A stretch of 64,000 bases of DNA from a virus, in the IMG/VR virus record IMGVR_UViG_3300022594_000235, positions 1-64,000 of that record; one strand, 5' to 3'. A model generated the notes under the pieces. That model saw nothing but the letters and a program-made list of their open reading frames with translations. It was not told the origin of the DNA and ran no database searches. This document shows positions 1-64,000 of this stretch, piece by piece. How positions within the stretch are numbered: position 1 is the stretch's first letter; each line of letters opens with the position of its first letter. The position numbers and the translations under genes were made by a program.

Positions 1-2
1 TT

Positions 3-1364
3 GCAGTAACAAGTGGCACTATTGCTACATCAACTGGTACTGGCGCACTACAAGTATACGGTGGTGGTTCATTATATGGTAACTTGTTTGTTGGACAAAA
101 ACTAATTGTTAACAAACTGTACGACGACAGCGGTTCTTACGTACAAGTTGGCGGACCAATTGAAAGCACAAATAACGTATCTGGTGCGGCACTATATGCG
201 GCAGGCGGCAATAACTTATTGTACTACTCACAAGACTGGTCAGTAAGTAACAGCAACTGGACTAAGGTAAACAGTTCAGCAGGTTTAAATGCTACAACAA
301 GCCCAGATGGTACAACTAACGCTACGTTATTAACAGAATCAGGTGCAACAGGTAACCACTACTTTAACCAAGCGTTAACTGGTGTAACAGGTCCTGTAAC
401 ATTTAGTATCTATGCTAAGGCAAATACACGTACTTACATTGCGCTGTATGTAAACGCAGGCGGTTCACAACACGGTGTTTACTTTAATCTAAGCACTGGT
501 GCATACCAAGTTGGCCCAGCACCGTTGTACAACACAACTGGTAAGATCGAGGCAGTTGGTTACAACGGTTGGTATCGTTGTTCTATTACAGTTTGGGCAA
601 TACCAGGTGCGGCAATTACTACATTTGGTGTATACTCTGCACAGGGTTACGACACATTAATCAGTGGAACTAATACAAGTTTCACAGGTACAGGCGGTGC
701 GGGTGCTTACATTTGGGGCGCACAAGGTGATCCAGGGTACCTAGCAGGTCCATACCAAGTTACAACTAACGCATTAGTAACAGCAAATAATAACATTTAT
801 GCTGGTGGTAGTTTATATATTGCTAACACAGCAACAGTTAATAACGCACAAGTTGTTACTACTGCTACATTGATGACTAACTTAGGATTGTATGGCTCAA
901 CTCCAAACACTCTAATTATCAACAATGCAACAAACTCAACAAGTACCAACACAGGTGCTCTACAGGTTGTTAACGGTGGTATTGGTATTGGTGGCAATGC
1001 TTATGTTGGCGGAACACTATATGCTACTGCTAAGAGCTTCTTAATTGATCACCCAACTAAGAAAGGATATAAATTACAGTATGGTAGTTTAGAAGGTCCA
1101 GAAAACGGCGTATATGTACGCGGTAAGTTAAATGGTCGAGTAATTGAACTACCAGACTACTGGAACTCATTAGTTGATATGGACACTATTACAGTTGACC
1201 TAACACCAATTGGTAAGTTCCAGAAACTATACGTTGAGAAGATTGAAGGCAACAAGATTTATGTTGATAACGACAGCATGTTTAGCGGCAATGTTCAATG
1301 CTTCTACACAGTATGGGCTGAACGTAAAGATATTGATAAACTCAACACAGAGTTCAAAGGATAA
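3..1364 (+). CDS. tail fibre protein, 5' end outside window
   Basis: The reading frame is open from base 3, so the gene starts left of the window; a TTG at 84 is only an internal codon. The visible part has glycine/threonine/asparagine-rich beta repeats of the kind TSTGTGALQV..GG..GN..VGG, seen near residues 10-30 and again near 310-340. The last ~110 residues form a compact C-terminal module beginning SFLIDHPTKKGYKLQYGSLE, which I recognise from tail fibres of aquatic T4-like phages. This is a virion tail protein, probably involved in receptor contact. It is followed after 3 bases by another tail gene. The exact fibre position is unknown. Confidence 0.8.
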   Translation, partial: AVTSGTIATSTGTGALQVYGGGSLYGNLFVGQKLIVNKLYDDSGSYVQVGGPIESTNNVSGAALYAAGGNNLLYYSQDWSVSNSNWTKVNSSAGLNATTSPDGTTNATLLTESGATGNHYFNQALTGVTGPVTFSIYAKANTRTYIALYVNAGGSQHGVYFNLSTGAYQVGPAPLYNTTGKIEAVGYNGWYRCSITVWAIPGAAITTFGVYSAQGYDTLISGTNTSFTGTGGAGAYIWGAQGDPGYLAGPYQVTTNALVTANNNIYAGGSLYIANTATVNNAQVVTTATLMTNLGLYGSTPNTLIINNATNSTSTNTGALQVVNGGIGIGGNAYVGGTLYATAKSFLIDHPTKKGYKLQYGSLEGPENGVYVRGKLNGRVIELPDYWNSLVDMDTITVDLTPIGKFQKLYVEKIEGNKIYVDNDSMFSGNVQCFYTVWAERKDIDKLNTEFKG

Positions 1365-1367
1365 AAA

Positions 1368-2021
1368 ATGGCATCAACATTCGGACCACAGATTCCCTTA
1401 ACTAACCTAGCGTACTACCTAGATCCGTATAACTCTAAAAGTTATAGTGGATCGGGCAGTACTGCTTACAACTTAGTGGATAATCTACCTTCAACACTAT
1501 CTTCTATTACCTATTCAGGTGGTAGCTTTAGTAATGCTACAGCAGGTGCTATTGTTAGTGGTGCAAGTTACAACTTAAACCTTGCTACAGGATTTACTGT
1601 AATGCAATTTTTAAACTTAAACAGTAGAACCGGCGGCTTCTTTAACTATGTTTCTGGTTCTAACAGCGTTAACTTGTACGCAGGTAACTTAACACAGATG
1701 CGTTGGGAAACATACAGTACCAACGGTGACTTATATTCAAATACAACAATTCCATTGAATCAGTGGCATTGCTGGACTGGAACATTTGCCGGAACATCAT
1801 CTGGCGGTAGTACTGCATTAAGCAGTCTTTATTACAACGGAGTATTAGACAACTCAGGAACTGTAAGCGGTCCATCGAGTAACAATGCTACATTCCAAGT
1901 TGGTGTACAATCTGGCCCATGTAACGGCCTAATTGGTCCTACACTTTTCTGGAATACTGCGCTATCTGCTTCCCAAGTACGTGCGGCTTATGTAGCACTA
2001 AAGGGCAGATACGGACTATAA
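1368..2021 (+). CDS. LamG/concanavalin-like tail protein
   Basis: 217 residues; start ATG preceded by AAGGATAAAAA. The pattern (YYLDPYNSKSYSGSGST near the start, NQWHCWTGTFAG in the middle, GLIGPTLFWNTALSASQVRA near the end) is that of the laminin-G/concanavalin-A-like jelly-roll found in phage tail fibres, which usually binds glycans. It lies between two fibre genes in the same direction, so it is most likely a fibre tip or adhesin. The family call rests on motif pattern only. Confidence 0.65.
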   Translation: MASTFGPQIPLTNLAYYLDPYNSKSYSGSGSTAYNLVDNLPSTLSSITYSGGSFSNATAGAIVSGASYNLNLATGFTVMQFLNLNSRTGGFFNYVSGSNSVNLYAGNLTQMRWETYSTNGDLYSNTTIPLNQWHCWTGTFAGTSSGGSTALSSLYYNGVLDNSGTVSGPSSNNATFQVGVQSGPCNGLIGPTLFWNTALSASQVRAAYVALKGRYGL

Positions 2022-2028
2022 TTTAAGG

Positions 2029-2034
2029 TAAATA
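2029..2034 (+). promoter_or_regulatory. late promoter box TAAATA
   Basis: TAAATA lies 10 bases before the ATG at 2045; the gap holds GGAA, which may serve as a weak ribosome site. Confidence 0.45.
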
Positions 2035-2044
2035 TTGGAATACT

Positions 2045-4705
2045 ATGGCATACAGTAATCGTAACATTTTAATAACCCCAAATATAGGATCTGCATCAGC
2101 TGAGCCTATAATTGCGTACCAGGGCGGTAGCGCAAGCACATCTGCGACTCTGTATGCACGTGTGCTAGATGCTGGTACACTAAGTTGGGAAGCAACAGCA
2201 GGCCAAGTTCATACTATTGGCGACGGTATGACTGGACAATTTTTCTCAGTCAATGACGTTAGCGGTATCCCAAGTATTACTGTAAACAGCACAGGACAAA
2301 TTCAATTAGCACCATATCAAGGTTTTGTAACCATTGGTGGTAATACTCAATCAACAACTACAGGTACTGGTTCACTACAAGTTTTAGGTGGTGTTGGTAT
2401 CAGTGGTAACTTAAACATTGGTGGTTCATTTAACCTAAGTGCTAACTTAGCAGTTGGCGGTGCGGCTAGTACATACGGTTTATCAGTTAATACAACTACA
2501 AACATTGCGGCATATTTAACTACTAACTCTGCAACTGGTCTTGCACTTCAAACTGGTTCTTACAGAGGTATTGGATTCAACAGTTATACATTAGACGGAT
2601 CTACATATACTGTAATGGGCACTGGCTTTAACGGTCAAATTCAATTACAAGATTCAAACGGATTTAAATTTTTAGTATCAGCGGCTTCACAAAGTGCTAA
2701 CGCAGTAGCAACACAATTTAATGCACTAAACATTAACTCAACACAAATTATTGTTCCGCAATCAACAGCGGCTACAAGTACATCAACTGGTGCTATTACA
2801 ACATATGGTGGTATTTCATCAGGTGGCGCTCACTGGGCGGGTGCTGATAGTTATTTTAACGGTGTGCGTATTGGTCAAGGTAACTTACTTGCTACATCAA
2901 ATACAGTAGTTGGTTTTAACTCAGGTGGTGCATTAACAACTGGCGGCACCTCAAACACATTCTTAGGTAACTTATCAGGTAACGGTGTAACAACTGGTGC
3001 AAGTAATACATTGGTTGGTTACAACAGTGGTAACGCATTAGCGGCAGGCGGTAGCAATACTGCACTTGGAGCATCTACACTGGCATTTGCGGCAGGCGCA
3101 TCAGTACAAAATAATACCGCTGTCGGTTATCGTGCAATGGGTATTAATGCTCTTGCAACTGGCGGTAACACAGGTATTGGCGCTAACGCATTACTACAAA
3201 TGACCAGCGGTCAAAATAATACTGCTATCGGTTATGGCGCAGGTTCTGGTACAGCTACAAACAACAACGGTGTGTTTATTGGATACAACTCAGGTAACTC
3301 TGTTGCATACGATAACTGTGTTGTTATCGGTAACAACAGTGGCGGCACAATGAGTGCGGCTGGACAAATTATTATTGCCAACGGTGCTGGTACACAGCGT
3401 ATTTTTATTGATGCTACTGGTAACGTTACAATTAGCGCAACAACAGCGGCAAGCACAACAGCAGGCGTAGGATCATTAATTGTATCAGGCGGCGCGGCAA
3501 TTGCTTCTGGTTTAAACTTAGCTGGTGCGCTATACGCAAACAATTCTGCAGGTACTAACGGTTATTTCTTACAAACAACTGGTTCTGGTATTCAGTGGGC
3601 GCAGGCCGCATCTTCAATATCTAACATTACAACATCTGGTACTTATTACCCAATGTTCACTAGCTCAGTTAGCGGAACAATTACAGTTGACTATGTTGAC
3701 TCTTCACACTTAGTATACAATCCAGCTACTGGCGCACTATCTGTAACAGGTAACATTAGTGGCGGTACTGGTGGTCAAATGTTTGCAGGTACAATGGGTA
3801 TTGGTGTTGGAACAACTAACGCAGTTGGCTCAGGTGGTGCAGTACTACAAATTGGCTATAAAGATGGTAGTACAAACTTATTACGTATTGGTGACGGTTC
3901 TAACTCAGCTAACTCAAGCTATAGATGGCGTGTTGATCAAACCTATAACTGGATCGCCAACAGCGGCACAGCTGATAACTTCTCTGTAGCTAGCTCAACA
4001 GGTAACGTATCAACTCCAGGTACTATTCAAGGTGGTGGTAGCTCTACTAGCGTTGTTGGTGCATTGAGAGCTGGTGCAGGAGGTGGTGGTACTGGTGGTG
4101 ATGTACAGATTAATACAGCATATCCAACTATTTGGTTTAATCACACAACACAGATGCCGGCGTATTTGCATAATAACAGTAACTTGTTATATGTGCTACG
4201 TGGCGCAGTAGGAGCAGGTGCAGGTTCTTGGACACAGGTTAACGGTCAGTGGCCATTAATTAGTGACTTATCTAACAACAACCTTACAGTTGGTGGTACG
4301 TTATATGTTGTAGGTGATGCTTATACAGCTACATCAGACGAAAGATTAAAAAATATTGAAGGGCCAATTACTGATGCAATAGCAAAAATAATGACCCTAG
4401 ACGGTTTCTACTATACTGATAACGAAATTGCTACATCGTTAGGTGTGCAAGGCGGTCGTAGAAAACTAGGTTTAAGTGCTCAGAAATTGAAAGCAGTGGT
4501 TCCAGAAGTTGTAGTTCCGGCACCGTTTGATAGAAATGAGAAAACAGGCGAATCACGCTCTGGAGAAAACTATCTAACAGCACAATATGAACGTGTGGTT
4601 CCTCTACTAGTAGAAGGTATCAAAGAACATGAGCGTACAATACAAGCGCAAGCCGCGCAAATAGACGAATTAAAAGCGTTGGTACAACAACTGCTTAATA
4701 AATAA
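2045..4705 (+). CDS. tail fibre with C-terminal peptidase S74 chaperone
   Basis: 886 residues. Most of the protein is beta-structured repeats, including a run of short NTxxG/NSGN-type repeats (about residues 290-430) typical of trimeric fibres. The last ~130 residues carry the S74 intramolecular chaperone: TSDERLKNIEGPI, then GLSAQKLKAVVPEVV, then YLTAQYERVVPLLVEGIKE and a terminal helix. In this family the domain trimerises the fibre and then cuts itself off at the serine of the SDERLK motif with help from the lysine. It shares its repeat module with the partial fibre gene at the window start. Confidence 0.88.
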   Translation: MAYSNRNILITPNIGSASAEPIIAYQGGSASTSATLYARVLDAGTLSWEATAGQVHTIGDGMTGQFFSVNDVSGIPSITVNSTGQIQLAPYQGFVTIGGNTQSTTTGTGSLQVLGGVGISGNLNIGGSFNLSANLAVGGAASTYGLSVNTTTNIAAYLTTNSATGLALQTGSYRGIGFNSYTLDGSTYTVMGTGFNGQIQLQDSNGFKFLVSAASQSANAVATQFNALNINSTQIIVPQSTAATSTSTGAITTYGGISSGGAHWAGADSYFNGVRIGQGNLLATSNTVVGFNSGGALTTGGTSNTFLGNLSGNGVTTGASNTLVGYNSGNALAAGGSNTALGASTLAFAAGASVQNNTAVGYRAMGINALATGGNTGIGANALLQMTSGQNNTAIGYGAGSGTATNNNGVFIGYNSGNSVAYDNCVVIGNNSGGTMSAAGQIIIANGAGTQRIFIDATGNVTISATTAASTTAGVGSLIVSGGAAIASGLNLAGALYANNSAGTNGYFLQTTGSGIQWAQAASSISNITTSGTYYPMFTSSVSGTITVDYVDSSHLVYNPATGALSVTGNISGGTGGQMFAGTMGIGVGTTNAVGSGGAVLQIGYKDGSTNLLRIGDGSNSANSSYRWRVDQTYNWIANSGTADNFSVASSTGNVSTPGTIQGGGSSTSVVGALRAGAGGGGTGGDVQINTAYPTIWFNHTTQMPAYLHNNSNLLYVLRGAVGAGAGSWTQVNGQWPLISDLSNNNLTVGGTLYVVGDAYTATSDERLKNIEGPITDAIAKIMTLDGFYYTDNEIATSLGVQGGRRKLGLSAQKLKAVVPEVVVPAPFDRNEKTGESRSGENYLTAQYERVVPLLVEGIKEHERTIQAQAAQIDELKALVQQLLNK
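4699..4704 (+). promoter_or_regulatory. late promoter box TAAATA
   Basis: TAAATA overlaps the stop codon of the S74 fibre gene and lies 24 bases before the next ATG (4729). An AAGGAA ribosome site lies in the gap, as expected for a leadered late transcript. Confidence 0.4.
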
Positions 4706-4728
4706 GAATACACAAGGAATTTACCAAA

Positions 4729-5841
4729 ATGGCAATTTACAGCAACGGATTATTAGTTATTGATAACACAGGAAACGTTATTCCTGCAAAGTACACCACA
4801 CGTGGTAGTTTAGCGGCTACGTCAACTCCGGGTTACATCGGTTACGTAAGTGATGTTAACGACTTTGTATTTTCGACTAACAGATATCCATCAACCGGCC
4901 CATCCGGTAACACATACCCTCCAATTACACAAGGTGGTACTCAAGCCTACTACGCATGGTACAAGTTTGTTGCTAAACCAAGCGATTACAAAAACGAAAT
5001 TGTTATTCAACAAGGTTCAGTATCTGGCGGTTATGTAGGTGGTAGCATATGGTCGAACATTCTTCACGTTCACCATAGCTGTGACGTTGCATTAGAGCAA
5101 CCACAAACACTAAACTTTGCAACATATTATGGCGGTTGGCACTCTTCAGAATGGTATGCTTACCATCACCAAGGTAACTCAAGCGTTCAAGCTAACAAAC
5201 AAGACTGGGCGTCTTGGACAGTTACAACAATTAGTAACCGCCCAACAGGTTCTTACTCACCTAACTCATGGCACAACGGTACTAAAGTTGGTTCAAACAA
5301 CAACTACGCTATGATTCAAATTGGTGGTACAGGTAACTACATTAACTACAACACAGACTCATGGGGCACTGGTTACGCAACTCCAGGTTCACACTCTTAT
5401 GGTTCTGGTGTTCCTGCAGAAGGTAACTATGGTTACAACTTTACTCCAGGTCAAGGTGGTGCATACAAGTGGAACTTTACTACTATGACATCATCCGGTG
5501 GTTTAGCAGGTGAAGCACCGTTTGGTGGCGGTACTGCTGGTAAGGCTATGATGACCAAGTATTACAAGTGGTATCATAATCCAAACGCATCATCTGCATT
5601 CTCTCGTTATAACGTATCAAGCGACAGCTGGTCTGGTTCTCCAAGCTCACAGTATAACAACGGTGAACAATGTTCAGTTATGGGACAAGACTACGGTTAT
5701 ATGATTGCTGGTTATAATGGCGCACAGAACAACGTTAGCCAAAAAACTTATTACCCATCGGATAGTCACCAAGTGTTGGGTTCAGTTTACAGTCAACGTA
5801 ACCAATCTTCAGGAAATGCTTGTTACGGACCTCTACCTTAA
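4729..5841 (+). CDS. putative tail fibre/adhesin subunit
   Basis: 370 residues, very rich in Gly, Tyr, Asn and Ser, with many aromatic repeats (for example NYGYNFTPGQGGAYKWNF) and no recognised catalytic motif. Start ATG follows AAGGAATTTACCAAA. It is the last gene of the fibre cluster and ends just before the halogenase. Composition and position suggest an exposed tail or receptor-binding protein, but I do not recognise a family. Its surface would be rich in Tyr and Trp, which is worth bearing in mind given the halogenase next door. Confidence 0.6.
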   Translation: MAIYSNGLLVIDNTGNVIPAKYTTRGSLAATSTPGYIGYVSDVNDFVFSTNRYPSTGPSGNTYPPITQGGTQAYYAWYKFVAKPSDYKNEIVIQQGSVSGGYVGGSIWSNILHVHHSCDVALEQPQTLNFATYYGGWHSSEWYAYHHQGNSSVQANKQDWASWTVTTISNRPTGSYSPNSWHNGTKVGSNNNYAMIQIGGTGNYINYNTDSWGTGYATPGSHSYGSGVPAEGNYGYNFTPGQGGAYKWNFTTMTSSGGLAGEAPFGGGTAGKAMMTKYYKWYHNPNASSAFSRYNVSSDSWSGSPSSQYNNGEQCSVMGQDYGYMIAGYNGAQNNVSQKTYYPSDSHQVLGSVYSQRNQSSGNACYGPLP

Positions 5842-5852
5842 TAAGTAGACAC

Positions 5853-7220
5853 ATGAAAACAATATGCATAGTAGGCGGTGGGACAGCTGGTTGGCTATCC
5901 GCCGCTTATCTTATTAATAAGCTACCCGATTACCAAATCCAATTAATAGAAAGTCCTAACATTCCTACTATTGGCGTGGGCGAAGGAACATGGCCTAGCA
6001 TTATGAAAATGCTAAATGATCTAGGAATTAAGGCTACTGAATTAGTTGCACTAACCGGTGGCGGTGTTAAACTAGGCATTAAATTTATTGACTTTGCTGA
6101 AACTCCGTTTTGGTTGTCTACAGACCCAGACTGGGAAACGTGGGGCAGTGATTTAACAGCGGCCGTTGGCAATAATAATAAATGTCCGTGGCTACAAGAT
6201 AACAGTATGCACGGTTGTCATTTTGTTGCGTCTGAATTAGCTAACCTATTACAACAACGTAGTGTTGAAAAAGGTGTTCAACTAGTTAACGCAGAACTTG
6301 TAAATGTTGAGATGGACGGTGATAATTGTAAGAGTGTAACTTTAGATAACGGCGCTCAAGTAACTGCTGATTGGTTTGTAGATTGTTCAGGGTTTAAGAG
6401 ATTACTAATTGGTAAAACAGACAGCGAATTTCAAAGCTACGATAAAGAGTTACTAGTTGATACAGCTATTGTAGGACAAAAGCCTTACACAGATCCTGAA
6501 AAAGAGTACGAGCCATTTACATCTAGTATAGGAATGACGTCTGGTTGGCGATTTAAAATTCCAGTCTACGAGCGCACAGGCAACGGATACATCTATAGCA
6601 GTCAGTTTATCAGTGATGAAGACGCTAGGGTAGAGTTTGCTAATGCAACTGGTATTGAAAATCCTAGAAAAATTGTAATGAAACCTGGATACTACAAAGA
6701 AATTATCAAAGGTAACATTATTGCGGCAGGAATGAGTAGCGGGTTTATAGAACCATTAGAAGCCACAGCAATTCATTTAGCAGGAAAAACTATTGAATAT
6801 GCAGTTGAAGTTATAAAAAGGCGCAAAAATCATACTTGGGCAAACGCAGAAATACAAGAAAGAATACGTTATATTAAAATTGTGGTGCTTAGTCACTATG
6901 CTTTTAGCAAGAGAAAAGAGCCATTTTGGGTAGCGGCAAGCGAAGCCGCACGTAACTCAAAAGACTTCCAGGATTTCTGGCGCTCTCTTAAATATAAATA
7001 TCCAACGAAGGAAGATAACCTCGATAACGGTTACCCTTATTTTCAATGGAACGAACTGCTAAAAGGGTTTGGTGAAGAACATTACTATCCTAAGATATCA
7101 AAGGATGCTAAAGTACAAGTTTATCTTGCACAAAAAACATTACCAAATCATTACAGGCACATAACAGAGATAAGGATTAAAAATGGAATCGACAGAAAAG
7201 AAAGTTTGGCAAATAGCTGA
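5853..7220 (+). CDS. flavin-dependent tryptophan-halogenase family protein
   Basis: 455 residues from the ATG at 5853; an upstream TTG in frame is less likely because MKTICIVGGG matches the family N-terminus. Visible elements: FAD-binding GGGTAGW (8-14), GVGEGTWP (41-48), a lysine at about 73 (GGGVKLGIKF) in the place of the catalytic lysine of PrnA-type halogenases, the W-x-F-x-I-P form of the WxWxIP motif (GWRFKIP), and SGFIEPLEAT with the catalytic glutamate. The enzyme would use reduced FAD, oxygen and halide to halogenate an aromatic substrate. Related enzymes are known in cyanophages (for example VirX1); the natural substrate is unknown. It follows the fibre genes directly. Confidence 0.88.
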   Translation: MKTICIVGGGTAGWLSAAYLINKLPDYQIQLIESPNIPTIGVGEGTWPSIMKMLNDLGIKATELVALTGGGVKLGIKFIDFAETPFWLSTDPDWETWGSDLTAAVGNNNKCPWLQDNSMHGCHFVASELANLLQQRSVEKGVQLVNAELVNVEMDGDNCKSVTLDNGAQVTADWFVDCSGFKRLLIGKTDSEFQSYDKELLVDTAIVGQKPYTDPEKEYEPFTSSIGMTSGWRFKIPVYERTGNGYIYSSQFISDEDARVEFANATGIENPRKIVMKPGYYKEIIKGNIIAAGMSSGFIEPLEATAIHLAGKTIEYAVEVIKRRKNHTWANAEIQERIRYIKIVVLSHYAFSKRKEPFWVAASEAARNSKDFQDFWRSLKYKYPTKEDNLDNGYPYFQWNELLKGFGEEHYYPKISKDAKVQVYLAQKTLPNHYRHITEIRIKNGIDRKESLANS

Positions 7221-7869
7221 TTTAGTAGAAGCTCTACCACGTGGTATGAGTGACTTCCAGATGAAGCAATTTGTTATCAATGCACAACTTACACCAGTTA
7301 AGCAACTGCAACAAGTTACAATGGAAGCAGAAGTGCGTGAAGAAAACTTACGCAAAGCAGAATACGAAGATAAAAAGAATCAGCTTAAGATTGAAATCTT
7401 AAAGAAGAAGCGTGATCGCGAAGTTGATCCTTTATATCAGATGGAAATTGATTTAGAAATCCATCAACTAGAAGAAAAGATTTACTTAAACGTAAAAGAA
7501 GTTAAACGTATCAAAAATGAATTAAATACTTTTTACGAAGTACTACAGTATTTTAATGACAATTATGATATTGGCGAGATGTTGGCTATGAAAGACACTC
7601 TCGAAATTGATTACTGGGTCAAACGTCTAGGTCGTCAAGCAGGTTTAGATATTGTATCTACAGGTAGAATTTCTACAGGTAACTTGCAAGCGATGTTAGA
7701 CTTACCAGAAGAGATTTTCCATGTAACCTTACAGGAAGCATTGAAGATTACAAACGAAATGGCCGCTTATATTCCTGTGCCACAGCTAGGTTCAGCTCAA
7801 GATCAAGAAACAATGATCAAGTTTAACGTAGATGGAACACAAGACAAGATTGAAAGAGCGCCACAATAA
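7183..7869 (+). CDS. coiled-coil protein of unknown function
   Basis: 228 residues; ATG at 7183 overlaps the halogenase end by 38 bases and has AAGGA in front. Residues ~45-125 are strongly charged heptad-like helices (KKNQLKIEILKKKRDREV, QLEEKIYLNVKEVKRIKNEL), so a coiled coil is expected. The rest is helical with no catalytic motif. No family recognised. Coupling to the halogenase and tail genes suggests a structural or assembly role, which is inference only. Confidence 0.6.
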   Translation: MESTEKKVWQIADLVEALPRGMSDFQMKQFVINAQLTPVKQLQQVTMEAEVREENLRKAEYEDKKNQLKIEILKKKRDREVDPLYQMEIDLEIHQLEEKIYLNVKEVKRIKNELNTFYEVLQYFNDNYDIGEMLAMKDTLEIDYWVKRLGRQAGLDIVSTGRISTGNLQAMLDLPEEIFHVTLQEALKITNEMAAYIPVPQLGSAQDQETMIKFNVDGTQDKIERAPQ

Positions 7870-7894
7870 CGCTTTTTAGCAAGGTCTTACTAAT

Positions 7895-8557
7895 ATGCTT
7901 TTAATGAAAATTGATTGGAACCAAGCACTTACGTTCCAACTACCGCCAAATACAAAATACACTACTCACGGATGGGTAGTTGTAGATCTTCCAATTGTAA
8001 ATTTTAATGCTGATCAAATTGCAAAATACAAAATTGTGCAATTAACTGATCCGCAAGTGATTGCAGAAATGGAACATATCAACTATACTGTACTCGATGA
8101 TGGTACTGTTGCGTATGTTACAACTGTTGCTGATCATACACCAAATGATATTGTTGACGGTCATCTACAACATTTCCCTACTCTAACATCACACGAAGAT
8201 ATTGAGTTGTTCTTGAAAGGTTACAAGTATCTAAGCATATTAGAAATTCAAGCAGAGTACGATGTTAAGTTTGCTAACTTAAATGTAACTACAAGTTCTT
8301 TAGAAGCAAGTACATTTAATCAACAGCTTGCAGAAGCACAAGCATTACAAGCCAACCCTAACTATCCAACTCCGTTGTTGTCTGCATTGTCAGCCGCAAG
8401 TGGAATTAGTACTGGTGATTTAGCTAGTCAAGCACTTGCTAAGAATGCGGCATTCCAAGCACAACAAGCAACATTGTTAGGCGAAATGCTAGCAGACAAA
8501 AAAGCAGTTAATGACTGCACAACTCCTTTACAGGTAAAACAACTTGGCTGGATCTGA
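7895..8557 (+). CDS. conserved phage protein of unknown function
   Basis: 220 residues; ATG at 7895 (a second in-frame ATG lies at 7907). The N-terminal half looks globular and beta-rich. The C-terminal ~100 residues are Ala/Gln/Leu-rich helices ending TPLQVKQLGWI, reminiscent of tail-fibre assembly or chaperone C-termini, but I cannot name the family. Its last 14 bases overlap the next gene, suggesting translational coupling with the oxygenase. Confidence 0.55.
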   Translation: MLLMKIDWNQALTFQLPPNTKYTTHGWVVVDLPIVNFNADQIAKYKIVQLTDPQVIAEMEHINYTVLDDGTVAYVTTVADHTPNDIVDGHLQHFPTLTSHEDIELFLKGYKYLSILEIQAEYDVKFANLNVTTSSLEASTFNQQLAEAQALQANPNYPTPLLSALSAASGISTGDLASQALAKNAAFQAQQATLLGEMLADKKAVNDCTTPLQVKQLGWI

Positions 8558-9134
8558 TCTCACCTTAAGTAACATCTTCCCCACTCCGGTGTGGACAATT
8601 AAGAACGAAATTTCTGAAGAAGATTTAAAAGAGTTAGAAAGATTTGCGTATGAGATGATTAAAGCTCAACCAAATCTAGATATATCAAGTAAACGTGGCG
8701 GTGGTGGCAGTAGTAAAGTTCTTACTATTGCACACCCTGTCTTAATGCCTATCATTGAAAAGTGTACTAGTGCATTAGTCAAAGACTACGAATCTGTCAC
8801 TAAACTAAAATTAAAAAACTATTGGGTCAACGTAAACCCACCAGGTGCATATATGATTCCGCACCTGCATCCACGTAGCGTATTTGCATGTACACTATAT
8901 GTTAAGACTCCGCCTCGCAGTGGAAAAATAACATTCATCAATCCAAATCTTGCCGCCCGTCAACACTTCTATAGTGCCAAGGATGTAGATTATAATTATA
9001 AGAGTTATAGTTTTCAACCAGTACCTGGGCTATTCATTGCTTTCCCAAGCTGGTTAGATCACGGTGTAGAAGAAAATCTATCGGAAGAAGATAGAATCAG
9101 TATTAGTTTTAATCTAATAGCCGACGACATTTAA
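8544..9134 (+). CDS. 2OG-Fe(II) oxygenase, TIGR02466-like
   Basis: 196 residues from a TTG start (no in-frame ATG until deep inside the domain) that overlaps the previous stop. It opens with LSNIFPTPVW, then has NYWVNVNPPGAYMIPHLHPRS, YYVK-type strand FACTLYV, and SWLDHGVEEN...DRISISFNL, which match the putative 2OG-Fe(II) oxygenase family TIGR02466. The two His of PHLHP, the later His of LDHGV and the final Arg are the candidate iron and 2-oxoglutarate ligands. The substrate is unknown. Position behind tail fibres and halogenase suggests modification of a virion protein or host product. Confidence 0.78.
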   Translation: MAGSDLTLSNIFPTPVWTIKNEISEEDLKELERFAYEMIKAQPNLDISSKRGGGGSSKVLTIAHPVLMPIIEKCTSALVKDYESVTKLKLKNYWVNVNPPGAYMIPHLHPRSVFACTLYVKTPPRSGKITFINPNLAARQHFYSAKDVDYNYKSYSFQPVPGLFIAFPSWLDHGVEENLSEEDRISISFNLIADDI

Positions 9135-9556
9135 CTAATTAAATCAAATATAGTATCAATTTTTGCTTTATTTGTTTTACTACTCAACGTAGTTCTTAAA
9201 CCAGAGTGTAATGGTTTAGGTAAACTGTCTTTAGATACCCAAGCATACCCAGAATGTTCGTGATTGAGTTTAGGAATAAACTCATCGCCGACTAACAACA
9301 CGTAGGTGTGGTAGTAAAACTCACCGTCTTTGCTTTCATATTGTTCTAAGGGAATTGTTTTTTCTATATTAGGTAAGAATCCAATTTCTTCTTGGATCTC
9401 TCTACATAGTGCTTCATATGGGGTTTGATCAGTAGGCTCGTGTTTGCCACCTACGATTCCCCACGTGCCTGCGGTTTTACCTTCTGATCGATTTAGTAAT
9501 AAAAATCGTTTTGTTGATTTACTTAAAAATATTCCGCCACTACAAATTATGTTCAT
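9131..9556 (-). CDS. Nudix hydrolase
   Basis: 141 residues from the ATG at 9556, which overlaps the upstream stop as ATGA; a start at 9571 is also open. The Nudix box is readable as GGKHEPTDQTPYEALCREIQ followed by EEIGF. The REIQEEIGF half is canonical; the first glutamate half carries a one-residue insertion relative to GX5EX7REUXEEXGU and a Gln where Glu is usual. It probably hydrolyses a nucleoside diphosphate derivative. It is translationally coupled to the gp15-like gene and converges with the oxygenase gene (4-base overlap at 9131-9134). Confidence 0.8.
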   Translation of the reverse strand: MNIICSGGIFLSKSTKRFLLLNRSEGKTAGTWGIVGGKHEPTDQTPYEALCREIQEEIGFLPNIEKTIPLEQYESKDGEFYYHTYVLLVGDEFIPKLNHEHSGYAWVSKDSLPKPLHSGLRTTLSSKTNKAKIDTIFDLIS

Positions 9557-11046
9557 AACAATAAACGCCAATATCCAGGAGTGTACTCGCCCTCGTAACT
9601 AGATGTCCACTGTTGGCCATCCCATACGTATTGTGAACCAGTACGTATATTAGTTATGTAAGTAGGAGCAACGCCGGCTAAAGAGTCGAATATGACTGAC
9701 CATTTAGTTCCGTCCCATGTGATAATGTCGTTTGCGTTAGCTGAGAATATTGTGTTGTCTGCGTTTCTAAAATTAGTAACAGCGTATCCTGCGTCCGGAT
9801 ACATTGTTTGATATACTGGATTACCGTTAGCATCTAATTTTACAATCTGTTGAGGACTAGCCGGATCACCTGAATTGTAACCGGGATTAGCTACATACTG
9901 CACTTGTCTGTATGCAGGATTGATATCTTCTAATATCAAATAGCGAATGCCTACGTTATTTGAATCAGTTGTAAATTTAGTTGGATCTATAATAGCATCA
10001 ACATACGTTTTTCCGCTATTGGGCGGTACTTGACTGTTAGTTGGTAATGTTGATGAGTCTATACTTAAGATCATCTGTGTTTCGTCAACTGGATTTAACG
10101 TCATTGTAGCAACAACTTCTATGTTTAGATCTTTTGTAAATCTAATTTGACTTAGGCCAGCAGTAAATGTTCCAGGATACGCATCAAGTATCTTGTACCA
10201 ACTGACGCCTGGTCCTAATGTTGCAGTATTATCCATAACAATAACATTATGATTTTTCAAGTTATGACCTGCAACAGCAGTAGGTGTACGACCATTAAAG
10301 AATGCACCGTCATCATATTTGCTATCACTGAGTGTACCAGTTGGTTCTACAAAAATGTTAGCAATAATATCTGTAATAATGCCTAATTGTTTTACCTTAA
10401 CAGGAGTACTGATCCAAATTGGTGCATTGAATGATAAGTTTGCAATATCAATATCTTGTTCAACTCCTTGTGGAATTGCTCGAGTGGACCATGTTAGGTC
10501 TGACAATTCTAAATAACTTAAACTAGTCCAGTCAACAAAGTTGCTGGTCGTTTGTATTTCCATTGCAGGGCGAAATAAAACTAAAATCTGTTCAAGGATT
10601 TGTAATTTTTGATCTGTATTAGAACTCCAAATATCTGCTTGAAACTCTAAATCGTAAGGTGTTGGCATTAAGCGATTAATAGTATAATTACCACCTTGTA
10701 AATTACCATAGTCTTGTATTGTTTGTCCGTAGGTTGGACTGCTAGGATCTTGGTCAACATAATGTGTTTCACGTTCTCTAACATTTAGAGTATTTTCGTA
10801 ATAGGGATTTTGTAATCTATCACGAGCAATTTTTAAATTCTTAATGTAGCAACTGATAAAAGGTGCAGACGGCATTGTGTTTTCAGAGTTCTTAGTTAGT
10901 ATCTGTGCTACTTGACGACTCATGTCACCGTATCGTACAGGAACCTGTGTTAGATTACCCTTTGCATCTTTGTATGCAAAGTTACTCATAACTCTCATAA
11001 ACTGAGTTAGGTATCTTCGTATCTGCCCGTCGTAAAAATGATCCAT
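9553..11046 (-). CDS. 15: tail sheath stabiliser/completion protein (gp15-like)
   Basis: 497 residues. The N-terminus MDHFYDGQIRRYLTQFMRVM, then FAYKDAKG..VPVRYGD, and PSAPFISCYIKNLKIARDRL, TPYDLEFQADIWSSNTDQ, ILVLFRPAMEI follow the pattern of T4 gp15 homologues, which cap the tail and join it to the head. T4 gp15 is about 270 residues; here a ~220-residue C-terminal extension is present, as in other aquatic T4-like phages. It is in an operon with the gp14-like gene (ends share one base at 11046). Confidence 0.72.
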   Translation of the reverse strand: MDHFYDGQIRRYLTQFMRVMSNFAYKDAKGNLTQVPVRYGDMSRQVAQILTKNSENTMPSAPFISCYIKNLKIARDRLQNPYYENTLNVRERETHYVDQDPSSPTYGQTIQDYGNLQGGNYTINRLMPTPYDLEFQADIWSSNTDQKLQILEQILVLFRPAMEIQTTSNFVDWTSLSYLELSDLTWSTRAIPQGVEQDIDIANLSFNAPIWISTPVKVKQLGIITDIIANIFVEPTGTLSDSKYDDGAFFNGRTPTAVAGHNLKNHNVIVMDNTATLGPGVSWYKILDAYPGTFTAGLSQIRFTKDLNIEVVATMTLNPVDETQMILSIDSSTLPTNSQVPPNSGKTYVDAIIDPTKFTTDSNNVGIRYLILEDINPAYRQVQYVANPGYNSGDPASPQQIVKLDANGNPVYQTMYPDAGYAVTNFRNADNTIFSANANDIITWDGTKWSVIFDSLAGVAPTYITNIRTGSQYVWDGQQWTSSYEGEYTPGYWRLLL

Positions 11047-12269
11047 TAATTATCTGCCTTTGGTTTTAGAGCGTTACTTAAACTTTGGCGCTCTGTTACA
11101 GTAACACCTGCAATAGTAGAGGTATTTGCGTTATTGATATACCCTGTTAGTTGTGTTCTTCTTACTTGTTTACCTGCGTGTGCGGTTCCTGGGGCAACAT
11201 CTTGAGTGCCAAACTCATCTAATGTCATACGTACATTGTCTTCAAACTTGACCCAAATTGCGCCATCGAATCTAAACAAGGTATTGGGCAAATAGTCTAC
11301 TCTCAAATAGAATTGACCTTTAACAGCGTTACTTGGAAACTCAATACCGGCACCGTACTTGGCACCGTTAGGAGGAACACCTCCCATTTGTGTACCACTT
11401 TGCACAAAGTAAGTGTGGTCTGGAGAACGCAACACAATAGAAGCGTCAATATTGTCCCAGTTAGTGTTATCTATAGATGTGTCACTAACGTCTTGTGTGT
11501 CAACTGTACCATCTGGCGCCCAAGGTACAACGTATAAATTAGAATCATCAACCCCACTTGCCGGACTGTCTGCTTCCGCTTGTGCGAGTATTTGATTGTT
11601 GATATCAATACTAACTTTATATTGAGATACAACATCTCTTAGTGTAGTTCCGTTAGGATCTAGTACACCGTTAGAATCAGTATTAACCGCATCAAGGATT
11701 TCTTTAAACTCTTGTGTATCAACTAACGGAGCACATTTTGCACGGATTAAGTGCGGGAACCATGTTTGGCTAAAGCCGTTTGATGGACGCATCACTTCTT
11801 GAATAACGTAGAATCGCTTGATAGCCGATACGTTATCTAACGCATACTCATCACGTAGGTGAGGTAGTTCTACAACGTCACCTGCCATCATTTTACGGCC
11901 TAGTGTTTCTACACATCCACGTAAGTGAAAATGTATCATAATATTGTCATTGTTTAAAAACAATCCAAATTGACTCAGATTAAAATCTAAGTCCTGCATC
12001 TGATAAATGCCACGCATGATGTAAACATCAGGAGCATAGTGCCTATCGCGATTTTCCATTAGTAATACGTCTTGTATTCCTAGTTCTGCAATAGGGTTAG
12101 AACTAACTGGTTGCGAAGGACTTGCATTTCCATCAGCTGGATTTACATACCCTAAATATTTGTGGACATAAATGTCAGTTCCGCCCACTTGAAATTGCTC
12201 GTTAATTACACGATCTAAAAACTTAAAATCATTGCCTTTTTCAGGGCGGTAAAGGGATAGTCTTGGCAT
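11046..12269 (-). CDS. 14: neck protein (gp14-like)
   Basis: 407 residues. Pattern YIMRGIYQMQDLDFNLSQFG, then IMIHFHLRGCVETLGRKMMAGD, VVELPHLRDEYALDN, FYVIQEVMRPSNGFSQTWFP corresponds to T4 gp14 neck homologues, here with a long C-terminal extension. It should form part of the neck between portal and tail. Transcribed leftward from a TATAAATA late box 7 bases before the ATG, back to back with gp13. Confidence 0.72.
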   Translation of the reverse strand: MPRLSLYRPEKGNDFKFLDRVINEQFQVGGTDIYVHKYLGYVNPADGNASPSQPVSSNPIAELGIQDVLLMENRDRHYAPDVYIMRGIYQMQDLDFNLSQFGLFLNNDNIMIHFHLRGCVETLGRKMMAGDVVELPHLRDEYALDNVSAIKRFYVIQEVMRPSNGFSQTWFPHLIRAKCAPLVDTQEFKEILDAVNTDSNGVLDPNGTTLRDVVSQYKVSIDINNQILAQAEADSPASGVDDSNLYVVPWAPDGTVDTQDVSDTSIDNTNWDNIDASIVLRSPDHTYFVQSGTQMGGVPPNGAKYGAGIEFPSNAVKGQFYLRVDYLPNTLFRFDGAIWVKFEDNVRMTLDEFGTQDVAPGTAHAGKQVRRTQLTGYINNANTSTIAGVTVTERQSLSNALKPKADN

Positions 12270-12276
12270 AGTAGTG

Positions 12277-12284
12277 TATTTATA
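12277..12284 (-). promoter_or_regulatory. late promoter TATAAATA for gp14
   Basis: Full T4-type late box on the minus strand, ending 7 bases before the ATG at 12269. No ribosome site fits in the gap. Confidence 0.7.
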
Positions 12285-12287
12285 GGC

Positions 12288-12293
12288 TAAATA
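12288..12293 (+). promoter_or_regulatory. late promoter TAAATA for gp13
   Basis: TAAATA followed by 5 bases and the ATG at 12299. It is divergent from, and almost touching, the gp14 box. Confidence 0.65.
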
Positions 12294-12298
12294 TCATT

Positions 12299-13084
12299 AT
12301 GAGCACAGCAAATACCCCATCCCCAGTAAACGATACAACACCTGCCCGCCAGCAGATAATTGACTATGTTAAGTCATTACTAGGCGGAAGCATGGTTGAT
12401 GTAGAACTTGAGCCAAAAGACTACCATATAGCTATTGACCGTTCGTTGGCACGATATCGTCAACGTAGTGCTAACTCTGTAGAAGAGAGCTTTGGCTACT
12501 TGACTTTAGAGCAGGATCAAAACGAGTACATACTTGGTAACGAAGTTATTGAAGTTCGCGATGTATTCCGCAGAAGTATTGGTAGTAGAACGGGCGGCGG
12601 CGATGGCGGATCATTATTTGAACCGTTTAACTTAGCCTACACAAACACCTATTTGCTATCATCTAGTAACATGGGCGGCTTAGGTACTTACTATGCATTT
12701 GCCCAATATCAAAAGATGGTTGGTAAAATGTTCGGTAGCTACATCCAGTTTACATATCATCCACAAACTCGCAAGTTAACAATCATGCAACGTCCACGTG
12801 GCGAAGAAACTGTATTGTTATGGTTGTATAATCACCGTCCTGACTTTGCTTTATTAGACGACCCATACGCAGGTTTATGGATTAAGGACTACGCACTTGC
12901 TACCTGCAAGTTAATGTTAGGTGAAGCTCGTGAAAAATTCAATCAAATTACCAGCCCACAAGGTGGTACAACACTTAACGGTTCACAGTTAAAATCAGAA
13001 GCAACTGCAATGATTGAAAAACTTGACACTGAAATTAACAACTACGGCACTGGTGAAAAACCAATGTGGTTTGTAGTTGGCTAA
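12299..13084 (+). CDS. 13: neck protein (gp13-like)
   Basis: 261 residues. ARQQIIDYVKSLLGGSMVDV, ELEPKDYHIAIDRSLARYRQ, VIEVRDVFR, FTYHPQTRKLTIMQRP, WIKDYALATCKLMLGEAREK and a C-terminal helical tail are the pattern of T4 gp13 neck proteins. It assembles at the portal with gp14 to complete the head. Leaderless arrangement: late box 5 bases before the ATG and no Shine-Dalgarno. Confidence 0.78.
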   Translation: MSTANTPSPVNDTTPARQQIIDYVKSLLGGSMVDVELEPKDYHIAIDRSLARYRQRSANSVEESFGYLTLEQDQNEYILGNEVIEVRDVFRRSIGSRTGGGDGGSLFEPFNLAYTNTYLLSSSNMGGLGTYYAFAQYQKMVGKMFGSYIQFTYHPQTRKLTIMQRPRGEETVLLWLYNHRPDFALLDDPYAGLWIKDYALATCKLMLGEAREKFNQITSPQGGTTLNGSQLKSEATAMIEKLDTEINNYGTGEKPMWFVVG

Positions 13085-13093
13085 CCAAACTTA

Positions 13094-13122
13094 TTGACTT
13101 TGTAACAACGCTGTAATAAAAT
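13094..13122 (+). promoter_or_regulatory. putative sigma-70 promoter
   Basis: TTGACT (13094-13099), a 17-base spacer and TAAAAT (13117-13122) in the gap before the dNMP kinase gene. Confidence 0.45.
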
Positions 13123-13144
13123 ATAGTATCGAATGGGAGATACT

Positions 13145-13840
13145 ATGATTATTGGCGTGTGCGGTTTTATTGGGTCAGGCAAAGATACTATTGCCGACTA
13201 TCTAACAAATTTCCACGGATTTAGACGAGAAAGTTTTGCCAACAGTTTAAAAGATGCTGTGGCACAAGTATTTGGTTGGGACCGTACTATGCTAGAAGGG
13301 CGAACTAAATCAGCCCGCGAATGGCGTGAACAAGTAGATCCGTGGTGGGCAGAACGCCTGGGCATGCCACATTTAACTCCACGCTGGGTACTTCAATACT
13401 GGGGTACAGAAGTATGCCGTAAATCATTCCACGATGACATCTGGATTGCCAGTTTAGAAAACAAACTCCGTAATAGTACCGATGATATTGTCATTAGTGA
13501 CTGTCGTTTTCCTAACGAAATTAAATCAATCAAAGCCGCAGGCGGTATTGTTATCCGTGTAGTCCGTGGTGCAGAACCAGAATGGTACGAAGTAGCAAAA
13601 TACGCTAATGACGGAATAGAGATGTTCAAAGAAAAGCTAGATAGCTACGGAGTCCACGCTAGCGAAACTGCTTGGGTAGGTACTAATTTTGACTACGTGC
13701 TAGATAACAACGAAACAATTGAAGACCTGTTTACACAGGTTAAAAGTCTGGTGTTAAATCCCCACGCTTCCAAGGCAGTTTTAGAAGGTGCAGGATTCGC
13801 TGGCAGTTTGAGCATACCGTTTTTAGATTTGCCAGCTTAG
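13145..13840 (+). CDS. 1: deoxynucleoside monophosphate kinase (gp1-like)
   Basis: 231 residues from the ATG at 13145, chosen because GGGAGA stands 5 bases in front; an upstream ATG at 13133 lacks a ribosome site. The P-loop is GFIGSGKDT near the N-terminus. FANSLKDAVAQVFGWDR, GTEVCRKSFHDDIWI and VISDCRFPNE are typical of T4 gp1 dNMP kinases, which phosphorylate dNMPs (in T4 dTMP, dGMP, hydroxymethyl-dCMP) for phage DNA synthesis. The last 101 bases overlap the antiparallel HNH-like gene. Confidence 0.85.
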   Translation: MIIGVCGFIGSGKDTIADYLTNFHGFRRESFANSLKDAVAQVFGWDRTMLEGRTKSAREWREQVDPWWAERLGMPHLTPRWVLQYWGTEVCRKSFHDDIWIASLENKLRNSTDDIVISDCRFPNEIKSIKAAGGIVIRVVRGAEPEWYEVAKYANDGIEMFKEKLDSYGVHASETAWVGTNFDYVLDNNETIEDLFTQVKSLVLNPHASKAVLEGAGFAGSLSIPFLDLPA

Positions 13841-14075
13841 TATTTGACGGTTCCCCGTCGATATAAAATACATCAAACTGCTCTGGGTACTTGCTCGTGT
13901 ACCCACAGCGGTCGCACTTGTCTTTCTTCTTGTATCCTGCCTGTTGCCATTTAGGACGGCCAATCTCTCTGCGCCTGGCACAATGGTCGCAAGTTTTGCG
14001 ATAAAACACTCTATCGTCTTTGTGGTAATTAATTGCCACCGGCCTTTTGCCGCATGTTTTGCATAATGGTCTCAT
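13740..14075 (-). CDS. HNH-like zinc-ribbon protein
   Basis: 111 residues. CKTCGKRP, CDHCARRR, CDRCGYTS and CSNCQ give four CxxC pairs, followed by a basic C-terminus WKRGDLTPDF. The middle FDVFYIDGEPSNTKLANLK resembles the HNH core (D-G-D-xx-N-xx-NL). Homologues are common in aquatic T4-like phages and are often labelled HNH endonucleases; nuclease activity is unproven, because the first His of a classic HNH is not evident. It runs opposite to gp1 and overlaps its 3' end by 101 bases. Confidence 0.7.
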   Translation of the reverse strand: MRPLCKTCGKRPVAINYHKDDRVFYRKTCDHCARRREIGRPKWQQAGYKKKDKCDRCGYTSKYPEQFDVFYIDGEPSNTKLANLKTVCSNCQRILHLLKLPWKRGDLTPDF

Positions 14076-14136
14076 AGTAAGCCCTTTTTGGTGCCCTTTT
14101 CCATGTATTTAACTCGATAAAATTTGGAGTATACGC

Positions 14137-14142
14137 TAAATA
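14137..14142 (+). promoter_or_regulatory. late promoter TAAATA for tail sheath
   Basis: TAAATA 34 bases before the sheath ATG. The leader carries GGGAGAG, so this high-expression gene uses a leader and ribosome site rather than a leaderless start. Confidence 0.6.
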
Positions 14143-14176
14143 TTACTGATAAAACCATTATTGGGAGAGTTAGTAA

Positions 14177-17100
14177 ATGGCAAAAACATTACAATCACCA
14201 GGCGTAAGCGTATCAGTTATTGATGAGAGTTTCTATACGCCTGCCGCACCTGGAACAGTACCCCTAGTTATTGTGGCAAGTGCCTCAAACAAAGCAAATG
14301 CCTCAAATACAGGCCTAGCAAAAGGAACAGATCCTGCAAACGCTGGAAAAGTATACACAATTACAAGTCAACGTGATTTGACAGATACCTTTGGAACACC
14401 ATTGTTCTACACAGATACACAAGGTAATCCAATCCACGGTGGCGAATTAAACGAATACGGTTTACAAGCCGCTTACTCACTATTAGGTGTAAGCTCAAAG
14501 GCATACGTAGCTCGTGCAAACATTGACCTAGGTCAATTGACTGCTAAGTCAGACGCACCAGCAGGTCCTCCAACAGATGGATCATACTGGTTAGACACTT
14601 CAAACACGCTATTTGGTCTGTTTGAATGGAATTCTGCAACAGGCACATTTGCTAACAAATCTCCAATCGTTATCGACGGTTCAAACCGCGCAAATAACAC
14701 AGTTAACTCAGATGGCGTAACACCAAAACCAAGTTTAGGTGCTAACGGTTCATATTGTATCGTCTTAGACAATACTGATATGAACAACACATATTTCAAG
14801 AACAGTAATGGTAACTGGGTTCAAGTTGGTTCAAGCAATGAAACAGCATTTGCTTCAAACGCTAACAATTCAACATTTGTATCAACAACATGGCAAACAA
14901 GTTGGCCAGCAGTAGTTGGTACAACAAGCAATCCAGCATTTACAGCTTCTCCAGGTGCTATTACAATTAACGGTAACTCAATTACTGTTACAACAGCATC
15001 TACAGTAGCAAGTATTTCTGCAAGTATTAACTCAGCATTGCACATCAAAGGTATTGGTGCTAAGGCTAATACATCAGGTAAGCTAGAACTATACACAGAC
15101 TTGTATCCAGGTAGTTTAACAGTTGCTGGTAATGCAACAACATTGAATTCACTAGGTATTCCAGCAGGTACATATAGCGGTCCTCAAATGACTGTTGCTC
15201 CTCATACACAATATCCTAACTACGGTACTGCACCTAGCGGATCTGTATACCTAAAGACTACAAGTCCTAACAGTGGTGCTCATTGGATTGTTAAACAATA
15301 CTCTGCATCAACACAAGCATTTACACAAATTGCGGCTCCATTGTATAACAACTCTGCATCTGCATTGTATAACATTGACAAAACAGGCGGTGGTGCAAAC
15401 ATTCCAGTTGGCACATTGTTTATTGAAGCAAGCTACGACCACGGTGATGGTTTTGCATCAACATCAACACAACGTCCAATCACATTGAACTTTGAAATTC
15501 AAAGACGTGCCGCAGTTAGCCCAACAACTATTACAAGTAAAGCACTAAGTAGCTCTCCTACACTAGTTAATGGCACAACACTACAACTAAAAGAAAGTTT
15601 AGTTGGCCAGTTGAATTATGGTAACGCAGTTACAGTAACAGTTCAAACTCCTAGTGCAGGCGATACATGGATTGGTGCGTTAGTAACAGCAATTAATTCT
15701 GCAGGTTTAACAAACGTTACAGCACAGCACAACAGTGATGACACAATTACAATCACTCACGCAACTGGTGGCGACATTAAATTTAATGACCCTAACAACG
15801 TACTAGGTACAGTTGGCTTTACAGCATGGAATCAAAGTGCTCCAACAACTGCTTATACAACAAACTTCTACGCACTAGGCGAATACGAACCAGATGCTTT
15901 TGACTACAGAGCAAGTAACTGGGCTCCGTTAATCACAACAGCAAGCCCAAGCGAGCCAGTAACTTCCCCTGAAGATGGTACATTATGGTACAGCAGTATC
16001 ACTGACCAAGTTGATATTATGTACAATGATGGTACACATTGGAAAGGTTATAGAAATGCATTCCCAAGTACAGATCCAAATGGCCCGATCATCAGTTCTA
16101 CTCGTCCAACAACACAAAGCGATGGACGTACAGCTCTTGCAGATGGCGACATCTGGATTGATCGTTCAGACATTGAAATGTACGGCTTAAACATCTATGT
16201 TTACAACGGCAATACATTGAAGTGGGTTAAACAAGATCCAGCAGATCAAACAAGTCCAACAGGTTGGGTGTTTGCTGATGCACGTTGGGCAACAAACGGT
16301 TACTCAACAGCGCAATCATCAATTGCATCACTACTACGTTCAGACTTCTTAGACCCAGACGCACCAGATCCAGGCGGTTATCCACGTGGTACACGTCTAT
16401 GGAACTTACGTCGTTCAGGTTTCAACGTAAAACGTTACGAAGCAAACTATATCAATATCTATGCTAACAACGGTGTAAACCCACGTTACACAGAGCCAAT
16501 GGATGGTTCAAACTCAACAACAGCATACGCAACATCACGTTGGGTAACTGTAAGTCCAAATCGTCCAGACGGTGCAGGTTCATTTGGTCGTCACGCACAA
16601 CGTGGCTTTGTAGTATCAGCACTAAAAGCGTTGATTGATACAAACCAAACTATCCGCGATACAGACAGTTTAGTATTCAACTTGATTGCTTGCCCTGGTT
16701 ATCCAGAAGCAGTACAGAATCTAGTTGCTCTAAACACAGACCGTGGACAAACAGCATTCGTTATTGGTGATACTCCATTCCGCTTACCTGCAAACGGTAC
16801 AGCATTACAAGCATGGGGCTTAAACACTAACGGCGCATTTGACAACGGCGATACAGGTGCTACAAGTTATGACGACTACATGGCATTCTTCTATCCAAGT
16901 GGTTTCACAAACGACAACACAGGAAACTATATTGTTGTTCCACCAAGCCACATGATGTTACGTACATTCATCAACAGTGATGCTAAATCATACGAATGGT
17001 TTGCTCCAGCTGGTGTACGTCGTGGTAATGTAGATAACGCTACATCAGTAGGTTACATCGACGGCACAACCGGCGAGTTCCACACAACAGCGTTACCACA

Positions 17101-17554
17101 AGCATTACGTGATGTGTTAGCAAAAACTAAGGTTAACCCAATTCCAACTCTAACAGGTTCTGGCATTGTTAACTTTGGTAACTATACTCGTGCTCCTGCG
17201 GCAAGTGCGTTAGATCGTATCAACGTTGCTCGTCTAGTTGCATATCTACGTAGACAGTTGGGCATTTTAGTAAGTCCATACTTATTTGAACCAAACGATC
17301 AAATTACACGTAGCGAAGTTAAAAACGCAGTAGACAGTTTCTTGTTAGAACTTGTCGGACAACGTGCAATCTATGACTACTTGGTAGTTTGCGATACTAG
17401 CAACAATACACCTGCTAGAATTGACAGATCAGAGTTATGGATCGACATAGCAATTGAGCCAGTTAAGGCAGTGGAATTCATTTATGTTCCAGTTCGCTTA
17501 TTGAACACAGGTGCAATTGCCGCTGGTAATTTAGGCGATATGTCAAAAGGTTAA
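14177..17554 (+). CDS. 18: contractile tail sheath protein (gp18)
   Basis: 1125 residues against 659 in T4. The N-terminus MAKTLQSPGVSVSVIDESFY and the C-terminal third (TGSGIVNFGNYTRAPAASAL, DRINVARLVAYLRRQLGILV, IDIAIEPVKAVEFIYVPVRL) are typical gp18. The extra length lies in a Thr/Ser/Asn-rich region of about residues 110-690, which probably forms surface domains on the sheath. Gp18 polymerises around the gp19 tube and contracts on infection. GGGAGAG ribosome site before the ATG. Confidence 0.92.
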   Translation: MAKTLQSPGVSVSVIDESFYTPAAPGTVPLVIVASASNKANASNTGLAKGTDPANAGKVYTITSQRDLTDTFGTPLFYTDTQGNPIHGGELNEYGLQAAYSLLGVSSKAYVARANIDLGQLTAKSDAPAGPPTDGSYWLDTSNTLFGLFEWNSATGTFANKSPIVIDGSNRANNTVNSDGVTPKPSLGANGSYCIVLDNTDMNNTYFKNSNGNWVQVGSSNETAFASNANNSTFVSTTWQTSWPAVVGTTSNPAFTASPGAITINGNSITVTTASTVASISASINSALHIKGIGAKANTSGKLELYTDLYPGSLTVAGNATTLNSLGIPAGTYSGPQMTVAPHTQYPNYGTAPSGSVYLKTTSPNSGAHWIVKQYSASTQAFTQIAAPLYNNSASALYNIDKTGGGANIPVGTLFIEASYDHGDGFASTSTQRPITLNFEIQRRAAVSPTTITSKALSSSPTLVNGTTLQLKESLVGQLNYGNAVTVTVQTPSAGDTWIGALVTAINSAGLTNVTAQHNSDDTITITHATGGDIKFNDPNNVLGTVGFTAWNQSAPTTAYTTNFYALGEYEPDAFDYRASNWAPLITTASPSEPVTSPEDGTLWYSSITDQVDIMYNDGTHWKGYRNAFPSTDPNGPIISSTRPTTQSDGRTALADGDIWIDRSDIEMYGLNIYVYNGNTLKWVKQDPADQTSPTGWVFADARWATNGYSTAQSSIASLLRSDFLDPDAPDPGGYPRGTRLWNLRRSGFNVKRYEANYINIYANNGVNPRYTEPMDGSNSTTAYATSRWVTVSPNRPDGAGSFGRHAQRGFVVSALKALIDTNQTIRDTDSLVFNLIACPGYPEAVQNLVALNTDRGQTAFVIGDTPFRLPANGTALQAWGLNTNGAFDNGDTGATSYDDYMAFFYPSGFTNDNTGNYIVVPPSHMMLRTFINSDAKSYEWFAPAGVRRGNVDNATSVGYIDGTTGEFHTTALPQALRDVLAKTKVNPIPTLTGSGIVNFGNYTRAPAASALDRINVARLVAYLRRQLGILVSPYLFEPNDQITRSEVKNAVDSFLLELVGQRAIYDYLVVCDTSNNTPARIDRSELWIDIAIEPVKAVEFIYVPVRLLNTGAIAAGNLGDMSKG

Positions 17555-17559
17555 TAGGT

Positions 17560-17565
17560 TAAATA
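17560..17565 (+). promoter_or_regulatory. late promoter TAAATA for tail tube
   Basis: TAAATA 23 bases before the gp19 ATG, with AAGGAG at 17575-17580 in the leader. Confidence 0.55.
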
Positions 17566-17588
17566 ATAAGGAATAAGGAGCATTTAAG

Positions 17589-18215
17589 ATGGCAATCGCA
17601 AGTTTAAGCAAATTATCAGTTCCATTACCAGCAGGCCAAAGTGCAAGCAGTCAAGGCTTGTTGATGCCAAAACTGAAGTATCGCTTCAGAGTGCAACTAC
17701 AGAATTTTGGTGTAACAAAGCCAACTACTGAAGTTACAAAGCAGGTAATGAACGTAACTCGTCCAAAGGTTACTTTTGAAAACATGGAACTTCATGTTTA
17801 CAACTCAAAGGTTAACTATGCTGGCAAGTACACATGGGATCCGATCACACTAGTAATTCGTGATGATCAATCTAGTGCAGTAAGCAAGCTATGTGGCGAA
17901 CAGATCCAGAAGCAATTCGACTTCTATGAACAAGCATCTGCAAGTTCAGGTATCGACTACAAGTTCACAACTGTAATTGAAATCCTAGACGGTGGTAATG
18001 GAGCATTTGATCCAACAGTTTTAGAAACATTCCAATTAATTGGTTGTTACGTAACTGATATTACATACCAACAAGTAGACTACTCAAGTTCAGAGGCGTT
18101 AGATATTAGCTTGTCTATCAAGTTTGACAACGCAATCCAAACAGATACTGCTGGCAATCCAGTTGGTATTGGTACAAACGTTGGACGTACATTAGGTACA
18201 TTGGCTTCGGGTTAA
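17589..18215 (+). CDS. 19: tail tube protein (gp19)
   Basis: 208 residues. LMPKLKYRFRVQLQNFG at the N-terminus, KVTFENMELHVYNSKVNYAG, WDPITLVIRDD and LIGCYVTDITYQQVDYSSSE are diagnostic of T4 gp19. It forms the inner tube through which DNA passes. It follows the sheath gene with its own late box and AAGGAG, and is closed by a strong intrinsic terminator. Confidence 0.92.
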   Translation: MAIASLSKLSVPLPAGQSASSQGLLMPKLKYRFRVQLQNFGVTKPTTEVTKQVMNVTRPKVTFENMELHVYNSKVNYAGKYTWDPITLVIRDDQSSAVSKLCGEQIQKQFDFYEQASASSGIDYKFTTVIEILDGGNGAFDPTVLETFQLIGCYVTDITYQQVDYSSSEALDISLSIKFDNAIQTDTAGNPVGIGTNVGRTLGTLASG

Positions 18216-18229
18216 TCCTAAGCAAACAC

Positions 18230-18261
18230 AAAAAGGCCTGGTTTTTTCTAGGCCTTTTTTT
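18230..18261 (+). terminator. rho-independent terminator after gp19
   Basis: AAAAGGCCT stem, ~10-base loop, AGGCCTTTT and a T run. It ends 5 bases before the late box of the next gene. Confidence 0.88.
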
Positions 18262-18266
18262 ACGGC

Positions 18267-18272
18267 TAAATA
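18267..18272 (+). promoter_or_regulatory. late promoter TAAATA
   Basis: TAAATA, then CTTC, then the ATG at 18277: a 4-base gap with no room for a leader. Confidence 0.7.
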
Positions 18273-18276
18273 CTTC

Positions 18277-20028
18277 ATGCCAAACATTACCGACTTTTTA
18301 TCTGGTGTCTTTTCAGGTGCTACCCATCCTAAAGGGACAATGGGCGACTTCCAGCATGCCGCTAGGTTATATACTGATAACTTATATGCTCTTACTCCAA
18401 AAGCAGGCTGGATGTACTATGCGTACTTTGTTATAAATCCCAAAGCGCAAACAGCAATTTCTGCAGGCGCTGATAAAACATCTAGCAGTTTATTAGGTAC
18501 TATAGGACAAGTCCTTGGTGGCGCTAATGTAAAAGGAATTATTTCCAACGGCAAGAATCAAAATCTTGAAGCAGGTATGTTAGTAAAAGCCGCAGACTTA
18601 CCTAAGTTTCAAATACAAACAGAACAACTAAATCAGTACAACCGTCGTACTAATATTCAAACAAAAATAAATTATCAGCCAGTGACAATTAATTTTCACG
18701 ATGATATGAGTAACACCACAAACGAGTTGTGGCAAAGTTATTTTAGATATTATTACGCAGATACAACTTACGGTAGTGCATCAAGTCCTACTACTGACTC
18801 TGCTAACCTTGCAACTAATCCTGCATACGGAAACACAAAATACTCAGCAACAACACCTGTACCTCCTAATGCATACGGTTTAAACAATAATCAAGGTGAG
18901 CCTTTTTTCCGTGCAATTATATTATATCAGTTGAATAGATCTGTATTCAATTCTTATATAATGATCAATCCATTAGTAACACAATGGGATCACGCACACT
19001 TAGATCAATCGCAAAACAGTTTTTCAGAAAATAAAATGAGCTTTCAATACGAAACAGTATTTTATGGCAAGGGCAAAGTTAAACGAGATCAACCTCCTGG
19101 ATTTGCTACATTTCACTATGACACAACTCCAAGTCCATTAAGTATTCAAGGCGGCGGCACTGGAACACTATTTGGTCCAGGTGGAGTTATTTCAGGAGCT
19201 CAAGAATTATTTGGCGGTAGCGACACAGGTCCTACAAGTATCTTAGGTACAGCTCTAGGTGTAGCTAACCTAGTAGGTAATGCAGGTAAACTTAATGCGG
19301 CTGGTATTAAAGCAGAAGGATATAGTATGCTTGGCGGAGTATTAGGCACTATTGGTAACAAAGGAAATATACCAGAAGGCTCGTACGGTGGCATCGGCGG
19401 CGGAATAGTCGGCGGAGCACTTAGCATCTTTAAGGGCGGCAATTCTAGTACTAACGGACAGACAAGTGCTAGTCAAAAATCAATAACCGGACAAGCGTCT
19501 AATCAGGATAATCCAGCGGGAACTACTACACAGCCTGCACTAGCGGCCGCGGCAGTGGCCACAATTACTCCATTAAATTCTGCACTCTTACCAACAGACG
19601 TTGCAGATTTAGAGTCGCTATCTGCTAGCAACACTGATCAAATTTCATTGTTAAACTCTAAAATTGCAGATGCTAAAACATTACAACCAAGCTATCTAGC
19701 AGAATTTGGTGCGGCGGCCGCAAGTGGCGGACAAGATGCAGTGGACGCAGTGAATTCTAAATATGCATCATTGGGCTATCAGGATCCTAATAAGTTACAG
19801 GCTAACTTAACAGTATTACAATCAAATCAAACAACAATTGATACTGCATTAAAAACAGCAAATCAAATATCAGCTCCAAATCAAACGTTGGCAAAAGATG
19901 ATAACACTACAGGTCCTCAGGATCCAAGTGCCGCTCTTAACACAGCAAAAAATCAAGATACAAATATAACTCAACAACCAGTTATACAAACAGCATCGGC
20001 TAATACAGCAGATTCATGGTACGAATAA
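18277..20028 (+). CDS. tail-tube-like/baseplate structural protein
   Basis: 583 residues. WMYYAYFVINPKAQ, LPKFQIQTEQLNQYNRRTNI, YQPVTINFHDDMSN, LWQSYFRYYYAD and MSFQYETVFYGKGKV form a tube-like beta domain in the first ~290 residues, similar to tube-initiator or tube-related proteins (gp48/gp54 type) of aquatic T4-like phages. The C-terminal half is low-complexity Gly/Ala/Ser/Gln sequence. Probably a virion component at the tube base; the exact T4 equivalent is uncertain. Leaderless late start. Confidence 0.6.
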   Translation: MPNITDFLSGVFSGATHPKGTMGDFQHAARLYTDNLYALTPKAGWMYYAYFVINPKAQTAISAGADKTSSSLLGTIGQVLGGANVKGIISNGKNQNLEAGMLVKAADLPKFQIQTEQLNQYNRRTNIQTKINYQPVTINFHDDMSNTTNELWQSYFRYYYADTTYGSASSPTTDSANLATNPAYGNTKYSATTPVPPNAYGLNNNQGEPFFRAIILYQLNRSVFNSYIMINPLVTQWDHAHLDQSQNSFSENKMSFQYETVFYGKGKVKRDQPPGFATFHYDTTPSPLSIQGGGTGTLFGPGGVISGAQELFGGSDTGPTSILGTALGVANLVGNAGKLNAAGIKAEGYSMLGGVLGTIGNKGNIPEGSYGGIGGGIVGGALSIFKGGNSSTNGQTSASQKSITGQASNQDNPAGTTTQPALAAAAVATITPLNSALLPTDVADLESLSASNTDQISLLNSKIADAKTLQPSYLAEFGAAAASGGQDAVDAVNSKYASLGYQDPNKLQANLTVLQSNQTTIDTALKTANQISAPNQTLAKDDNTTGPQDPSAALNTAKNQDTNITQQPVIQTASANTADSWYE

Positions 20029-20029
20029 T

Positions 20030-20407
20030 ATGACAACAACTTATAATAATATTCCACAAGAAAAAGTTACAGACAGCGCACTAGCTACTGTACAGATGTT
20101 TAATCAGTACGGCAGTCCTGTTGTTGCCTTAGATGCGGCAACTATAGATGCGGCTGTTGGATTTTTTACAAGTCGTGGCTTTGATAAGAATAGTGCAGAA
20201 TCTATTGCCTACATTATTATGAAGCAGGCAAAACTAGACGGCTATAAACCTTTTCAAATTATTGACACACTTGGTGGATTAGATAATGTTCAAATATCTG
20301 CACTAGTTACAGAACTACTAAACTATAACAGATACAAATCAAGCAGTCTTGGAATGGCACAAACGTTTATTCCTGTAGCAACTGTACAAAGAAATATTTT
20401 AGCCTAA
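20030..20407 (+). CDS. conserved phage protein, unknown
   Basis: 125 residues, mostly helical (DAATIDAAVGFFTSRGFDKN, ESIAYIIMKQAKLDGYKPFQ) and ending ATVQRNILA. It starts 2 bases after the previous stop, and its stop TAATG overlaps the gp4 start, so it is read in one operon with structural genes. No family recognised; a small virion or assembly protein is the likely role. Confidence 0.55.
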   Translation: MTTTYNNIPQEKVTDSALATVQMFNQYGSPVVALDAATIDAAVGFFTSRGFDKNSAESIAYIIMKQAKLDGYKPFQIIDTLGGLDNVQISALVTELLNYNRYKSSSLGMAQTFIPVATVQRNILA

Positions 20408-20847
20408 TGAGAAACACAGCAAAGGGTCCTTATCTATTAAAGAACCCAGAAAAATATATTGGTGGTGGTACACCTTATTATCGCAGTAGTTGGGAAGCCG
20501 CAGTTATGAAGATGTGTGACGAAAATGCATCTATAGAACAGTGGGCTAGCGAAGCAGTTAAGATTCCTTATCGTGATCCGTTAACTGGTAAAAACACAGT
20601 TTACGTACCTGACTTTCTTGTAGTCTTTACAGATCGTAAAAATAAAAAGCATACAGAGTTATGGGAAGTAAAACCTATTAATCAAACTATGCTAGAAAGC
20701 GTTGGTAAAAATCCCTACAACCAAGGGCAGTATGTACGAAATCAAGTAAAGTGGGAAATGGCCAGACAGTGGGCTAGAGGTAGGGGAATACACTTTAGGA
20801 TCCTCACAGAGGCCGATATTTTCCATACTGGTAAGAAAAAGCGATAA
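20407..20847 (+). CDS. 4: head completion protein (gp4-like nuclease fold)
   Basis: 146 residues. YYRSSWEAAVMKMCDENASI, EQWASEAVKIPYRDPLTGK, YVPDFLVVF and ELWEVKPINQT match T4 gp4, with the E...D..E-x-K arrangement of PD-(D/E)XK-type folds (PDF, then EVK). Gp4 acts in completing DNA-filled heads. Start codon shares one base with the previous stop. Confidence 0.82.
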   Translation: MRNTAKGPYLLKNPEKYIGGGTPYYRSSWEAAVMKMCDENASIEQWASEAVKIPYRDPLTGKNTVYVPDFLVVFTDRKNKKHTELWEVKPINQTMLESVGKNPYNQGQYVRNQVKWEMARQWARGRGIHFRILTEADIFHTGKKKR

Positions 20848-20855
20848 GTAAAGTT

Positions 20856-21344
20856 ATGACTAAAAAGCTAGAAGAACTGTTGGATATAGAACCTACTAAA
20901 AAAGTAGAACCTGTAACCAAACCCGAATCTGTAGAAATAGCAGAAGTTCAGCACGTTGACCTACAGCAGAACTTAGAGCAGTTTGATAAGATCAGTGCCG
21001 CCCTCCCTCAGGTAAAAGGCCTGGGCGATATGAGCGATACAGAGTTAGATGGCCTAGCGGCAAAGGCAGAATCTGCATACGATGATCTAATGGATCTAGG
21101 TATGAACGTAGAAGCACGTTACGGAGCACGTATGTTTGAAGTAGCAGGTACAATGCTACAGGCCGCAATTAACGCTAAATCAGCTAAAATTGACAAAAAA
21201 TTAAAAATGGTAGAATTACAGCTGAAAAAGCTGGCTATTGATAAGAAGAACGGCCCTGCCGAAGATGGCATGGTTGAGGGGGAAGGTTACGTGATTTCTG
21301 ACCGTAATAGTCTCCTGGAAAAACTTAAAAATATGAATAAATAA
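20856..21344 (+). CDS. 16: terminase small subunit (gp16-like)
   Basis: 162 residues. Acidic disordered N-terminus, central coiled region AESAYDDLMDLGMNVEARYG, then MFEVAGTMLQAAINAKSAKI and KKLKMVELQLKKLAIDKK, ending VISDRNSLLEKLKNMNK. This is the helical pattern and position of the T4 gp16 small terminase, which stimulates the gp17 packaging motor. Short, diverged family, so the call relies partly on its place before gp17. Confidence 0.68.
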   Translation: MTKKLEELLDIEPTKKVEPVTKPESVEIAEVQHVDLQQNLEQFDKISAALPQVKGLGDMSDTELDGLAAKAESAYDDLMDLGMNVEARYGARMFEVAGTMLQAAINAKSAKIDKKLKMVELQLKKLAIDKKNGPAEDGMVEGEGYVISDRNSLLEKLKNMNK

Positions 21345-21366
21345 TATACCAGGGAACTGATATAAC

Positions 21367-21957
21367 ATGAGATCATTTAAAGAATACTTAACAGAAAGCA
21401 AACGCACATTTGACTTCAAAGTCAAGATTGCAGGAGACGTATCTGCTGACAGCGAAAAAATGCTAGAAACACTTTTACAGAAGTTTCAAATAGCTAGTTT
21501 CAAGAAAGCGGGCAAAACTCCTATTCAATCAGTTCCATTAGACTTTCCACTAATCAAACACGCAGAAGTTAATATCTACGAAGTAAGTTTAGATTACCCA
21601 ACAACACAATGGGAACTTCACGAGTACCTATCTAGCAATTTAAGAATAGGCAGAGACCAAATAGTAGTTCGCAATCCTTTTGAACCTACAGAAGAATACC
21701 AAGCTCCTAAAGCGGCACATGAAGGCACACTACTACAAGATCCTAATTTTACAGAAGTACCTAGCGTAGACAGCAAGAAGTACTACGGCACCGAATACAA
21801 TTTGAGCTTTGTAAAAGCATTGAATGACACAATTAAGGCCCAACGTAAAGAACAAGGCCAACAAATTCCCACAGAGTCAGCCGCAACATATAATGTTGAC
21901 TCCAAAGAAAACACAACCAGTCCGATACAACAATCTGACTATGATCCAAGGAAATAA
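21367..21957 (+). CDS. putative head-associated protein
   Basis: 196 residues starting MRSFKEYLTESKRTFDFKVK. A short SFKEYLxE-type N-terminus is common among proteins encoded near head genes in T4-like phages and resembles their capsid-targeting peptides. The middle (ADSEKMLETLLQKFQIASFK, VNIYEVSLDYPTTQWELHEY) looks like an alpha/beta fold. Function unknown. It lies between terminase subunit genes, so a head role is plausible. Confidence 0.5.
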   Translation: MRSFKEYLTESKRTFDFKVKIAGDVSADSEKMLETLLQKFQIASFKKAGKTPIQSVPLDFPLIKHAEVNIYEVSLDYPTTQWELHEYLSSNLRIGRDQIVVRNPFEPTEEYQAPKAAHEGTLLQDPNFTEVPSVDSKKYYGTEYNLSFVKALNDTIKAQRKEQGQQIPTESAATYNVDSKENTTSPIQQSDYDPRK

Positions 21958-21959
21958 TT

Positions 21960-22841
21960 ATGCAAATGATCGACGTAATGAAACGCCTAGCAGAGTTGGA
22001 TTCTACAAATCCTAACGTTGTAAAGGCTGACTCAAAAGAACAAGAGTTCAATGCAGGTAACGCTGTTACTGGCATGAACAACTACACAGGCGAAACAGTT
22101 ATCGCAGAAACTTTAAGTGTTGCCGAACTACAAAAATTATCTGGCTTGAACGAAAGTTTAGCAGAATGTGGTCCAATGGGTATGATGGGTGCCGGTCCAA
22201 TGGGCATGGCATCTGCAAAACCAACTGCAAACTTTAGCCTAAACGCTTCAGCCGCGACAGGCGATGAAGTAGCAAGTATGCTTACACAAATCATGAACCT
22301 AGCAGGCGTTAAAGATGCAGGTCATCATTTAGGTACTCCAGATTCATTAACAGGCGAACCTCCAGCAGGTAGTCATCACGGCGCAGACGGCATGTCAGCA
22401 CAAAGCGACATTGCTAAGGCATTAGGTCACATTGATAGCATCGAAGACGAAGAAGCAGAAATGGGTGCGGATATGGGCGCAGACTTCAGCGGTCAAATTG
22501 GTCACGAAGTTGATACTAAGTCTCCAACAAACGGTGACGTTGGTGCAATGGCTGACCAAGTTCGCGGTATGGCAGATGAGCTAAGTGAAAAAGATCCAGA
22601 AGATTTTGACGTTGCTGAAGAACTACGTTTATTTGACAATAGTCCAAAAGAGCAAACACGTGCTTACGATCCAAACGCATTTGCTGATGTAATTAACAGA
22701 CTACGTGACTTTGACACAGTTCCAGCACGTGGTGGTGATAATCCACTAAAGGCACACGCAACTGAGGCAGTTAAATCGGCAGACGACACAGGCTCACTAG
22801 CAGAACAACTAATGGCAGAATTTCAACAGTTTAAAGGCTAA
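21960..22841 (+). CDS. acidic head-region protein, unknown
   Basis: 293 residues, Met/Gly/Asp/Glu-rich, with a GPMGMMGAGPMGMA stretch and long acidic helices (IEDEEAEMGADMGADF, ADELSEKDPEDFDVAEELRL). It is highly charged and probably partly disordered, as expected for a scaffold or internal head protein, but no homologue is recognised. It ends with a strong terminator before gp17. Confidence 0.5.
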   Translation: MQMIDVMKRLAELDSTNPNVVKADSKEQEFNAGNAVTGMNNYTGETVIAETLSVAELQKLSGLNESLAECGPMGMMGAGPMGMASAKPTANFSLNASAATGDEVASMLTQIMNLAGVKDAGHHLGTPDSLTGEPPAGSHHGADGMSAQSDIAKALGHIDSIEDEEAEMGADMGADFSGQIGHEVDTKSPTNGDVGAMADQVRGMADELSEKDPEDFDVAEELRLFDNSPKEQTRAYDPNAFADVINRLRDFDTVPARGGDNPLKAHATEAVKSADDTGSLAEQLMAEFQQFKG

Positions 22842-22857
22842 TCAAATATAGCTTTCC

Positions 22858-22886
22858 AAATAGGCTCTTCGGAGCCTATTTTTTTC
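22858..22886 (+). terminator. rho-independent terminator
   Basis: TAGGCTC-TTCG-GAGCCTA with flanking A and T runs: a UUCG-tetraloop terminator 3 bases before the gp17 late box. Confidence 0.9.
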
Positions 22887-22888
22887 AT

Positions 22889-22894
22889 TAAATA
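22889..22894 (+). promoter_or_regulatory. late promoter TAAATA for gp17
   Basis: TAAATA, 5 bases, ATG at 22900. Directly after the terminator T run. Confidence 0.65.
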
Positions 22895-22899
22895 AACGC

Positions 22900-24486
22900 A
22901 TGTCATTAAACAAAGATACAACGTTAATTAAGACAGCTCATAAAACTGTAAAGTTTAGTGAGCAAGACTTACTTGACCTGCAAGAATGTTCTAATTTAGA
23001 AACTGGACACAAATATTTCTTAAAACATTTCTTTGCAATCCAACATCCTACTCGTGGTAAAATACAGTACGAAGCATACGGTTATCAAGAAGCACTTGTA
23101 GATAGTCTACACAACTATCGCTTCAACGTAAACATGTTGCCACGACAGTCGGGTAAGACCACAACGGCCGTAGGCTACTTGTTGTGGTACGCTATGTTCA
23201 ATCCAGATCAAACATTGTTAATTGCGGCGCACAAATACACTGGTGCTCAAGAAATTATGCAACGTATTCGTTACGCATATGAATTGTGTCCTGATCATAT
23301 TCGTTGTGGTGTTACAAGTTATAATAAACAGTCAATTGAATTTGATAACGGCTCGCGTATTGTTGCACAAACAACAACTGAAAACACAGGTCGTGGTATG
23401 TCTATATCACTACTATACTGTGACGAGTTTGCGTTCGTTCCGCCAAACATTGCCACTGAATTCTGGACTTCAATTTCACCTACACTAGCTACTGGTGGTA
23501 AGGCAATTATTACATCGACACCTAACTCAGACGAAGATCAGTTTGCTGAAATTTGGTTTGGTGCTAACCGTAAGTTCAACGAGTACGGAGATGAACAAGA
23601 AGTAGGGGAAAATGGTTTCCACCCTTACATTAGCCATTGGTCCGATCATCCAGATCGTGATGATGCATGGGCTAAGGTAGAAATGGGACGCATTGGAGAA
23701 GAAAGATTCCGACGTGAATATGGTTGTGAATTCTTGATCTACGATGAAACACTGATCAGCAGTTTAGCACTTGCAGAAATGTCAGGTGTAGATCCTAAAT
23801 ACAGACAAGGGCAGGTACGTTGGTACAAGAACATTGACCCACGTATGACCTACATAGTAGCCCATGACCCTAGTCTAGGTACAGGTGGAGATCACGCTGG
23901 TATTCAAATTATAGAAATTCCAACATTTGAACAAGCGGGAGAATGGCAACACAATCTAACCCCTGTACAAGCACAAGTTCGTATCTTGCGAGACATTTGT
24001 AAGTTTATTAACGAAGAATGTCAAAAAGTAGGATCAACGGCCAACATATATTATTCAGTTGAAAACAACACGCTAGGTGAAGCGGCCTTAATAGCAATTA
24101 GCGAAATAGGTGAAGAAAGTATTCCAGGTATGTTCTTAAGTGAGCCACTAAAGAAAGGACATGTTCGCCGTTTCCGTAAGGGCTTTAACACAACCCAAAA
24201 AGCTAAGATCAGTGCCTGTGCCAAACTAAAACATCTAGTTGAGCACAAAACACTCAAGATATACAGCAAGCCCTTAATTACAGAACTTAAAGGTTTTATT
24301 GCAGGTGGTGCAAGTTTTGAAGCAAAAACAGGACAACATGACGACCTAGTGCTGGCATTATTGCTAGCTGTACGTATGATTATGATGTTACAAGACTGGG
24401 ATCCTGCAATCTACGAGAAATTTAACGAACATGCAGACGATGATGCGGTTATGCCAATGCCCATATACATCAGCGGTATAGCATAA
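22900..24486 (+). CDS. 17: terminase large subunit (gp17)
   Basis: 528 residues. ATPase: Walker A LPRQSGKTTT (~80-89) and Walker B LLYCDEFAFV (~171-180, D175 E176). Nuclease: IVAHDPSLG (D323), YYSVENN (E388) and GQHDDLVLALLLA (D481/D482) supply the RNase-H-like metal ligands. It pumps DNA into proheads through the portal and cuts it. Family length is about 540-610. Leaderless late start. Confidence 0.95.
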   Translation: MSLNKDTTLIKTAHKTVKFSEQDLLDLQECSNLETGHKYFLKHFFAIQHPTRGKIQYEAYGYQEALVDSLHNYRFNVNMLPRQSGKTTTAVGYLLWYAMFNPDQTLLIAAHKYTGAQEIMQRIRYAYELCPDHIRCGVTSYNKQSIEFDNGSRIVAQTTTENTGRGMSISLLYCDEFAFVPPNIATEFWTSISPTLATGGKAIITSTPNSDEDQFAEIWFGANRKFNEYGDEQEVGENGFHPYISHWSDHPDRDDAWAKVEMGRIGEERFRREYGCEFLIYDETLISSLALAEMSGVDPKYRQGQVRWYKNIDPRMTYIVAHDPSLGTGGDHAGIQIIEIPTFEQAGEWQHNLTPVQAQVRILRDICKFINEECQKVGSTANIYYSVENNTLGEAALIAISEIGEESIPGMFLSEPLKKGHVRRFRKGFNTTQKAKISACAKLKHLVEHKTLKIYSKPLITELKGFIAGGASFEAKTGQHDDLVLALLLAVRMIMMLQDWDPAIYEKFNEHADDDAVMPMPIYISGIA

Positions 24487-24489
24487 ATA
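24484..24489 (+). promoter_or_regulatory. late promoter TAAATA
   Basis: TAAATA overlapping the gp17 stop region, 6 bases before the ATG at 24496. Confidence 0.6.
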
Positions 24490-24495
24490 TACTTT

Positions 24496-26556
24496 ATGAA
24501 CGCTCTAGAAATTATAGCCCAAGATTTATTCGACAAAGTACGTAGTCGCTTTTCTAACCTGCAAATGGGTGATGAAACTGGCGCCGTTACACTAGACCCT
24601 AAAGAAGCAAGAATGTTTGACTTCGATTTTATTCTAGAGGGTAATAACTTAGGGCGTGTTAGTATCAGTATTAACAATATCGGCAGTTTAAAAGTATTTT
24701 ACAGCCAAGGAATTGTAGAAGGCATTGACCATGTGTCAGCAGGACAATGGTATGACTTCTTAAAAGAAATGAGAGGATTTGCTAAACGTAGATTATTACG
24801 TTTTGATGCACGAGACATCAGCAAAGATTTCTTAGACCAAAACGACTTTCAGTTTTTAGCACAAAACGGATCACCACAGGAAAACGCTATGCAAGAATCA
24901 AACTACTATGGTAGCTCAATGAGCAGTTACCGCAAACTAGAAAACACAAAATTAATTTTGCGCCATTCTAAGGCGGTTGACGAAAATGCAGTTGGTGGCC
25001 GTAGCCGCAACGTCAAAGCAATCTTCATCGAAAATGAAGCAGGCGAGCGTTTTAAATATCCATTCATTCATTTAGCAGGTGCTAAGGCAATGCAACGTCA
25101 CGTAGCTAATGGCGGTAACCCATTTGATGCGGCTGGTAATGCTATCACAACAATGAGCGAACACATTATCAAATTAGGTTCATTCAAACGTCATGTTGGT
25201 AATGCTCAGAACTTAACAACAGAAGCTGTTGGCATTTTAGATCGTGCAAGTGGCAAGTTAACTCAGCTACGTAACACAATGGAAGCTATCAGCAAGCAAA
25301 AGAATTATGAAGCATGGAGAGAGTCAGTTGATGCTACTCCGTTATCACAAATTGAAGAACTAGATGAAACAACTCTAGCAGATTTTAAATCCAAATTTAC
25401 AGTTAGCTCATTTAAAGATGACCTAGCACAATACTTCCCACTATTGAACAGCATCATGCACGAGTCGGGCGAAGTTGATTTAGAAGACTACGTTGGCGAA
25501 GGTAAAGACGTTTGCACTTGCGATCAAGAAGGTGGCGAAGATGAGTGTCCAGTACACGGCGACTCAGTCGAAGAAAATACAGATCATCTAAAGAATCCAA
25601 ACACTCCTGCATACTTACGTAAGAAAGCTGGTTACAAATTAAGCAAAGACGATGTCAAGAACGATGCTAATAAACACAAGTACGATTTCCATAAACGTGC
25701 TCACGGTGAAAAGCATCCAGAAGACACACGTGAAAGTTTCTCAGCATTTGAAGCATGGGCAGATGATTTAGATCCATTTAGTCCTAGCAAGTTAGTACGT
25801 GAAGGTGGAGATCAAAGCCCAGAAGAACGTCAACAATCTATGAAGTATATCATTGATTTAAACAAGGCTGTTAAATCAGGACAAGTACAACCTACTCCAG
25901 AACTTAAACAAGAGTTTGAACAACAACTAGGTGTTTATGGCTTTGGTATGCGTGATGACGAAATTGATCGTGCATGGCAACGCATTACTGGCGAGAAGGC
26001 TACTCCATCAGTAGATCCAAAGCTACGCCGTCCAGCTCCTCCAATGGACATGCACGGTGACGATAGCGATGATGAAGTTGATCCAGACGTGAGCAAATAC
26101 AAAGGTATGGCAAAACGTGGTAGCATTGGCACAGATGACTTTGGTGCAGAGCTAGGTGAAGAAGATGGTGAAATGTCTCCAAAGGGTAAACCACCAATCA
26201 AAGAAATTGCCGAAGTAGTTAAGTCAATGTTTGACCCAATTGCAGGTGCGTTCCCAAGAGGCGAAACAGGTGTAAAAACTCATATCGCAGTTAAGTATGG
26301 TGACGAAGCAGGTGACCTTGCAGAAAGACTATGTAGCTATTTGATACAAAAGCACGGCGACAACAAGCAAATGGAAGCTATCCGCAGATTAAGCGGGTTA
26401 CCTACTCTATCAGAAGCTGAAAAGAAGACTATGAGCAAGGCCGCTAAGGGTGTAATGAAGTACGGTAAAAAGGGTATGCAGGCATTAGCCAAGGCTGGTA
26501 AAGAAGGCAAGAGCCTTGATAAAGTCCGCGACAAGTATAACAAGTACAAAGACTAA
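24496..26556 (+). CDS. conserved structural-region protein, unknown
   Basis: 686 residues, starting MNALEIIAQDLFDKVRSRFS. The first ~330 residues look globular (YSQGIVEGIDHVSAGQWYDF, KAIFIENEAGERFKYPFIHL). Then comes a Cys-containing patch (DVCTCDQEGGEDECPVHGD, ~337-355), long charged helices, a segment IKEIAEVVKSMFDPIAGAFP-RGETGV and a Lys-rich tail. Large homologues sit beside gp17 in aquatic T4-like phages; function is not known to me. The CxC...CxxH patch could bind metal. Confidence 0.55.
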   Translation: MNALEIIAQDLFDKVRSRFSNLQMGDETGAVTLDPKEARMFDFDFILEGNNLGRVSISINNIGSLKVFYSQGIVEGIDHVSAGQWYDFLKEMRGFAKRRLLRFDARDISKDFLDQNDFQFLAQNGSPQENAMQESNYYGSSMSSYRKLENTKLILRHSKAVDENAVGGRSRNVKAIFIENEAGERFKYPFIHLAGAKAMQRHVANGGNPFDAAGNAITTMSEHIIKLGSFKRHVGNAQNLTTEAVGILDRASGKLTQLRNTMEAISKQKNYEAWRESVDATPLSQIEELDETTLADFKSKFTVSSFKDDLAQYFPLLNSIMHESGEVDLEDYVGEGKDVCTCDQEGGEDECPVHGDSVEENTDHLKNPNTPAYLRKKAGYKLSKDDVKNDANKHKYDFHKRAHGEKHPEDTRESFSAFEAWADDLDPFSPSKLVREGGDQSPEERQQSMKYIIDLNKAVKSGQVQPTPELKQEFEQQLGVYGFGMRDDEIDRAWQRITGEKATPSVDPKLRRPAPPMDMHGDDSDDEVDPDVSKYKGMAKRGSIGTDDFGAELGEEDGEMSPKGKPPIKEIAEVVKSMFDPIAGAFPRGETGVKTHIAVKYGDEAGDLAERLCSYLIQKHGDNKQMEAIRRLSGLPTLSEAEKKTMSKAAKGVMKYGKKGMQALAKAGKEGKSLDKVRDKYNKYKD

Positions 26557-26592
26557 TTGGCTAAAATAACCAGTTTTTCCTGCTGGTAAAAG

Positions 26593-26621
26593 TTGACAGG
26601 ATAAATAAAAACGCATACAAT
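26593..26621 (+). promoter_or_regulatory. sigma-70 promoter inside terminator, for gp32
   Basis: TTGACA (26593-26598), 17 bases, TACAAT (26616-26621). The -10 box is built from the loop side of the terminator hairpin. Confidence 0.65.
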
Positions 26622-26640
26622 TACAGTATGCGTTTTTTCT
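26607..26640 (+). terminator. rho-independent terminator
   Basis: AAAAACGCATAC, 7-base loop, GTATGCGTTTTTT. It ends the structural transcript before gp32 and overlaps the gp32 promoter. Confidence 0.88.
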
Positions 26641-26701
26641 TTAGTGTAGTTGCATTAAAGAATTAGGCAAACAAAGGCATAACAATTAAGGAGAATATAT
26701 T

Positions 26702-27724
26702 ATGGCATCTTTGGCAGAAATCAGAGCAAAACTTCAAGCAAGTTCACAACAAAACACCGGTGGCTCAACAGGTGGTGACAACGCAATTTACCCCCATTGG
26801 AACGCCGCAGAAGGCACAACTACAACAGTTCGCTTCCTTCCAGACGGTGACGCAAACAACACATTTTTCTGGGTTGAACGTGCAATGATCAAACTTCCAT
26901 TCGCTGGAATTAAGGGTGAAACAAACTCAAAACCCGTAACAGTACAAGTACCTTGCATGGAAATGTACGGCGAAACTTGTCCAATTCTAACTGAGGTTCG
27001 TCCTTGGTTCAAAGACAAGAGCTTGGAAGAAATGGGTCGTAAGTATTGGAAAAAGCGTTCATACTTGTTCCAAGGTTTTGTAACAACATCTGAACTTAAA
27101 GAAGACAAAACCCCTGAGAATCCAATTCGTCGATTCATCATCGGTAGTCAAATCCACAACATCATCAAGAACGCATTGATGGACTCAGAAATTGAAGAAT
27201 TGCCAACCGACTATGTTCGCGGTCTAGATTTTAAGATCGTTAAAACAAGCAAAGGCGGTTACGCAGATTACTCAACATCAAACTGGGCTCGTCGTGAACG
27301 TGCGATCAGTGCAGATGAACAAGCCGCTATTGATCAATATGGTTTGTTTGATCTTAAGAGCTTCCTTCCTAAGAAGCCAGGTGAAGTTGAACTCAAGGTT
27401 ATCAAAGAAATGTTCGAAGCGTCAGTAGACGGCGAAGCATTTGATATGGACCGTTGGGGTCAGTACTTCAAACCAGCTGGTATGGGTGGTAGCGGTCAAG
27501 CAACTGGCTCAGCACCACGTGCGGCAGTAGCTACTCCAGCGCCAGCAGGGGAAGATGATGACGTCCCTTTTGAGAGTGCGGCATCAGCACCCGCAGTTAA
27601 AGTTGCTGAATCAACTCCTGTGGCAGAGAAAACTGCACCAGCGGCTGAATCATCAAGCGGCAGTGAAGCAAGTGCAAGAGCGCAAGACATTCTTGCAATG
27701 ATCCGTAACCGTCAAAAAGCATAA
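26702..27724 (+). CDS. 32: single-strand DNA-binding protein (gp32)
   Basis: 340 residues. Basic N-terminal self-association segment (MASLAEIRAKLQ), OB-type core with VRFLPDGD, FWVERAMIKLPF, CMEMYGETCPI (candidate zinc ligands), KYWKKRSYLFQGFV, and an Ala/Ser/acidic C-terminal tail (APAGEDDDVPFESAAS), exactly the T4 gp32 architecture. It coats single strands at forks and organises UvsX, helicase and polymerase. AAGGAG before the ATG. Confidence 0.93.
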   Translation: MASLAEIRAKLQASSQQNTGGSTGGDNAIYPHWNAAEGTTTTVRFLPDGDANNTFFWVERAMIKLPFAGIKGETNSKPVTVQVPCMEMYGETCPILTEVRPWFKDKSLEEMGRKYWKKRSYLFQGFVTTSELKEDKTPENPIRRFIIGSQIHNIIKNALMDSEIEELPTDYVRGLDFKIVKTSKGGYADYSTSNWARRERAISADEQAAIDQYGLFDLKSFLPKKPGEVELKVIKEMFEASVDGEAFDMDRWGQYFKPAGMGGSGQATGSAPRAAVATPAPAGEDDDVPFESAASAPAVKVAESTPVAEKTAPAAESSSGSEASARAQDILAMIRNRQKA

Positions 27725-27739
27725 TTTAGGAGATAGACT

Positions 27740-28804
27740 ATGGGAAAAGCCTTCGATATTTCGAAGTTCCGTAAGTCTATCACTAAGTCGATTGACGGCT
27801 TAGGTATAGGCTTTAATGATCCAACAGATTGGATCTCAACGGGCAATTACGCACTCAATTACCTTATTTCAGGTGACTTCTTCAAAGGAGTTCCACTGGG
27901 CAAAGTAACGGTATTTGCGGGCGAATCAGGAGCAGGTAAGAGTTATATCTGTTCAGGTAACATTATTAAAGCGGCACAAGAACAAGGTATTTTTGTTGTC
28001 TTAGTTGACTCAGAAAACGCTTTGGACAAGCAGTGGTTAATTGATTTGGGTGTTGATATTTCAGAAGATAAACTTTTGAAACTTAACATGGCAATGATTG
28101 ATGACGTGGCAAAAACCATTTCAGAATTCATGAAAGAATACAAAGCAATGCCAACTGAAGAACGTACAAAGGTCTTGTTTGTAATTGACTCGCTAGGTAT
28201 GTTGCTTACTCCTACTGACGTTAATCAGTTCGAAGCAGGTGAAATGAAAGGTGATATGGGCCGTAAGCCTAAAGCACTTACATCACTAGTTCGTAACTGT
28301 GTTAATATGTTTGGTAGTTATAATGTAGGTATGGTTTGTACAAATCACACTTACGCATCGCAAGATATGTTTGACCCAGATGACAAGATTTCAGGTGGTC
28401 AAGGTTTCGTTTACGCATCATCAATTGTTGTTGCTATGAAGAAACTTAAACTGAAAACTGATGCAGATGGTAACAAAGTATCTGACGTATTAGGTATCCG
28501 TTCAGCATGTAAAATCATGAAGACACGTTATGCAAAACCTTTTGAAAGTGTTCAAGTTGAGATTCCATATTCAACTGGTATGAGCCCTACATCCGGTTTG
28601 GTTGACATGTTCGAGAAAATGGGTGTATTATCTAAAGTCGGGAATAAATTAGCATACACCAGTAAAGAAACTGGTGAGATTGTTGCAGAGTTCCGTAAGA
28701 ATTGGACTGAAGATAAACTACACGTTATCATGAACGAGTGGGATGCCAAGGCGGCAGAATCTTTAACTACAACAGAAACTACTACTGAGGATGAAGAAGC
28801 ATAA
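27740..28804 (+). CDS. uvsX: UvsX RecA-like recombinase
   Basis: 354 residues. Walker A GESGAGKS (61-68), Walker B-like KVLFVIDSLGML, ISGGQGFVYASSIVV loop-2 region. Catalyses strand exchange in recombination-dependent replication. AGGAGA before the ATG; overlaps the next start by one base (TAATG). Confidence 0.93.
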   Translation: MGKAFDISKFRKSITKSIDGLGIGFNDPTDWISTGNYALNYLISGDFFKGVPLGKVTVFAGESGAGKSYICSGNIIKAAQEQGIFVVLVDSENALDKQWLIDLGVDISEDKLLKLNMAMIDDVAKTISEFMKEYKAMPTEERTKVLFVIDSLGMLLTPTDVNQFEAGEMKGDMGRKPKALTSLVRNCVNMFGSYNVGMVCTNHTYASQDMFDPDDKISGGQGFVYASSIVVAMKKLKLKTDADGNKVSDVLGIRSACKIMKTRYAKPFESVQVEIPYSTGMSPTSGLVDMFEKMGVLSKVGNKLAYTSKETGEIVAEFRKNWTEDKLHVIMNEWDAKAAESLTTTETTTEDEEA

Positions 28805-29055
28805 TGGATGAAAATCTAATTATTACACTTTGGGATACTTTTAAAGAGTATATCCCAGAAAAGAATCGTGACATGGCCGCAAATCATTACGTTGATTTTT
28901 TGCTAGGTAACGATATCGATGCAAGTACATTGTCTGGATACATGGGCTACGACCCACATCTTGATGATGCCATCAAAACGGTTGTTGACGAAGAAAGCGG
29001 CGATGATGACGACTACGACGAAGACAATTCAGGGTACGAAGACGAGGATTATTAA
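28804..29055 (+). CDS. small acidic protein after uvsX
   Basis: 83 residues. N-terminal helices LIITLWDTFKEYIPEKNRDM and a strongly acidic C-terminus (ESGDDDDYDEDNSGYEDEDY). Start and stop overlap both neighbours by one base, so it is translated with uvsX. The acidic tail could be a DNA mimic or a gp32/recombinase contact, but no family is recognised. Confidence 0.6.
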   Translation: MDENLIITLWDTFKEYIPEKNRDMAANHYVDFLLGNDIDASTLSGYMGYDPHLDDAIKTVVDEESGDDDDYDEDNSGYEDEDY

Positions 29056-29507
29056 TGTGGTATAGTAAGGTTAGTAGAGATATCTCGCACTTGCCTGACT
29101 GTATAGAATATTATTATTCTCAGTTAGACGATGCTAGAAAGGAAGTTAAGGTATACGGCAATCTTGAGAAAGCCAGTGCCTCACTTCCTGGCATCGTCGA
29201 ACAACGTTTCAATCAACTCCAGGAAATAGAAGCAATCCTGGAGTATTTGAACATAGAATTACGTAGAACACGTAGTAAAGCATTTAAGAAGTATCTGGAA
29301 AATTATCAACGAGCTTTGAGTAGCAGAGACTGCGAAAAGTATGTTGACGGTGAGGCCGACGTAGTCGATCTAGAGAAAATTGTTAACGAGTTTGCCTTGT
29401 TACGCAATCAATGGCTAGGGATTATTAAAGGTCTTGATATTAAACAATGGCAAATGAGTAATATTATCAAATTACGAACTGCCGGAATGGAAGATGTACA
29501 GATCTAA
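29055..29507 (+). CDS. UvsY-like recombination mediator candidate
   Basis: 150 residues, almost all helix: LEKASASLPGIVEQRFNQLQ, FKKYLENYQRALSSRDCEKY, KIVNEFALLRNQWLGIIKGL, IIKLRTAGMEDVQI. Length (T4 UvsY is 137), helical design with the SRD..KY stretch, and position between uvsX and uvsW suggest a UvsY equivalent that loads UvsX on gp32-coated DNA. Direct similarity to T4 UvsY is weak by eye, so this stays a candidate. Confidence 0.5.
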   Translation: MWYSKVSRDISHLPDCIEYYYSQLDDARKEVKVYGNLEKASASLPGIVEQRFNQLQEIEAILEYLNIELRRTRSKAFKKYLENYQRALSSRDCEKYVDGEADVVDLEKIVNEFALLRNQWLGIIKGLDIKQWQMSNIIKLRTAGMEDVQI

Positions 29508-30724
29508 TGTATATAGAAGATTTGATATTGCGAACTGCCGGTCACGGCAAGTGGTTGTTTGAACCAGCCTTCACACTTTCTACTGATTTTGAAAAACGTT
29601 TTATCGAAAGCGTTGCAGAACAGATAGATAGAGGCGAAGCACTGACTGAAAAGCAGGCAAATCTTGCACTCAAGCTACTAGGTAAGGTTGAACCACAACT
29701 TGTTGCCTACTTCAAAACCAAGACTTGGGATTTATTGAATCCAAGTTTCAAAAAACAATTTAGAACACTACTGCCTGTGTCAAGCATTGAGGTTGACAAG
29801 TCAGAAATTCCAGGAAAAATTGTTGTACGATTCCCATACCACGAAGCAACCATCAAAGATATCAAAGATTTCAAAAATCAAAACACTGGGTTTAACGCAG
29901 ATTGGCATCCTGACAAAAAAGCATGGATTTTTGCTCTACGTGAAGACTGTATTAAATTTTTACAGACAAAAGTTGTACCGCGTGGTTTTACAACCGACGA
30001 AAATTTCAAGGAATTAGTCGTACAAGTTGAAAATATTGAAAATAACCTAGAAAGTTATTTGCCTATGGTTGTGCTTGAAGAAGGCAAACCAAAATTTATC
30101 AATGTTTTTGACAATGTCCCTCAACCAGCAGGCAATGATATTGTTCACGCATTATTTTTAGCCCGTCAATTTGGCATTACAACCTACAGTGATGAAATTA
30201 GTCAGTGGATTGAGGGAAATATTGAAAATCCCATCACAAAATCCTTGATCAACGCAACCTACTCAAAACAGGGGTTGTGGGTAGATTCAAAAACTCACAC
30301 AGTTGACACGTTTAAGGACATTGTTGACTACGGACAACCTTTATTGATTGTTGTTCCAGGTGGTAGTGAATACAAGAGTCTTAAAGAATGGCACGAATTT
30401 GTAAAATCTTGTGGAATTGAGGACAAAGACATCAGTGTCATGTTTAGACTGCCAAATGAAGGCAAGGGCGATTTCAATCTCTACGTCAAAGAACATAATT
30501 TGAATAATGAAATTGCTGGCAATACCAAAGTAGTGTTTGTTAGTGTAAAAATTCCTAAGCCATTAGTGAAGACAAACATCAAATTTAATGCTATAATAAA
30601 TTTAGGGTTCTATTTGAATACACATTACACGATGGAGACGTTAATTCGTTCAAGTTCAACGTTATTTTTCTATACAGATACAGAACCAAAGGTGAACAGA
30701 TACAATACATATGGCTACCGCTAA
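29507..30724 (+). CDS. HARP-domain-like protein upstream of UvsW
   Basis: 405 residues. Residues ~103-155 (KIVVRFPYHEATIKDIKDF, then ADWHPDKKAWIFAL) match the pattern of the HARP/SMARCAL1 substrate-binding module, in which a VxFPY strand is followed by a W-D-P..K.W.F motif. The N-terminal EALTEKQANLALKLLGKVEP helix resembles phage replication proteins. No ATPase motifs are present. The UvsW helicase gene starts inside its last 14 bases, so the pair may work as a split annealing helicase. Domain call by eye only. Confidence 0.55.
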   Translation: MYIEDLILRTAGHGKWLFEPAFTLSTDFEKRFIESVAEQIDRGEALTEKQANLALKLLGKVEPQLVAYFKTKTWDLLNPSFKKQFRTLLPVSSIEVDKSEIPGKIVVRFPYHEATIKDIKDFKNQNTGFNADWHPDKKAWIFALREDCIKFLQTKVVPRGFTTDENFKELVVQVENIENNLESYLPMVVLEEGKPKFINVFDNVPQPAGNDIVHALFLARQFGITTYSDEISQWIEGNIENPITKSLINATYSKQGLWVDSKTHTVDTFKDIVDYGQPLLIVVPGGSEYKSLKEWHEFVKSCGIEDKDISVMFRLPNEGKGDFNLYVKEHNLNNEIAGNTKVVFVSVKIPKPLVKTNIKFNAIINLGFYLNTHYTMETLIRSSSTLFFYTDTEPKVNRYNTYGYR

Positions 30725-32171
30725 AATAATAATTAAAGACGAAGTCAACGTAAAGATAGAAGGTCTTGATTTAGACACTAGGAAAGACCTAGTGAAGAAA
30801 TTTAAGTATTTTGACCAAAAAGCACGTTACATGCCTGCCTACAAATTAGGTCGGTGGGATGGGTGTACGGCATTTTTTGGTCTTGGCGGTACTACCTATG
30901 TCAGCTTGTTAGACCGAGTGCTTCCACTTTTAACACAGTGGGGTTACTACATCGAAGTTGAAGATCAACGTCATCCAGTTAGCCTAGAATTCCCCAAGAT
31001 TTCTGAAGATTTTTGGGGTGACACAGTCTGGCCAGAAGGACATCGGTTTGCTGGCGAGAAGATTAGACTACGTGATGACCAAGTTGATGTTGTCAACAAG
31101 TTCCTTGAGAATCCACAATGCATACAAGAAATTGCCACTGGCTTTGGTAAGACAATTACCACCGCAACTTTGGCAAAAATCTGTGAAAAATATGGTCGAA
31201 CTGTAACCATTGTGCCAAACAAGAGTCTAGTTGAACAAACAGAAGAAGACTTTATCAACTGCGGATTAGACGTTGGTGTTTACTACGGCGACAGAAAAGA
31301 CCTAGACAAAACACACACAATATGCACTTGGCAAAGTTTGAATATTTTAGATAAAAAAGGCAAAAATGCCGAAGAAAATGCTGAAATTTTAACCGTGGCA
31401 GAATTGCTTGAAAACGTACAAACTGTAATGGTTGACGAAGTTCATATGGCCAAGGCGGAAGTGTTGAAAAATTTATTAACACGCAATCTAGCAAATACTC
31501 CAATCCGTTGGGGACTTACAGGTACCATACCAAAAGAGGATATTGACTTCGAAAATATCCGTGCTAGCCTGGGCGAAGTAGTAAATCGTGTTAAGGCACA
31601 TGAATTACAAGAACAGGGCGTACTAAGTGACTGCCACGTTAATATTGTACAAACACAAGAGTGGAAAGAATTTGAAAGCTACCCTGCAGAATTAAAATAC
31701 TTGGTAACAGATGACACTAGAATGGAGTGGATCGCCAAGTTAATCAACAAAATTTCTGAAGCAGGAAACACACTAGTATTAGTTGATAGAATTGAGTCAG
31801 GAAAGTTTTTAATAAACGAATTACCCGAAGCAGTTTTTATTAGCGGTGCTGTAAAAACTAAAGATAGGAAAGAAGAATATGACGAAATTAAAACTGCTGA
31901 CAACAAGATTATTGTGGCGACTTACGGTGTGGCCGCTGTGGGTATTAATATTCCTAGGATCTTCAATATGGTGCTTCTGGAACCCGGAAAGAGCTTTGTC
32001 CGCGTTATCCAATCTATTGGACGAGGCATTCGCAAAGCAGACGACAAAGACTTCGTCCAAATCTGGGACATAACTGCAAGTTCCAAATATGCCAAGCGTC
32101 ACTTAACAGAACGCAAGAAATATTACAAAGAAGCCAAATACCCATTTACAATTGAAAAGGTGAAATACTAA
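30711..32171 (+). CDS. uvsW: UvsW-type DNA helicase
   Basis: 486 residues. N-terminal DNA-binding region (YMPAYKLGRWDGCTAFF), Walker A ATGFGKT (142-148), DEVH box (242-245), GLTGTIP motif III and IQSIGRGIRK motif VI: an SF2 helicase. T4 UvsW unwinds branched DNA and R-loops and anneals strands, switching origin-dependent to recombination-dependent replication. Stop is immediately followed by the next gene. Confidence 0.92.
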   Translation: MATAKIIIKDEVNVKIEGLDLDTRKDLVKKFKYFDQKARYMPAYKLGRWDGCTAFFGLGGTTYVSLLDRVLPLLTQWGYYIEVEDQRHPVSLEFPKISEDFWGDTVWPEGHRFAGEKIRLRDDQVDVVNKFLENPQCIQEIATGFGKTITTATLAKICEKYGRTVTIVPNKSLVEQTEEDFINCGLDVGVYYGDRKDLDKTHTICTWQSLNILDKKGKNAEENAEILTVAELLENVQTVMVDEVHMAKAEVLKNLLTRNLANTPIRWGLTGTIPKEDIDFENIRASLGEVVNRVKAHELQEQGVLSDCHVNIVQTQEWKEFESYPAELKYLVTDDTRMEWIAKLINKISEAGNTLVLVDRIESGKFLINELPEAVFISGAVKTKDRKEEYDEIKTADNKIIVATYGVAAVGINIPRIFNMVLLEPGKSFVRVIQSIGRGIRKADDKDFVQIWDITASSKYAKRHLTERKKYYKEAKYPFTIEKVKY

Positions 32172-32675
32172 ATGCAAATACTTACGCTAGATAACAAGAC
32201 ATTCTATTTGAATGACTTGCCTGAGGAAATCGATGAAGACATGCGATTTGCTGTCATGGATAATAGTGATCCACAAAATCCTGACTATTTTTACCTCCCG
32301 CTGGTATTTTTAGAGTCATTCACAGGACCTGCCGCGGTACTAAAAATTGGTCCACACGAAATTACTATGCCACTCGATTGGTGTTGTATTGTTGGAGATC
32401 CAACTGGACCAGAGATGGAAGTTCTTCCGTTGACTAGTTTAAATGACAGAGGATTTAAGACATTCTGCTTTAATCCATTAAGTAGTTTTCGACCAGAATT
32501 TCATGACATTGACATCATCAATGTTTACCAAGATGTCAAGTGGTATTTCCCTAAGATGAAGCCGGGGCAGTTACTTGCTACACCTTTACACGCAGGCGAG
32601 AAGCCAACGTGTGCTTACTTTGTTAAAGAAGTTAGTCGTCAAAGCGAAATAGTAAATTATACACTTTGCTGGTAA
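32172..32675 (+). CDS. conserved phage protein, unknown
   Basis: 167 residues. MQILTLDNKTFYLNDLPEEI, ITMPLDWCCIVGDP, FKTFCFNPLSSFRPEFHDID, VKWYFPKMKPGQLLATPLH. It looks like a compact beta-rich cytoplasmic protein; the conserved PLDWCCIVGDP and NP-LSSFRP patches suggest a binding surface. It directly follows uvsW. I recognise the gene as conserved in aquatic T4-like phages without a known function. Confidence 0.6.
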   Translation: MQILTLDNKTFYLNDLPEEIDEDMRFAVMDNSDPQNPDYFYLPLVFLESFTGPAAVLKIGPHEITMPLDWCCIVGDPTGPEMEVLPLTSLNDRGFKTFCFNPLSSFRPEFHDIDIINVYQDVKWYFPKMKPGQLLATPLHAGEKPTCAYFVKEVSRQSEIVNYTLCW

Positions 32676-32680
32676 AAAAA

Positions 32681-32965
32681 ATGGGAAATCTTAAGCCAGG
32701 CGCAACCTACGTATACGAACGACAAGGCGGTACTGTGTATGCTCGTGAGATGGGCGCACCGGCCGCTGATAGATTTCCTATAGGTTGGGATTGGGAACCA
32801 GAAAACAATCCCTCCAGAGTTAAAGGCGCAAGTCCAGATAGTATTTTGGAAGCACAACTTTGGTATAGAATTAAAGAAGCATCACTTACCAATCCCACTT
32901 TACACGAAGCTATTGAACGTGTTAAACTGTTATATTACTTGAGCAAAGAAAAAGATGGCACTTGA
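32681..32965 (+). CDS. small conserved phage protein, unknown
   Basis: 94 residues from the ATG at 32681. NLKPGATYVYERQGGTVYAR, FPIGWDWEPENNP, and a helical C-terminus. A start 15 bases upstream lies within the previous gene and is less likely. Overlaps the next gene by 11 bases. No function visible. Confidence 0.55.
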   Translation: MGNLKPGATYVYERQGGTVYAREMGAPAADRFPIGWDWEPENNPSRVKGASPDSILEAQLWYRIKEASLTNPTLHEAIERVKLLYYLSKEKDGT

Positions 32966-33410
32966 TATCAAACGTGAATTGAATGCAGTAGACAAGAAGA
33001 TCTATGACTTCTATGATAAACTAACTCCTGAAGAACAGAAGGAGTTTAGCCCCTATGTATTGATGCGATACGTTGCTAACGTTCAAGGAGATCCAGATAT
33101 TCAAGCATGGTTCTTAGAAATGACCAATGAGTTAATTAACAAGAATCATTGGGACCTCAGTAAGAATCACAAGGCATTGTTGTGGAAACTGTTTGCGGCA
33201 TGTGGTGCAGGAGTGCCATGTTATCATCCTTATCTTAAAGCAGGATCAAAAGAAAAAGCAGTTAAGATTGAAAAGTTATTGGCAGAATTATATCCAGCAT
33301 ACAAGCTAGAAGATATTAAAATGATGGCCAAGATGATGACAAAAGAAGACAAGAACGAACTATTTGATAAGATGGGCTTTGACAAAAAGCAACGGAAAGA
33401 ATACGAGTGA
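32955..33410 (+). CDS. helical conserved protein (possible clamp-loader small subunit)
   Basis: 151 residues, all helical: LNAVDKKIYDFYDKLTPEEQ, FSPYVLMRYVANVQGDPDIQ, MTNELINKNHWDLSKNHKAL, and a C-terminal KLEDIKMMAKMMTKEDKNEL. The general plan (small helical protein with an MTNELINKN-like segment and a basic helix) recalls gp62 clamp-loader small subunits of aquatic T4-like phages, but this is only a resemblance. Treat it as unknown in the replication block. Confidence 0.5.
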   Translation: MALDIKRELNAVDKKIYDFYDKLTPEEQKEFSPYVLMRYVANVQGDPDIQAWFLEMTNELINKNHWDLSKNHKALLWKLFAACGAGVPCYHPYLKAGSKEKAVKIEKLLAELYPAYKLEDIKMMAKMMTKEDKNELFDKMGFDKKQRKEYE

Positions 33411-34102
33411 TGCAATTAGCTGACCAGCCTTTTGTTTGTACACATTGTGGTAAAAGATTCATGCAGGAAAAAACTCTGTATGCCCACATGTGCGAGCCTA
33501 AGCGTAGGTTTATGCAACGAGATGAAAAACGAGTACAGGCAGGCTTCTTTGCGTTCAACAGATATTACAGACTAGTACAAGGTGCAAAGAAAGACAAAAC
33601 ATATGAAGAGTTCTGTAAGAGTGCTTACTACAACGCTTTCGTTAAATTTGGCAGTTTTGTCAACAATGTTAATCCCCTATATGCTGATAAGTTTATTGAT
33701 TACGTTATTAAGAGCGGAGTAAAACTTGACCATTGGTGTAGAGATGAATTGTATGAAACATATCTATACGAGATGCTTAAGGTTGAACCTGTTGAAAGTG
33801 CAATACAACGAGCATTAACAACAATGATGGATTGGGGTGAAGCAACAGACGCTCGATGGAACCATTATTTTAGATACGCTAGTCAAAGTAGAATTGTACA
33901 AAATATACGTGATGGCAAAATTAGTCCTTGGATATTCTTAAACTGTGAATCCGGTAAGGAACTTCTTACAAGTTTAAATCAGGATCAAATGGAACTTATT
34001 ACAAGTGCCATTGACTTGCAGTGGTGGGTAGGACATATTAAGAAATTCAAAGCAGATGCAAATGTAGTCAAGGAAGTTTGTAGGGAAGCAGATATACCAT
34101 GA
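33410..34102 (+). CDS. C2HC zinc-finger conserved phage protein
   Basis: 230 residues from the ATG at 33410, which shares one base with the previous stop. N-terminal finger CTHCGKRFMQEKTLYAHMC (two Cys, His, Cys), then a conserved helical body RVQAGFFAFNRYYRLVQGAK, FGSFVNNVNPLYADKFIDYV, GVKLDHWCRDELYETYLYEM. Homologues with this finger and body are common in T4-like cyanophages, but I know of no assigned function. A nucleic-acid or transcription role is inference from the finger. Confidence 0.6.
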   Translation: MQLADQPFVCTHCGKRFMQEKTLYAHMCEPKRRFMQRDEKRVQAGFFAFNRYYRLVQGAKKDKTYEEFCKSAYYNAFVKFGSFVNNVNPLYADKFIDYVIKSGVKLDHWCRDELYETYLYEMLKVEPVESAIQRALTTMMDWGEATDARWNHYFRYASQSRIVQNIRDGKISPWIFLNCESGKELLTSLNQDQMELITSAIDLQWWVGHIKKFKADANVVKEVCREADIP

Positions 34103-34440
34103 GTAAGCCACTTCCATATTCAAACGCTCTTGCAAATTTTTGTAAAGCATTTGAAGCTATTCCTGAGCCTAGCCAAAGAAGATTTCGTAGAATGGTCAGT
34201 AGTCCAATTAATTGGGAACAAGATTCGAGCATTCCATACGGGTCTGCAAAATATGAAGAAGTCGAAGCCGTAGCAATACATATTCCAATTTATAAGTTAG
34301 ATGAATTTGTAAATTCTATTCCAGAACAACATTATAAAGAAATGGAGATACGTATGCGTGTACCAGCAGTTAAGCTAGCATATGAGCGTTATCAAATGTT
34401 GTTAAAGATGTGTGGTGGAGATTACGATGCCGGATATTGA
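34099..34440 (+). CDS. small phage protein, unknown
   Basis: 113 residues. ATG overlaps the previous stop (ATGA). Sequence is helical with PEPSQRRFRRMVSSPINWEQ and MEIRMRVPAVKLAYERYQML. It overlaps the next start by 14 bases. No family recognised. Confidence 0.5.
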   Translation: MSKPLPYSNALANFCKAFEAIPEPSQRRFRRMVSSPINWEQDSSIPYGSAKYEEVEAVAIHIPIYKLDEFVNSIPEQHYKEMEIRMRVPAVKLAYERYQMLLKMCGGDYDAGY

Positions 34441-35002
34441 TATTGACTTTGCTGATAGAAATTTAATCTTAGATAAGATTAAACACATCCCTGCGGCAAG
34501 AATTGATGGTGACATCAAGAAGCACAATACAGGAGTTTACTGTCATCAAATTCCAATGAATCCGCTAACAGGACTTGCCAGCATTGACTATGAAGAAGCA
34601 GAAGAACGTCAGTACTTCAAAATAGACTTTCTAAATGTAAACATATATGCAGGTGTTAAAAATGAAGAACACCTTAAAAAACTAATGGAGACGGAACCGC
34701 TATGGGATCTACTGGAACAGGACGACTTTACGAATCTGCTCTTTCACGTGAATGGGCACGGGAGCGTATTGAGAAAAATGAAGCCGAGAAGTATAGAACA
34801 GCTTGCGGCCGTACTGGCCGTCATAAGACCAGCAAAGAGACATTTGATAGGGAAACCGTGGGACGAAGTACTACAGGATGTTTGGATCAAGCCAACGACT
34901 GATGAATATTACTTTAAGAAGGCTCACGCAGTTGCTTATGCGGCGGCCATTGTAGTGCAGATGAATTTAATTTGCGAAGGTATTAGCTACGGGTTTTCTT
35001 AG
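34427..35002 (+). CDS. mini protein with DNA polymerase III alpha motifs
   Basis: 191 residues from the ATG at 34427. It begins MPDIDIDFADRN, the catalytic PDIDIDF motif of bacterial DnaE/PolC polymerases, and later has YFKIDFLNVNIY and YYFKKAHAVAYAAAIVVQMN, which matches the FxKSHAxAYAxxxxQxAYLK motif of the same family. These normally lie hundreds of residues apart in a ~1100-residue enzyme; here both are packed in under 200 residues without PHP, fingers or beta-binding domains. I know similar short proteins from aquatic T4-like phages, without a proven role. Whether it polymerises is unknown. Confidence 0.6.
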   Translation: MPDIDIDFADRNLILDKIKHIPAARIDGDIKKHNTGVYCHQIPMNPLTGLASIDYEEAEERQYFKIDFLNVNIYAGVKNEEHLKKLMETEPLWDLLEQDDFTNLLFHVNGHGSVLRKMKPRSIEQLAAVLAVIRPAKRHLIGKPWDEVLQDVWIKPTTDEYYFKKAHAVAYAAAIVVQMNLICEGISYGFS

Positions 35003-35381
35003 GAGCACGTACTAATTGTATTGATTTGCGTTTGATACGCTTTTCTGCTATTTCGCTCAAATTTACACTTGGCCCAAATATTAGTGTTACATCTTTGCTG
35101 TTAAAAGTTTTGATGTAGGGCCTAAAAATAGTCATTTCTGCTTTTAGGAAAATGTTGATAGGAATCTTACGATTACTTTCCCACCACCATGTATCACCTA
35201 ATTCTAAGAAACTTTGCTTTTCAAAATCTGTACGGATTATGCCGAAATCGTAAATGCTAGTAACGTTATTATCTAAGTTTAAGATGATGCCGATATACTC
35301 TTCTTCGTTGCATTTTATACAACTGATAAAGGGAAAATTCTTCTGAAATTCTTGGTCTTTGTTACTCTTTGATATCGCCAT
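34983..35381 (-). CDS. conserved phage protein, unknown
   Basis: 132 residues on the minus strand between plus-strand genes. FQKNFPFISCIKCNEEEYIG, IILNLDNNVTSIYDFGII, LELGDTWWWESNRKIPINIF, and a basic C-terminus RAPKKTRS. Converges with the previous gene (20-base overlap). The basic tail and compact beta pattern could suit nucleic-acid binding. No clear promoter box found upstream. Confidence 0.5.
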   Translation of the reverse strand: MAISKSNKDQEFQKNFPFISCIKCNEEEYIGIILNLDNNVTSIYDFGIIRTDFEKQSFLELGDTWWWESNRKIPINIFLKAEMTIFRPYIKTFNSKDVTLIFGPSVNLSEIAEKRIKRKSIQLVRAPKKTRS

Positions 35382-35386
35382 AAATA
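35381..35386 (+). promoter_or_regulatory. late promoter TAAATA
   Basis: TAAATA, 5 bases, ATG at 35392. The box overlaps the start codon of the opposite-strand gene by one base. Confidence 0.65.
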
Positions 35387-35391
35387 TGTAT

Positions 35392-36333
35392 ATGTTAAAA
35401 CTACCAGTCTATTTATATACCAACCGTTACCAGATATTACTAGATTTGGACACAAATCAAGGAGTTAACCGCGTCATGTACCAAAGAAACTTAACAATTC
35501 AAAAAGGATTGAAAAATAGCATTCAAATCCAATTTAAAAACAGTGATCAAAAGGCTGTGCCTGTTCACAACATGACATTCATGTTCAACATGTTCAACTC
35601 TTTAGACAACACTCAATTGTTAAGCAAGCGATTAGAAATACTTGATGACGGTGCAACAACTAACACACGTGGTTTGGCATTATTGACAATTACAGAAAGC
35701 GATACACTCGACTTACAGGCATCTGCATACAACTTCAGCGTAACGGCACTAGATGAAGATGGCGCATACACTCCTGCATATTCAAACACCTACTATGGCG
35801 TCAGCGGTACAGCTGAAGTTAGAAATGATGTTAATCCAGTTCTAAAGCCAACAGCAGAAATTACTAATTTTCAAGTGTTTAGAAACCCTAATCCAGATGC
35901 ACTACGTTATGAATTCTATAGCGGAGACATTCCAGCTAACGCAGGATTTAAGAGCAATGAAGGCTTACATACTGCGGCAATCTACATGGACGGATTTTCA
36001 GGCACGTTAGAAGTGCAGGTTAGTTTATCCAATAGTCCTGCCAATCCAGGTAACGCCAATCAGAATTTTACCAGCATACAGAGTTTAGACTCTGGTGCAA
36101 TCAACAATGATTTTGTCACAGTGAATTCACTAACATACGACAACTTCACTGGCATTGATTACGTCAATTGGACAGGTAACTGGACCTATGTACAGTTCAA
36201 ATGGGTACCAATGCCAACTACTGAATTTGGTAATCTAAACAACTTTATACCACCAGGTGGTATCAACAACCCACTAATTAATCAACCGTTTTATCCAACC
36301 GGAAAGATTGACAAGATCCTCTACAGAAGCTAA
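35392..36333 (+). CDS. virion structural protein (aquatic T4-like type)
   Basis: 313 residues from the ATG at 35392. LPVYLYTNRYQILLDLDTNQ, GVNRVMYQRNLTIQKGLKNS, IQFKNSDQKAVPVHNMTFMF, TPAYSNTYYGVSGTAEV, YEFYSGDIPANAGF and LHTAAIYMDGFSGTLEV are beta-rich and recurrent in marine T4-like phages, where the protein is treated as structural. The T4 counterpart is not clear. It is a late gene with a leaderless start placed inside the replication block. Confidence 0.65.
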   Translation: MLKLPVYLYTNRYQILLDLDTNQGVNRVMYQRNLTIQKGLKNSIQIQFKNSDQKAVPVHNMTFMFNMFNSLDNTQLLSKRLEILDDGATTNTRGLALLTITESDTLDLQASAYNFSVTALDEDGAYTPAYSNTYYGVSGTAEVRNDVNPVLKPTAEITNFQVFRNPNPDALRYEFYSGDIPANAGFKSNEGLHTAAIYMDGFSGTLEVQVSLSNSPANPGNANQNFTSIQSLDSGAINNDFVTVNSLTYDNFTGIDYVNWTGNWTYVQFKWVPMPTTEFGNLNNFIPPGGINNPLINQPFYPTGKIDKILYRS

Positions 36334-36342
36334 AATAGTTGC

Positions 36343-37335
36343 ATGAATCTGATTCAGGCAACCTTAACAGCATCCTTACCATCAAAAAGAAAACAAACTC
36401 CTAGCGGGTGGATTTCTTTCAATGCGCCTTGCTGTCATCACAGAGGTGAGAAAGCAGACAAACGTAAACGTGGCGGCATTTTAATGAACGCTGATGGTTT
36501 CCAGTTTCACTGTTTCAACTGCGGATTCAAGGCAGGATGGCAACCTGGAAAATTACTGAGCAAGAACACAAAAGATCTATTCCGCTGGATTGGTGTTGCT
36601 GACTCAGATGTATCGAAATGTGCAATGGAAGCACTCAAGAGTAGAGATGAGATCCAACAAGCACCAGTACCAAAGCATTTTGTAATTGAGCCTAGAGAGT
36701 TACCTCCTAACTCAATGCCAATGTTAGAATTGCTTGAAAATGGTTGTACAGAAACAGAATTTTTAGATGCTGTCGAATATCTAATAAACAGAAAAATTGA
36801 CCTAGACTGGTTTGACTTTCACTGGACTGATGAAGCAGGATACAAAGACCGAGTGATTGTGCCTTTTTACTTAGAAGGCAAGGTTGTAGGCTACACAGGC
36901 AGAAAAATTCGTGAAGGCACACCAAAATATTTGACTCACGTTAGTCCAGGCTATGTGTTCAACTTAGACAATCAAACCGATGACAGGCAGTATGTGATTG
37001 TAGTCGAAGGACAATTTGATGCTATTGCCGTCGATGGAGTGGCCATTGGTCATAATGAACCAAATGAGGCACAAATTGCCAGAATTAACCAACTAGGTAA
37101 GACCGTGATTGTTGTTCCTGATCAAGACAAGCCAGGTGCTACAATGATTAAGATTGCACTGGAACAAAACTGGTTAGTAAGTTTGCCCGAGTGGGGAGAC
37201 GATGTTAAAGACGTTGCAGACGCTGTTAAGAAATATGGCAGAATTTACACACTTTTCACGATTTTGCAGTACCGTGAGACGAATGAGATAAAAATACAAC
37301 TACTAAAGAAAAAACTAGAGAAACACAATGGCTGA
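36343..37335 (+). CDS. 61: DNA primase (gp61-like)
   Basis: 330 residues. N-terminal zinc site: APCCHHRG (~29-36) and FHCFNCGFKAGW (~56-66), then a TOPRIM domain with VIVVEGQFDAIAVDG and VVPDQDKPG. It makes RNA primers for lagging-strand synthesis with the gp41 helicase, whose gene overlaps it by 8 bases. Confidence 0.9.
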   Translation: MNLIQATLTASLPSKRKQTPSGWISFNAPCCHHRGEKADKRKRGGILMNADGFQFHCFNCGFKAGWQPGKLLSKNTKDLFRWIGVADSDVSKCAMEALKSRDEIQQAPVPKHFVIEPRELPPNSMPMLELLENGCTETEFLDAVEYLINRKIDLDWFDFHWTDEAGYKDRVIVPFYLEGKVVGYTGRKIREGTPKYLTHVSPGYVFNLDNQTDDRQYVIVVEGQFDAIAVDGVAIGHNEPNEAQIARINQLGKTVIVVPDQDKPGATMIKIALEQNWLVSLPEWGDDVKDVADAVKKYGRIYTLFTILQYRETNEIKIQLLKKKLEKHNG

Positions 37336-38767
37336 TCAAATTACCAACTATACCTACGACATTCAAAAACTTTATATCGAAATGTTTATGAGCGATGCTG
37401 ACACGTTCATGCGTTGTGCAAACATCTTTGAGCCTGAGAATTTTGACAGAAAATTGCAGGAACCTGCGAGCTTTATTAAAAAGTATGTAGACGAATATAA
37501 GGTAATGCCGGAGCCGCAGATTGTTAATGCCAGCTGTGGATTGGACTTGAATCCAGCGGCATTGCCAAAAGAAAACTACGAATGGCTGATGAATGAATTT
37601 GAGAATTTTTCACGTCATAAGGGGTTAGAAAGGGCAATTTTAAAATCAGCTGACTTGCTGGAAAAAGGCGAGTACTTTCCAGTTGAGAAATTAATCAAAG
37701 ACGCAATTCAGATTAGTTTGAACAAGGACATGGGTACAAACTACTTTGAAGATCCGAGACAGCGACTTGAAAGTTTGAAGAACTCAAACGGTCAAATTAG
37801 CACTGGTTGGCCATCAATTGACAAGAAATTGTATGGTGGATTTAATCGAGGTGAATTGAACATTTGGTGTGCGGCGTCAGGTGGCGGTAAGTCATTGTTC
37901 CTTGCAAACTTAGGATGTAACTGGGCCTGTAACGGTTTAAATGTTTTATACTTAACATTCGAATTGAGTGAAAATTTAGTGGCGATGCGTATGGATAGTA
38001 TGATGACTGACATTCCAACTCGCGAAATTTTTAAGAGTCTTGATGACGTTGAACTTAAGGTTAAGATGCTGGGCAAGAAGTCTGGTAGCGTACAAATCAA
38101 GTATATGCCATCAGGTAAAAATGCAAATGACATCCGTGCATATTTGAAAGAATATCACGTGAAAAAAGGCTATGAGCCAGACATTATTTTGATTGACTAT
38201 TTGGACTTGATGATGCCTATGTCAGTTAAAGTTAGTCCAAGTGACTTGTTCGTTAAGGACAAATATGTGTCAGAAGAGTTGCGTAACTTGGCAATGGAAA
38301 CACAGGCAATTGTGTGTACTGCTAGTCAGTTAAATCGCTCGGCTGTTGAAGAAATTGAATTTGATCACAGTCATATCTCAGGTGGCTTATCTAAGATTCA
38401 AACAGCAGATAACGTGATTGGTATTTTTACAAGTCGTGCAATGAAGGAACGTGGACGCTATCAAATCCAGTTTATGAAGACACGTAACTCATCAGGTGTA
38501 GGTCAGAAAGTTGACTTGGAATTTGACGTTGATACACTGAAAATTAAAGACTTGGGTGATGATGAGCAGGGTAATGCAGGTAGTGGATTTAAATCACAGG
38601 GCTCAACTATCTATGAAAACCTAAAGAGAACTTCTGCAAATATTGATCAATCTACTGGGGAAATTAAAGATCCTAATGAAGGCGTATCAGTAAACAAGAT
38701 TAAGACTAAAACTGGACAGGCAGGCATTCACGCTATCCTAGCAGGCTTAAATTCTGAGAAAGATTAA
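37328..38767 (+). CDS. 41: replicative DNA helicase (gp41)
   Basis: 479 residues. Helical N-domain, then STGWPSIDKKLYGGFNRGEL, Walker A ASGGGKS (183-189), IILIDYLDLM Walker B, VCTASQLNRSA and a C-terminal linker. DnaB/RecA-fold hexameric helicase that unwinds ahead of the fork and binds the primase. The last 4 bases converge with the YqgE-like gene. Confidence 0.93.
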   Translation: MADQITNYTYDIQKLYIEMFMSDADTFMRCANIFEPENFDRKLQEPASFIKKYVDEYKVMPEPQIVNASCGLDLNPAALPKENYEWLMNEFENFSRHKGLERAILKSADLLEKGEYFPVEKLIKDAIQISLNKDMGTNYFEDPRQRLESLKNSNGQISTGWPSIDKKLYGGFNRGELNIWCAASGGGKSLFLANLGCNWACNGLNVLYLTFELSENLVAMRMDSMMTDIPTREIFKSLDDVELKVKMLGKKSGSVQIKYMPSGKNANDIRAYLKEYHVKKGYEPDIILIDYLDLMMPMSVKVSPSDLFVKDKYVSEELRNLAMETQAIVCTASQLNRSAVEEIEFDHSHISGGLSKIQTADNVIGIFTSRAMKERGRYQIQFMKTRNSSGVGQKVDLEFDVDTLKIKDLGDDEQGNAGSGFKSQGSTIYENLKRTSANIDQSTGEIKDPNEGVSVNKIKTKTGQAGIHAILAGLNSEKD

Positions 38768-39348
38768 AATAGTTCAGCTATTTTATTATTAACACATTCT
38801 TCAATGGCACGTTGCCATTGCTCTTCGCCGGATCCAGACAATACTAGTTCAGTGGTTGCTTTCGTAGTTAACCATTGATGGTCTGGAGTCCACGGCGGAA
38901 TTCCACTTTGTTCGCCATCTAGTTGCCCAGCACTCCAAGCCGCTAATCCAACCCCAATGCGCCACATTTCTGGACCTTCATCTGCGGCTATTGCGGCCAA
39001 CACACTCATCTCGCCCGTAATACCTAAATCTTCAGTAATTTGAATAGTACTGCTGGAAAACCAATCCATCGTGTGTACTACGTGTACACGAGTTTGTTCT
39101 ACAGGGCCACCTAAATAAACTGGTCCGCCCTTACCCGGAATTTTTAACAAACGTTCTGGATAATCTATACCTGCCGCACTCATAACTGTTTGCATGCCAA
39201 CTTGTGATGCTTCTTTGTTGACCACAACTCCCCACGCTCCGGCTGGTCCGTGTTGTGCTATTATTACTACTGATTTTTGAAAGTGTCCGTTACTATTTTT
39301 AGGTTGTGAAACTAACACTTGTCCCGCTAGGCTTTTAAATGTACTCAT
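38764..39348 (-). CDS. YqgE/AlgH-family protein (UPF0301)
   Basis: 194 residues. SLAGQVLVSQP at the start, HFQKSVVIIAQHGPAGAWGV, VVVNKEAS, VYLGGPVEQTRVHVVHTMDW, RIGVGLAAWSAGQLDGE and PPWTPD follow the YqgE/AlgH pattern (LxGxxLIAxP, SVIYI..H..GAxGIVxNK, GYAGWxxGQLExE). The family is widespread in proteobacteria with poorly defined function, linked to regulation. In a phage it may modulate the host. Late box 5 bases before the ATG. Confidence 0.75.
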   Translation of the reverse strand: MSTFKSLAGQVLVSQPKNSNGHFQKSVVIIAQHGPAGAWGVVVNKEASQVGMQTVMSAAGIDYPERLLKIPGKGGPVYLGGPVEQTRVHVVHTMDWFSSSTIQITEDLGITGEMSVLAAIAADEGPEMWRIGVGLAAWSAGQLDGEQSGIPPWTPDHQWLTTKATTELVLSGSGEEQWQRAIEECVNNKIAELF

Positions 39349-39353
39349 AACAA

Positions 39354-39359
39354 TATTTA
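39354..39359 (-). promoter_or_regulatory. late promoter TAAATA for YqgE-like gene
   Basis: Minus-strand TAAATA, 5 bases, ATG at 39348; back to back with the next box. Confidence 0.65.
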
Positions 39360-39364
39360 ACCCA

Positions 39365-39370
39365 TAAATA
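39365..39370 (+). promoter_or_regulatory. late promoter TAAATA
   Basis: TAAATA, 7 bases, ATG at 39378. Confidence 0.65.
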
Positions 39371-39377
39371 CATTATC

Positions 39378-40064
39378 ATGAACATCTTTGAGTTTCAACC
39401 GCCCGTAGCAGTACACAATAGACTTAATCCTAAACTATGGATTAATCGTCGTCTACGTAAAGACGTATACAAAGCCCTAATGCGTATTGCAGGCGAGTTT
39501 TACAAGAGCCTAAACATCAATGTCAAGCCCGTTGATATATTAATTACAGGAAGCCAAGTTAACTATAACTACGGCCCGGATTCGGACTTAGACCTTCACC
39601 TAGTAGTAGACTTTAGAAGCGTAGACTGCGAAGGTGGAGCACGTGAACTGTTTGATACAAAGCGCAATATTTGGAACCAGGATCACGATATTACTATTCA
39701 CGATATAGATGTAGAATGCTATGTCGAGGATATCAACGATAAGACTGTTAGTGCTACATATAGCCTACTGCACAATCGTTGGTTAGAAGAGCCCCCAGAA
39801 CCTGAAACGGATTTTGATGAAGATCTAATCAAGAACTATACTCAGCACTGGGAACATAAAATTGATCAAGCTGTTGAAACCGGTAGCTTGAGCAAGTGTC
39901 GTAAAACACGCATGGACCTGAAGAAGTTTAGAGTTAAAAGTCTAGCCAAGGGCGGCGAGTATGATGAGGGCAATCTTGCTTTCAAAGCACTTCGCAACTC
40001 GGGCTATATTGAAAAACTAATGTCAGCTATTCGTCACTACGATGATAAACGTTTAAGTATATAA
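39378..40064 (+). CDS. nucleotidyltransferase-fold protein
   Basis: 228 residues. GSQVNYNYGPDSDLDLHLVV (about residues 57-76) is the GS...DxDxH/V signature of the polymerase-beta nucleotidyltransferase superfamily, with a third acidic residue probably in IHDIDVECYV. The C-terminal half is helical. Members of this type add nucleotides to proteins, tRNA or antibiotics; the target is unknown. Related proteins are frequent in T4-like phages. Confidence 0.72.
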   Translation: MNIFEFQPPVAVHNRLNPKLWINRRLRKDVYKALMRIAGEFYKSLNINVKPVDILITGSQVNYNYGPDSDLDLHLVVDFRSVDCEGGARELFDTKRNIWNQDHDITIHDIDVECYVEDINDKTVSATYSLLHNRWLEEPPEPETDFDEDLIKNYTQHWEHKIDQAVETGSLSKCRKTRMDLKKFRVKSLAKGGEYDEGNLAFKALRNSGYIEKLMSAIRHYDDKRLSI

Positions 40065-40076
40065 AAAGGAAAAACC

Positions 40077-40298
40077 ATGAAAAAGTTTTTAATCGCATTA
40101 AACATTGTAATTTGGAGTCTTGTTGCGTTTGAAGTGGCACACGCTGAACCAGCGAAAAAACCAGTAGCCGCTAAGAAGGCCGCTAAGAAAGCAGAAGCAC
40201 CTAAAAAGGAGCATCCAAAATACGAACACCAGAAAGCAGAAAAGAAGAAAGTTCCATTGCGCGATAACAGCCCAATGCCAACTCCTCCAGGAAAATAA
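40077..40298 (+). CDS. small secreted Lys/Ala/Pro-rich protein
   Basis: 73 residues; AAGGAA before the ATG. Residues 1-23 (MKKFLIALNIVIWSLVAFEV, then AHA) form a signal peptide with an AxA cleavage site. The mature part is a basic low-complexity chain (KKPVAAKKAAKKAEAPKKEH) ending PMPTPPGK. It should be exported to the periplasm; function unknown. It is closed by a strong terminator. Confidence 0.6.
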   Translation: MKKFLIALNIVIWSLVAFEVAHAEPAKKPVAAKKAAKKAEAPKKEHPKYEHQKAEKKKVPLRDNSPMPTPPGK

Positions 40299-40314
40299 TC
40301 CTGCAATTCAAAAG

Positions 40315-40343
40315 AAAAGCACAGTTAACGCTGTGCTTTTTTT
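40315..40343 (+). terminator. rho-independent terminator
   Basis: AAAAGCACAG, TTAACG loop, CTGTGCTTTT and further T. Confidence 0.9.
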
Positions 40344-40375
40344 ACGGCTAAGCATAGACCTAGCTAAAATTCTTG

Positions 40376-40446
40376 AGGTTCAAAACTGTTCTTTTTGACG
40401 TCATTTAGGTTCAATTTTGATGTCTTTTTGAACCTAAACGGTTCAG
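40376..40446. repeat. AGGTTCAA repeats with an 11-bp hairpin
   Basis: AGGTTCAA occurs at 40376-40383 and 40407-40414, a third copy is degenerate at 40440, and the inverse TTGAACCT lies at 40428-40435. The arms TTTAGGTTCAA (40404-40414) and TTGAACCTAAA (40428-40438) pair perfectly. It lies in the convergent gap after the terminator. Confidence 0.6.
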
Positions 40447-40448
40447 TT

Positions 40449-40799
40449 TTAAGTGGTTTGATGCCAGGGCGGCGCAACGTTAGCATTGACCGTAGACTGC
40501 ATATCTGCCTGGTTTAGCTGTACAATTAGTCGATCTGTAATTGTAGTAATAGCATCTTCATCTATTTGCTCTTCTACCCATTGTAGAGCCTGTTCTGGTG
40601 TAATTGATTCAAAGGGCACAAACTCGCCAGGCACAGGTGCTGGAAAATCCACATAACCGTAGAATGGTGCAGAGTTGCCCAAGTTGTCCTTGCCTATGAT
40701 TGTAAAGAATGCTTTGGTTACTACGTTTTCAAATCCGTTCAATTCCGGAGTACGTTCAAAACGTTCGATAACCCATTCAAATGTATACTGTTTGTCCAT
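40449..40799 (-). CDS. conserved phage protein, unknown
   Basis: 116 residues. YTFEWVIERFERTPELNGFE, NVVTKAFFTIIGKD, VPFESITPEQALQWVEEQID and a C-terminus ending APPWHQTT. This plan (TPxxxGxxNVV, FxPFExLTxEQxxxWVE, terminal PPW) is shared by many small phage proteins without known function. AGAGGA precedes the ATG in a 17-base late leader. Confidence 0.65.
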   Translation of the reverse strand: MDKQYTFEWVIERFERTPELNGFENVVTKAFFTIIGKDNLGNSAPFYGYVDFPAPVPGEFVPFESITPEQALQWVEEQIDEDAITTITDRLIVQLNQADMQSTVNANVAPPWHQTT

Positions 40800-40816
40800 A
40801 ATATATCCTCTTCCAA

Positions 40817-40822
40817 TATTTA
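40817..40822 (-). promoter_or_regulatory. late promoter TAAATA with leader
   Basis: Minus-strand TAAATA 17 bases before the ATG at 40799, with AGAGGA in the leader. Confidence 0.55.
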
Positions 40823-40824
40823 GT

Positions 40825-40830
40825 TAAATA
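40825..40830 (+). promoter_or_regulatory. late promoter TAAATA
   Basis: TAAATA, TAAG, ATG at 40835 (4-base gap); divergent pair with the box at 40817. Confidence 0.65.
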
Positions 40831-40834
40831 TAAG

Positions 40835-41266
40835 ATGTTCCCAACAACTATTATTTCAGCTTTCAGCAACAATGCCAATCGTCTAGTCGAAACCGAACCT
40901 TTTGTGCTTACAGAAGCGGCATTGGCAGAATTTGGTATTGAAGTCAACCGCCGTCACATGCCACAAGACGGACGCACAGGGCGTTCAGTGCTAGTAGGAC
41001 AAGTTGAAATGGATTTCCTACAAAAGGCTTGGGACGTACTATTAGAGTTTCAACACTTTAAACAAATGGATGATCTAATGCGCCGTCGCTATCAGTGGCA
41101 CGGGCATGTCTGCTTAGATCAAACGGTCAAAATCCGCTTGGATATGGTTCGCTACGAGCCAGCTCTAGGTTGTGTCAATGTATGGTGGGATTGCAGTCTG
41201 GTTGACGCAGACACCGACTCTGTGTTATGCTCATATCAACGATGCCAGCGTTGGTATACAGAGTAA
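40835..41266 (+). CDS. phage protein, unknown
   Basis: 143 residues. SAFSNNANRLVETEPFVLTE, AEFGIEVNRRHMPQDGRTGR, and a C-terminal half with WWDCSLVDADTDSVLCSYQR. A compact mixed fold with no recognised motif. Leaderless late start. Confidence 0.5.
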   Translation: MFPTTIISAFSNNANRLVETEPFVLTEAALAEFGIEVNRRHMPQDGRTGRSVLVGQVEMDFLQKAWDVLLEFQHFKQMDDLMRRRYQWHGHVCLDQTVKIRLDMVRYEPALGCVNVWWDCSLVDADTDSVLCSYQRCQRWYTE

Positions 41267-41269
41267 ATA
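41264..41269 (+). promoter_or_regulatory. late promoter TAAATA with leader
   Basis: TAAATA 29 bases before the ATG at 41299; overlaps the previous stop. The leader holds AGAGGA. Confidence 0.5.
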
Positions 41270-41298
41270 TACGCACTTAATTACAACTAGAGGATACT

Positions 41299-42123
41299 AT
41301 GGATTTACAGCCTTTGGGCCCTTATCAGCCCGCACCTTGGAAGCCAGGACAACCTGCAACATTTAGCCAAACATGGACATTTGGCGATATCATCTACTCA
41401 CTAATTCCTATTAAACTATTAGGTGGCGGTGAATTCTACTTGCGCCTAGAAAACCTAGACACACTTTGCCGTGATGTTATTGGATGGCCCGATGGTGGTA
41501 CGCACTCAGGTCGTATGACCCAAAAAGACTTTGATCTTCTAGCACCGCTTATCGAAGCACAGCCATACATTAAAAAGTGGGCTCCATGGAACGGTGAAGC
41601 TATCACTCATCCACTGGACAACATCTGCTGTTGGTTCTACGGTAACGTACATGACAAAGGTCACTATGGACGCATCTACGCACACGCTGTGGGCCTAGAT
41701 CCAGATCAGTGGGAACCAGCTGTTACCCAGCCTTGGTTGTACAATGTCAAGCCCAGAGACTTGGGTAGCAAGCGTATGGTTATCAGTAAAACTGATCGCT
41801 ATGGTAACGGACAAATTGCTCCAGCATGGCAACGTTTCAAAGAGTCAGGTTGGAATGAGCAGGCCTACTTTGTAGGTACAGCTGAAGAACACTCAAACTT
41901 CCAAGACGACTTTAAACTAAAGATTGAGCACTACAAGACCAACGACTTGCTAGAGCTAGCAGAAGTAATTGCAGGCTCACAGTTATATATTGCTAACCAA
42001 TCAGTGGGTATGGCAATTGCTCAAGGATTGGGAGTAGCGTTCTGGTGTGATTATCGTAAAGATAACTGTACGCTAGAAGGTTGCGAAACTTACTTTAAAC
42101 GAGATAATGGATTTTATTTCTAA
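41299..42123 (+). CDS. GT-B-like glycosyltransferase-related protein
   Basis: 274 residues. The C-terminal half, FVGTAEEHSNFQDDF, DLLELAEVIAGSQLYIANQS and VGMAIAQGLGVAF, resembles the donor-binding half of GT9/heptosyltransferase-type enzymes (where a sugar nucleotide is bound near the conserved S/NQS helix). The N-terminal half is diverged and carries IKLLGGGEFYLRLENLD. A similar plan occurs in the gene at 59912. The enzyme class is inferred; the substrate is unknown. Confidence 0.5.
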   Translation: MDLQPLGPYQPAPWKPGQPATFSQTWTFGDIIYSLIPIKLLGGGEFYLRLENLDTLCRDVIGWPDGGTHSGRMTQKDFDLLAPLIEAQPYIKKWAPWNGEAITHPLDNICCWFYGNVHDKGHYGRIYAHAVGLDPDQWEPAVTQPWLYNVKPRDLGSKRMVISKTDRYGNGQIAPAWQRFKESGWNEQAYFVGTAEEHSNFQDDFKLKIEHYKTNDLLELAEVIAGSQLYIANQSVGMAIAQGLGVAFWCDYRKDNCTLEGCETYFKRDNGFYF

Positions 42124-42199
42124 ACACGACATTTGGGTACTGTACATGTTCATAGTGGTGTTTGCCATTACACGTGCAGTACACTATGGTCTTATCTGA
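42107..42199 (+). CDS. very small single-pass membrane protein
   Basis: 30 residues: MDFISKHDIWVLYMFIVVFA followed by ITRAVHYGLI, one clear membrane helix. ATG overlaps the previous gene's end by 17 bases. No ribosome site is obvious, so existence is uncertain. Confidence 0.3.
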   Translation: MDFISKHDIWVLYMFIVVFAITRAVHYGLI

Positions 42200-42449
42200 A
42201 ATCCCTTGGATAGAAATCAACGGACTAGGGTTTTATCAAGAAGTTGTTGATGGAGACCCTAGAGATCCACGCTGTTGGTTGTATATTAGAGGACCCAAGG
42301 GCACAGTCCGTGCTTGGGATATCGGCTACATTACTCCAGGCTACTATGAAGAGCGTCCCGGCTATCTATGGGGATTATACGAACTTATCTTAACCACCAT
42401 AGACGGGCACTATCACTGTTGCTTGTCTGGTAAAGTTTGGAATCTCTGA
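42186..42449 (+). CDS. small phage protein, unknown
   Basis: 87 residues from the ATG at 42186 (an upstream start at 42162 is also open). LSEIPWIEINGLGFYQEVVD, CWLYIRGPKGTVRAWDIGYI, DGHYHCCLSGKVWNL. A small beta protein rich in Trp, Tyr and Gly. Converges with the membrane gene at 42413. No function visible. Confidence 0.45.
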   Translation: MVLSEIPWIEINGLGFYQEVVDGDPRDPRCWLYIRGPKGTVRAWDIGYITPGYYEERPGYLWGLYELILTTIDGHYHCCLSGKVWNL

Positions 42450-42640
42450 AGATCACGTTGCTGGTACCACGCTAGCCAAGGACTCACGTGAGCAAACGCC
42501 ATAACGAACCACATGGCGGGCATTTCCCAAGTGGTAAACCCACATACACTAGAGCCACCCATTAACACACTATACACTCCGCCCAAGAAGAACAAGGGTG
42601 CCGGTGATAGGCTAAAAAATAAATTAACTCGTCTACGCAT
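42413..42640 (-). CDS. small membrane protein
   Basis: 75 residues with two likely membrane helices (LFFLGGVYSVLMGG and MPAMWFVMAFAHVSPWLAW) and basic ends. ATG overlaps the end of the upstream oxygenase gene by 8 bases, so the two are coupled. Function unknown. Confidence 0.5.
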   Translation of the reverse strand: MRRRVNLFFSLSPAPLFFLGGVYSVLMGGSSVCGFTTWEMPAMWFVMAFAHVSPWLAWYQQRDLQRFQTLPDKQQ

Positions 42641-43205
42641 TGTGTAACCTCACTGGTGGCATGCCCAAACCCGGTCTAAGATCGTAGGCATCACTAGCAT
42701 ACGGACCGTTACGATCAACCCAATGTAGAGTCATGATCAAACAACTGGTGCCCTCAAAGGGTTCACGCCAATGTTCTACTTCTCCGCCCTTGTAGGTGTA
42801 AGCATCACCGGGTGCTAGTGTAACTGCTTGGCCCGCCATATAGATGGGCCACGCTGTGGGTTCACAGTGGATCATGACTGTTGCAGAGTATTCACAGCTA
42901 GGTCTATCACGATGCGGTTTAAGTTCAGCACCAGACCAGTGATAACGAGCGTAGCTGTAACTAGGCACTAGATCACAGGCCCATACTGTACTAAAACGTG
43001 GAGTCAGTAGTGCCAACATGGCTTCTGTTATGTGATTACCATATGAGTCCCAACAGTTGTTGACCATAGTGGGATCAGGCGAGTAATGATTGTGATCACT
43101 AGGATCAACTCCGTCTCTGGTGTACTGCGACAAGCGAGCTAGATCTAGGGTAACACGTATAAGATCTAGTGTACGGAGGTCTAATAATGATGGAATTAAG
43201 TGCAT
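42633..43205 (-). CDS. 2OG-Fe(II) oxygenase-like protein
   Basis: 190 residues. YSYARYHWSGAELKPHRDRP holds the HxD iron motif (H-R-D), followed by CEYSATVMIHCE; the distal His is in GGEVEHWREPFEG; a YTYKGGE strand lies between. This is the double-stranded beta-helix of Fe(II)/2-oxoglutarate oxygenases. Substrate unknown. Coupled to a small membrane protein gene downstream. Confidence 0.68.
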   Translation of the reverse strand: MHLIPSLLDLRTLDLIRVTLDLARLSQYTRDGVDPSDHNHYSPDPTMVNNCWDSYGNHITEAMLALLTPRFSTVWACDLVPSYSYARYHWSGAELKPHRDRPSCEYSATVMIHCEPTAWPIYMAGQAVTLAPGDAYTYKGGEVEHWREPFEGTSCLIMTLHWVDRNGPYASDAYDLRPGLGMPPVRLHNA

Positions 43206-43246
43206 AGATTTTTACCAAATTTGTGGGCGCATTCTTACAAGGATCT

Positions 43247-43262
43247 CGCGAAGCGTCGGCTA
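43247..43262 (+). repeat. 16-base repeat, copy 1 (inverse of 58846-58861)
   Basis: CGCGAAGCGTCGGCTA is identical to the reverse complement of 58846-58861. Both copies adjoin an A/T run and sit just upstream of a TAAATA late box. Confidence 0.75.
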
Positions 43263-43281
43263 AAAATTTTTTCGGGAGACT

Positions 43282-43287
43282 TAAATA
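43282..43287 (+). promoter_or_regulatory. late promoter TAAATA
   Basis: TAAATA, 8 bases, ATG at 43296; spacing and flanks resemble those at 57425. Confidence 0.6.
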
Positions 43288-43295
43288 CCTATACT

Positions 43296-43520
43296 ATGCC
43301 AAAACCTACAGATAACCTATGGCCCAGAGTAGTCGAGCTAGCCAACTTGATACCTAAACGTTACCAGGATCCTCACCAGCAGGCCCACTACGAAAAGGGT
43401 TACTTAATAGCGGTCCTCAACAGTCTCTATACAGAGTGTTATGATGTACGCACTCTAGTCAAGCATAAGATCACCACTATGAAGGATCCCCATCCTGAAA
43501 ACTCTAGGGACTCTTGGTAA
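43296..43520 (+). CDS. small phage protein, unknown
   Basis: 74 residues from the ATG at 43296, chosen because the late box stands 8 bases in front. MPKPTDNLWPRVVELANLIP, then HYEKGYLIAVLNSLYTECYD and a charged end. Helical; no family. Converges with the DUF2061-like gene (17-base overlap). Confidence 0.45.
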   Translation: MPKPTDNLWPRVVELANLIPKRYQDPHQQAHYEKGYLIAVLNSLYTECYDVRTLVKHKITTMKDPHPENSRDSW

Positions 43521-43689
43521 AGCCCCAACGCACTCGCAACCAAACTCGTTCAAACAGATAGTGTACTAGAGTTAGAATAACGTGTATAACCACAGCTGAT
43601 GATAATCCAGTCCAAATGGCTGTGATCAATAGAGCTGTAATTCTATAGCTGATGGTACGGGCAAGTGTACGAGCATGTGTTTCTGTCAT
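43504..43689 (-). CDS. DUF2061-like small membrane protein
   Basis: 61 residues from the ATG at 43689. TRTISYRIT-type start (HARTLARTISYRITALLITA), a second helix SSAVVIHVILTLVHYLFERV and WLRVRWG match the short DUF2061 membrane family (R...K..SYR..., then ..YY.HER.W..I.WG). Two membrane helices. Function unknown; occurs in bacteria and phages. Confidence 0.65.
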   Translation of the reverse strand: MTETHARTLARTISYRITALLITAIWTGLSSAVVIHVILTLVHYLFERVWLRVRWGFTKSP

Positions 43690-43696
43690 AGTACAC

Positions 43697-43957
43697 TTAA
43701 TTAGCCCAGCGTAATAGAAATAGTGTACAATCTTGAGCTCGAGTAAAAGCCACACATGCTTGACAATAGGCCTGCTCTTCTAGACTGGCATAAACCCAAT
43801 GACTGTAGTGATCGCCCACATACTGCTTAAGCCAAGACTCTAATAGATCTACACTTAGTATCCAATCCTGCTGATGCTGTCGAACATCAATTGGCCAGGG
43901 CACTACTGCACGATATGGAAAGTAGGGATCTACGGGATGGTCGATTAAACAACGCAT
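43697..43957 (-). CDS. small phage protein, unknown
   Basis: 86 residues. VDPYFPYRAVVPWPIDVRQH, SVDLLESWLKQYVGDHYSHW, AYCQACVAFTRAQDCTLFLL. No family recognised. The late box lies 5 bases before the ATG. It is followed by the DUF2061-like gene in the same direction. Confidence 0.5.
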   Translation of the reverse strand: MRCLIDHPVDPYFPYRAVVPWPIDVRQHQQDWILSVDLLESWLKQYVGDHYSHWVYASLEEQAYCQACVAFTRAQDCTLFLLRWAN

Positions 43958-43962
43958 GTGAG

Positions 43963-43968
43963 TATTTA
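43963..43968 (-). promoter_or_regulatory. late promoter TAAATA
   Basis: Minus-strand TAAATA, 5 bases, ATG at 43957. Confidence 0.65.
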
Positions 43969-43969
43969 A

Positions 43970-44179
43970 TTACTCGCCCTTAACTCGCTCGCAAATGCCC
44001 TTGATTAAGCGATGACGCTCACTAGACTCTACACGACTAGTACTAATGCGTTCTATATCCTTAATGGCTATTTCTAATGTGTCTATACGATCTAGTGCAG
44101 TATAATAGCGTTCGCGTAGAGTGGTAGCTTGTAGCAAGCTGAGTAACTTGAATATGACTACAGTGATCCAATTATACAC
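43970..44179 (-). CDS. small coiled protein, unknown
   Basis: 69 residues. Hydrophobic N-terminal helix (WITVVIFKLLSLLQ), then a charged helix LDRIDTLEIAIKDIERIST. This could be a membrane-anchored coiled coil. Overlaps the upstream gene by 8 bases. Function unknown. Confidence 0.42.
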   Translation of the reverse strand: MYNWITVVIFKLLSLLQATTLRERYYTALDRIDTLEIAIKDIERISTSRVESSERHRLIKGICERVKGE

Positions 44180-44390
44180 TAGGTAATCCTGTAGCTAGAT
44201 CTAGCCCGGGATCTACTAGCGGGCAACAGTGACTGAAGCGTAGTAGAAACTCTGTATATAGTGGGCTAGTGGGGTCAATCCAAAAGCGTGTGCGATTTAG
44301 ATGCAGTTCGCACAGGATCTGATTATCCTGTATAAAGGCAAATACAGCGGCTAGGTTAGGATCCTGTGTGAGTATATAGTGTTGATGCAT
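44172..44390 (-). CDS. small phage protein, unknown
   Basis: 72 residues. MHQHYILTQDPNLAAVFAFI, LHLNRTRFWIDPTSPLYTEF, and a C-terminal CCPLVDPGLDL. No family. It lies downstream of a noncoding region with palindromes and a distant late box (44547). Confidence 0.4.
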   Translation of the reverse strand: MHQHYILTQDPNLAAVFAFIQDNQILCELHLNRTRFWIDPTSPLYTEFLLRFSHCCPLVDPGLDLATGLPSV

Positions 44391-44631
44391 ACTAGTAATT
44401 ATACTGAGACCGGCTACGAGCCAGTAAAAAATTTACTGCGCAAATTTTTTTGGTGCCCGATTTCGTTTAGTGCCCGTAAAAAAATTGGGTGCAAAAAACT
44501 AAGGTCCTGGAGAACCTAACCCCTGGTGATCTAGTCTAACTGGTGGTATTTACGGCATGCGCAAAAGTTGCGCAACTGTTGTGATGCAAGAAGACACCTG
44601 GGTACCCCCTGGTGCCTCCCCACCTCCTCCA
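44391..44631. other. noncoding region with palindromes
   Basis: No gene found. Contains CAGTAAA-AAA-TTTACTG (44422-44438), two GTGCCCG copies (44453, 44470) beside A/T runs, TGCGCAA-AAG-TTGCGCA (44558-44574), a minus-strand late box (44547-44552), and a GC-rich hairpin around GGGTACCC (about 44596-44618) just beyond the end of the next leftward gene, which may act as a weak terminator. Confidence 0.6.
44547..44552 (-). promoter_or_regulatory. possible late promoter TAAATA
   Basis: Minus-strand CCGTAAATACC; the nearest downstream gene starts 157 bases away at 44390. Confidence 0.4.
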
Positions 44632-44958
44632 CTATGCCAACTCTTCGTCCACCGGCTTCAGATCAAAGTCAAAGCCTTCTGCTTCTAGCTCTGCAATAGC
44701 TTCGTTGAACAAGCTCTCGATCATGCGTACATTGTTGGCCGTGCGTATGTCCTTCTTACGCTTACGCAATGCGCTACCCTTTACGTACATAAGCGCATGA
44801 TGCTCTGCACAGTACAGCGTACCTTCTACTAGAGTCTTGCAAGCACAGTAGGGAGGAGCTCCCCTAACTGTGCGTGGATCATATGCAGGCCCTAGGTATG
44901 TACAGCCGTAGGGCTTAAGGGTCACATAGTCTTGATCGTTACGTGCTGTGGTGCTCAT
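44632..44958 (-). CDS. zinc-binding protein with GcrA-like Cys/His pattern
   Basis: 108 residues from the ATG at 44958, next to the upstream stop. PYGCTYLGPAYDP, PPYCACKTLVEGTLYCAEHH and ALMYVKG give a C...C-x-C...C-x-x-H pattern with a YC.EHHALMY end, recalling the zinc-binding tail of GcrA-type regulators. The second half is a long helix rich in acidic residues (LFNEAIAELEAEGFDFD). DNA or RNA-polymerase contact is possible but unproven. Coupled to the AAA+ gene. Confidence 0.5.
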   Translation of the reverse strand: MSTTARNDQDYVTLKPYGCTYLGPAYDPRTVRGAPPYCACKTLVEGTLYCAEHHALMYVKGSALRKRKKDIRTANNVRMIESLFNEAIAELEAEGFDFDLKPVDEELA

Positions 44959-44960
44959 GC

Positions 44961-45836
44961 TTAGACCCTCCGCATACATGTAGTCTTAGCCATAGCTGTC
45001 CAGCTGGTAGGAAAGCTCTTGCGCAGGTCTGCTAGCTTGAGTACCATACGCAAGCTCAGCTCACGTAGCTTGTCTGCATTGCTGACTACGAACGAGACGA
45101 TCTCATCCTTAGCCACTTCGGGCTCGTTGAAATCATATGCATCCAACATGCCATCGTTAACGATCTGCTTGATGCGCAGGATCTTCTCACGTGTGGTATC
45201 CATCTGCAGATCAATGTAGTGGCAACGGCTTTCCAATGCATCCAAGTGATCACGCAGACGTTTACTCTTAACGTGTTCAAACTTGATGTTGGTAATAAAG
45301 ATAGCGGCACCCTTGAACTCAAACTTATCGGGGATGCCTTCTGAACGCAAGAGTCTGCTATCAGTATTCCAAGCAATGGTACGCTTCTTAGAACTGTCCA
45401 ATGCACCCTTTAGGATGTTCAAACTCAAGTCTTCCATAAGGATTGAGTCACAGTCGTCAAACACTAGAACGTTCTTAGCATCAGCAAACTCGTAGAGTTT
45501 AGCATACAGGCCCAATGCTGACATTGCACCCTTAACGATCTCATACTTGGGCTTACGCTCGCCTAAGACATTAAACAGATCGTCCTTAGACAGTACTTCT
45601 TCTACACCAAAGCTCTTACCTACGCCTGGGGGACCTGATACGATCATAGCACGTACATCACCTGTCTTAACAGCCTTGGTCATCTCAGTGAGGATCTCAA
45701 AGCGTTCACGGAGTCGCTCTACAATCTGCTCGTCCGTTTCCTGTGCTACTTCCTGCTCACGTGCCTTGATAGCATCCGTATCGAACTCAAGTACTGTGGT
45801 ACCGGGCATTGCCTTTTTTGCTTTTGCTGTAGCCAT
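44961..45836 (-). CDS. AAA+ ATPase
   Basis: 291 residues. Walker A SGPPGVGKS (67-75), Walker B VLVFDDCD (123-130), sensor-1-like AAIFITNIKF, and an Arg-rich region KSKRLRDHLDALESRC that may hold the arginine finger. The lid is helical. Single-domain AAA+ proteins of this type occur in many phages; some remodel partner proteins (MoxR/CbbQ-like). Promoter: TTGACA-17-TATAAT at 45865-45893. Stop is 2 bases from the zinc protein start, so a pair is likely. Confidence 0.78.
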   Translation of the reverse strand: MATAKAKKAMPGTTVLEFDTDAIKAREQEVAQETDEQIVERLRERFEILTEMTKAVKTGDVRAMIVSGPPGVGKSFGVEEVLSKDDLFNVLGERKPKYEIVKGAMSALGLYAKLYEFADAKNVLVFDDCDSILMEDLSLNILKGALDSSKKRTIAWNTDSRLLRSEGIPDKFEFKGAAIFITNIKFEHVKSKRLRDHLDALESRCHYIDLQMDTTREKILRIKQIVNDGMLDAYDFNEPEVAKDEIVSFVVSNADKLRELSLRMVLKLADLRKSFPTSWTAMAKTTCMRRV

Positions 45837-45864
45837 TGTGTGTGCCTTTCTAAGTTAAAAATGT

Positions 45865-45893
45865 ATTATACGATCAAAGACGGAATTTGTCAA
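45865..45893 (-). promoter_or_regulatory. early promoter TTGACA-17-TATAAT
   Basis: Perfect consensus on the minus strand, driving the AAA+ gene. Spacer lacks the TGGTAAAACC motif. Confidence 0.85.
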
Positions 45894-46098
45894 GTAATAC
45901 TTGAGCTTCTTGTGTGGACTCTACTTCGTCACAAACGGCCAAGATCATCATCTCTACTACCGTTTGGGCTTCCTGTCTCATTGTAGGGTGTAGGGCTTTG
46001 ATGAACGCTTCTACTTCGGGTTTAGAGTTCATCATCCACATGACATCAGCCAGCGCCCTTTGACGCTGATTGAGCCCTTCTATCTGTACCTTGCTCAT
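45874..46098 (-). CDS. small helical phage protein
   Basis: 74 residues. LNQRQRALADVMWMMNSKPE, EVEAFIKALHPTMRQEAQTV, VVEMMILAVCDEVESTQEAQ. All helix. ATG overlaps the GP88 stop (ATGA). Its 3' end overlaps the AAA+ promoter. Unknown function. Confidence 0.5.
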   Translation of the reverse strand: MSKVQIEGLNQRQRALADVMWMMNSKPEVEAFIKALHPTMRQEAQTVVEMMILAVCDEVESTQEAQVLLDKFRL

Positions 46099-46793
46099 GC
46101 TACCGCCTTCAAACGGATTACGAATCCGCTATAGTCTTTCTTAGCACGACCCTTAGCCTTCAAGCCAAGCATCACACCTTTTGGATCTAAGAAGCGCAAG
46201 TCTGTTTCGTCTGCACTAGGAACGCCTTCTGGGATCTCATCGTATACTGCAACCACGCTCATGCCTTGCTTGAGTGCTTCTGCCACATCTGCATCGTTGC
46301 CATCAGCCTTACTGAATGTCAAGTGGTAGTTCTTGTACTTGGCTACCTTACGGCCTAAGACCTTAGTGTAGTCGTAGAACTGAACGTCTGGAAACAATTC
46401 AAAGATGTTCTTGTCGTTGATAGTGTACTTCTCCCAGCTCAAGTCTGATGTGCCGTTCAAACGAAACACTGGAGTCAAACCCTGTTTAGCCGCGAACTTG
46501 ATGGCCTTTTGAATGTCTGCGTACAGATCGTTCATGAAGTAGTCGCGAGCTTCAAAGAAGTACTTGGTCTTGCGGATACGTGCCTTTTGGATCATGTTCG
46601 TATTCTCACCCTTCTTGAACATGCCACCACGACCGGCAGTATTAAGGCAAGCGGCAGTACAACCAGCGGTGCGCTTTGGGCAAGTCTCTTTGCCTGACAA
46701 ATCAGCAGGAGCAAGGTGCAGGATAAAGCTCAAGTAGCCGAGCTTCGTGCCCTTTTGGATTTTAGGATTTGCTGTAGAAAGTAGTTTGAACAT
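46095..46793 (-). CDS. GP88-family phage protein
   Basis: 232 residues. LSTANPKIQKGTKLGYLSFI, LHLAPADLSGKETCPKRTAG, CTAACLNTAGRGGM and KARIRKTKYFF are the signature of the phage GP88 family, with clustered Cys (CP..T.GC...CL) suggesting a metal site. The family is common in phages; function unknown. Promoter TTGACA-17-TATAAT in front. Confidence 0.75.
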   Translation of the reverse strand: MFKLLSTANPKIQKGTKLGYLSFILHLAPADLSGKETCPKRTAGCTAACLNTAGRGGMFKKGENTNMIQKARIRKTKYFFEARDYFMNDLYADIQKAIKFAAKQGLTPVFRLNGTSDLSWEKYTINDKNIFELFPDVQFYDYTKVLGRKVAKYKNYHLTFSKADGNDADVAEALKQGMSVVAVYDEIPEGVPSADETDLRFLDPKGVMLGLKAKGRAKKDYSGFVIRLKAVA

Positions 46794-46823
46794 GTTCGCT
46801 CCGTTTGTTTAGTGTATGTGTGT

Positions 46824-46852
46824 ATTATACAAGGTTTTACTAACCTTGTCAA
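46824..46852 (-). promoter_or_regulatory. early promoter TTGACA-17-TATAAT
   Basis: Drives the GP88-family gene. Overlaps the end of the upstream gene by 4 bases. Confidence 0.85.
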
Positions 46853-47208
46853 GCCCCAAAGTAGAAATTTTCTGGTTCTACTTCTTCTAGTGGCAATAAA
46901 ACAACGGCTGGGTAGGCAATACGCCCATCCCACTCTAACTGACTCTTTTCGTAGGCAGTCATGAAGTCATCAGCCACTACACCGTAGCCCACTAGGTAGT
47001 TACGGCTACCAACATCATCCCACTCGATGCGCTTACGAAGAACCTCCACCAACTCATCGATGTGCTCATCGTTAGGGCGCTCGTTGCCCAGCTGATAGAA
47101 GTAGTCCTCGCCGCCCTTCATCTTCCAGTACTGTGGGCACTCACCCTCACCATTCCAATCGTGAGCACCGTAGTTTTCCATGTATTGTGTAGTGATATGC
47201 AATTTCAT
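46849..47208 (-). CDS. conserved phage protein, unknown
   Basis: 119 residues from the ATG at 47208. MKLHITTQYMENYGAHDWNG, ECPQYWKMKGGEDYFYQLGN and WDGRIAYPAVVLLPLEEVEP form a pattern I know from many phages without function. An in-frame GTG 114 bases upstream (47322) reads through the promoter and is not favoured. GAGCTC precedes the ATG at ribosome-site distance. Confidence 0.6.
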   Translation of the reverse strand: MKLHITTQYMENYGAHDWNGEGECPQYWKMKGGEDYFYQLGNERPNDEHIDELVEVLRKRIEWDDVGSRNYLVGYGVVADDFMTAYEKSQLEWDGRIAYPAVVLLPLEEVEPENFYFGA

Positions 47209-47239
47209 TTGAGCTCCTAATGTTTCAGTGTATGTGTAC

Positions 47240-47268
47240 ATTATACCTTCAGAAGTTGGTTTTGTCAA
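47240..47268 (-). promoter_or_regulatory. early promoter TTGACA-17-TATAAT
   Basis: Drives the gene at 46849-47208; TTGACA at 47263-47268, TATAAT at 47240-47245. Confidence 0.85.
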
Positions 47269-47515
47269 CCGGTTTACGAACAAAATCCCAGTCGGTGAAA
47301 GAGTGTTGTTTTTATGCCACACCAGCTAGATATGGTGGCCGGGTCCGTCCATCCCGTTGCCTTCGAAGTTTTATTATACAGTTGGTTTTACCATTTGTCA
47401 ACCCCTAATTTAGAATAAGGTGAACCTAGCGTATCTCCCGATAGGCTAGGTTCTGGGTGCCGGGACACTACCCCCGGACTTGGAGCGAATGTCGCTTGTG
47501 CGACTCGGTCTGAGT
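47269..47515 (-). other. noncoding stretch with hairpins and a second promoter
   Basis: No protein gene. Leftward order: small hairpin GTCGC-TTGT-GCGAC (47491-47504), hairpin with CCGGG/CCCGG arms (47460-47477), long hairpin GAACCTAGC...GCTAGGTTC (47422-47453) with an inner 4-bp stem, promoter (47373-47401), then a weak hairpin GCCAC/GTGGC (47316-47339). The promoter would start an RNA with a 7-codon frame (MDGPGHHI) and run into the next promoter. Confidence 0.55.
47373..47401 (-). promoter_or_regulatory. early promoter, orphan or tandem
   Basis: TTGACA-17-TATAAT with the TGGTAAAACC spacer, 165 bases ahead of the nearest coding start. Confidence 0.8.
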
Positions 47516-47785
47516 TTAGAGCGTGATGCCCATTGCGCGAGCTTTATAACCTAAGGCTACGATCTCACGGCTTGGCTTGCCCAACTCATATTCTGTAACT
47601 TCAACACCGTTGGCAGACTTGCGTGTGTTTGCATACACGGCATAACCTGCTTGACGTAGGCGGCTTGCTTCTGCGGCCAAGTTACCGATACCGGCCTTCT
47701 TAGCTTGTGATGCTGTCAACTTCTTACCAGCTTGTAATTGTTGAAATACCTTACCTGTTTTAGTTTCTAAATTAATACGTTTCAT
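47516..47785 (-). CDS. small helix-turn-helix protein
   Basis: 89 residues from the ATG at 47785. KVFQQLQAGKKLTASQAKKA, GIGNLAAEASRLRQAGYAVY and VEVTEYELG form a short winged helix-turn-helix of the type used by small phage regulators (LT..EA....G..NL..RI..LR..GY). Probably binds DNA. It is a good candidate for controlling the surrounding early genes. Confidence 0.65.
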   Translation of the reverse strand: MKRINLETKTGKVFQQLQAGKKLTASQAKKAGIGNLAAEASRLRQAGYAVYANTRKSANGVEVTEYELGKPSREIVALGYKARAMGITL

Positions 47786-47830
47786 TATTGTTTCCTCTAT
47801 AGTTGTGATGTGTTCGCACATCGTAATAAT

Positions 47831-47859
47831 ATTGTAACACCTACGCCAGACCCTGTCTA
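47831..47859 (-). promoter_or_regulatory. early promoter TAGACA-17-TACAAT
   Basis: Drives the HTH gene; each box departs from consensus at one base. Confidence 0.6.
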
Positions 47860-48272
47860 GCCTTTTGGATCTTTTCCTGTATTGCGATCTCCCAAATGCG
47901 GTCTAGATTGGTATTACTGGTTTTGTCAATCATCCAATGATAGAAACTATCGAACAAGGGCATAGACATAGGTGCTTCTTCAGCATTCTCCCACCAATCG
48001 TAATTGATCGTAGGGCCTGTGTCCTTCTTGTTGGCCTGTCTAAGCCCTGTGTCCTTCAATCGGATCGTGTGCTTCCACTTGCGAAGGATAATGGCTTCAG
48101 CTTCTGTCCAGTGGTTGTGTGCCCAAGAGTCCGGCTTAGATCGTTTGATTGCTTCACGAGCCGAGTCAAGCCTACGACCCAAGCACTCGAGTTCGTATGC
48201 CGCATTACCCCAGTCCTTGTAGAACTCAGGGGTAATGTACTCGGTCTTAGTCTTTCTTTTTAATCGAAACAT
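47841..48272 (-). CDS. phage protein, unknown
   Basis: 143 residues from the ATG at 48272 (a start two codons earlier is open). Charged helices (YELECLGRRLDSAREAIKRS, WTEAEAIILRKWKHTIRLKD) and a Trp-rich middle (INYDWWENAEEAPMS). Overlaps the membrane gene upstream by 26 bases. No family. Confidence 0.5.
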   Translation of the reverse strand: MFRLKRKTKTEYITPEFYKDWGNAAYELECLGRRLDSAREAIKRSKPDSWAHNHWTEAEAIILRKWKHTIRLKDTGLRQANKKDTGPTINYDWWENAEEAPMSMPLFDSFYHWMIDKTSNTNLDRIWEIAIQEKIQKARQGLA

Positions 48273-48444
48273 TAGCACGGAAGAACGCTCCTAGAACGAT
48301 AACTGCGAACCAATTGGAAAGGGTGTAGGGGATTGCCAGGGCTGGGAACAGGGTATTGAATGCCCAGATAGTCAACAAGGGACCGATCAGGATCAACACG
48401 ATGGCAAACACTACGATGCCGACTACTGCGAGAATGGTTTTCAT
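48247..48444 (-). CDS. small membrane protein
   Basis: 65 residues with two membrane helices (ILAVVGIVVFAIVLILIGPL and SNWFAVIVLGAFF) and a basic tail. ATG overlaps the upstream SWIM gene stop (4 bases). Function unknown. Confidence 0.5.
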   Translation of the reverse strand: MKTILAVVGIVVFAIVLILIGPLLTIWAFNTLFPALAIPYTLSNWFAVIVLGAFFRANVSIKKKD

Positions 48445-48773
48445 TTGATTTCCTTAATGTGCTTACAGTCGCCACGGAATTGAAAGCCCGGGCAAGTGCA
48501 AGTCTTTTGTTCTACATCTACATAATACACTGAACCTTTGGATCCAGCAACCTCAATCAACTCCGACTTCTTGGGTTCGACTTTGAACGGGTTGACCTTT
48601 AGCTTCTCAAATGTTCTACGGCGTGTATCAAATCCTTTGATTGGGTTCTTGAAATAGAACGGTACAGTCTCGCCCTGCTTGATGTAGGCTACGAGCTGTG
48701 TACCGTCCAGGAGGTACGTGTGATTAGAGCAATTAACATCACCCCAATCGGTAGTTTCACGTACCGCTTCCAT
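48441..48773 (-). CDS. SWIM-type zinc-finger protein
   Basis: 110 residues. The C-terminal YYVDVEQKTCTCPGFQFRGD, then CKHIKEIK, is a CxC...CxH SWIM zinc finger, a DNA/protein-binding module. The N-terminal part (LLDGTQLVAYIKQGETVPFY) looks globular. Start overlaps the previous stop (TAATG). In other systems SWIM proteins act in recombination complexes; here only the finger is certain. Confidence 0.68.
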   Translation of the reverse strand: MEAVRETTDWGDVNCSNHTYLLDGTQLVAYIKQGETVPFYFKNPIKGFDTRRRTFEKLKVNPFKVEPKKSELIEVAGSKGSVYYVDVEQKTCTCPGFQFRGDCKHIKEIK

Positions 48774-49132
48774 TACATCAACGCTGGTTCTGCATCAGCG
48801 AGGATGGTGGCAGAGTCAACCACTGCCGGAGTCTTCGTTGCTTTCTTAGCAACAGGCTTAGAGACCTTAGCCTTAGGTGCAACGTCAACACCACGCTTAT
48901 CAGCCGCGGCTTCCAATGCGGCCTGCACTTCTTTGTTGCCGTTAGCGAAATCGATGCTCATCAAATAAGCTACGATGTCTTCTTTGACCATCGGGTTCTT
49001 CAACTCGATGATATCAATGTCCTTGTGACCGTTCTTGGCAAGTACTTTGACGCGAAGGGCATCATTACAGAAACGAACCTTGAACTCACCGTTCAAACGT
49101 GAAACACCTGCATGTGAAAAAGATTTTGACAT
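48773..49132 (-). CDS. conserved phage protein with basic linker
   Basis: 119 residues. HAGVSRLNGEFKVRFCNDAL, then VKEDIVAYLMSIDFANGNKE, then a Lys/Ala/Pro-rich linker (PKAKVSKPVAKKATKTPAVV). First gene of a four-gene leftward operon. No function visible. Confidence 0.5.
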   Translation of the reverse strand: MSKSFSHAGVSRLNGEFKVRFCNDALRVKVLAKNGHKDIDIIELKNPMVKEDIVAYLMSIDFANGNKEVQAALEAAADKRGVDVAPKAKVSKPVAKKATKTPAVVDSATILADAEPALM

Positions 49133-49161
49133 AATTAATAACTCCTGTGTGTGTAAAAAGC

Positions 49162-49179
49162 GTTAGAACTATTTCTAAC
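49162..49179. promoter_or_regulatory. inverted repeat in early leader
   Basis: GTTAGAA-CTAT-TTCTAAC in the leader between promoter 49187 and the gene at 49132; possible operator or RNA hairpin. Confidence 0.4.
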
Positions 49180-49186
49180 TGTTAAT

Positions 49187-49215
49187 AGTATACTACCAAA
49201 CTGCCCAAATGTCAA
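49187..49215 (-). promoter_or_regulatory. early promoter TTGACA-17-TATACT
   Basis: Drives the operon 49132 to 47841. Confidence 0.85.
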
Positions 49216-49218
49216 CCC

Positions 49219-49395
49219 CTAAGAGTTAACTGTTACGAATGGGCTGTAGGGTTCTTGTGGCTTTTGTGCCACAGTCATACGCACCCAACCATCTACGATT
49301 TTACCAAGCTCTGTAGGAACTTCGAACTCGATAGTGTCGTCCTCGCCCGTGTACTCGTAGTCCGGGTCTTCATATGTCTGTGCAAATTTACTCAT
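49219..49395 (-). CDS. small acidic phage protein
   Basis: 58 residues, MSKFAQTYEDPDYEYTGEDD at the start and WVRMTVAQKPQEPYSPFV near the end. ATG overlaps the previous stop (ATGA), so it is the last gene of the operon from 50193. Unknown. Confidence 0.5.
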   Translation of the reverse strand: MSKFAQTYEDPDYEYTGEDDTIEFEVPTELGKIVDGWVRMTVAQKPQEPYSPFVTVNS

Positions 49396-49520
49396 TTAGC
49401 CAACTCCTGTGATTGTGTTTTAACTGTGTCAACGCCCTTGTCCAGCATCTTGGCAATGCCGCCGAATCCTACTGTGGCTAACACCAGTCCAAAGATTGTT
49501 CCTGCGATAAATGCTCTCAT
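49392..49520 (-). CDS. very small membrane protein
   Basis: 42 residues: MRAFIAGTIFGLVLATVGFG, then a charged end. One membrane helix. Overlaps both neighbours by 4 bases (ATGA), which supports its reality. Confidence 0.5.
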   Translation of the reverse strand: MRAFIAGTIFGLVLATVGFGGIAKMLDKGVDTVKTQSQELAK

Positions 49521-49729
49521 TTGTCAAACTCCTCTTCACCCATTTCAGTTACTTCTTCTTCCAACACCATTACATCAATGATGCGGGCCGTTTGATCTTC
49601 GTTGCTCACACCCTGGAACGCTGTGCGGAACGATTGGTACTCGCCCAGGAAGTCATAGACATCCTCTCGTTCCCAACCTTCAGGCACTTCAAGTTCTTGC
49701 CGCAAGATAGTGGTCAAATAGACTTTCAT
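49517..49729 (-). CDS. small acidic phage protein
   Basis: 70 residues from the ATG at 49729. MKVYLTTILRQELEVPEGWE, REDVYDFLGEYQSFRTAF and an acidic tail EEEVTEMGEEEFDK. Coupled at both ends by ATGA overlaps. Unknown. Confidence 0.5.
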   Translation of the reverse strand: MKVYLTTILRQELEVPEGWEREDVYDFLGEYQSFRTAFQGVSNEDQTARIIDVMVLEEEVTEMGEEEFDK

Positions 49730-50193
49730 TCTGTGTACTCCTCTTGAGTGGCTTTCGCCTCTGCCATTGTCATCCATACACCGTCTGTAGTATAGCAACG
49801 CACATACCATACGCCGTCTGTGCGCAGGATGTAGTCGTATTCTTCTTGCTGGCAAGTGTCAAAGTACTCGTCTGCGTTCTTGTAACTACGAGCTACACAA
49901 CCGCTTTCGCCGCGATCACGTCCGTAGAACGTACACATATCTTCAGTCAGTGCCTTGTAGCCTGCTACTTCTTCAGCTCGCAGTTCAAACTGGCTAAAGG
50001 CGTGCTTCTCACCAATGTTAGGGCGCAGGCTTGACAAGTCGCCTAAGTCAATAAGCTCGCGCAGTTTAAATGGATCGGAGTAGTGTTCTGCAAGGATAGC
50101 GCCGTTGTGTGCCAAGTAACCGTCCCAGTGACAGTAGACCTGCCCAACTGTGCCGTCTGCGTACTCTAGTGCGATAGTGCTTCGTGTTCCCAT
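49726..50193 (-). CDS. conserved phage protein, unknown
   Basis: 155 residues. MGTRSTIALEYADGTVGQVY, CHWDGYLAHNGAILAEHYSD and LIDLGDLSSLRPNIGE are strongly conserved in many phages, but I know no function. First gene of a four-gene operon behind promoter 50225. Confidence 0.68.
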   Translation of the reverse strand: MGTRSTIALEYADGTVGQVYCHWDGYLAHNGAILAEHYSDPFKLRELIDLGDLSSLRPNIGEKHAFSQFELRAEEVAGYKALTEDMCTFYGRDRGESGCVARSYKNADEYFDTCQQEEYDYILRTDGVWYVRCYTTDGVWMTMAEAKATQEEYTE

Positions 50194-50224
50194 TTCTCTG
50201 CTCCTTTAGTGTCTAAGTGCTGTT

Positions 50225-50253
50225 AGTATAACACCGGTTTTACCAGTTGTCAA
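50225..50253 (-). promoter_or_regulatory. early promoter TTGACA-17-TATACT
   Basis: Drives 50193 to 49219; the spacer contains TGGTAAAACCGGTGT. Confidence 0.85.
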
Positions 50254-50258
50254 CCGTT

Positions 50259-50459
50259 TTATGCAAATATTTCTTTAGAAAGGATCTTTTCGTTGACGAT
50301 CTTGTGGCAAGTGTTCATAACCATAAAGGCTATTTGGTAAGCCTGGGCACGTTCCTGCTTATTGCTCAAGCCTTCAATGCGGTTGAACATCTCTGTGAGG
50401 TTGTCTTCTGTAACGAACAAGTCGTTCTTGGGGATTGGGTTTTCTACAATGTTGTACAT
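50259..50459 (-). CDS. small helical phage protein
   Basis: 66 residues. NIVENPIPKNDLFVTEDNLT, RIEGLSNKQERAQAYQIAFM, VMNTCHKIVNEKIL. Single gene between two early promoters; AAGGAGCGAAC leader before the ATG. Unknown. Confidence 0.5.
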   Translation of the reverse strand: MYNIVENPIPKNDLFVTEDNLTEMFNRIEGLSNKQERAQAYQIAFMVMNTCHKIVNEKILSKEIFA

Positions 50460-50487
50460 AGTTCGCTCCTTAAGTGTTTAAGTGTAT

Positions 50488-50516
50488 AGTATAGCACCGA
50501 TTTTACCAGATGTCAA
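50488..50516 (-). promoter_or_regulatory. early promoter TTGACA-17-TATACT
   Basis: Drives the 66-residue gene; conserved leader ACACTTAAACACTTAAGGAGC. Confidence 0.85.
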
Positions 50517-50740
50517 CCAAAGACTCGATATAACCCTACTAGCGTTATGGCTACTCCTACAACGTTAACGATCATCTGTTGTTTATTTGCCACACGGATT
50601 GACCATACCAAGAACAAGGCACCACCTAGGCATCCTGCCACCAACTGTACTGTGTGAAGTTCAGAGAAGAAGCTCATCACGGTATACATTGTCATGAAAC
50701 AGGCAGTTCCTGCCCACTGTAGTACTTCGTTCAATTTCAT
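50513..50740 (-). CDS. small membrane protein
   Basis: 75 residues with three hydrophobic stretches (ACFMTMYTVMSFF, LVAGCLGGALFLVWSI, VVGVAITLVGLY). It starts 1 base after the SleB stop, so it may assist wall-hydrolase export or form a holin-like pore, which is inference from position. Confidence 0.45.
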   Translation of the reverse strand: MKLNEVLQWAGTACFMTMYTVMSFFSELHTVQLVAGCLGGALFLVWSIRVANKQQMIVNVVGVAITLVGLYRVFG

Positions 50741-50741
50741 C

Positions 50742-51266
50742 TTATGCTTTCTTGTAGAAAATGTGTTGACCTACTTGCGCAACCTTACGAACACTCTTTG
50801 CCCACAGCGGAGGATTAATGTACTCTGCGTGATACAGCGTTGATTCGGCTAAGCTAGGCACCCTGTAACCACGAACTAGTACGGATCTTGCTACCGCTTG
50901 GCTTTCTGCCCACAACTGTCCTTTTGGATGCTCTGCCTTTCGCTTCTTATACAAGGTCCAGCTGAACTGGCTCTTGGCGTATACAACCGAGCAAATGTCC
51001 TTGCCCCATTGTCCTGCACGTAGCCTGTTCAATGTAACCTGCGCCACAGCGTACTTGCCTTCGGTGGGTTCAATGCCAGCTTCGTGGTAGATGTTCTTGG
51101 CCAAGCACTCTTCTTCTGCTTTGGTAAAGGTCATGCGTTCGTTGGTCTTAACCACTAGTGCCTTGACTTCCTGTACTTCATCATGAACCACCTGGATCTC
51201 AGCCTGTTGGAAGGCAAGAACAGCCACTAGGGCCGTTCCTGTCGCAATGGTTACAACCTTATTCAC
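50742..51266 (-). CDS. SleB-type cell-wall hydrolase (membrane-anchored)
   Basis: 174 residues from a GTG at 51266 that overlaps the upstream stop by 8 bases. N-terminal membrane anchor (VTIATGTALVAVLAFQQ), then the Hydrolase_2 domain: ECLAKNIYHEAGIEPTEGKY with the catalytic glutamate, AVAQVTLNRLRAGQWGKDIC, VVYAKSQFSWTL. Acts on peptidoglycan. A second such gene is at 61153. Operon with the Api92-like gene from promoter 52132. Confidence 0.78.
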   Translation of the reverse strand: MNKVVTIATGTALVAVLAFQQAEIQVVHDEVQEVKALVVKTNERMTFTKAEEECLAKNIYHEAGIEPTEGKYAVAQVTLNRLRAGQWGKDICSVVYAKSQFSWTLYKKRKAEHPKGQLWAESQAVARSVLVRGYRVPSLAESTLYHAEYINPPLWAKSVRKVAQVGQHIFYKKA

Positions 51267-51840
51267 TGTCTTCCTCTGCGTTCTCTGCTTCCCACTCAGC
51301 GGCACTTTCGCTAATACCAAAAGCCTCATCAAGTTCCCAAGGCAACTCTTCTGCGATCTGCTCGCTGTTCAAGCCACCATACTCATAGAAGTCGTCATCA
51401 CCGTTGTCCCAGATGCCAGCAAACGCCATACCTGGTTCGTAATACATAGCACGGATCGAAAAGCCCATCTCAACCAACTTCTCATAAGCACCAATAGGTG
51501 GGCTCCAAGCACTATCAAAGGTCAACATCAAGCCACCGGGGATGTCGTCAGCTTCTACGCCGTCCGCACCGATATCCCACTTAGTGCCCCATTCGTTTAC
51601 ACAGAAGTCATACCATGTAGCGTAACCAAACTTCTCTAGGTTAGCCTGCTCTGCGGCTTCTAGTGCGATCTGCTTAGGGTCATCCTTAGCACCAACGCAA
51701 CCTGCTACGATCTGCAATTCAGGAGGCACTGGAATGAATTCGTTAAGCAGGGCACCATCGTTGAATGCCTTGCGAGCACGCTCAATCATTGCAGGATCTT
51801 CGTGGTAGAGTTCTACCGTGTTGTTGCACCAATTAGGCAT
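51259..51840 (-). CDS. Api92/DUF1281-like phage protein
   Basis: 193 residues from the ATG at 51840. MPNWCNNTVELYHEDPAMIE, NEFIPVPPEL, TWYDFCVNEWGTKWDIGADG and TFDSAWSPPIGAYEKLVEMG match the ferredoxin-like Api92 family, typical of phages and mobile elements. Function unknown. Confidence 0.72.
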   Translation of the reverse strand: MPNWCNNTVELYHEDPAMIERARKAFNDGALLNEFIPVPPELQIVAGCVGAKDDPKQIALEAAEQANLEKFGYATWYDFCVNEWGTKWDIGADGVEADDIPGGLMLTFDSAWSPPIGAYEKLVEMGFSIRAMYYEPGMAFAGIWDNGDDDFYEYGGLNSEQIAEELPWELDEAFGISESAAEWEAENAEEDSE

Positions 51841-51841
51841 A

Positions 51842-52105
51842 TCAAACTCCTTCGTAGAATGTAACGGTTGGGTCAATGCTCTGCAACTCACGAGCGGCAC
51901 GGGTCAGCAACTGATACTTGGTTTGGACTGCTGAACGGCTCAACTCACCATCGCATGTCAAGTTCTCAGGGCTAAGGTCTGCGTCAATGGAATCAGCAAT
52001 ACGCTGACGATCTTCTGTATTCAACAGGCTCAACTCGCGTGTGCCAAAGATACGAGCAAAAGCGTTCTTGCTCTCTACATAGCGTTCTAAGTTTGAAATG
52101 TTCAT
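51842..52105 (-). CDS. small helical phage protein
   Basis: 87 residues. MNISNLERYVESKNAFARIF, LSLLNTEDRQRIADSIDADL, LLTRAARELQSIDPTVTF. First gene of the operon from promoter 52132. Unknown. Confidence 0.5.
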   Translation of the reverse strand: MNISNLERYVESKNAFARIFGTRELSLLNTEDRQRIADSIDADLSPENLTCDGELSRSAVQTKYQLLTRAARELQSIDPTVTFYEGV

Positions 52106-52131
52106 ATCGCTCCTTAAGTGTTTAAGTGTAT

Positions 52132-52160
52132 AGTATAACAGGTTTTACCAACTCTGTCAA
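52132..52160 (-). promoter_or_regulatory. early promoter TTGACA-17-TATACT
   Basis: Drives four genes (52105 to 50513); spacer GAGTTGGTAAAACCTGT. Confidence 0.85.
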
Positions 52161-52161
52161 C

Positions 52162-52368
52162 CTAAGATTGAATAAAAACTTCTACCCGTTGTATAAAAGC
52201 CACAAACTCATCATACTTGATTAGGCTGTATGGGCTGTGATTGTAGAACTCGTAGGGCATCTTAACCTGCTTGCCGTCCTTCCAGCACTCGTGGAATGTC
52301 TTAATATTGTCTTCTTCTACATCATCCCAAGTCCTGTATTCAAAGCCTAGGTATTCGTAGTGTTTCAT
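52162..52368 (-). CDS. small phage protein, unknown
   Basis: 68 residues from the ATG at 52368. MKHYEYLGFEYRTWDDVEED, CWKDGKQVKMPYEF, YDEFVAFIQRVEVFIQS. Single gene behind promoter 52398. Unknown. Confidence 0.48.
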   Translation of the reverse strand: MKHYEYLGFEYRTWDDVEEDNIKTFHECWKDGKQVKMPYEFYNHSPYSLIKYDEFVAFIQRVEVFIQS

Positions 52369-52397
52369 TTCTGCTCCTAATCTATCAGTGTCTGTGT

Positions 52398-52426
52398 AGT
52401 ATAACATCAATCTATCTGGATGTCAA
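52398..52426 (-). promoter_or_regulatory. early promoter TTGACA-17-TATACT
   Basis: Drives the 68-residue gene; overlaps the 3' end of the upstream gene. Confidence 0.82.
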
Positions 52427-52592
52427 CTACTCGTCCGTCCCTAAAGATGTAGTACTCGTTGATATGGCCGTAATATGCCCAAATGCATTCATTACCGCGG
52501 GTTAGGGTGTAGTGGGTAACGCCCTTCTTCTCTAGCAGGTCTGCAACCACTAGCACTTCAAATTCGTTTAGGGTGGGGTCAATCTTAATCAT
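52407..52592 (-). CDS. small phage protein, unknown
   Basis: 61 residues from the ATG at 52592. MIKIDPTLNEFEVLVVADLL, THYTLTRGNECIWAYYGHIN, ending VVDIQID. It begins 10 bases after the T run of a terminator; no own promoter seen, so it depends on read-through or an unrecognised start. Uncertain. Confidence 0.42.
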   Translation of the reverse strand: MIKIDPTLNEFEVLVVADLLEKKGVTHYTLTRGNECIWAYYGHINEYYIFRDGRVVDIQID

Positions 52593-52602
52593 ACTGTACT
52601 TC

Positions 52603-52642
52603 AAAAAAATGCCGGGGCTTACGGACACTACCCCTGCCCGGC
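52603..52642 (-). terminator. rho-independent terminator
   Basis: GCCGGG...CCCGGC then ATTTTTTT on the minus strand, after the gene ending at 52675. A second hairpin (GGGCCC arms, 52647-52665) precedes it. The loop holds GGGGTAGTGTCC, repeated at 47463-47474. Confidence 0.82.
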
Positions 52643-52674
52643 TAAAGGGCCCCATTGCAGGGCCCGGAGCAACC

Positions 52675-53019
52675 TTAATCCATACGCGAGCTAGCGTAGA
52701 TTCTAGCTTCTGGAAAATACTGGCGGAAGAAGTCTGCGAACGCCTGCGCACCTGCTTCCTTAACACTGATGCTCTGGGTAGGCAAGCCTGCTGGATCCCA
52801 CAGGTCCAAACACTTGGCCTTGTAGCTCTTACGGAAGCCTGCTTCAATCAACGCCTTTGCTTCCTTGCTGTTGGTACGATCCACATAGATCTCAACCCAA
52901 CCAAAACCACATGCATCACGCTCGCCCACTTGGGCATACATCTTCTTAGCGGCTTCTACAGCCTCAACCTTAGCGCCAGCAACCACGCTCAAAATCTGCT
53001 CTTTGCTAAAACCTTTCAT
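52675..53019 (-). CDS. phage protein, unknown
   Basis: 114 residues. QILSVVAGAKVEAVEAAKKM, ERDACGFGWVEIYVDRTNSK, EAKALIEAGFRKSYKAKCLD and a C-terminal RQYFPEARIYASSRMD. Looks like a compact alpha/beta protein; no family recognised. Own early promoter and terminator; may also be read from the structured leader region above it. Confidence 0.5.
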   Translation of the reverse strand: MKGFSKEQILSVVAGAKVEAVEAAKKMYAQVGERDACGFGWVEIYVDRTNSKEAKALIEAGFRKSYKAKCLDLWDPAGLPTQSISVKEAGAQAFADFFRQYFPEARIYASSRMD

Positions 53020-53047
53020 ATCTCGCTCCTTAAGTGTTTAAGTGTAT

Positions 53048-53076
53048 AGTATAGCATCAATGGTTTTACCTGTCAA
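53048..53076 (-). promoter_or_regulatory. early promoter TTGACA-17-TATACT
   Basis: Drives the gene at 52675-53019; conserved ACTTAAACACTTAAGGAGC leader. Confidence 0.85.
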
Positions 53077-53266
53077 CCATTTTTGGGGAACTCCAGTCTA
53101 CTTGTCCTGTACCGTCTACAGGCCTAGTGCTTTCGTCATTATTGCCTACTTACCTGTCAGCTTCGCCCGAAGGTCTGCCTTCTTGTCCTGGATACTAGGC
53201 ACCCGTCAGTGCTCTTCCACCTCTCCTAGGACCTAACAGCGTAGGTAACCCCTAATTCCTTACTAT
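53077..53266 (-). ncRNA. structured RNA candidate behind an early promoter
   Basis: About 190 bases between promoter 53273 and promoter 53048 with no coding frame longer than a few codons. Visible helices: GTCC/GGAC (53185-53188 with 53229-53232) enclosing TAGG/CCTA (53196-53199 with 53225-53228); hairpin CTTC-GCCC-GAAG (53161-53172); hairpin CCTGTA-CCGTC-TACAGG (53106-53122); possible GGGG/CCCC closing pair. It may be a free RNA or a long structured leader of the gene at 53019. No T-run terminator follows it. Confidence 0.55.
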
Positions 53267-53272
53267 GTCTAT

Positions 53273-53301
53273 AGTATAACACCGGTTTTACCTAGTGTCA
53301 A
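53273..53301 (-). promoter_or_regulatory. early promoter without a protein gene
   Basis: TTGACA-17-TATACT, spacer CTAGGTAAAACCGGTGT; the next protein start is over 250 bases away. Confidence 0.82.
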
Positions 53302-53312
53302 CCGATCTGTTG

Positions 53313-53480
53313 TTAATATGTAACAGGAGCAAACATCTTTCTGCCCAACTGCATGAAATTACGGAACTGGGCCTGTATCTGCTCGTCGAACTCGTCCAAG
53401 TTCTCATCCATGTACTCTAACCCAACTAGCAAGTCACCGCCACCAGCTTCTTTAGCTACTTCAACAAGTCTATCAAACAT
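53313..53480 (-). CDS. small phage protein
   Basis: 55 residues: MFDRLVEVAKEAGGGDLLVG, LEYMDENLDEFDEQIQAQFR, and MFAPVTY at the end. Helical and acidic. It stands alone behind promoter 53508 with the AAGGAGC leader, which supports its reality. Unknown. Confidence 0.52.
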   Translation of the reverse strand: MFDRLVEVAKEAGGGDLLVGLEYMDENLDEFDEQIQAQFRNFMQLGRKMFAPVTY

Positions 53481-53507
53481 ATCTGCTCCTTAAGTGTTTA
53501 AGTGTAT

Positions 53508-53536
53508 AGTATAACACAGGTTTTACCAAATGTCAA
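53508..53536 (-). promoter_or_regulatory. early promoter TTGACA-17-TATACT
   Basis: Drives the 55-residue gene; spacer TTTGGTAAAACCTGTGT. Confidence 0.85.
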
Positions 53537-53772
53537 CCGATCGTTGCAATAACCCTATCCTCTGCAGGGTTATAGCTCAGGAACACTTTAGTACTATCGC
53601 GCTCTTTAGCATCGATCTTATAGACAACAAAGTAGCAGAACTGCCCTGCATTGGTCAGACCTAGGAACTTAGCACCTGTGAGCTCGTAGTCCTTGCCCGC
53701 CTTGCCTAAGGCCTGCTGTAGGCCATGATGCGTAAATGAGATCAAGGTCTGTAGTCGTTCTGCTGTGATCAT
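53533..53772 (-). CDS. small phage protein, unknown
   Basis: 79 residues. LQTLISFTHHGLQQALGKAG, AKFLGLTNAGQFCYFVVYKI, KVFLSYNPAEDRVIATIG. ATG overlaps the upstream stop (ATGA). An 8-bp inverted repeat ATAACCCT/AGGGTTAT lies near its 3' end (53549-53573). Unknown. Confidence 0.5.
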   Translation of the reverse strand: MITAERLQTLISFTHHGLQQALGKAGKDYELTGAKFLGLTNAGQFCYFVVYKIDAKERDSTKVFLSYNPAEDRVIATIG

Positions 53773-54083
53773 TCTGCTACTTCCTCCAAACTATCGAAAC
53801 AGTCCTCAACACGGTCTGCGCCATTGTAGATAACATAGTCGCCGATTGTGGTGCGACCTTCGCCCTCTTTGATGTATTCGAAGCCGCCGTAATAGTCCAA
53901 GCTACGGCTACCGTTTGCAACAATGACACGCTCGTTGCGATCAATATACACACGACCACAGCGGATGTCTAGGCCTAGCTTGTCGGCACTTACCCGCTCC
54001 ATGCCGGCCACATAACGCTCAATGCCGTATGTGATCTCGTCCATCACGTCCAGTATGCTACCACAGTCTTCGAACAAATTCAT
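53769..54083 (-). CDS. phage protein, unknown
   Basis: 104 residues. SILDVMDEITYGIERYVAGM, KLGLDIRCGRVYIDRNERVI, VANGSRSLDYYGGFEYIKEG, acidic end. Looks beta-rich. First gene of a two-gene operon. Unknown. Confidence 0.5.
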   Translation of the reverse strand: MNLFEDCGSILDVMDEITYGIERYVAGMERVSADKLGLDIRCGRVYIDRNERVIVANGSRSLDYYGGFEYIKEGEGRTTIGDYVIYNGADRVEDCFDSLEEVAE

Positions 54084-54109
54084 ATCAGCTCCTTAGTGTC
54101 TATGTAAAC

Positions 54110-54138
54110 ATTGTAACACAGGTTTTACCACTTGTCAA
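54110..54138 (-). promoter_or_regulatory. early promoter TTGACA-17-TACAAT
   Basis: Drives 54083 to 53533; spacer AGTGGTAAAACCTGTGT. A GC-rich hairpin (AGGGG/CCCCT, about 54142-54161) lies just upstream. Confidence 0.78.
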
Positions 54139-54171
54139 CCCCAGGGGACAAAGCCCCTAAGGACTGCAGGG

Positions 54172-54501
54172 TTATTCCATGCTCGCTATGCCGTTGTCTT
54201 GCATACCCTGCTCTGTAAACGACACCTCGTAGCCCAGCAACCGGCTAATGGCACTCTCAAAGCCCGTGTCTGTGTACATACGCCAGCTGTCTTCAACTTC
54301 AGTGCCGTCTACGCCGTCTACGTCGTAGTATACATTAATGCTATTAAAGCCGTCAAACTCAGTAACTACAATGTCTGTAACTGTTACTTCTGTAAGTGTA
54401 CAGTCCCAAATGCTGTCACCTGCTAGTACTACACTCTCGTTGCAGGTATAGTGTGTAGTAGTGCTGTCGTCATCGCTAGTAATGTCTTTTTGTGTTAGCA
54501 T
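54172..54501 (-). CDS. acidic phage protein, unknown
   Basis: 109 residues from the ATG at 54501. MLTQKDITSDDDSTTTHYTC, DCTLTEVTVTDIVVTEFDGF, VYYDVDGVDGTEVEDSWRMY. Beta-rich, strongly acidic and possibly DNA-mimicking, though nothing proves this. Own promoter. Confidence 0.5.
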   Translation of the reverse strand: MLTQKDITSDDDSTTTHYTCNESVVLAGDSIWDCTLTEVTVTDIVVTEFDGFNSINVYYDVDGVDGTEVEDSWRMYTDTGFESAISRLLGYEVSFTEQGMQDNGIASME

Positions 54502-54528
54502 AAGTGCTCCTTTAGTGTTTAAGTGTGT

Positions 54529-54557
54529 AGTATAGCACAGTTTTACCAAAATGTCAA
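54529..54557 (-). promoter_or_regulatory. early promoter TTGACA-17-TATACT
   Basis: Drives the 109-residue gene; spacer TTTTGGTAAAACTGTGC. Confidence 0.85.
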
Positions 54558-54582
54558 CTGTGCTATACAATAACCCTGCAAC

Positions 54583-54846
54583 TTAGTCAACTAATTGTAT
54601 GTTGCTAGTGTTTAGCGTTTTGCTAGCTATGTGCAGGGCTTGTAGTACTTCCTCTGCTTGTAAGTCTCCGCTAACATAAGCGCATTTTGCTTGCACAGGA
54701 AATGCGTGTACTAGCTCGTTTTTATTATTAAGTTTTTTGTGTACATTAAAAGCAACTACTACTTTTACAGTACCTAATTTTTTATTGTAAACTAACTTAG
54801 CTTTTGCAGGCGTATTAACTGCGCTAACTGTAAATGTGTGTAACAT
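54583..54846 (-). CDS. small basic phage protein
   Basis: 87 residues. MLHTFTVSAVNTPAKAKLVY, NKKLGTVKVVVAFNVHKKLN, EEVLQALHIASKTLNTSNIQ. A small beta sheet followed by a helix. First leftward early gene next to the divergent gene at 55004. Unknown. Confidence 0.5.
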   Translation of the reverse strand: MLHTFTVSAVNTPAKAKLVYNKKLGTVKVVVAFNVHKKLNNKNELVHAFPVQAKCAYVSGDLQAEEVLQALHIASKTLNTSNIQLVD

Positions 54847-54873
54847 ACAAGCTCCTTTTTAGTGTATGTGTGT

Positions 54874-54902
54874 ATAATAGCACACTTTTACCAAAGTGTC
54901 AA
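54874..54902 (-). promoter_or_regulatory. early promoter TTGACA-17-TATTAT
   Basis: Drives the 87-residue gene; spacer CTTTGGTAAAAGTGTGC. Confidence 0.78.
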
Positions 54903-54949
54903 CTACAATTTTAATAGTTGACTAGTGTGTAGGGTTTCTTAACTAGGGG

Positions 54950-54978
54950 TTGACAACTGTGGTAAAACCTGTTATACT
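54950..54978 (+). promoter_or_regulatory. early promoter TTGACA-17-TATACT, rightward
   Basis: A plus-strand member of the promoter family with the TGGTAAAACCTGT spacer; drives the gene at 55004. Confidence 0.88.
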
Positions 54979-55003
54979 ACACACTAGACACTAAGGAGAG
55001 CAT

Positions 55004-55216
55004 ATGAAGACAGCAAAGGTTGACGGCAAGACCGTTACAATTGGTGATGTTGTTTGCTTTAAGAGCGACATCGAGCAGTCGGGTACTATTGTAGACATTA
55101 AGCAGAGCTACATGGGCACGGCGCTTACACTACAGAGCACATATGGCTTTGAAGGTGAGTACATAGGTGGGGAGGAGATAACGACCGAACTAGCCCGCGA
55201 CTGCTGGGTAGAATAA
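55004..55216 (+). CDS. small beta-barrel-like phage protein
   Basis: 70 residues. TVTIGDVVCFKSDIEQSGTI, VDIKQSYMGTALTLQSTYGF, then an acidic end. A small SH3/KOW-like beta barrel is plausible (GDVVxF...GTIVxI). AAGGAGAG before the ATG. The only rightward early gene of the cluster. Unknown. Confidence 0.55.
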   Translation: MKTAKVDGKTVTIGDVVCFKSDIEQSGTIVDIKQSYMGTALTLQSTYGFEGEYIGGEEITTELARDCWVE

Positions 55217-55248
55217 CAGGGAGGGCGCAGGCCCTTTCCCACACTCAC

Positions 55249-55280
55249 AAAAAAACCCTACTATATTGCTATAGTGGGGT
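55249..55280 (-). terminator. rho-independent terminator, leftward
   Basis: Minus strand ACCCCACTATA, GCAA loop, TATAGTAGGGT and seven T. It ends the leftward transcript that includes the tRNA. On the plus strand a separate GGGC-GCAG-GCCC hairpin (55223-55236) may end the 55004 gene. Confidence 0.88.
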
Positions 55281-55532
55281 CTTCCCGCCTTGAGCTCAAG
55301 CATATATGGCTCAAGTCCGCTGGCCCTTCCACCTAGCCCCGTTACGGGTTGATCTAGCGTGTGTGCATCCGCTAACATCGGCAGGCCATTCTATACAGTA
55401 GGCACAGAACTTCACAGTTCCCATTGAGCTAGGCTCGTTAACCATTTAGTCCGGTCCGCTTCTTTCCCTGCTGTTAGCACTCGATTGACAACAGTCCGGT
55501 TTCGCTGTATAATACGGTTACTTCAAAAACTA
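55281..55532 (-). ncRNA. structured RNA candidate between tRNA and terminator
   Basis: About 250 bases without a coding gene, read leftward after the tRNA. Visible helices: long-range stem of 12 bp (GCTAACA with TGTTAGC plus GCAGG with CCTGC; 55371-55385 with 55467-55478); hairpin GAACT with a GTGA (GNRA-type) loop and AGTTC (55407-55420); CCCG/CGGG hairpin (55338-55348); CTTGAGC/GCTCAAG arms near 55290-55320; then the terminator. No known RNA family recognised. Confidence 0.55.
55485..55513 (+). promoter_or_regulatory. consensus promoter antisense to tRNA
   Basis: TTGACA-17-TATAAT on the plus strand, pointing into the antisense of the tRNA; no rightward gene follows for about 1.9 kb. Confidence 0.7.
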
Positions 55533-55609
55533 TGGTGGGCCCACCTGGACTCGAACCAGGGACCAAAGGATTATGAGTCCTCTGCTCTAACCAACTGAGC
55601 TATAGGCCC
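55533..55609 (-). tRNA. tRNA, anticodon CAT (Ile2-like, or Met)
   Basis: 77 bases with encoded CCA. Acceptor GGGCCTA/TGGGCCC, D arm GCTC...GAGC, anticodon stem GAGGA/TCCTT with loop CTCATAA, variable TGGTC, T arm CCTGG-TTCGAGT-CCAGG. The body and the variable loop look more like the tRNA-Ile2 type (CAT modified to read ATA) than elongator Met, but sequence alone does not settle this. It is 17 bases downstream of the glycosyltransferase-like gene, in the same transcript. Confidence 0.95.
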
Positions 55610-55626
55610 TAACCTTAACTTATATT

Positions 55627-56634
55627 TTACTGTCTAAGTCCGAGTCCTGCAAGTAATGATTGTGCCGAATTGATCTTCTTCTGCTCCTGCTGTCCTTGCT
55701 TAGTAGCACTCATAAAGCTAGTAGGCACACCGCCCTGTGTTTGGCCGAAAGGACTGTAGGTCTGTGCAGAACCTGCTCCTGGACTAGGCTTATTAGGGGC
55801 CTCTACAGCGGGGTTTCTTTGTGGCTGTGCCTGCTGTTGTTTGGCTACTGTCGCCGCTACATCAGCTAGGCTCTGCACTTGTACTCCGGGTGGTGCTTCT
55901 ACGGGTATATAACCCCACGCCCCTAGCAGTACTGGATTACCATCTACACGGCGGTTCCACTTGCGCATAAAGTACTTGTCAGTCGCCTCACAGATCTTAA
56001 GCTGGTCAATCAAGTTGGCAAATACACTATCAATAAGCACAATAGTTTCCGCACCCTCAATAATCTTTAACCAGTCAAAGATACAGTCAGTTAGCTCAGT
56101 GATCTCTATACGCTCGACACCTGGTTCAATCCCACTAAGATCGATCTCATATTGCACATCACTAGCCTTACCCTGATATACCATGTAGCGGGGTTTTGTT
56201 ACTACACGATCATAGAGTGCTTGCTCACGCACGGGGTCACGAGTAATACACTTGTCTAGTTCCCACTTCTTGGCAAATGCCACACCCGCGGCCGCATACT
56301 TGTACTGATCGAACTTCATCATGGCAAACAGGTCTGGGTCCGTACGTTCTGGCACACTAGACAGATACTGATACAAGTATATGACGTCATCTTCCTCTGT
56401 GATGCCTACACTGGCCAACCTCTCTAGCGGGGTATTTAAAAAGAACTCACCTGTAGCATCTACAGGAACCGCCATCCAATTAACCCAAGGTGCTACATCC
56501 TTAAAATGGCTAACAAAGTCCTCACAGATGGGCCAATAGATCTCATTGCCTTGATCCGCATAATGTTTCGCGATTGGTAAAGCGATAACAATATCACCAA
56601 TACCTCTCGACTGTATAATACCTAACTTACTCAT
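55627..56634 (-). CDS. GT-B/heptosyltransferase-like protein with disordered tail
   Basis: 335 residues. N-terminus LGIIQSRGIGDIVIALPIAK, HYADQGNEIYWP is typical of GT9-type glycosyltransferases; GAETIVLIDSVFANLIDQLK is in the place of the donor-site helix. The last ~90 residues are Gln/Pro/Gly-rich (KQQQAQPQRNPAVEAPNKPS) and probably disordered. Likely a sugar transferase acting on a host or phage glycan; substrate unknown. Confidence 0.62.
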   Translation of the reverse strand: MSKLGIIQSRGIGDIVIALPIAKHYADQGNEIYWPICEDFVSHFKDVAPWVNWMAVPVDATGEFFLNTPLERLASVGITEEDDVIYLYQYLSSVPERTDPDLFAMMKFDQYKYAAAGVAFAKKWELDKCITRDPVREQALYDRVVTKPRYMVYQGKASDVQYEIDLSGIEPGVERIEITELTDCIFDWLKIIEGAETIVLIDSVFANLIDQLKICEATDKYFMRKWNRRVDGNPVLLGAWGYIPVEAPPGVQVQSLADVAATVAKQQQAQPQRNPAVEAPNKPSPGAGSAQTYSPFGQTQGGVPTSFMSATKQGQQEQKKINSAQSLLAGLGLRQ

Positions 56635-56646
56635 ATAATCCCTTTA

Positions 56647-56832
56647 TTAACTAAGCAGGGTAACTCCATAACAATGACCATACAGTTGTTCAGCAATAGC
56701 TCTAGCTTGTAGACTATCTCGAGCTTGAATAACCAAATGTGTATCACGATTGTCTATGACCACCCATATGTCATAATTATGCACGGGCTCATCTCCTACT
56801 ATAAAGGTTTGATTAATTTTACGATCTGACAT
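56647..56832 (-). CDS. small phage protein, unknown
   Basis: 61 residues from the ATG at 56832. NQTFIVGDEPVHNYDIWVVI, DNRDTHLVIQARDSLQARAI, AEQLYGHCYGVTLLS. Looks like a small alpha/beta domain. Lies 4 bases after the lipoprotein stop in one operon. Unknown. Confidence 0.48.
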   Translation of the reverse strand: MSDRKINQTFIVGDEPVHNYDIWVVIDNRDTHLVIQARDSLQARAIAEQLYGHCYGVTLLS

Positions 56833-56836
56833 TATA

Positions 56837-57013
56837 CTAGCAATTCTCAGGACTACGACTACAGTCACGACCACCTTGACCCCATGGAGTCGTGATCCAC
56901 TGTACAGGTTCACTACCCGGAGTTCTTACAGTATACACACTAGAGCAACCTGAGCAGAGTAAGCACAAGAGCACAGTTAATACTATATAGGCAATCACAA
57001 AGTATCTCATCAT
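56837..57013 (-). CDS. small lipoprotein (possible outer-membrane lysis protein)
   Basis: 58 residues from the ATG at 57013. MMRYFVIAYIVLTVLLCLLC, then SGC gives a lipoprotein-type signal peptide with CSGC as the lipobox; the mature ~35 residues hold two more Cys. Small outer-membrane lipoproteins are typical o-spanins, but no partner i-spanin is seen, so the role is open. The consensus -10 box ends 6 bases before the ATG, suggesting a leaderless message. Confidence 0.5.
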   Translation of the reverse strand: MMRYFVIAYIVLTVLLCLLCSGCSSVYTVRTPGSEPVQWITTPWGQGGRDCSRSPENC

Positions 57014-57019
57014 GTAACT

Positions 57020-57048
57020 ATTATACAGCTTCCGTGTGGTTTTGTCAA
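57020..57048 (-). promoter_or_regulatory. early promoter TTGACA-17-TATAAT
   Basis: Perfect consensus; drives the operon lipoprotein, small protein, glycosyltransferase-like, tRNA and structured RNA. Confidence 0.85.
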
Positions 57049-57055
57049 GAGTCAA

Positions 57056-57424
57056 TAGTTAGAACGGTGGGAAAATATGTGGCATTTTGACACAAAACAC
57101 TCCCCAGAATAGGCCATTTTTGACACCTTTTGGGACAGTTTTGGCAAAAATATAGGTAAAAATATTTGGCGGGTGGTCTGGGTGACAGGCTATGCTAGAA
57201 ATACTTTTTCTACTCTGCCTCCTCCACGCTGGCCCTTAAGCGTACTGCCTACGGAATACCAAAGTAAATTTCAACTGAATAACAAAGTAAATTTATATAC
57301 CCAAATCACTTGTTCACAACTCCCTGACTGTAGTATTATTGTGTATACGTAGCAAGTGAGTAGCGAATCAAAAGCACTTATACACTGGCTACCAAATAGT
57401 TCTCATCGTGCCACGAGCAGGTGT
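57056..57424. other. noncoding divergent region with direct repeats
   Basis: No gene. Direct repeats CAAAGTAAATTT at 57260-57271 and 57283-57294, and GGCATTTTGACAC (57081-57093) with GGCCATTTTTGACAC (57112-57126). It separates the leftward early operon from the rightward late gene. AT-rich with clustered repeats; control region or origin possible. Confidence 0.5.
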
Positions 57425-57430
57425 TAAATA
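57425..57430 (+). promoter_or_regulatory. late promoter TAAATA
   Basis: TAAATA, 8 bases, ATG at 57439; overlaps an earlier ATG at 57430. Confidence 0.6.
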
Positions 57431-57438
57431 TGTCTACT

Positions 57439-58773
57439 ATGCGCAAAACAACACTAGACACTATACCCAAGTTCAACAACACTGAGCACTTAAACCTTAA
57501 GCATCACTCTAGTACTCCGGATTACCCATTTCCAGAGTTTAGACATGACATATACGATGATCATGTTACACGTAATATAGAGGGTAGTCATGTACCCAAA
57601 ATGGAGAACATTCCTAAAGTACAGGCTGAATTCCATCCTATTAAGCAGTACAACTATGCTTACCCAGAGTTGATTCCTACAGTAGGCACTAGTACGCTAC
57701 ACAAGCCTTGGAATCCTAACTATACTACACGTACAGCTGATGAAGTTATTGCACAAATGAGCAAGAACTCTACCAAGTGGAGTATGCATACAGCTAACGA
57801 AGTATTTGGTAAGGGCGTTGGACCTATGTCATATACTATAGACATTAACAACACATTCTTCCTACGGGCCGCCAAACGAGTAGATGACGCTTGGGATGCT
57901 ACCACTGTAACTAAGACTATTAAGAATAGTACTGCATTTCAGGGCAAGGCCAAACCCATAGTTGATACACGCAAGTACATTACCAGCTATGGTACTAATA
58001 AACATACTACACAGGTTAACTTATCCGACATGATTGAATTTACACCTTCAACACCTAAAAAGCCATCACTAGATGCTGTACAAGAGCAAAAGTATGTAGT
58101 TAATACTCCTACTCCAGATTTAGGCGCTCGTCCAACTGATACAGGACGTCCTCCAATGTTATTGCCCGCTTGTACTGCATGTGGGCATCAACACCCTAGT
58201 ACTGTACAGTTAAAATGGATGAGCCGTGTATGGGCGGCATTAGATGGGTTCTTAACTCCAGCAGAGTGTGATAGTCTACAGGCCCTAGCTAGTGATATTG
58301 CACCCGCTAAAATCAGTACTCAAATAGAGGGATTTGTTGATCCTAATCTACGCACTAGCGACATAGGTTGGATTAACGGTAATGCCGATAGTGGTTGGTT
58401 ATTCCGCAGATTATGGGAAGCTATTGGTGAAGCTAATAACCAAATGTTCCACTATGATATACAGTTTCTAGAACCCTTGCAGTATACGATCTATCGTGCT
58501 GAGCAACAGGGTTTTTACGATAAGCACTATGATTGGGGAGCAGGTGATAGCGGTATGCGTAAACTATCCTTTAGCATACAGTTGTCGGATGACGTCGAGT
58601 ACTCGGGCGGGGATGTTGTGCTTTATACTGGCGACAAGGGTGGCATCAGTATTCCTCGAACTAAAGGCACTATTACTGTATTCCCTAGCTGGATGATGCA
58701 TGAAGTTACTCCGGTTACGCAGGGTGTTCGCAAGAGTCTAGTAGGATGGTTCCAGGGCCCTGTGCATTTTTAA
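57439..58773 (+). CDS. two-part protein with C-terminal 2OG-Fe(II) oxygenase
   Basis: 444 residues from the ATG at 57439, preferred over 57430 because of late-box spacing. Residues 1-~235 are a Thr/Asn/Lys/His-rich, low-motif region of unknown type, ending with a CTACGHQHP patch. Residues ~250-444 are a 2OG-Fe(II) oxygenase: YDKHYDWGAG (HxD), LSFSIQLSDDVEYSGGDVVL, TITVFPSWMMHEVTPV (distal His) and GVRKSLVGWFQGP (2OG Arg). Such domains hydroxylate prolines or other side chains. The N-terminal half could be a substrate-binding or virion-anchoring part. Confidence 0.72.
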   Translation: MRKTTLDTIPKFNNTEHLNLKHHSSTPDYPFPEFRHDIYDDHVTRNIEGSHVPKMENIPKVQAEFHPIKQYNYAYPELIPTVGTSTLHKPWNPNYTTRTADEVIAQMSKNSTKWSMHTANEVFGKGVGPMSYTIDINNTFFLRAAKRVDDAWDATTVTKTIKNSTAFQGKAKPIVDTRKYITSYGTNKHTTQVNLSDMIEFTPSTPKKPSLDAVQEQKYVVNTPTPDLGARPTDTGRPPMLLPACTACGHQHPSTVQLKWMSRVWAALDGFLTPAECDSLQALASDIAPAKISTQIEGFVDPNLRTSDIGWINGNADSGWLFRRLWEAIGEANNQMFHYDIQFLEPLQYTIYRAEQQGFYDKHYDWGAGDSGMRKLSFSIQLSDDVEYSGGDVVLYTGDKGGISIPRTKGTITVFPSWMMHEVTPVTQGVRKSLVGWFQGPVHF

Positions 58774-58798
58774 ACTCTAACTTAGACTTAGTATAAAC

Positions 58799-58828
58799 AA
58801 GCCCGGTGTAATAGCTGGGCTTTCTCTT
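58799..58828 (+). terminator. rho-independent terminator
   Basis: AAGCCCGG, 10-base loop, CTGGGCTT then TCTCTT. Confidence 0.75.
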
Positions 58829-58845
58829 ATGAGCAAAAAATTTGC

Positions 58846-58861
58846 TAGCCGACGCTTCGCG
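58846..58861 (-). repeat. 16-base repeat, copy 2 (inverse of 43247-43262)
   Basis: TAGCCGACGCTTCGCG, the reverse complement of copy 1. Immediately left is AGCAAA-AAA-TTTGCT (58832-58846), a perfect A/T-centred palindrome. Confidence 0.75.
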
Positions 58862-58872
58862 TAAGTGAGTTG

Positions 58873-58878
58873 TAAATA
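58873..58878 (+). promoter_or_regulatory. late promoter TAAATA
   Basis: TAAATA, 5 bases, ATG at 58884. Confidence 0.65.
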
Positions 58879-58883
58879 CGGGT

Positions 58884-59111
58884 ATGGAAAAACCATATTA
58901 CTACACAGTTCACAAGTTTTCAGTAGACTTTAGGGCTCCCGTAGAGGAGATATGGGCAGAAGCACAAGCTCATGATGTGGGTATTAGTGTTGTGGGTGAT
59001 CGCTATAGGTTTACTATAAGCGAAGAGCATTCAGGCTCGTATATAACGCTGTTTTTACTACGTTGGGGTGACTATATAGTCAAACGTGAACAGGAACGGT
59101 GGATCAAGTAG
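58884..59111 (+). CDS. small phage protein, unknown
   Basis: 75 residues. YYYTVHKFSVDFRAPVEEIW, AEAQAHDVGISVVGDRYRFT, LFLLRWGDYIVKREQERWIK. A small alpha/beta protein. Leaderless late start next to the 16-base repeat. Converges with the oxygenase gene (8-base overlap). Confidence 0.48.
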   Translation: MEKPYYYTVHKFSVDFRAPVEEIWAEAQAHDVGISVVGDRYRFTISEEHSGSYITLFLLRWGDYIVKREQERWIK

Positions 59112-59694
59112 ACTGTATCAGTGAACTGTTTTGAAAGTACTGTAGAGTTAGTCGTTCGCCGGCCCATACAGGTGTTACTTGATGTAACAAGAAGCTGGGG
59201 AATATTATGAGTGTGTTAGACTTATTTTCCACTGTTTCCACTGCTGAGTGGGGCTCTGTAGGGCTTTCACTAAATTGAAATAGGCCACCCTCGTCCGCTG
59301 ATTTGATCACTAGGTTATAGGTCAAGTATGGAGTACGATCTCTATGCCATTGATAGTAGTCGCCCTGTTCATACTTGGAATATAAGAAACTGCCCTCATC
59401 AATAGTAGCGTGTGCTTTGAACAAGTAATCGTTCATATCTAGTAGGGCCTTGCGTATGGGCTGTCCCCAAGCCCTATCACGAAACTCAAGGGCTAGATCA
59501 TTAGGAGCACCTAGCCATGCGTTTTTGTTCTTTTTGTGTGGGCTTACTAGGGTCCTATTACTAGGGCTAACAACATCACCCTCACTGAGAGGCATACGGG
59601 CTAGCGTTGTAGCCCAACGAGCCAGCGTAGCCTCATCTAAGAAGTCGTGGACTTCTATATACTTGATGGGATTAGAGTGTAGCTCTACCAACAT
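59104..59694 (-). CDS. 2OG-Fe(II) oxygenase
   Basis: 196 residues. LYSKYEQGDYYQWHRDRTPY (HxD = H-R-D), LTYNLVIKSADEGGLFQF, TLIIFPSFLLHQVTPVWAGE (distal His), RLTLQYF (2OG Arg). Very close in plan to the C-terminal domain of the gene at 57439, so probably the same branch (prolyl-4-hydroxylase-like/PKHD). Substrate unknown. Overlaps the upstream coiled-coil gene by 23 bases. Confidence 0.75.
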   Translation of the reverse strand: MLVELHSNPIKYIEVHDFLDEATLARWATTLARMPLSEGDVVSPSNRTLVSPHKKNKNAWLGAPNDLALEFRDRAWGQPIRKALLDMNDYLFKAHATIDEGSFLYSKYEQGDYYQWHRDRTPYLTYNLVIKSADEGGLFQFSESPTEPHSAVETVENKSNTLIIFPSFLLHQVTPVWAGERLTLQYFQNSSLIQST

Positions 59695-59902
59695 CGGGTC
59701 TGATCTTTACAGCATTGTCAATACGGCTTTCCAGCATTTTGATCTGCTGTTCAATGCGGCCCTGTGCGTCTTTGTACAGAGCAATCTTGCTGTCATCGGG
59801 GGCTAGCTCGTTTGATTCACGTGCCAGCTCCTTGGTGATCTTTTCGTGTTTGTTCTTGAGTAGCAGAACGTGATGTTTGAGTTTTTGTAGTCCTGAGGCC
59901 AT
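59672..59902 (-). CDS. small coiled-coil protein
   Basis: 76 residues. LQKLKHHVLLLKNKHEKITK, ELARESNELAPDDSKIALYK and DAQGRIEQQIKMLESRIDNA form a helical hairpin resembling DUF465/YdcH-type proteins. AAGGAGAGGGT ribosome site. Precedes the oxygenase and may be its partner, by position only. Confidence 0.5.
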   Translation of the reverse strand: MASGLQKLKHHVLLLKNKHEKITKELARESNELAPDDSKIALYKDAQGRIEQQIKMLESRIDNAVKIRPDVGRATL

Positions 59903-59911
59903 ACCCTCTCC

Positions 59912-60727
59912 TTAAAATGCGGAATTGTTCATACGCTCGGCCATTAGCCAAGGATCATTCCACGTGTCAACGTTTTCAATCTTTTGTACAGCATAAGGCT
60001 TGTTGCAGGCCTGGGCCACAGCAATACCCCACCCTGGTGTGCCGATTGTTTGTTGTGCGCCTGATACCCATGTAGCTAGGGTCCATACGCTGTCTGTAAT
60101 AACTGTATCACAGGTAATACCTGATGCTTCGACGAAACTGTTATATTCCTCTTGGGTACCTACGAACGTGGCGATCTTGTCGATGTTCTGTAGCTTCCAC
60201 TGTGGGAACTGTGTGCTTTCTTGCCAATTGCCACCGCATAGTACGATGGCCTTACCCATTGGACGTCCTACGTTAGCAGGAATGTCCAGCCAGCTTTTAA
60301 ATCTACAGCTTTGCCACTGGGTCCAATGTATCTTCAGTACTTTACCAAAGCGGTCCATTGGGTGCATGTTAAATGTGTTGTCTTTGTCACGGGTATAGTC
60401 AATCTTATCCAGGTCGTGTGTTACGATCTCGCCAGTCCATGGCTCGACGCTTTTAATCCACTTTTGATTCTGGGTAAGTTCACGGATGATGTCTAGGTCC
60501 TGCTCATCTAAGCGGCCACGCCATTCATTGCGAACTCCTACTCCGTTATAGTACAGGCCCTTGGCATTAAGAAATCCAAGTCCTACTCGTAAATGGCCAC
60601 CACCCATAGCACGTACCCAGGCCAAGCTCTGGATAACTTCTAAGGGGGTACCTGAAATTTTAAATGTATTGGTATCTGAATAGATATCTCTAAAGTGCGG
60701 GTTGGTTGTGTATTTGAATTGTTCCAT
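59912..60727 (-). CDS. glycosyltransferase-like protein (related plan to 41299)
   Basis: 271 residues. PMGKAIVLCGGNWQES, IATFVGTQEEYNSFVEA, TLATWVSGAQQTIGTPGWGI, AVAQACNKPYAV resemble the donor-site half of GT9/heptosyltransferase-type enzymes. FVGTQEEYNSF corresponds to FVGTAEEHSNF of the gene at 41299, so the two are likely paralogues. Leaderless late start. Confidence 0.5.
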   Translation of the reverse strand: MEQFKYTTNPHFRDIYSDTNTFKISGTPLEVIQSLAWVRAMGGGHLRVGLGFLNAKGLYYNGVGVRNEWRGRLDEQDLDIIRELTQNQKWIKSVEPWTGEIVTHDLDKIDYTRDKDNTFNMHPMDRFGKVLKIHWTQWQSCRFKSWLDIPANVGRPMGKAIVLCGGNWQESTQFPQWKLQNIDKIATFVGTQEEYNSFVEASGITCDTVITDSVWTLATWVSGAQQTIGTPGWGIAVAQACNKPYAVQKIENVDTWNDPWLMAERMNNSAF

Positions 60728-60732
60728 ATGGG

Positions 60733-60738
60733 TATTTA
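60733..60738 (-). promoter_or_regulatory. late promoter TAAATA
   Basis: Minus-strand TAAATA, 5 bases, ATG at 60727. Confidence 0.65.
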
Positions 60739-60763
60739 CGGCTCCGTCAGTTTGTGTTATACT
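60735..60763 (+). promoter_or_regulatory. possible promoter TTTACG-17-TATACT
   Basis: Weak -35 with a good -10, in front of the gene at 60807; overlaps the opposite late box and the palindrome at 60755. Confidence 0.4.
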
Positions 60764-60779
60764 AGTCTTGAGTATAACA
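60755..60779. promoter_or_regulatory. 9-bp inverted repeat over the -10 box
   Basis: TGTTATACT-7 bases-AGTATAACA. It spans the candidate -10 box and transcription start; operator-like, and it would give a -10-like box on both strands. Confidence 0.5.
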
Positions 60780-60806
60780 TAATTACTATAAAGGAGTCAA
60801 TAGACA

Positions 60807-61007
60807 ATGTTAAAACCAAATAAAACTTTCAAGCTCGCTAAACAAAGCAAACGATTCATGGCAACATTTATCGATCCTGTACAGCGCAATGCTTACAAGA
60901 ACGCCATGATCCAAGCGCAACTACAAAGCGAAATTGTACCAAAGCGTGAAGCTAAGAAACCACGTGGTAATTATCCAGATACTCAAACAGATAGCTCTGT
61001 AGAATAA
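60807..61007 (+). CDS. small basic phage protein
   Basis: 66 residues. MLKPNKTFKLAKQSKRFMAT, FIDPVQRNAYKNAMIQAQLQ, then KREAKKPRG and an acidic end. Basic and helical, so a nucleic-acid or polymerase binder is conceivable. AAAGGAG before the ATG; own promoter and terminator, so an independent unit. Unknown. Confidence 0.52.
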   Translation: MLKPNKTFKLAKQSKRFMATFIDPVQRNAYKNAMIQAQLQSEIVPKREAKKPRGNYPDTQTDSSVE

Positions 61008-61024
61008 AACCCTATATAATCAGC

Positions 61025-61055
61025 AAAACGGGCCGTTTTAGGCCTGTTTTTGTTT
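61025..61055 (+). terminator. rho-independent terminator
   Basis: AAACGGGCC, GTTTTA loop, GGCCTGTTT and more T. Confidence 0.88.
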
Positions 61056-61152
61056 CATATGGATCATATGAGCTAACTAAAACTACGATCTTTACATTAT
61101 TAAAGGATTAACACACAGACAGTAGTAATTAAACAATAAGGAGGACAGCGAT

Positions 61153-61860
61153 ATGTCTAAAATACACAGAGCATTAACTGTGCTATTAGCATTAGCGGCC
61201 CTGACTGTAATGGCACCCAGTCAAGCCGAGACCCCGACTAAAGAGGGTCAACAATATGTATTAGCTTATAACATCTATGATGATGCTACTAGCAAAATAC
61301 AATCAACAGTGGATACGATTATGTCACCAATCGTTAATCCCAAAGAACTAGCTTGTCTAGCCCGCAACATATTTTTTGAAGCAGGCAACGAATCCGAAGA
61401 AGGCAAGGTAGCTGTAGGGTTAGTAACTATCAACCGTACTCAGGATGGACGCTTTGCGAAAACCATCTGTGGTGTAGTTGAACAGAAGCTGACTCGCGAT
61501 ATTCCCAAGAATCAAATAGTCAAAGTTGAAAAGACCAATTGGATTGGGCAAAAGAGGGTAGAGACAGAACAACATACTGTCTGGAGCAAACTTAGTATCT
61601 GCCAGTTCAGCTGGCGTTGTATGTTTGTTAAGAACCCTAAGAGTACAGATGAACGCTGGGTAGAAAGCCAACGTATTGCACAGGAACTGTTAGCTAATGA
61701 CATGACCTACAGTGATTGGCGTACCAAGTATTCTAGTGCTTTATACTTCCATGCCACTGGCATTAGACCATCCTGGGCCAAACAAAAAGAATGGCTGGGT
61801 CGTGTAGGTGGACATTTCTTTTACGCAGATAAGGAAGATGCTCGTTACGCTAAATACTAG
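61153..61860 (+). CDS. secreted SleB-type cell-wall hydrolase
   Basis: 235 residues; AAGGAGG ribosome site. Signal peptide ~1-25 (LTVLLALAALTVMAPSQA). Hydrolase_2/SleB domain: ELACLARNIFFEAGNESEEG with the catalytic Glu, AVGLVTINRTQDGRFAKTIC, CQFSWRCMFV, and a C-terminal SALYFHATGIRPSWAKQKEW. Exported and cuts peptidoglycan, probably an endolysin or virion-release enzyme. Second SleB-type gene in the window, more complete than the one at 50742. Confidence 0.82.
   Translation: MSKIHRALTVLLALAALTVMAPSQAETPTKEGQQYVLAYNIYDDATSKIQSTVDTIMSPIVNPKELACLARNIFFEAGNESEEGKVAVGLVTINRTQDGRFAKTICGVVEQKLTRDIPKNQIVKVEKTNWIGQKRVETEQHTVWSKLSICQFSWRCMFVKNPKSTDERWVESQRIAQELLANDMTYSDWRTKYSSALYFHATGIRPSWAKQKEWLGRVGGHFFYADKEDARYAKY
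61851..61856 (+). promoter_or_regulatory. late promoter TAAATA inside the SleB 3' end
   Basis: TAAATA formed by the last codons of the SleB gene, 5 bases before the ATG at 61862. Confidence 0.55.
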
Positions 61861-61861
61861 T

Positions 61862-62116
61862 ATGCGAGCAACAGAATTTATCACTGAAAAGAAACTCAAA
61901 GCCCCCACTCGTAGCCAATGCTCGGTGGGGCACTCACGTTTGAGTAATGTACGTTACAGCCAATGTGTCAGCAGAGGTTACATTGCACACGATTCAGATC
62001 ACACAGATGGATCTGGTACACAAGGTAAGAAAGGTAGTGGTAAGCCTTTACGTGGTAAGAAAGTTAAAACAGCTCCAAATGGCCCCGTTCGTAACTACGG
62101 CGGCGATCATAGTTAA
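61862..62116 (+). CDS. small basic phage protein
   Basis: 84 residues from the ATG at 61862. MRATEFITEKKLKAPTRSQC resembles the SxxEF/YxxE N-termini of proteins packaged or built into T4-like heads. The rest is basic (QGKKGSGKPLRGKKVKTAPN) and ends RNYGGDHS. Perhaps an internal or DNA-associated virion protein. Converges with iscA (4-base overlap). Confidence 0.48.
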   Translation: MRATEFITEKKLKAPTRSQCSVGHSRLSNVRYSQCVSRGYIAHDSDHTDGSGTQGKKGSGKPLRGKKVKTAPNGPVRNYGGDHS

Positions 62117-62439
62117 ACTCTAAAACTTTCCCCGCATCCACATCGATCACGCTCGTTAGGATTTTGAAATTCAAATCCTTCATTAAGTCCGTTGCGAACC
62201 CAATCTATAGTCATACCGTCCATATAGGCAAGACTCTTGGCATCTACTAGCACACAAAAGTCAGGCTGTGCAAAATTGGTAATACCGGCTTCTCCCTTGT
62301 ACTCGTCTACATACTCTAGTGTATAAGCCAATCCAGAACATCCTGTAGTCTTGACACCCAATTGGATACCTACACCTTTACCACGTTTGGTTAACAGGTT
62401 CTTTATTTTTTTGGTAGCTTGCTCTGTAATTGTAATCAT
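62113..62439 (-). CDS. iscA: A-type Fe-S carrier (IscA-like)
   Basis: 108 residues, full family length. MITITEQATKKIKNLL start, TTGCSGLAYTLEYVDE (C34), and ERDRCGCGESFRV (C100, C102) supply the three conserved cysteines of IscA/ErpA/SufA carriers, which bind and pass Fe-S clusters to apo-proteins. Phage-encoded copy next to a TauD-like enzyme and iscU. Leaderless late box. Confidence 0.92.
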   Translation of the reverse strand: MITITEQATKKIKNLLTKRGKGVGIQLGVKTTGCSGLAYTLEYVDEYKGEAGITNFAQPDFCVLVDAKSLAYMDGMTIDWVRNGLNEGFEFQNPNERDRCGCGESFRV

Positions 62440-62444
62440 GTTAT

Positions 62445-62450
62445 TATTTA
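62445..62450 (-). promoter_or_regulatory. late promoter TAAATA for iscA
   Basis: Minus-strand TAAATA, 5 bases, ATG at 62439. Confidence 0.65.
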
Positions 62451-62454
62451 CGTG

Positions 62455-62460
62455 TAAATA
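62455..62460 (+). promoter_or_regulatory. late promoter TAAATA with leader
   Basis: TAAATA 31 bases before the ATG at 62492, with GGAG in the leader. Confidence 0.55.
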
Positions 62461-62491
62461 TGACTATTATTATAGCATCTGGAGAAGTACT

Positions 62492-62812
62492 ATGAAAAAA
62501 CTTTTGGCAACATTTATTCTATGTGCTGGCATGGGTAGCTGTGCAGTAGCACACGCCGATGGCTGGCGTCACGGAGGCGGTCACTATGTTTATCGGCCTA
62601 ACTATGGTTGGGTAGCTCCTATAGTAGTTGGCGGCATAATTGGGTATGAGATTAATCGAGCCCAACAGCAACCTAATGTCGTTGTTGTACAGCCTCAACC
62701 AGTATACCCTCCTCCATCACCTCCTTATTGGCCACAGCCAGCAGACTATCATTGGGAAGCTATCCTAGATGCTAACTGTAACTGCTATAGAACTGTATTG
62801 GTACACAACTAA
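62492..62812 (+). CDS. secreted small protein with glycine-rich membrane-like patch
   Basis: 106 residues. Signal peptide MKKLLATFILCAGMGSCAVA, HA, then a His/Gly/Tyr-rich region (DGWRHGGGHYVYRPNYGW), a hydrophobic PIVVGGIIGYEI segment, a Gln/Pro/Val stretch and NCNCYRTVLVHN. Looks like a bacterial periplasmic or outer-membrane small protein taken up by the phage. The His-rich part could bind metal, which is inference. Confidence 0.52.
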   Translation: MKKLLATFILCAGMGSCAVAHADGWRHGGGHYVYRPNYGWVAPIVVGGIIGYEINRAQQQPNVVVVQPQPVYPPPSPPYWPQPADYHWEAILDANCNCYRTVLVHN

Positions 62813-63858
62813 TGAAGATAAGCAAGATCCCCGGACTAGGTCGGTTTGGAGTGTTTATTGATGATGTTGACTTTGCATCAATGACTCCTGACCTGTGGAA
62901 TGAAATTGGCAATATACATTTAAACAGTCTAGTCACTATATTGCGAAATGTTAAACTTGATGTTCGTTCGTATGTCAAGTGGATGAAGCAGTGGGGTCAT
63001 CCAAGTTCAAATAAGTTTTACGAAATACAACACAGATACAACATTGAGTATCCATTTCAAATTATAGGAAAGACTGAAGTTAACGGAGTACCAGTTGATC
63101 CTGTAGATGAAGAATGGGCACACGGCATATTTAGAATGTTAGCCCCAGACGAACACGGCATGCCAACATCGGCAATGATGGTAACTGGCAAACGTGATAA
63201 AGATGGAAACCCGTTAGGCATGTTTGCTGATGGTGAGCTATTATGGCATAGTAACGAATCGGGACAGTTAGCATTTGCTCCTGGTGTTGCCCTGTTAGGT
63301 GAGTCAGGAGTTGTTGGAAGTTCTACAGGGTTTGTAACAACAACAGATTGGTACGAAAAACAAACAGAAAGTTTTCGCAGTGAACTAGATGAAATGATTA
63401 TAGTTCACAAGTTTACTCCAGGAAGAATCAATCCAGGATTACCCGAGCATCAAGACAAAATTATGTTTCATAATATGTGTCCAACTCCTAACGAGTTGCC
63501 ACTGGTTATTCAAAGTCCTGCTGGTATAAAAGGATTACATTATAGTATTAACACAATTGATTCTATTAAAGGAATGACCAAAGAAGAATCACAACAAGTA
63601 TTTGATGTTATAAACAAAGGCCTGTTCACAGATGAACATACCTACGATCACTGGTATGCTCAAGATAATGATCTTTGTTTGTTTGACAACAGTATTACAC
63701 TACACAGAAGATTAGGTGGCATTACTAATAGAATGTGTTACCGCATACAATATGCGTTTAGCAAACTTGCTCCTGATTATAATCCATACTTTCAAAAAAT
63801 GTATGCAGACGAGTATGCTAATAGAATAACAGACATGGCTAAATTAGTCATAACATAA
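62812..63858 (+). CDS. TauD/TfdA-like 2OG oxygenase
   Basis: 348 residues; ATG shares one base with the previous stop (TAATG). GRFGVFIDDVDFASMTPDLW, LVTILRNVKLD, LLWHSNESG (H146; position +2 is Asn148 where TauD has Asp), LPLVIQSPAGIKGLHYS, DLCLFDNSITLHRR (H298, Arg299/300). The fold and spacing fit the TauD/TfdA clan; the missing Asp is noteworthy, although Glu149 is adjacent. Substrate unknown. Followed after 12 bases by iscU, likely in one operon. Confidence 0.8.
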   Translation: MKISKIPGLGRFGVFIDDVDFASMTPDLWNEIGNIHLNSLVTILRNVKLDVRSYVKWMKQWGHPSSNKFYEIQHRYNIEYPFQIIGKTEVNGVPVDPVDEEWAHGIFRMLAPDEHGMPTSAMMVTGKRDKDGNPLGMFADGELLWHSNESGQLAFAPGVALLGESGVVGSSTGFVTTTDWYEKQTESFRSELDEMIIVHKFTPGRINPGLPEHQDKIMFHNMCPTPNELPLVIQSPAGIKGLHYSINTIDSIKGMTKEESQQVFDVINKGLFTDEHTYDHWYAQDNDLCLFDNSITLHRRLGGITNRMCYRIQYAFSKLAPDYNPYFQKMYADEYANRITDMAKLVIT

Positions 63859-63870
63859 GGAACATACAAT

Positions 63871-64000
63871 ATGGCATACTCAGATAAAGTAATCGATCAC
63901 TATGAAAACCCACGCAACGTGGGTAGTTTTGGCAAGGACGAAGCAGGTGTAGGCACTGGTATGGTAGGAGCACCGGCCTGCGGTGACGTAATGAAACTAC
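63871..64000 (+). CDS. iscU: IscU Fe-S scaffold, 3' end outside window
   Basis: First 43 residues visible: MAYSDKVIDHYENPRNVGSF, then GVGTGMVGAPACGDVMKL. Cys37 and Asp39 in GAPACGDVM match the IscU active site, and the length and start are those of bacterial IscU. AAGGA before the ATG. IscU builds [2Fe-2S] clusters that IscA-type carriers deliver. With the TauD-like gene it forms a transcription unit running off the window. Confidence 0.92.
   Translation, partial: MAYSDKVIDHYENPRNVGSFGKDEAGVGTGMVGAPACGDVMKL

Follow-up and report, generated by a model that had tools for sequence, protein, structure and literature searches.

The early promoters of phage T4 carry extra consensus regions that are thought to optimise the contact with the host RNA polymerase, and their shut-off is unexplained according to a 2010 review (PMC2988021). 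In the Cluster A mycobacteriophages, the consensus of the operators and stoperators and the repressor itself differ among relatives, which makes the relatives heteroimmune (PMC6550527, PMC9283540). The operators of the FadR subfamily of GntR-type regulators have TKGT and ACMA boxes with the GT and AC spaced 3 nt apart (PMC4494728). Here, we compare with these systems a viral promoter array, whose spacers carry a recurrent near-palindrome.

The analysed stretch (the window) is 64,000 bases long and comprises positions 1–64,000 of an IMG/VR virus record totalling 106,657 bases. It contains genes for a contractile tail (sheath, tube and fibres) and for a DnaB-like helicase, a second DNA helicase and a UvsY-like mediator, the latter three making the phage T4-like in replication. 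This genome and its relatives look virulent and T4-like. The AAA protein is 49% identical with its counterpart in the jumbo phage PA5oct and kin, and the promoter family was not found in the 40 kb examined of this distant relative. A blastn search against cultured phages gave no match, and a tRNA was the sole above-threshold match in the Rfam scan.

A predicted promoter array for tiny genes

Sigma-70-like sites number 45 in the 45–58 kb region versus 18.1 (sd 4.2) in shuffles. The 18 sites at 45865–57048 that match at least 11 of the 12 box bases all have a 17-nt spacer, just as the earlier note had claimed for at least 18 TTGACA or TAGACA boxes within 11 kb. Sixteen of them lie on the minus strand. 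Most have TG before the −10 box, and most are followed by a tiny gene that has a good ribosome-binding site. The TTGACA box, 17-nt spacing, TGn and TATAAT-like −10 box are those of a sigma-70 promoter of the extended −10 type.

The pattern TTGACA-N17-TANNNT has 22 sites in the 106,657-base record, the majority at 45.8–57.1 kb, while the reversed control pattern has 2. Elsewhere in the 106-kb record, there is a single weaker copy of the promoter. As to the TAGACA variant, the site at 47859 heads a gene, and the one at 53971 is internal to an ORF and probably not a promoter. The leader ACACTTAAACACTTAAGGAGC, whose 3′ end is a Shine-Dalgarno sequence, recurs in four exact copies, one with one mismatch and one with three, against a chance expectation of 0, so the common leader proposed earlier is real.

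All the promoter calls here are made from sequence alone. Read in this way, the array is genuine, with about 15 nearly identical predicted promoters for a block of tiny genes. Their early timing and early function would follow from the strong sigma-70 boxes and the tiny genes, by analogy with T4.

At least ten promoters were also said to share a spacer core. As a fixed core, TGGTAAAACCnGTG has 3 exact copies and 7 sites with at most one mismatch; the exact copies are so few because several promoters have the element displaced by 1–3 bases. The claim of at least ten holds only if the element may slide and bear some mismatches, GGTAAAA then occurring in 11 array spacers. The conserved portion is a 9-bp near-palindrome GGT-WWW-ACC rather than a fixed promoter sequence, and it is called the candidate operator below.

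Lineage-specific spacers among the relatives

The exact spacer pattern retrieved 12 other contigs, and two leader-only scans, which avoid spacer-based selection, retrieved about 40 further ones; a second leader pattern added one contig. About 55 related contigs, many of them fragments, have the boxes and leader in common. In all, the promoters that combine the box and the spacing with a start codon number 522, or 402 after removal of near-duplicates.

Among the leader-selected contigs, six have 69 promoters, 29 of which carry GGTWWWACC, while the 25 others have it in 0 of 315. This heterogeneity is strong, with a chi2 of 153.5 versus a permutation maximum of 74.9, and the test is independent of the labels A, B and C, by which we grouped the lineages partly by eye from their spacers. 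Group A carries the element of the window. Many spacers of the contigs without GGTWWWACC carry TTTGGGC, in either orientation. It is the motif of group C, where it is weaker and degenerate and has 48 copies in one orientation and 45 in the other. For homologous genes, the spacer goes with the genome and not with the gene.

Relatives with the same genes and other spacers had been named in advance as the case against a common spacer function. Such relatives do exist. Yet every one of these lineages is marked by a recurrent spacer element of its own, and this makes a stronger case for a lineage-specific factor.

The factor may instead belong to the host. A host transcription factor, such as one of the GntR/FadR type, would then bind the element as its operator, and the phage would use it to sense the host metabolism or to exploit host regulation; the lineages would differ through their hosts. 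GGT-N3-ACC does fit the FadR-subfamily boxes, and no GntR domain scores above the cut-off in ten large related phage records. However, the group C element is unrelated, groups A and C share a metagenome sample in two cases (17917 and 12665), and the full promoter pattern, as opposed to the bare operator, is in 0 of 84,980 prokaryote genomes. We consider a host factor unlikely.

The spacer element slides and flips

GGTWWWACC occurs in 80 of the 402 non-redundant spacers versus 0.08 expected from shuffled spacers. A de novo motif search in group A returned tGGTAAAACC with a log-likelihood of 730, while shuffled controls reached about 33. Inside the constant 17-nt spacer, this motif takes the offsets 3, 4 and 5 in the forward orientation (89 copies) and 1, 4 and 8 in the reverse (17 copies). 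The central triplet is A/T only, and the exact element is missing from about half of the group-A promoters. Eight of the 11 GGTWWWACC copies in the window fall in array promoters; the 3 elsewhere are no excess over the chance number of 2.25 in 64 kb.

On the minus strand, the promoter at 50225–50253 (TTGACA-N17-TATACT) has the candidate operator GGTAAAACC at 50236–50244 and the gene 49726–50193 downstream. The promoters at 53508–53536 (candidate operator 53519–53527, exact leader 53485–53505) and 54110–54138 (54121–54129) serve 53313–53480 and 53769–54083, respectively. The element is displaced by 2 nt, to 52141–52149, in the promoter at 52132–52160 (exact leader 52109–52129), which serves 51842–52105. 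It comes immediately after the −35 box, at 53062–53070, in the promoter at 53048–53076 (exact leader 53025–53045; gene 52675–53019), and relatives L011, L013 and L014 have it flipped at the identical place. The sole plus-strand promoter with a candidate operator (54961–54969) is at 54950–54978 and serves 55004–55216.

All 13 group-A promoters of the 51842–52105 family keep the element, although its position, central triplet (AAA, TTT, TTA or ATT) and orientation vary among them.

Degenerate elements are found in four minus-strand promoters. These are GGTAAAATC at 50499–50507 in 50488–50516 (exact leader 50465–50485; gene 50259–50459), GGTAAAAGT in 54874–54902 (gene 54583–54846), GGTAAAACT in 54529–54557 (gene 54172–54501), where it lies within the 12-bp inverted repeat TATAGCACAGTT/AACTGTGCTATA, and AGTAAAACC in 46824–46852, where it lies within CAAGGTT-AGTAA-AACCTTG ahead of the GP88-family gene 46095–46793. 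The minus-strand promoters at 47240–47268 (gene 46849–47211) and 52398–52426 (gene 52162–52371) are without GGTWWWACC, and in the former AAACC adjoins the −35 box. Also without it are a sigma-70-type site of uncertain promoter role at 55485–55513 (+), reading toward the minus-strand tRNA-Met gene, and a promoter-like site at 57020–57048 (−), upstream of 56837–57013.

The polymerase itself could read the element as part of an optimised promoter, in the manner of the T4 early promoters, with no need of a second factor. The excellent −35, TGn and −10 boxes, the constant 17-nt spacing and the T4 precedent of polymerase-optimising consensus regions (PMC2988021) all suit this possibility. So does the group B motif, which is anchored beside the −10 box in one orientation only; we do not claim it as an operator, since it could be touched by the polymerase instead. 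The group A element, however, is palindromic with an A/T-only centre, and against boxes that do not move it changes orientation and shifts over as much as about 6 nt. Moreover, polymerase contacts would be fixed in position and shared, whereas a different element is found in relatives that have these boxes and this leader. A polymerase contact is thus a rather unlikely account of group A.

Could the dyads be hairpins, in RNA or DNA, which serve the gene upstream as overlapping terminators or as RNA processing sites and coincide with the promoter? Inverted repeats of at least 7 bp between the upstream flank and the spacer are in excess (13 observed versus 4.4 expected by flank permutation), as are group C internal stems of at least 5 pairs (12 versus 1.5), and a few are terminator-like with a T-run (L049 2413 and L013 3784). 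But these concern a minority of the promoters. The GGT/ACC dyad ends at nine base pairs, with zero pairs of outward extension in 68 of 80 copies, and no U-run follows its stem, which at 3 bp is too weak. The hairpin explanation is highly improbable for the element.

The sliding, the flipping and the unextended dyad are together the behaviour of a protein site, not of a polymerase contact or a hairpin. The earlier suggestion that another factor binds in the spacer gains support from a sliding, flipping, palindromic and lineage-specific element.

Separately, the −35 box lies within the loop of a terminator-like hairpin at L049 2413, L013 3784 and L009 11523 and in L055, so that the end of one unit overlaps the start of the next. 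A small gene (MNLEKPTRKKRTD...) begins 6 nt past the −10 box, like a leaderless mRNA, in L007 near 9720 and in L008, L011, L012, L014 and L047.

Two units lack an obvious ORF. One to four tiny genes per cassette had been described, but the promoters at 53273–53301 (−; candidate operator 53284–53292) and 47373–47401 (−; 47384–47392) head ORF-less units within a range of 130–200 nt, of about 190 and 130 nt, respectively. The former unit, 53078–53266 (−), has long invariant blocks in L006, L007, L011, L014 and L047. RNAalifold gives it a closed structure with little covariation support and Rfam gives it no match; it is possibly a phage non-coding RNA. The second unit spans 47270–47370 (−).

Exempt genes and apparent gene exchange

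Three array genes are without the element in group A, all with minus-strand promoters. The AAA ATPase gene (44961–45836; promoter 45865–45893) has it in 0 of 7 relatives, the HTH_39-like gene (47516–47785; TAGACA promoter 47831–47859) in 0 of 5, and the gene of a 119-aa protein (48773–49132; promoter 49187–49215 with the spacer TTTGGGCAGTTTGGTAG) in 0 of 11. Overall, the element is in 0 of 23 exempt-gene promoters versus about 60 of 88 for the other array families (Fisher p ~5e-10, with the relatives treated as independent and the other-family totals summed by hand).

Two of these genes have a 5′ leader hairpin. The one ahead of the 119-aa gene, at 49160–49180, differs in its arms among groups A, B and C yet stays self-complementary. 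The other, GATGTGCGAACACATC at 47800–47825 (−) ahead of the HTH_39-like gene, has other complementary arms in relatives.

In the large records, the core genes are 68% identical within A versus 54% between A and C, while the array genes are 62% identical within A versus 58% between A and C (p=0.003 for the contrast with the core genes). The core genes thus separate the lineages and the array genes hardly do, suggesting gene transfer between lineages with the spacers following the recipient. A separate comparison gave array genes roughly equal similarity between groups and inside a group. The array genes appear, from these comparisons, to have been exchanged in this way, and the cassette-wise gain and loss envisaged earlier is plausible, as they behave like exchanged genes.

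The likeness of the promoters extends little beyond themselves. Among the 12 element-bearing promoters, the pairwise identity is 47% in the spacer and 53% in the leader, but 29% in the 58 nt that precede the −35 box versus 26% shuffled, and 26% at 80–140 nt downstream of the −35 start versus 25% shuffled. With flanks at about the shuffled level, recent duplication of a promoter cassette, one of the two origins first offered for the likeness, finds no support.

Neutral homogenisation within a genome would have recombination copy the promoters and leave genome-specific spacers of no function. The within-genome likeness of spacers and leaders and the apparent exchange of array genes between lineages are compatible with it. 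The flanks outside the boxes and leader are against it, being barely above the shuffled similarity, and three gene families never receive the element. Additionally, homologous copying would leave the element in place with respect to the boxes, whereas it occurs in other registers and on the other strand. We regard neutral homogenisation as quite improbable.

Candidate binding proteins

The 89-aa HTH_39-like protein (47516–47785, −) was the first candidate for the spacer binder. Its HTH_39 match is sub-threshold, its variation does not clearly track the operator type and its own promoter is free of the element, so it is possible as the binder but neither favoured nor excluded. The 119-aa protein (48773–49132, −), conserved beside the array, is another possible operator-binding protein. 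It has no sequence relative among cultured phages and no fold relative in the PDB, its structural matches being only uncharacterised viral proteins, and it was modelled with moderate confidence (pLDDT 69).

Among the array families, the 119-aa protein at first seemed the best tracker of the operator type, but this signal is non-specific because core genes track the lineages likewise. A scan of core proteins, from a set picked partly for A–C divergence, gave no look-alike of a transcription regulator besides a sub-threshold zinc-finger match at 33410–34102.

Possible repression of the early promoters

Our main reading, to which we give a rough probability of 0.58, is that the array consists of independent strong sigma-70-type, presumably early promoters, most with a spacer operator for a clade-specific, probably phage-encoded repressor. 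The form GGT-WWW-ACC is the expected site of a two-fold symmetric DNA-binding protein. Bound there, the protein would occupy the stretch from the −35 to the −10 box and exclude RNA polymerase. We infer repression from the position of the site only: a palindrome between the boxes that tolerates several helix faces fits steric blocking, while an activator needs a fixed face. The lineage specificity fits a phage-encoded factor without proving phage origin.

The putative repressor would end the expression of the small host-takeover genes once the first minutes have passed, and it might also silence the matching promoters of incoming related phages. The AAA ATPase, HTH_39-like and 119-aa genes, having no site, would escape.

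A broader idea is tentative. In large T4-like phages, the early promoters may bear operator codes that differ by clade. A phage repressor would then silence the early genes of its own genome and of kin, and small host-takeover genes would gain the recipient's operator as they move between clades, amounting to an immunity-like self/non-self system of virulent phages. If true, the lineage-specific operators on exchanged genes would tell how phages wire acquired genes into their own control, and they could determine which phages share a cell. About 400 non-redundant promoters from about 55 related contigs provide a defined candidate operator for the early-promoter shut-off.

Comparison with known systems

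The group A element matches the GntR/FadR operators (PMC4494728) in the half-site geometry T-K-GT-N3-AC-M-A and in the variable A/T-rich centre, which is always A/T here. It differs from them in that the ten related phage records are without a GntR domain over the cut-off and that the elements of the other lineages are unrelated.

The array resembles the T4 early promoters (PMC2988021) in the strong sigma-70 −35, TGn and −10 boxes with an additional consensus. In the T4 type, the extra consensus keeps a fixed register with the boxes, whereas the element here slides to varied offsets, flips and varies by lineage.

The Cluster A sites (PMC6550527, PMC9283540) are mostly outside promoters and in one orientation to transcription, whereas those here lie in promoter spacers, flip freely between both orientations and are at the chance level outside the array. 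Moreover, the genomes here look virulent and T4-like and their repressor is only postulated. In both systems, nevertheless, many sites per genome follow a genome-specific consensus.
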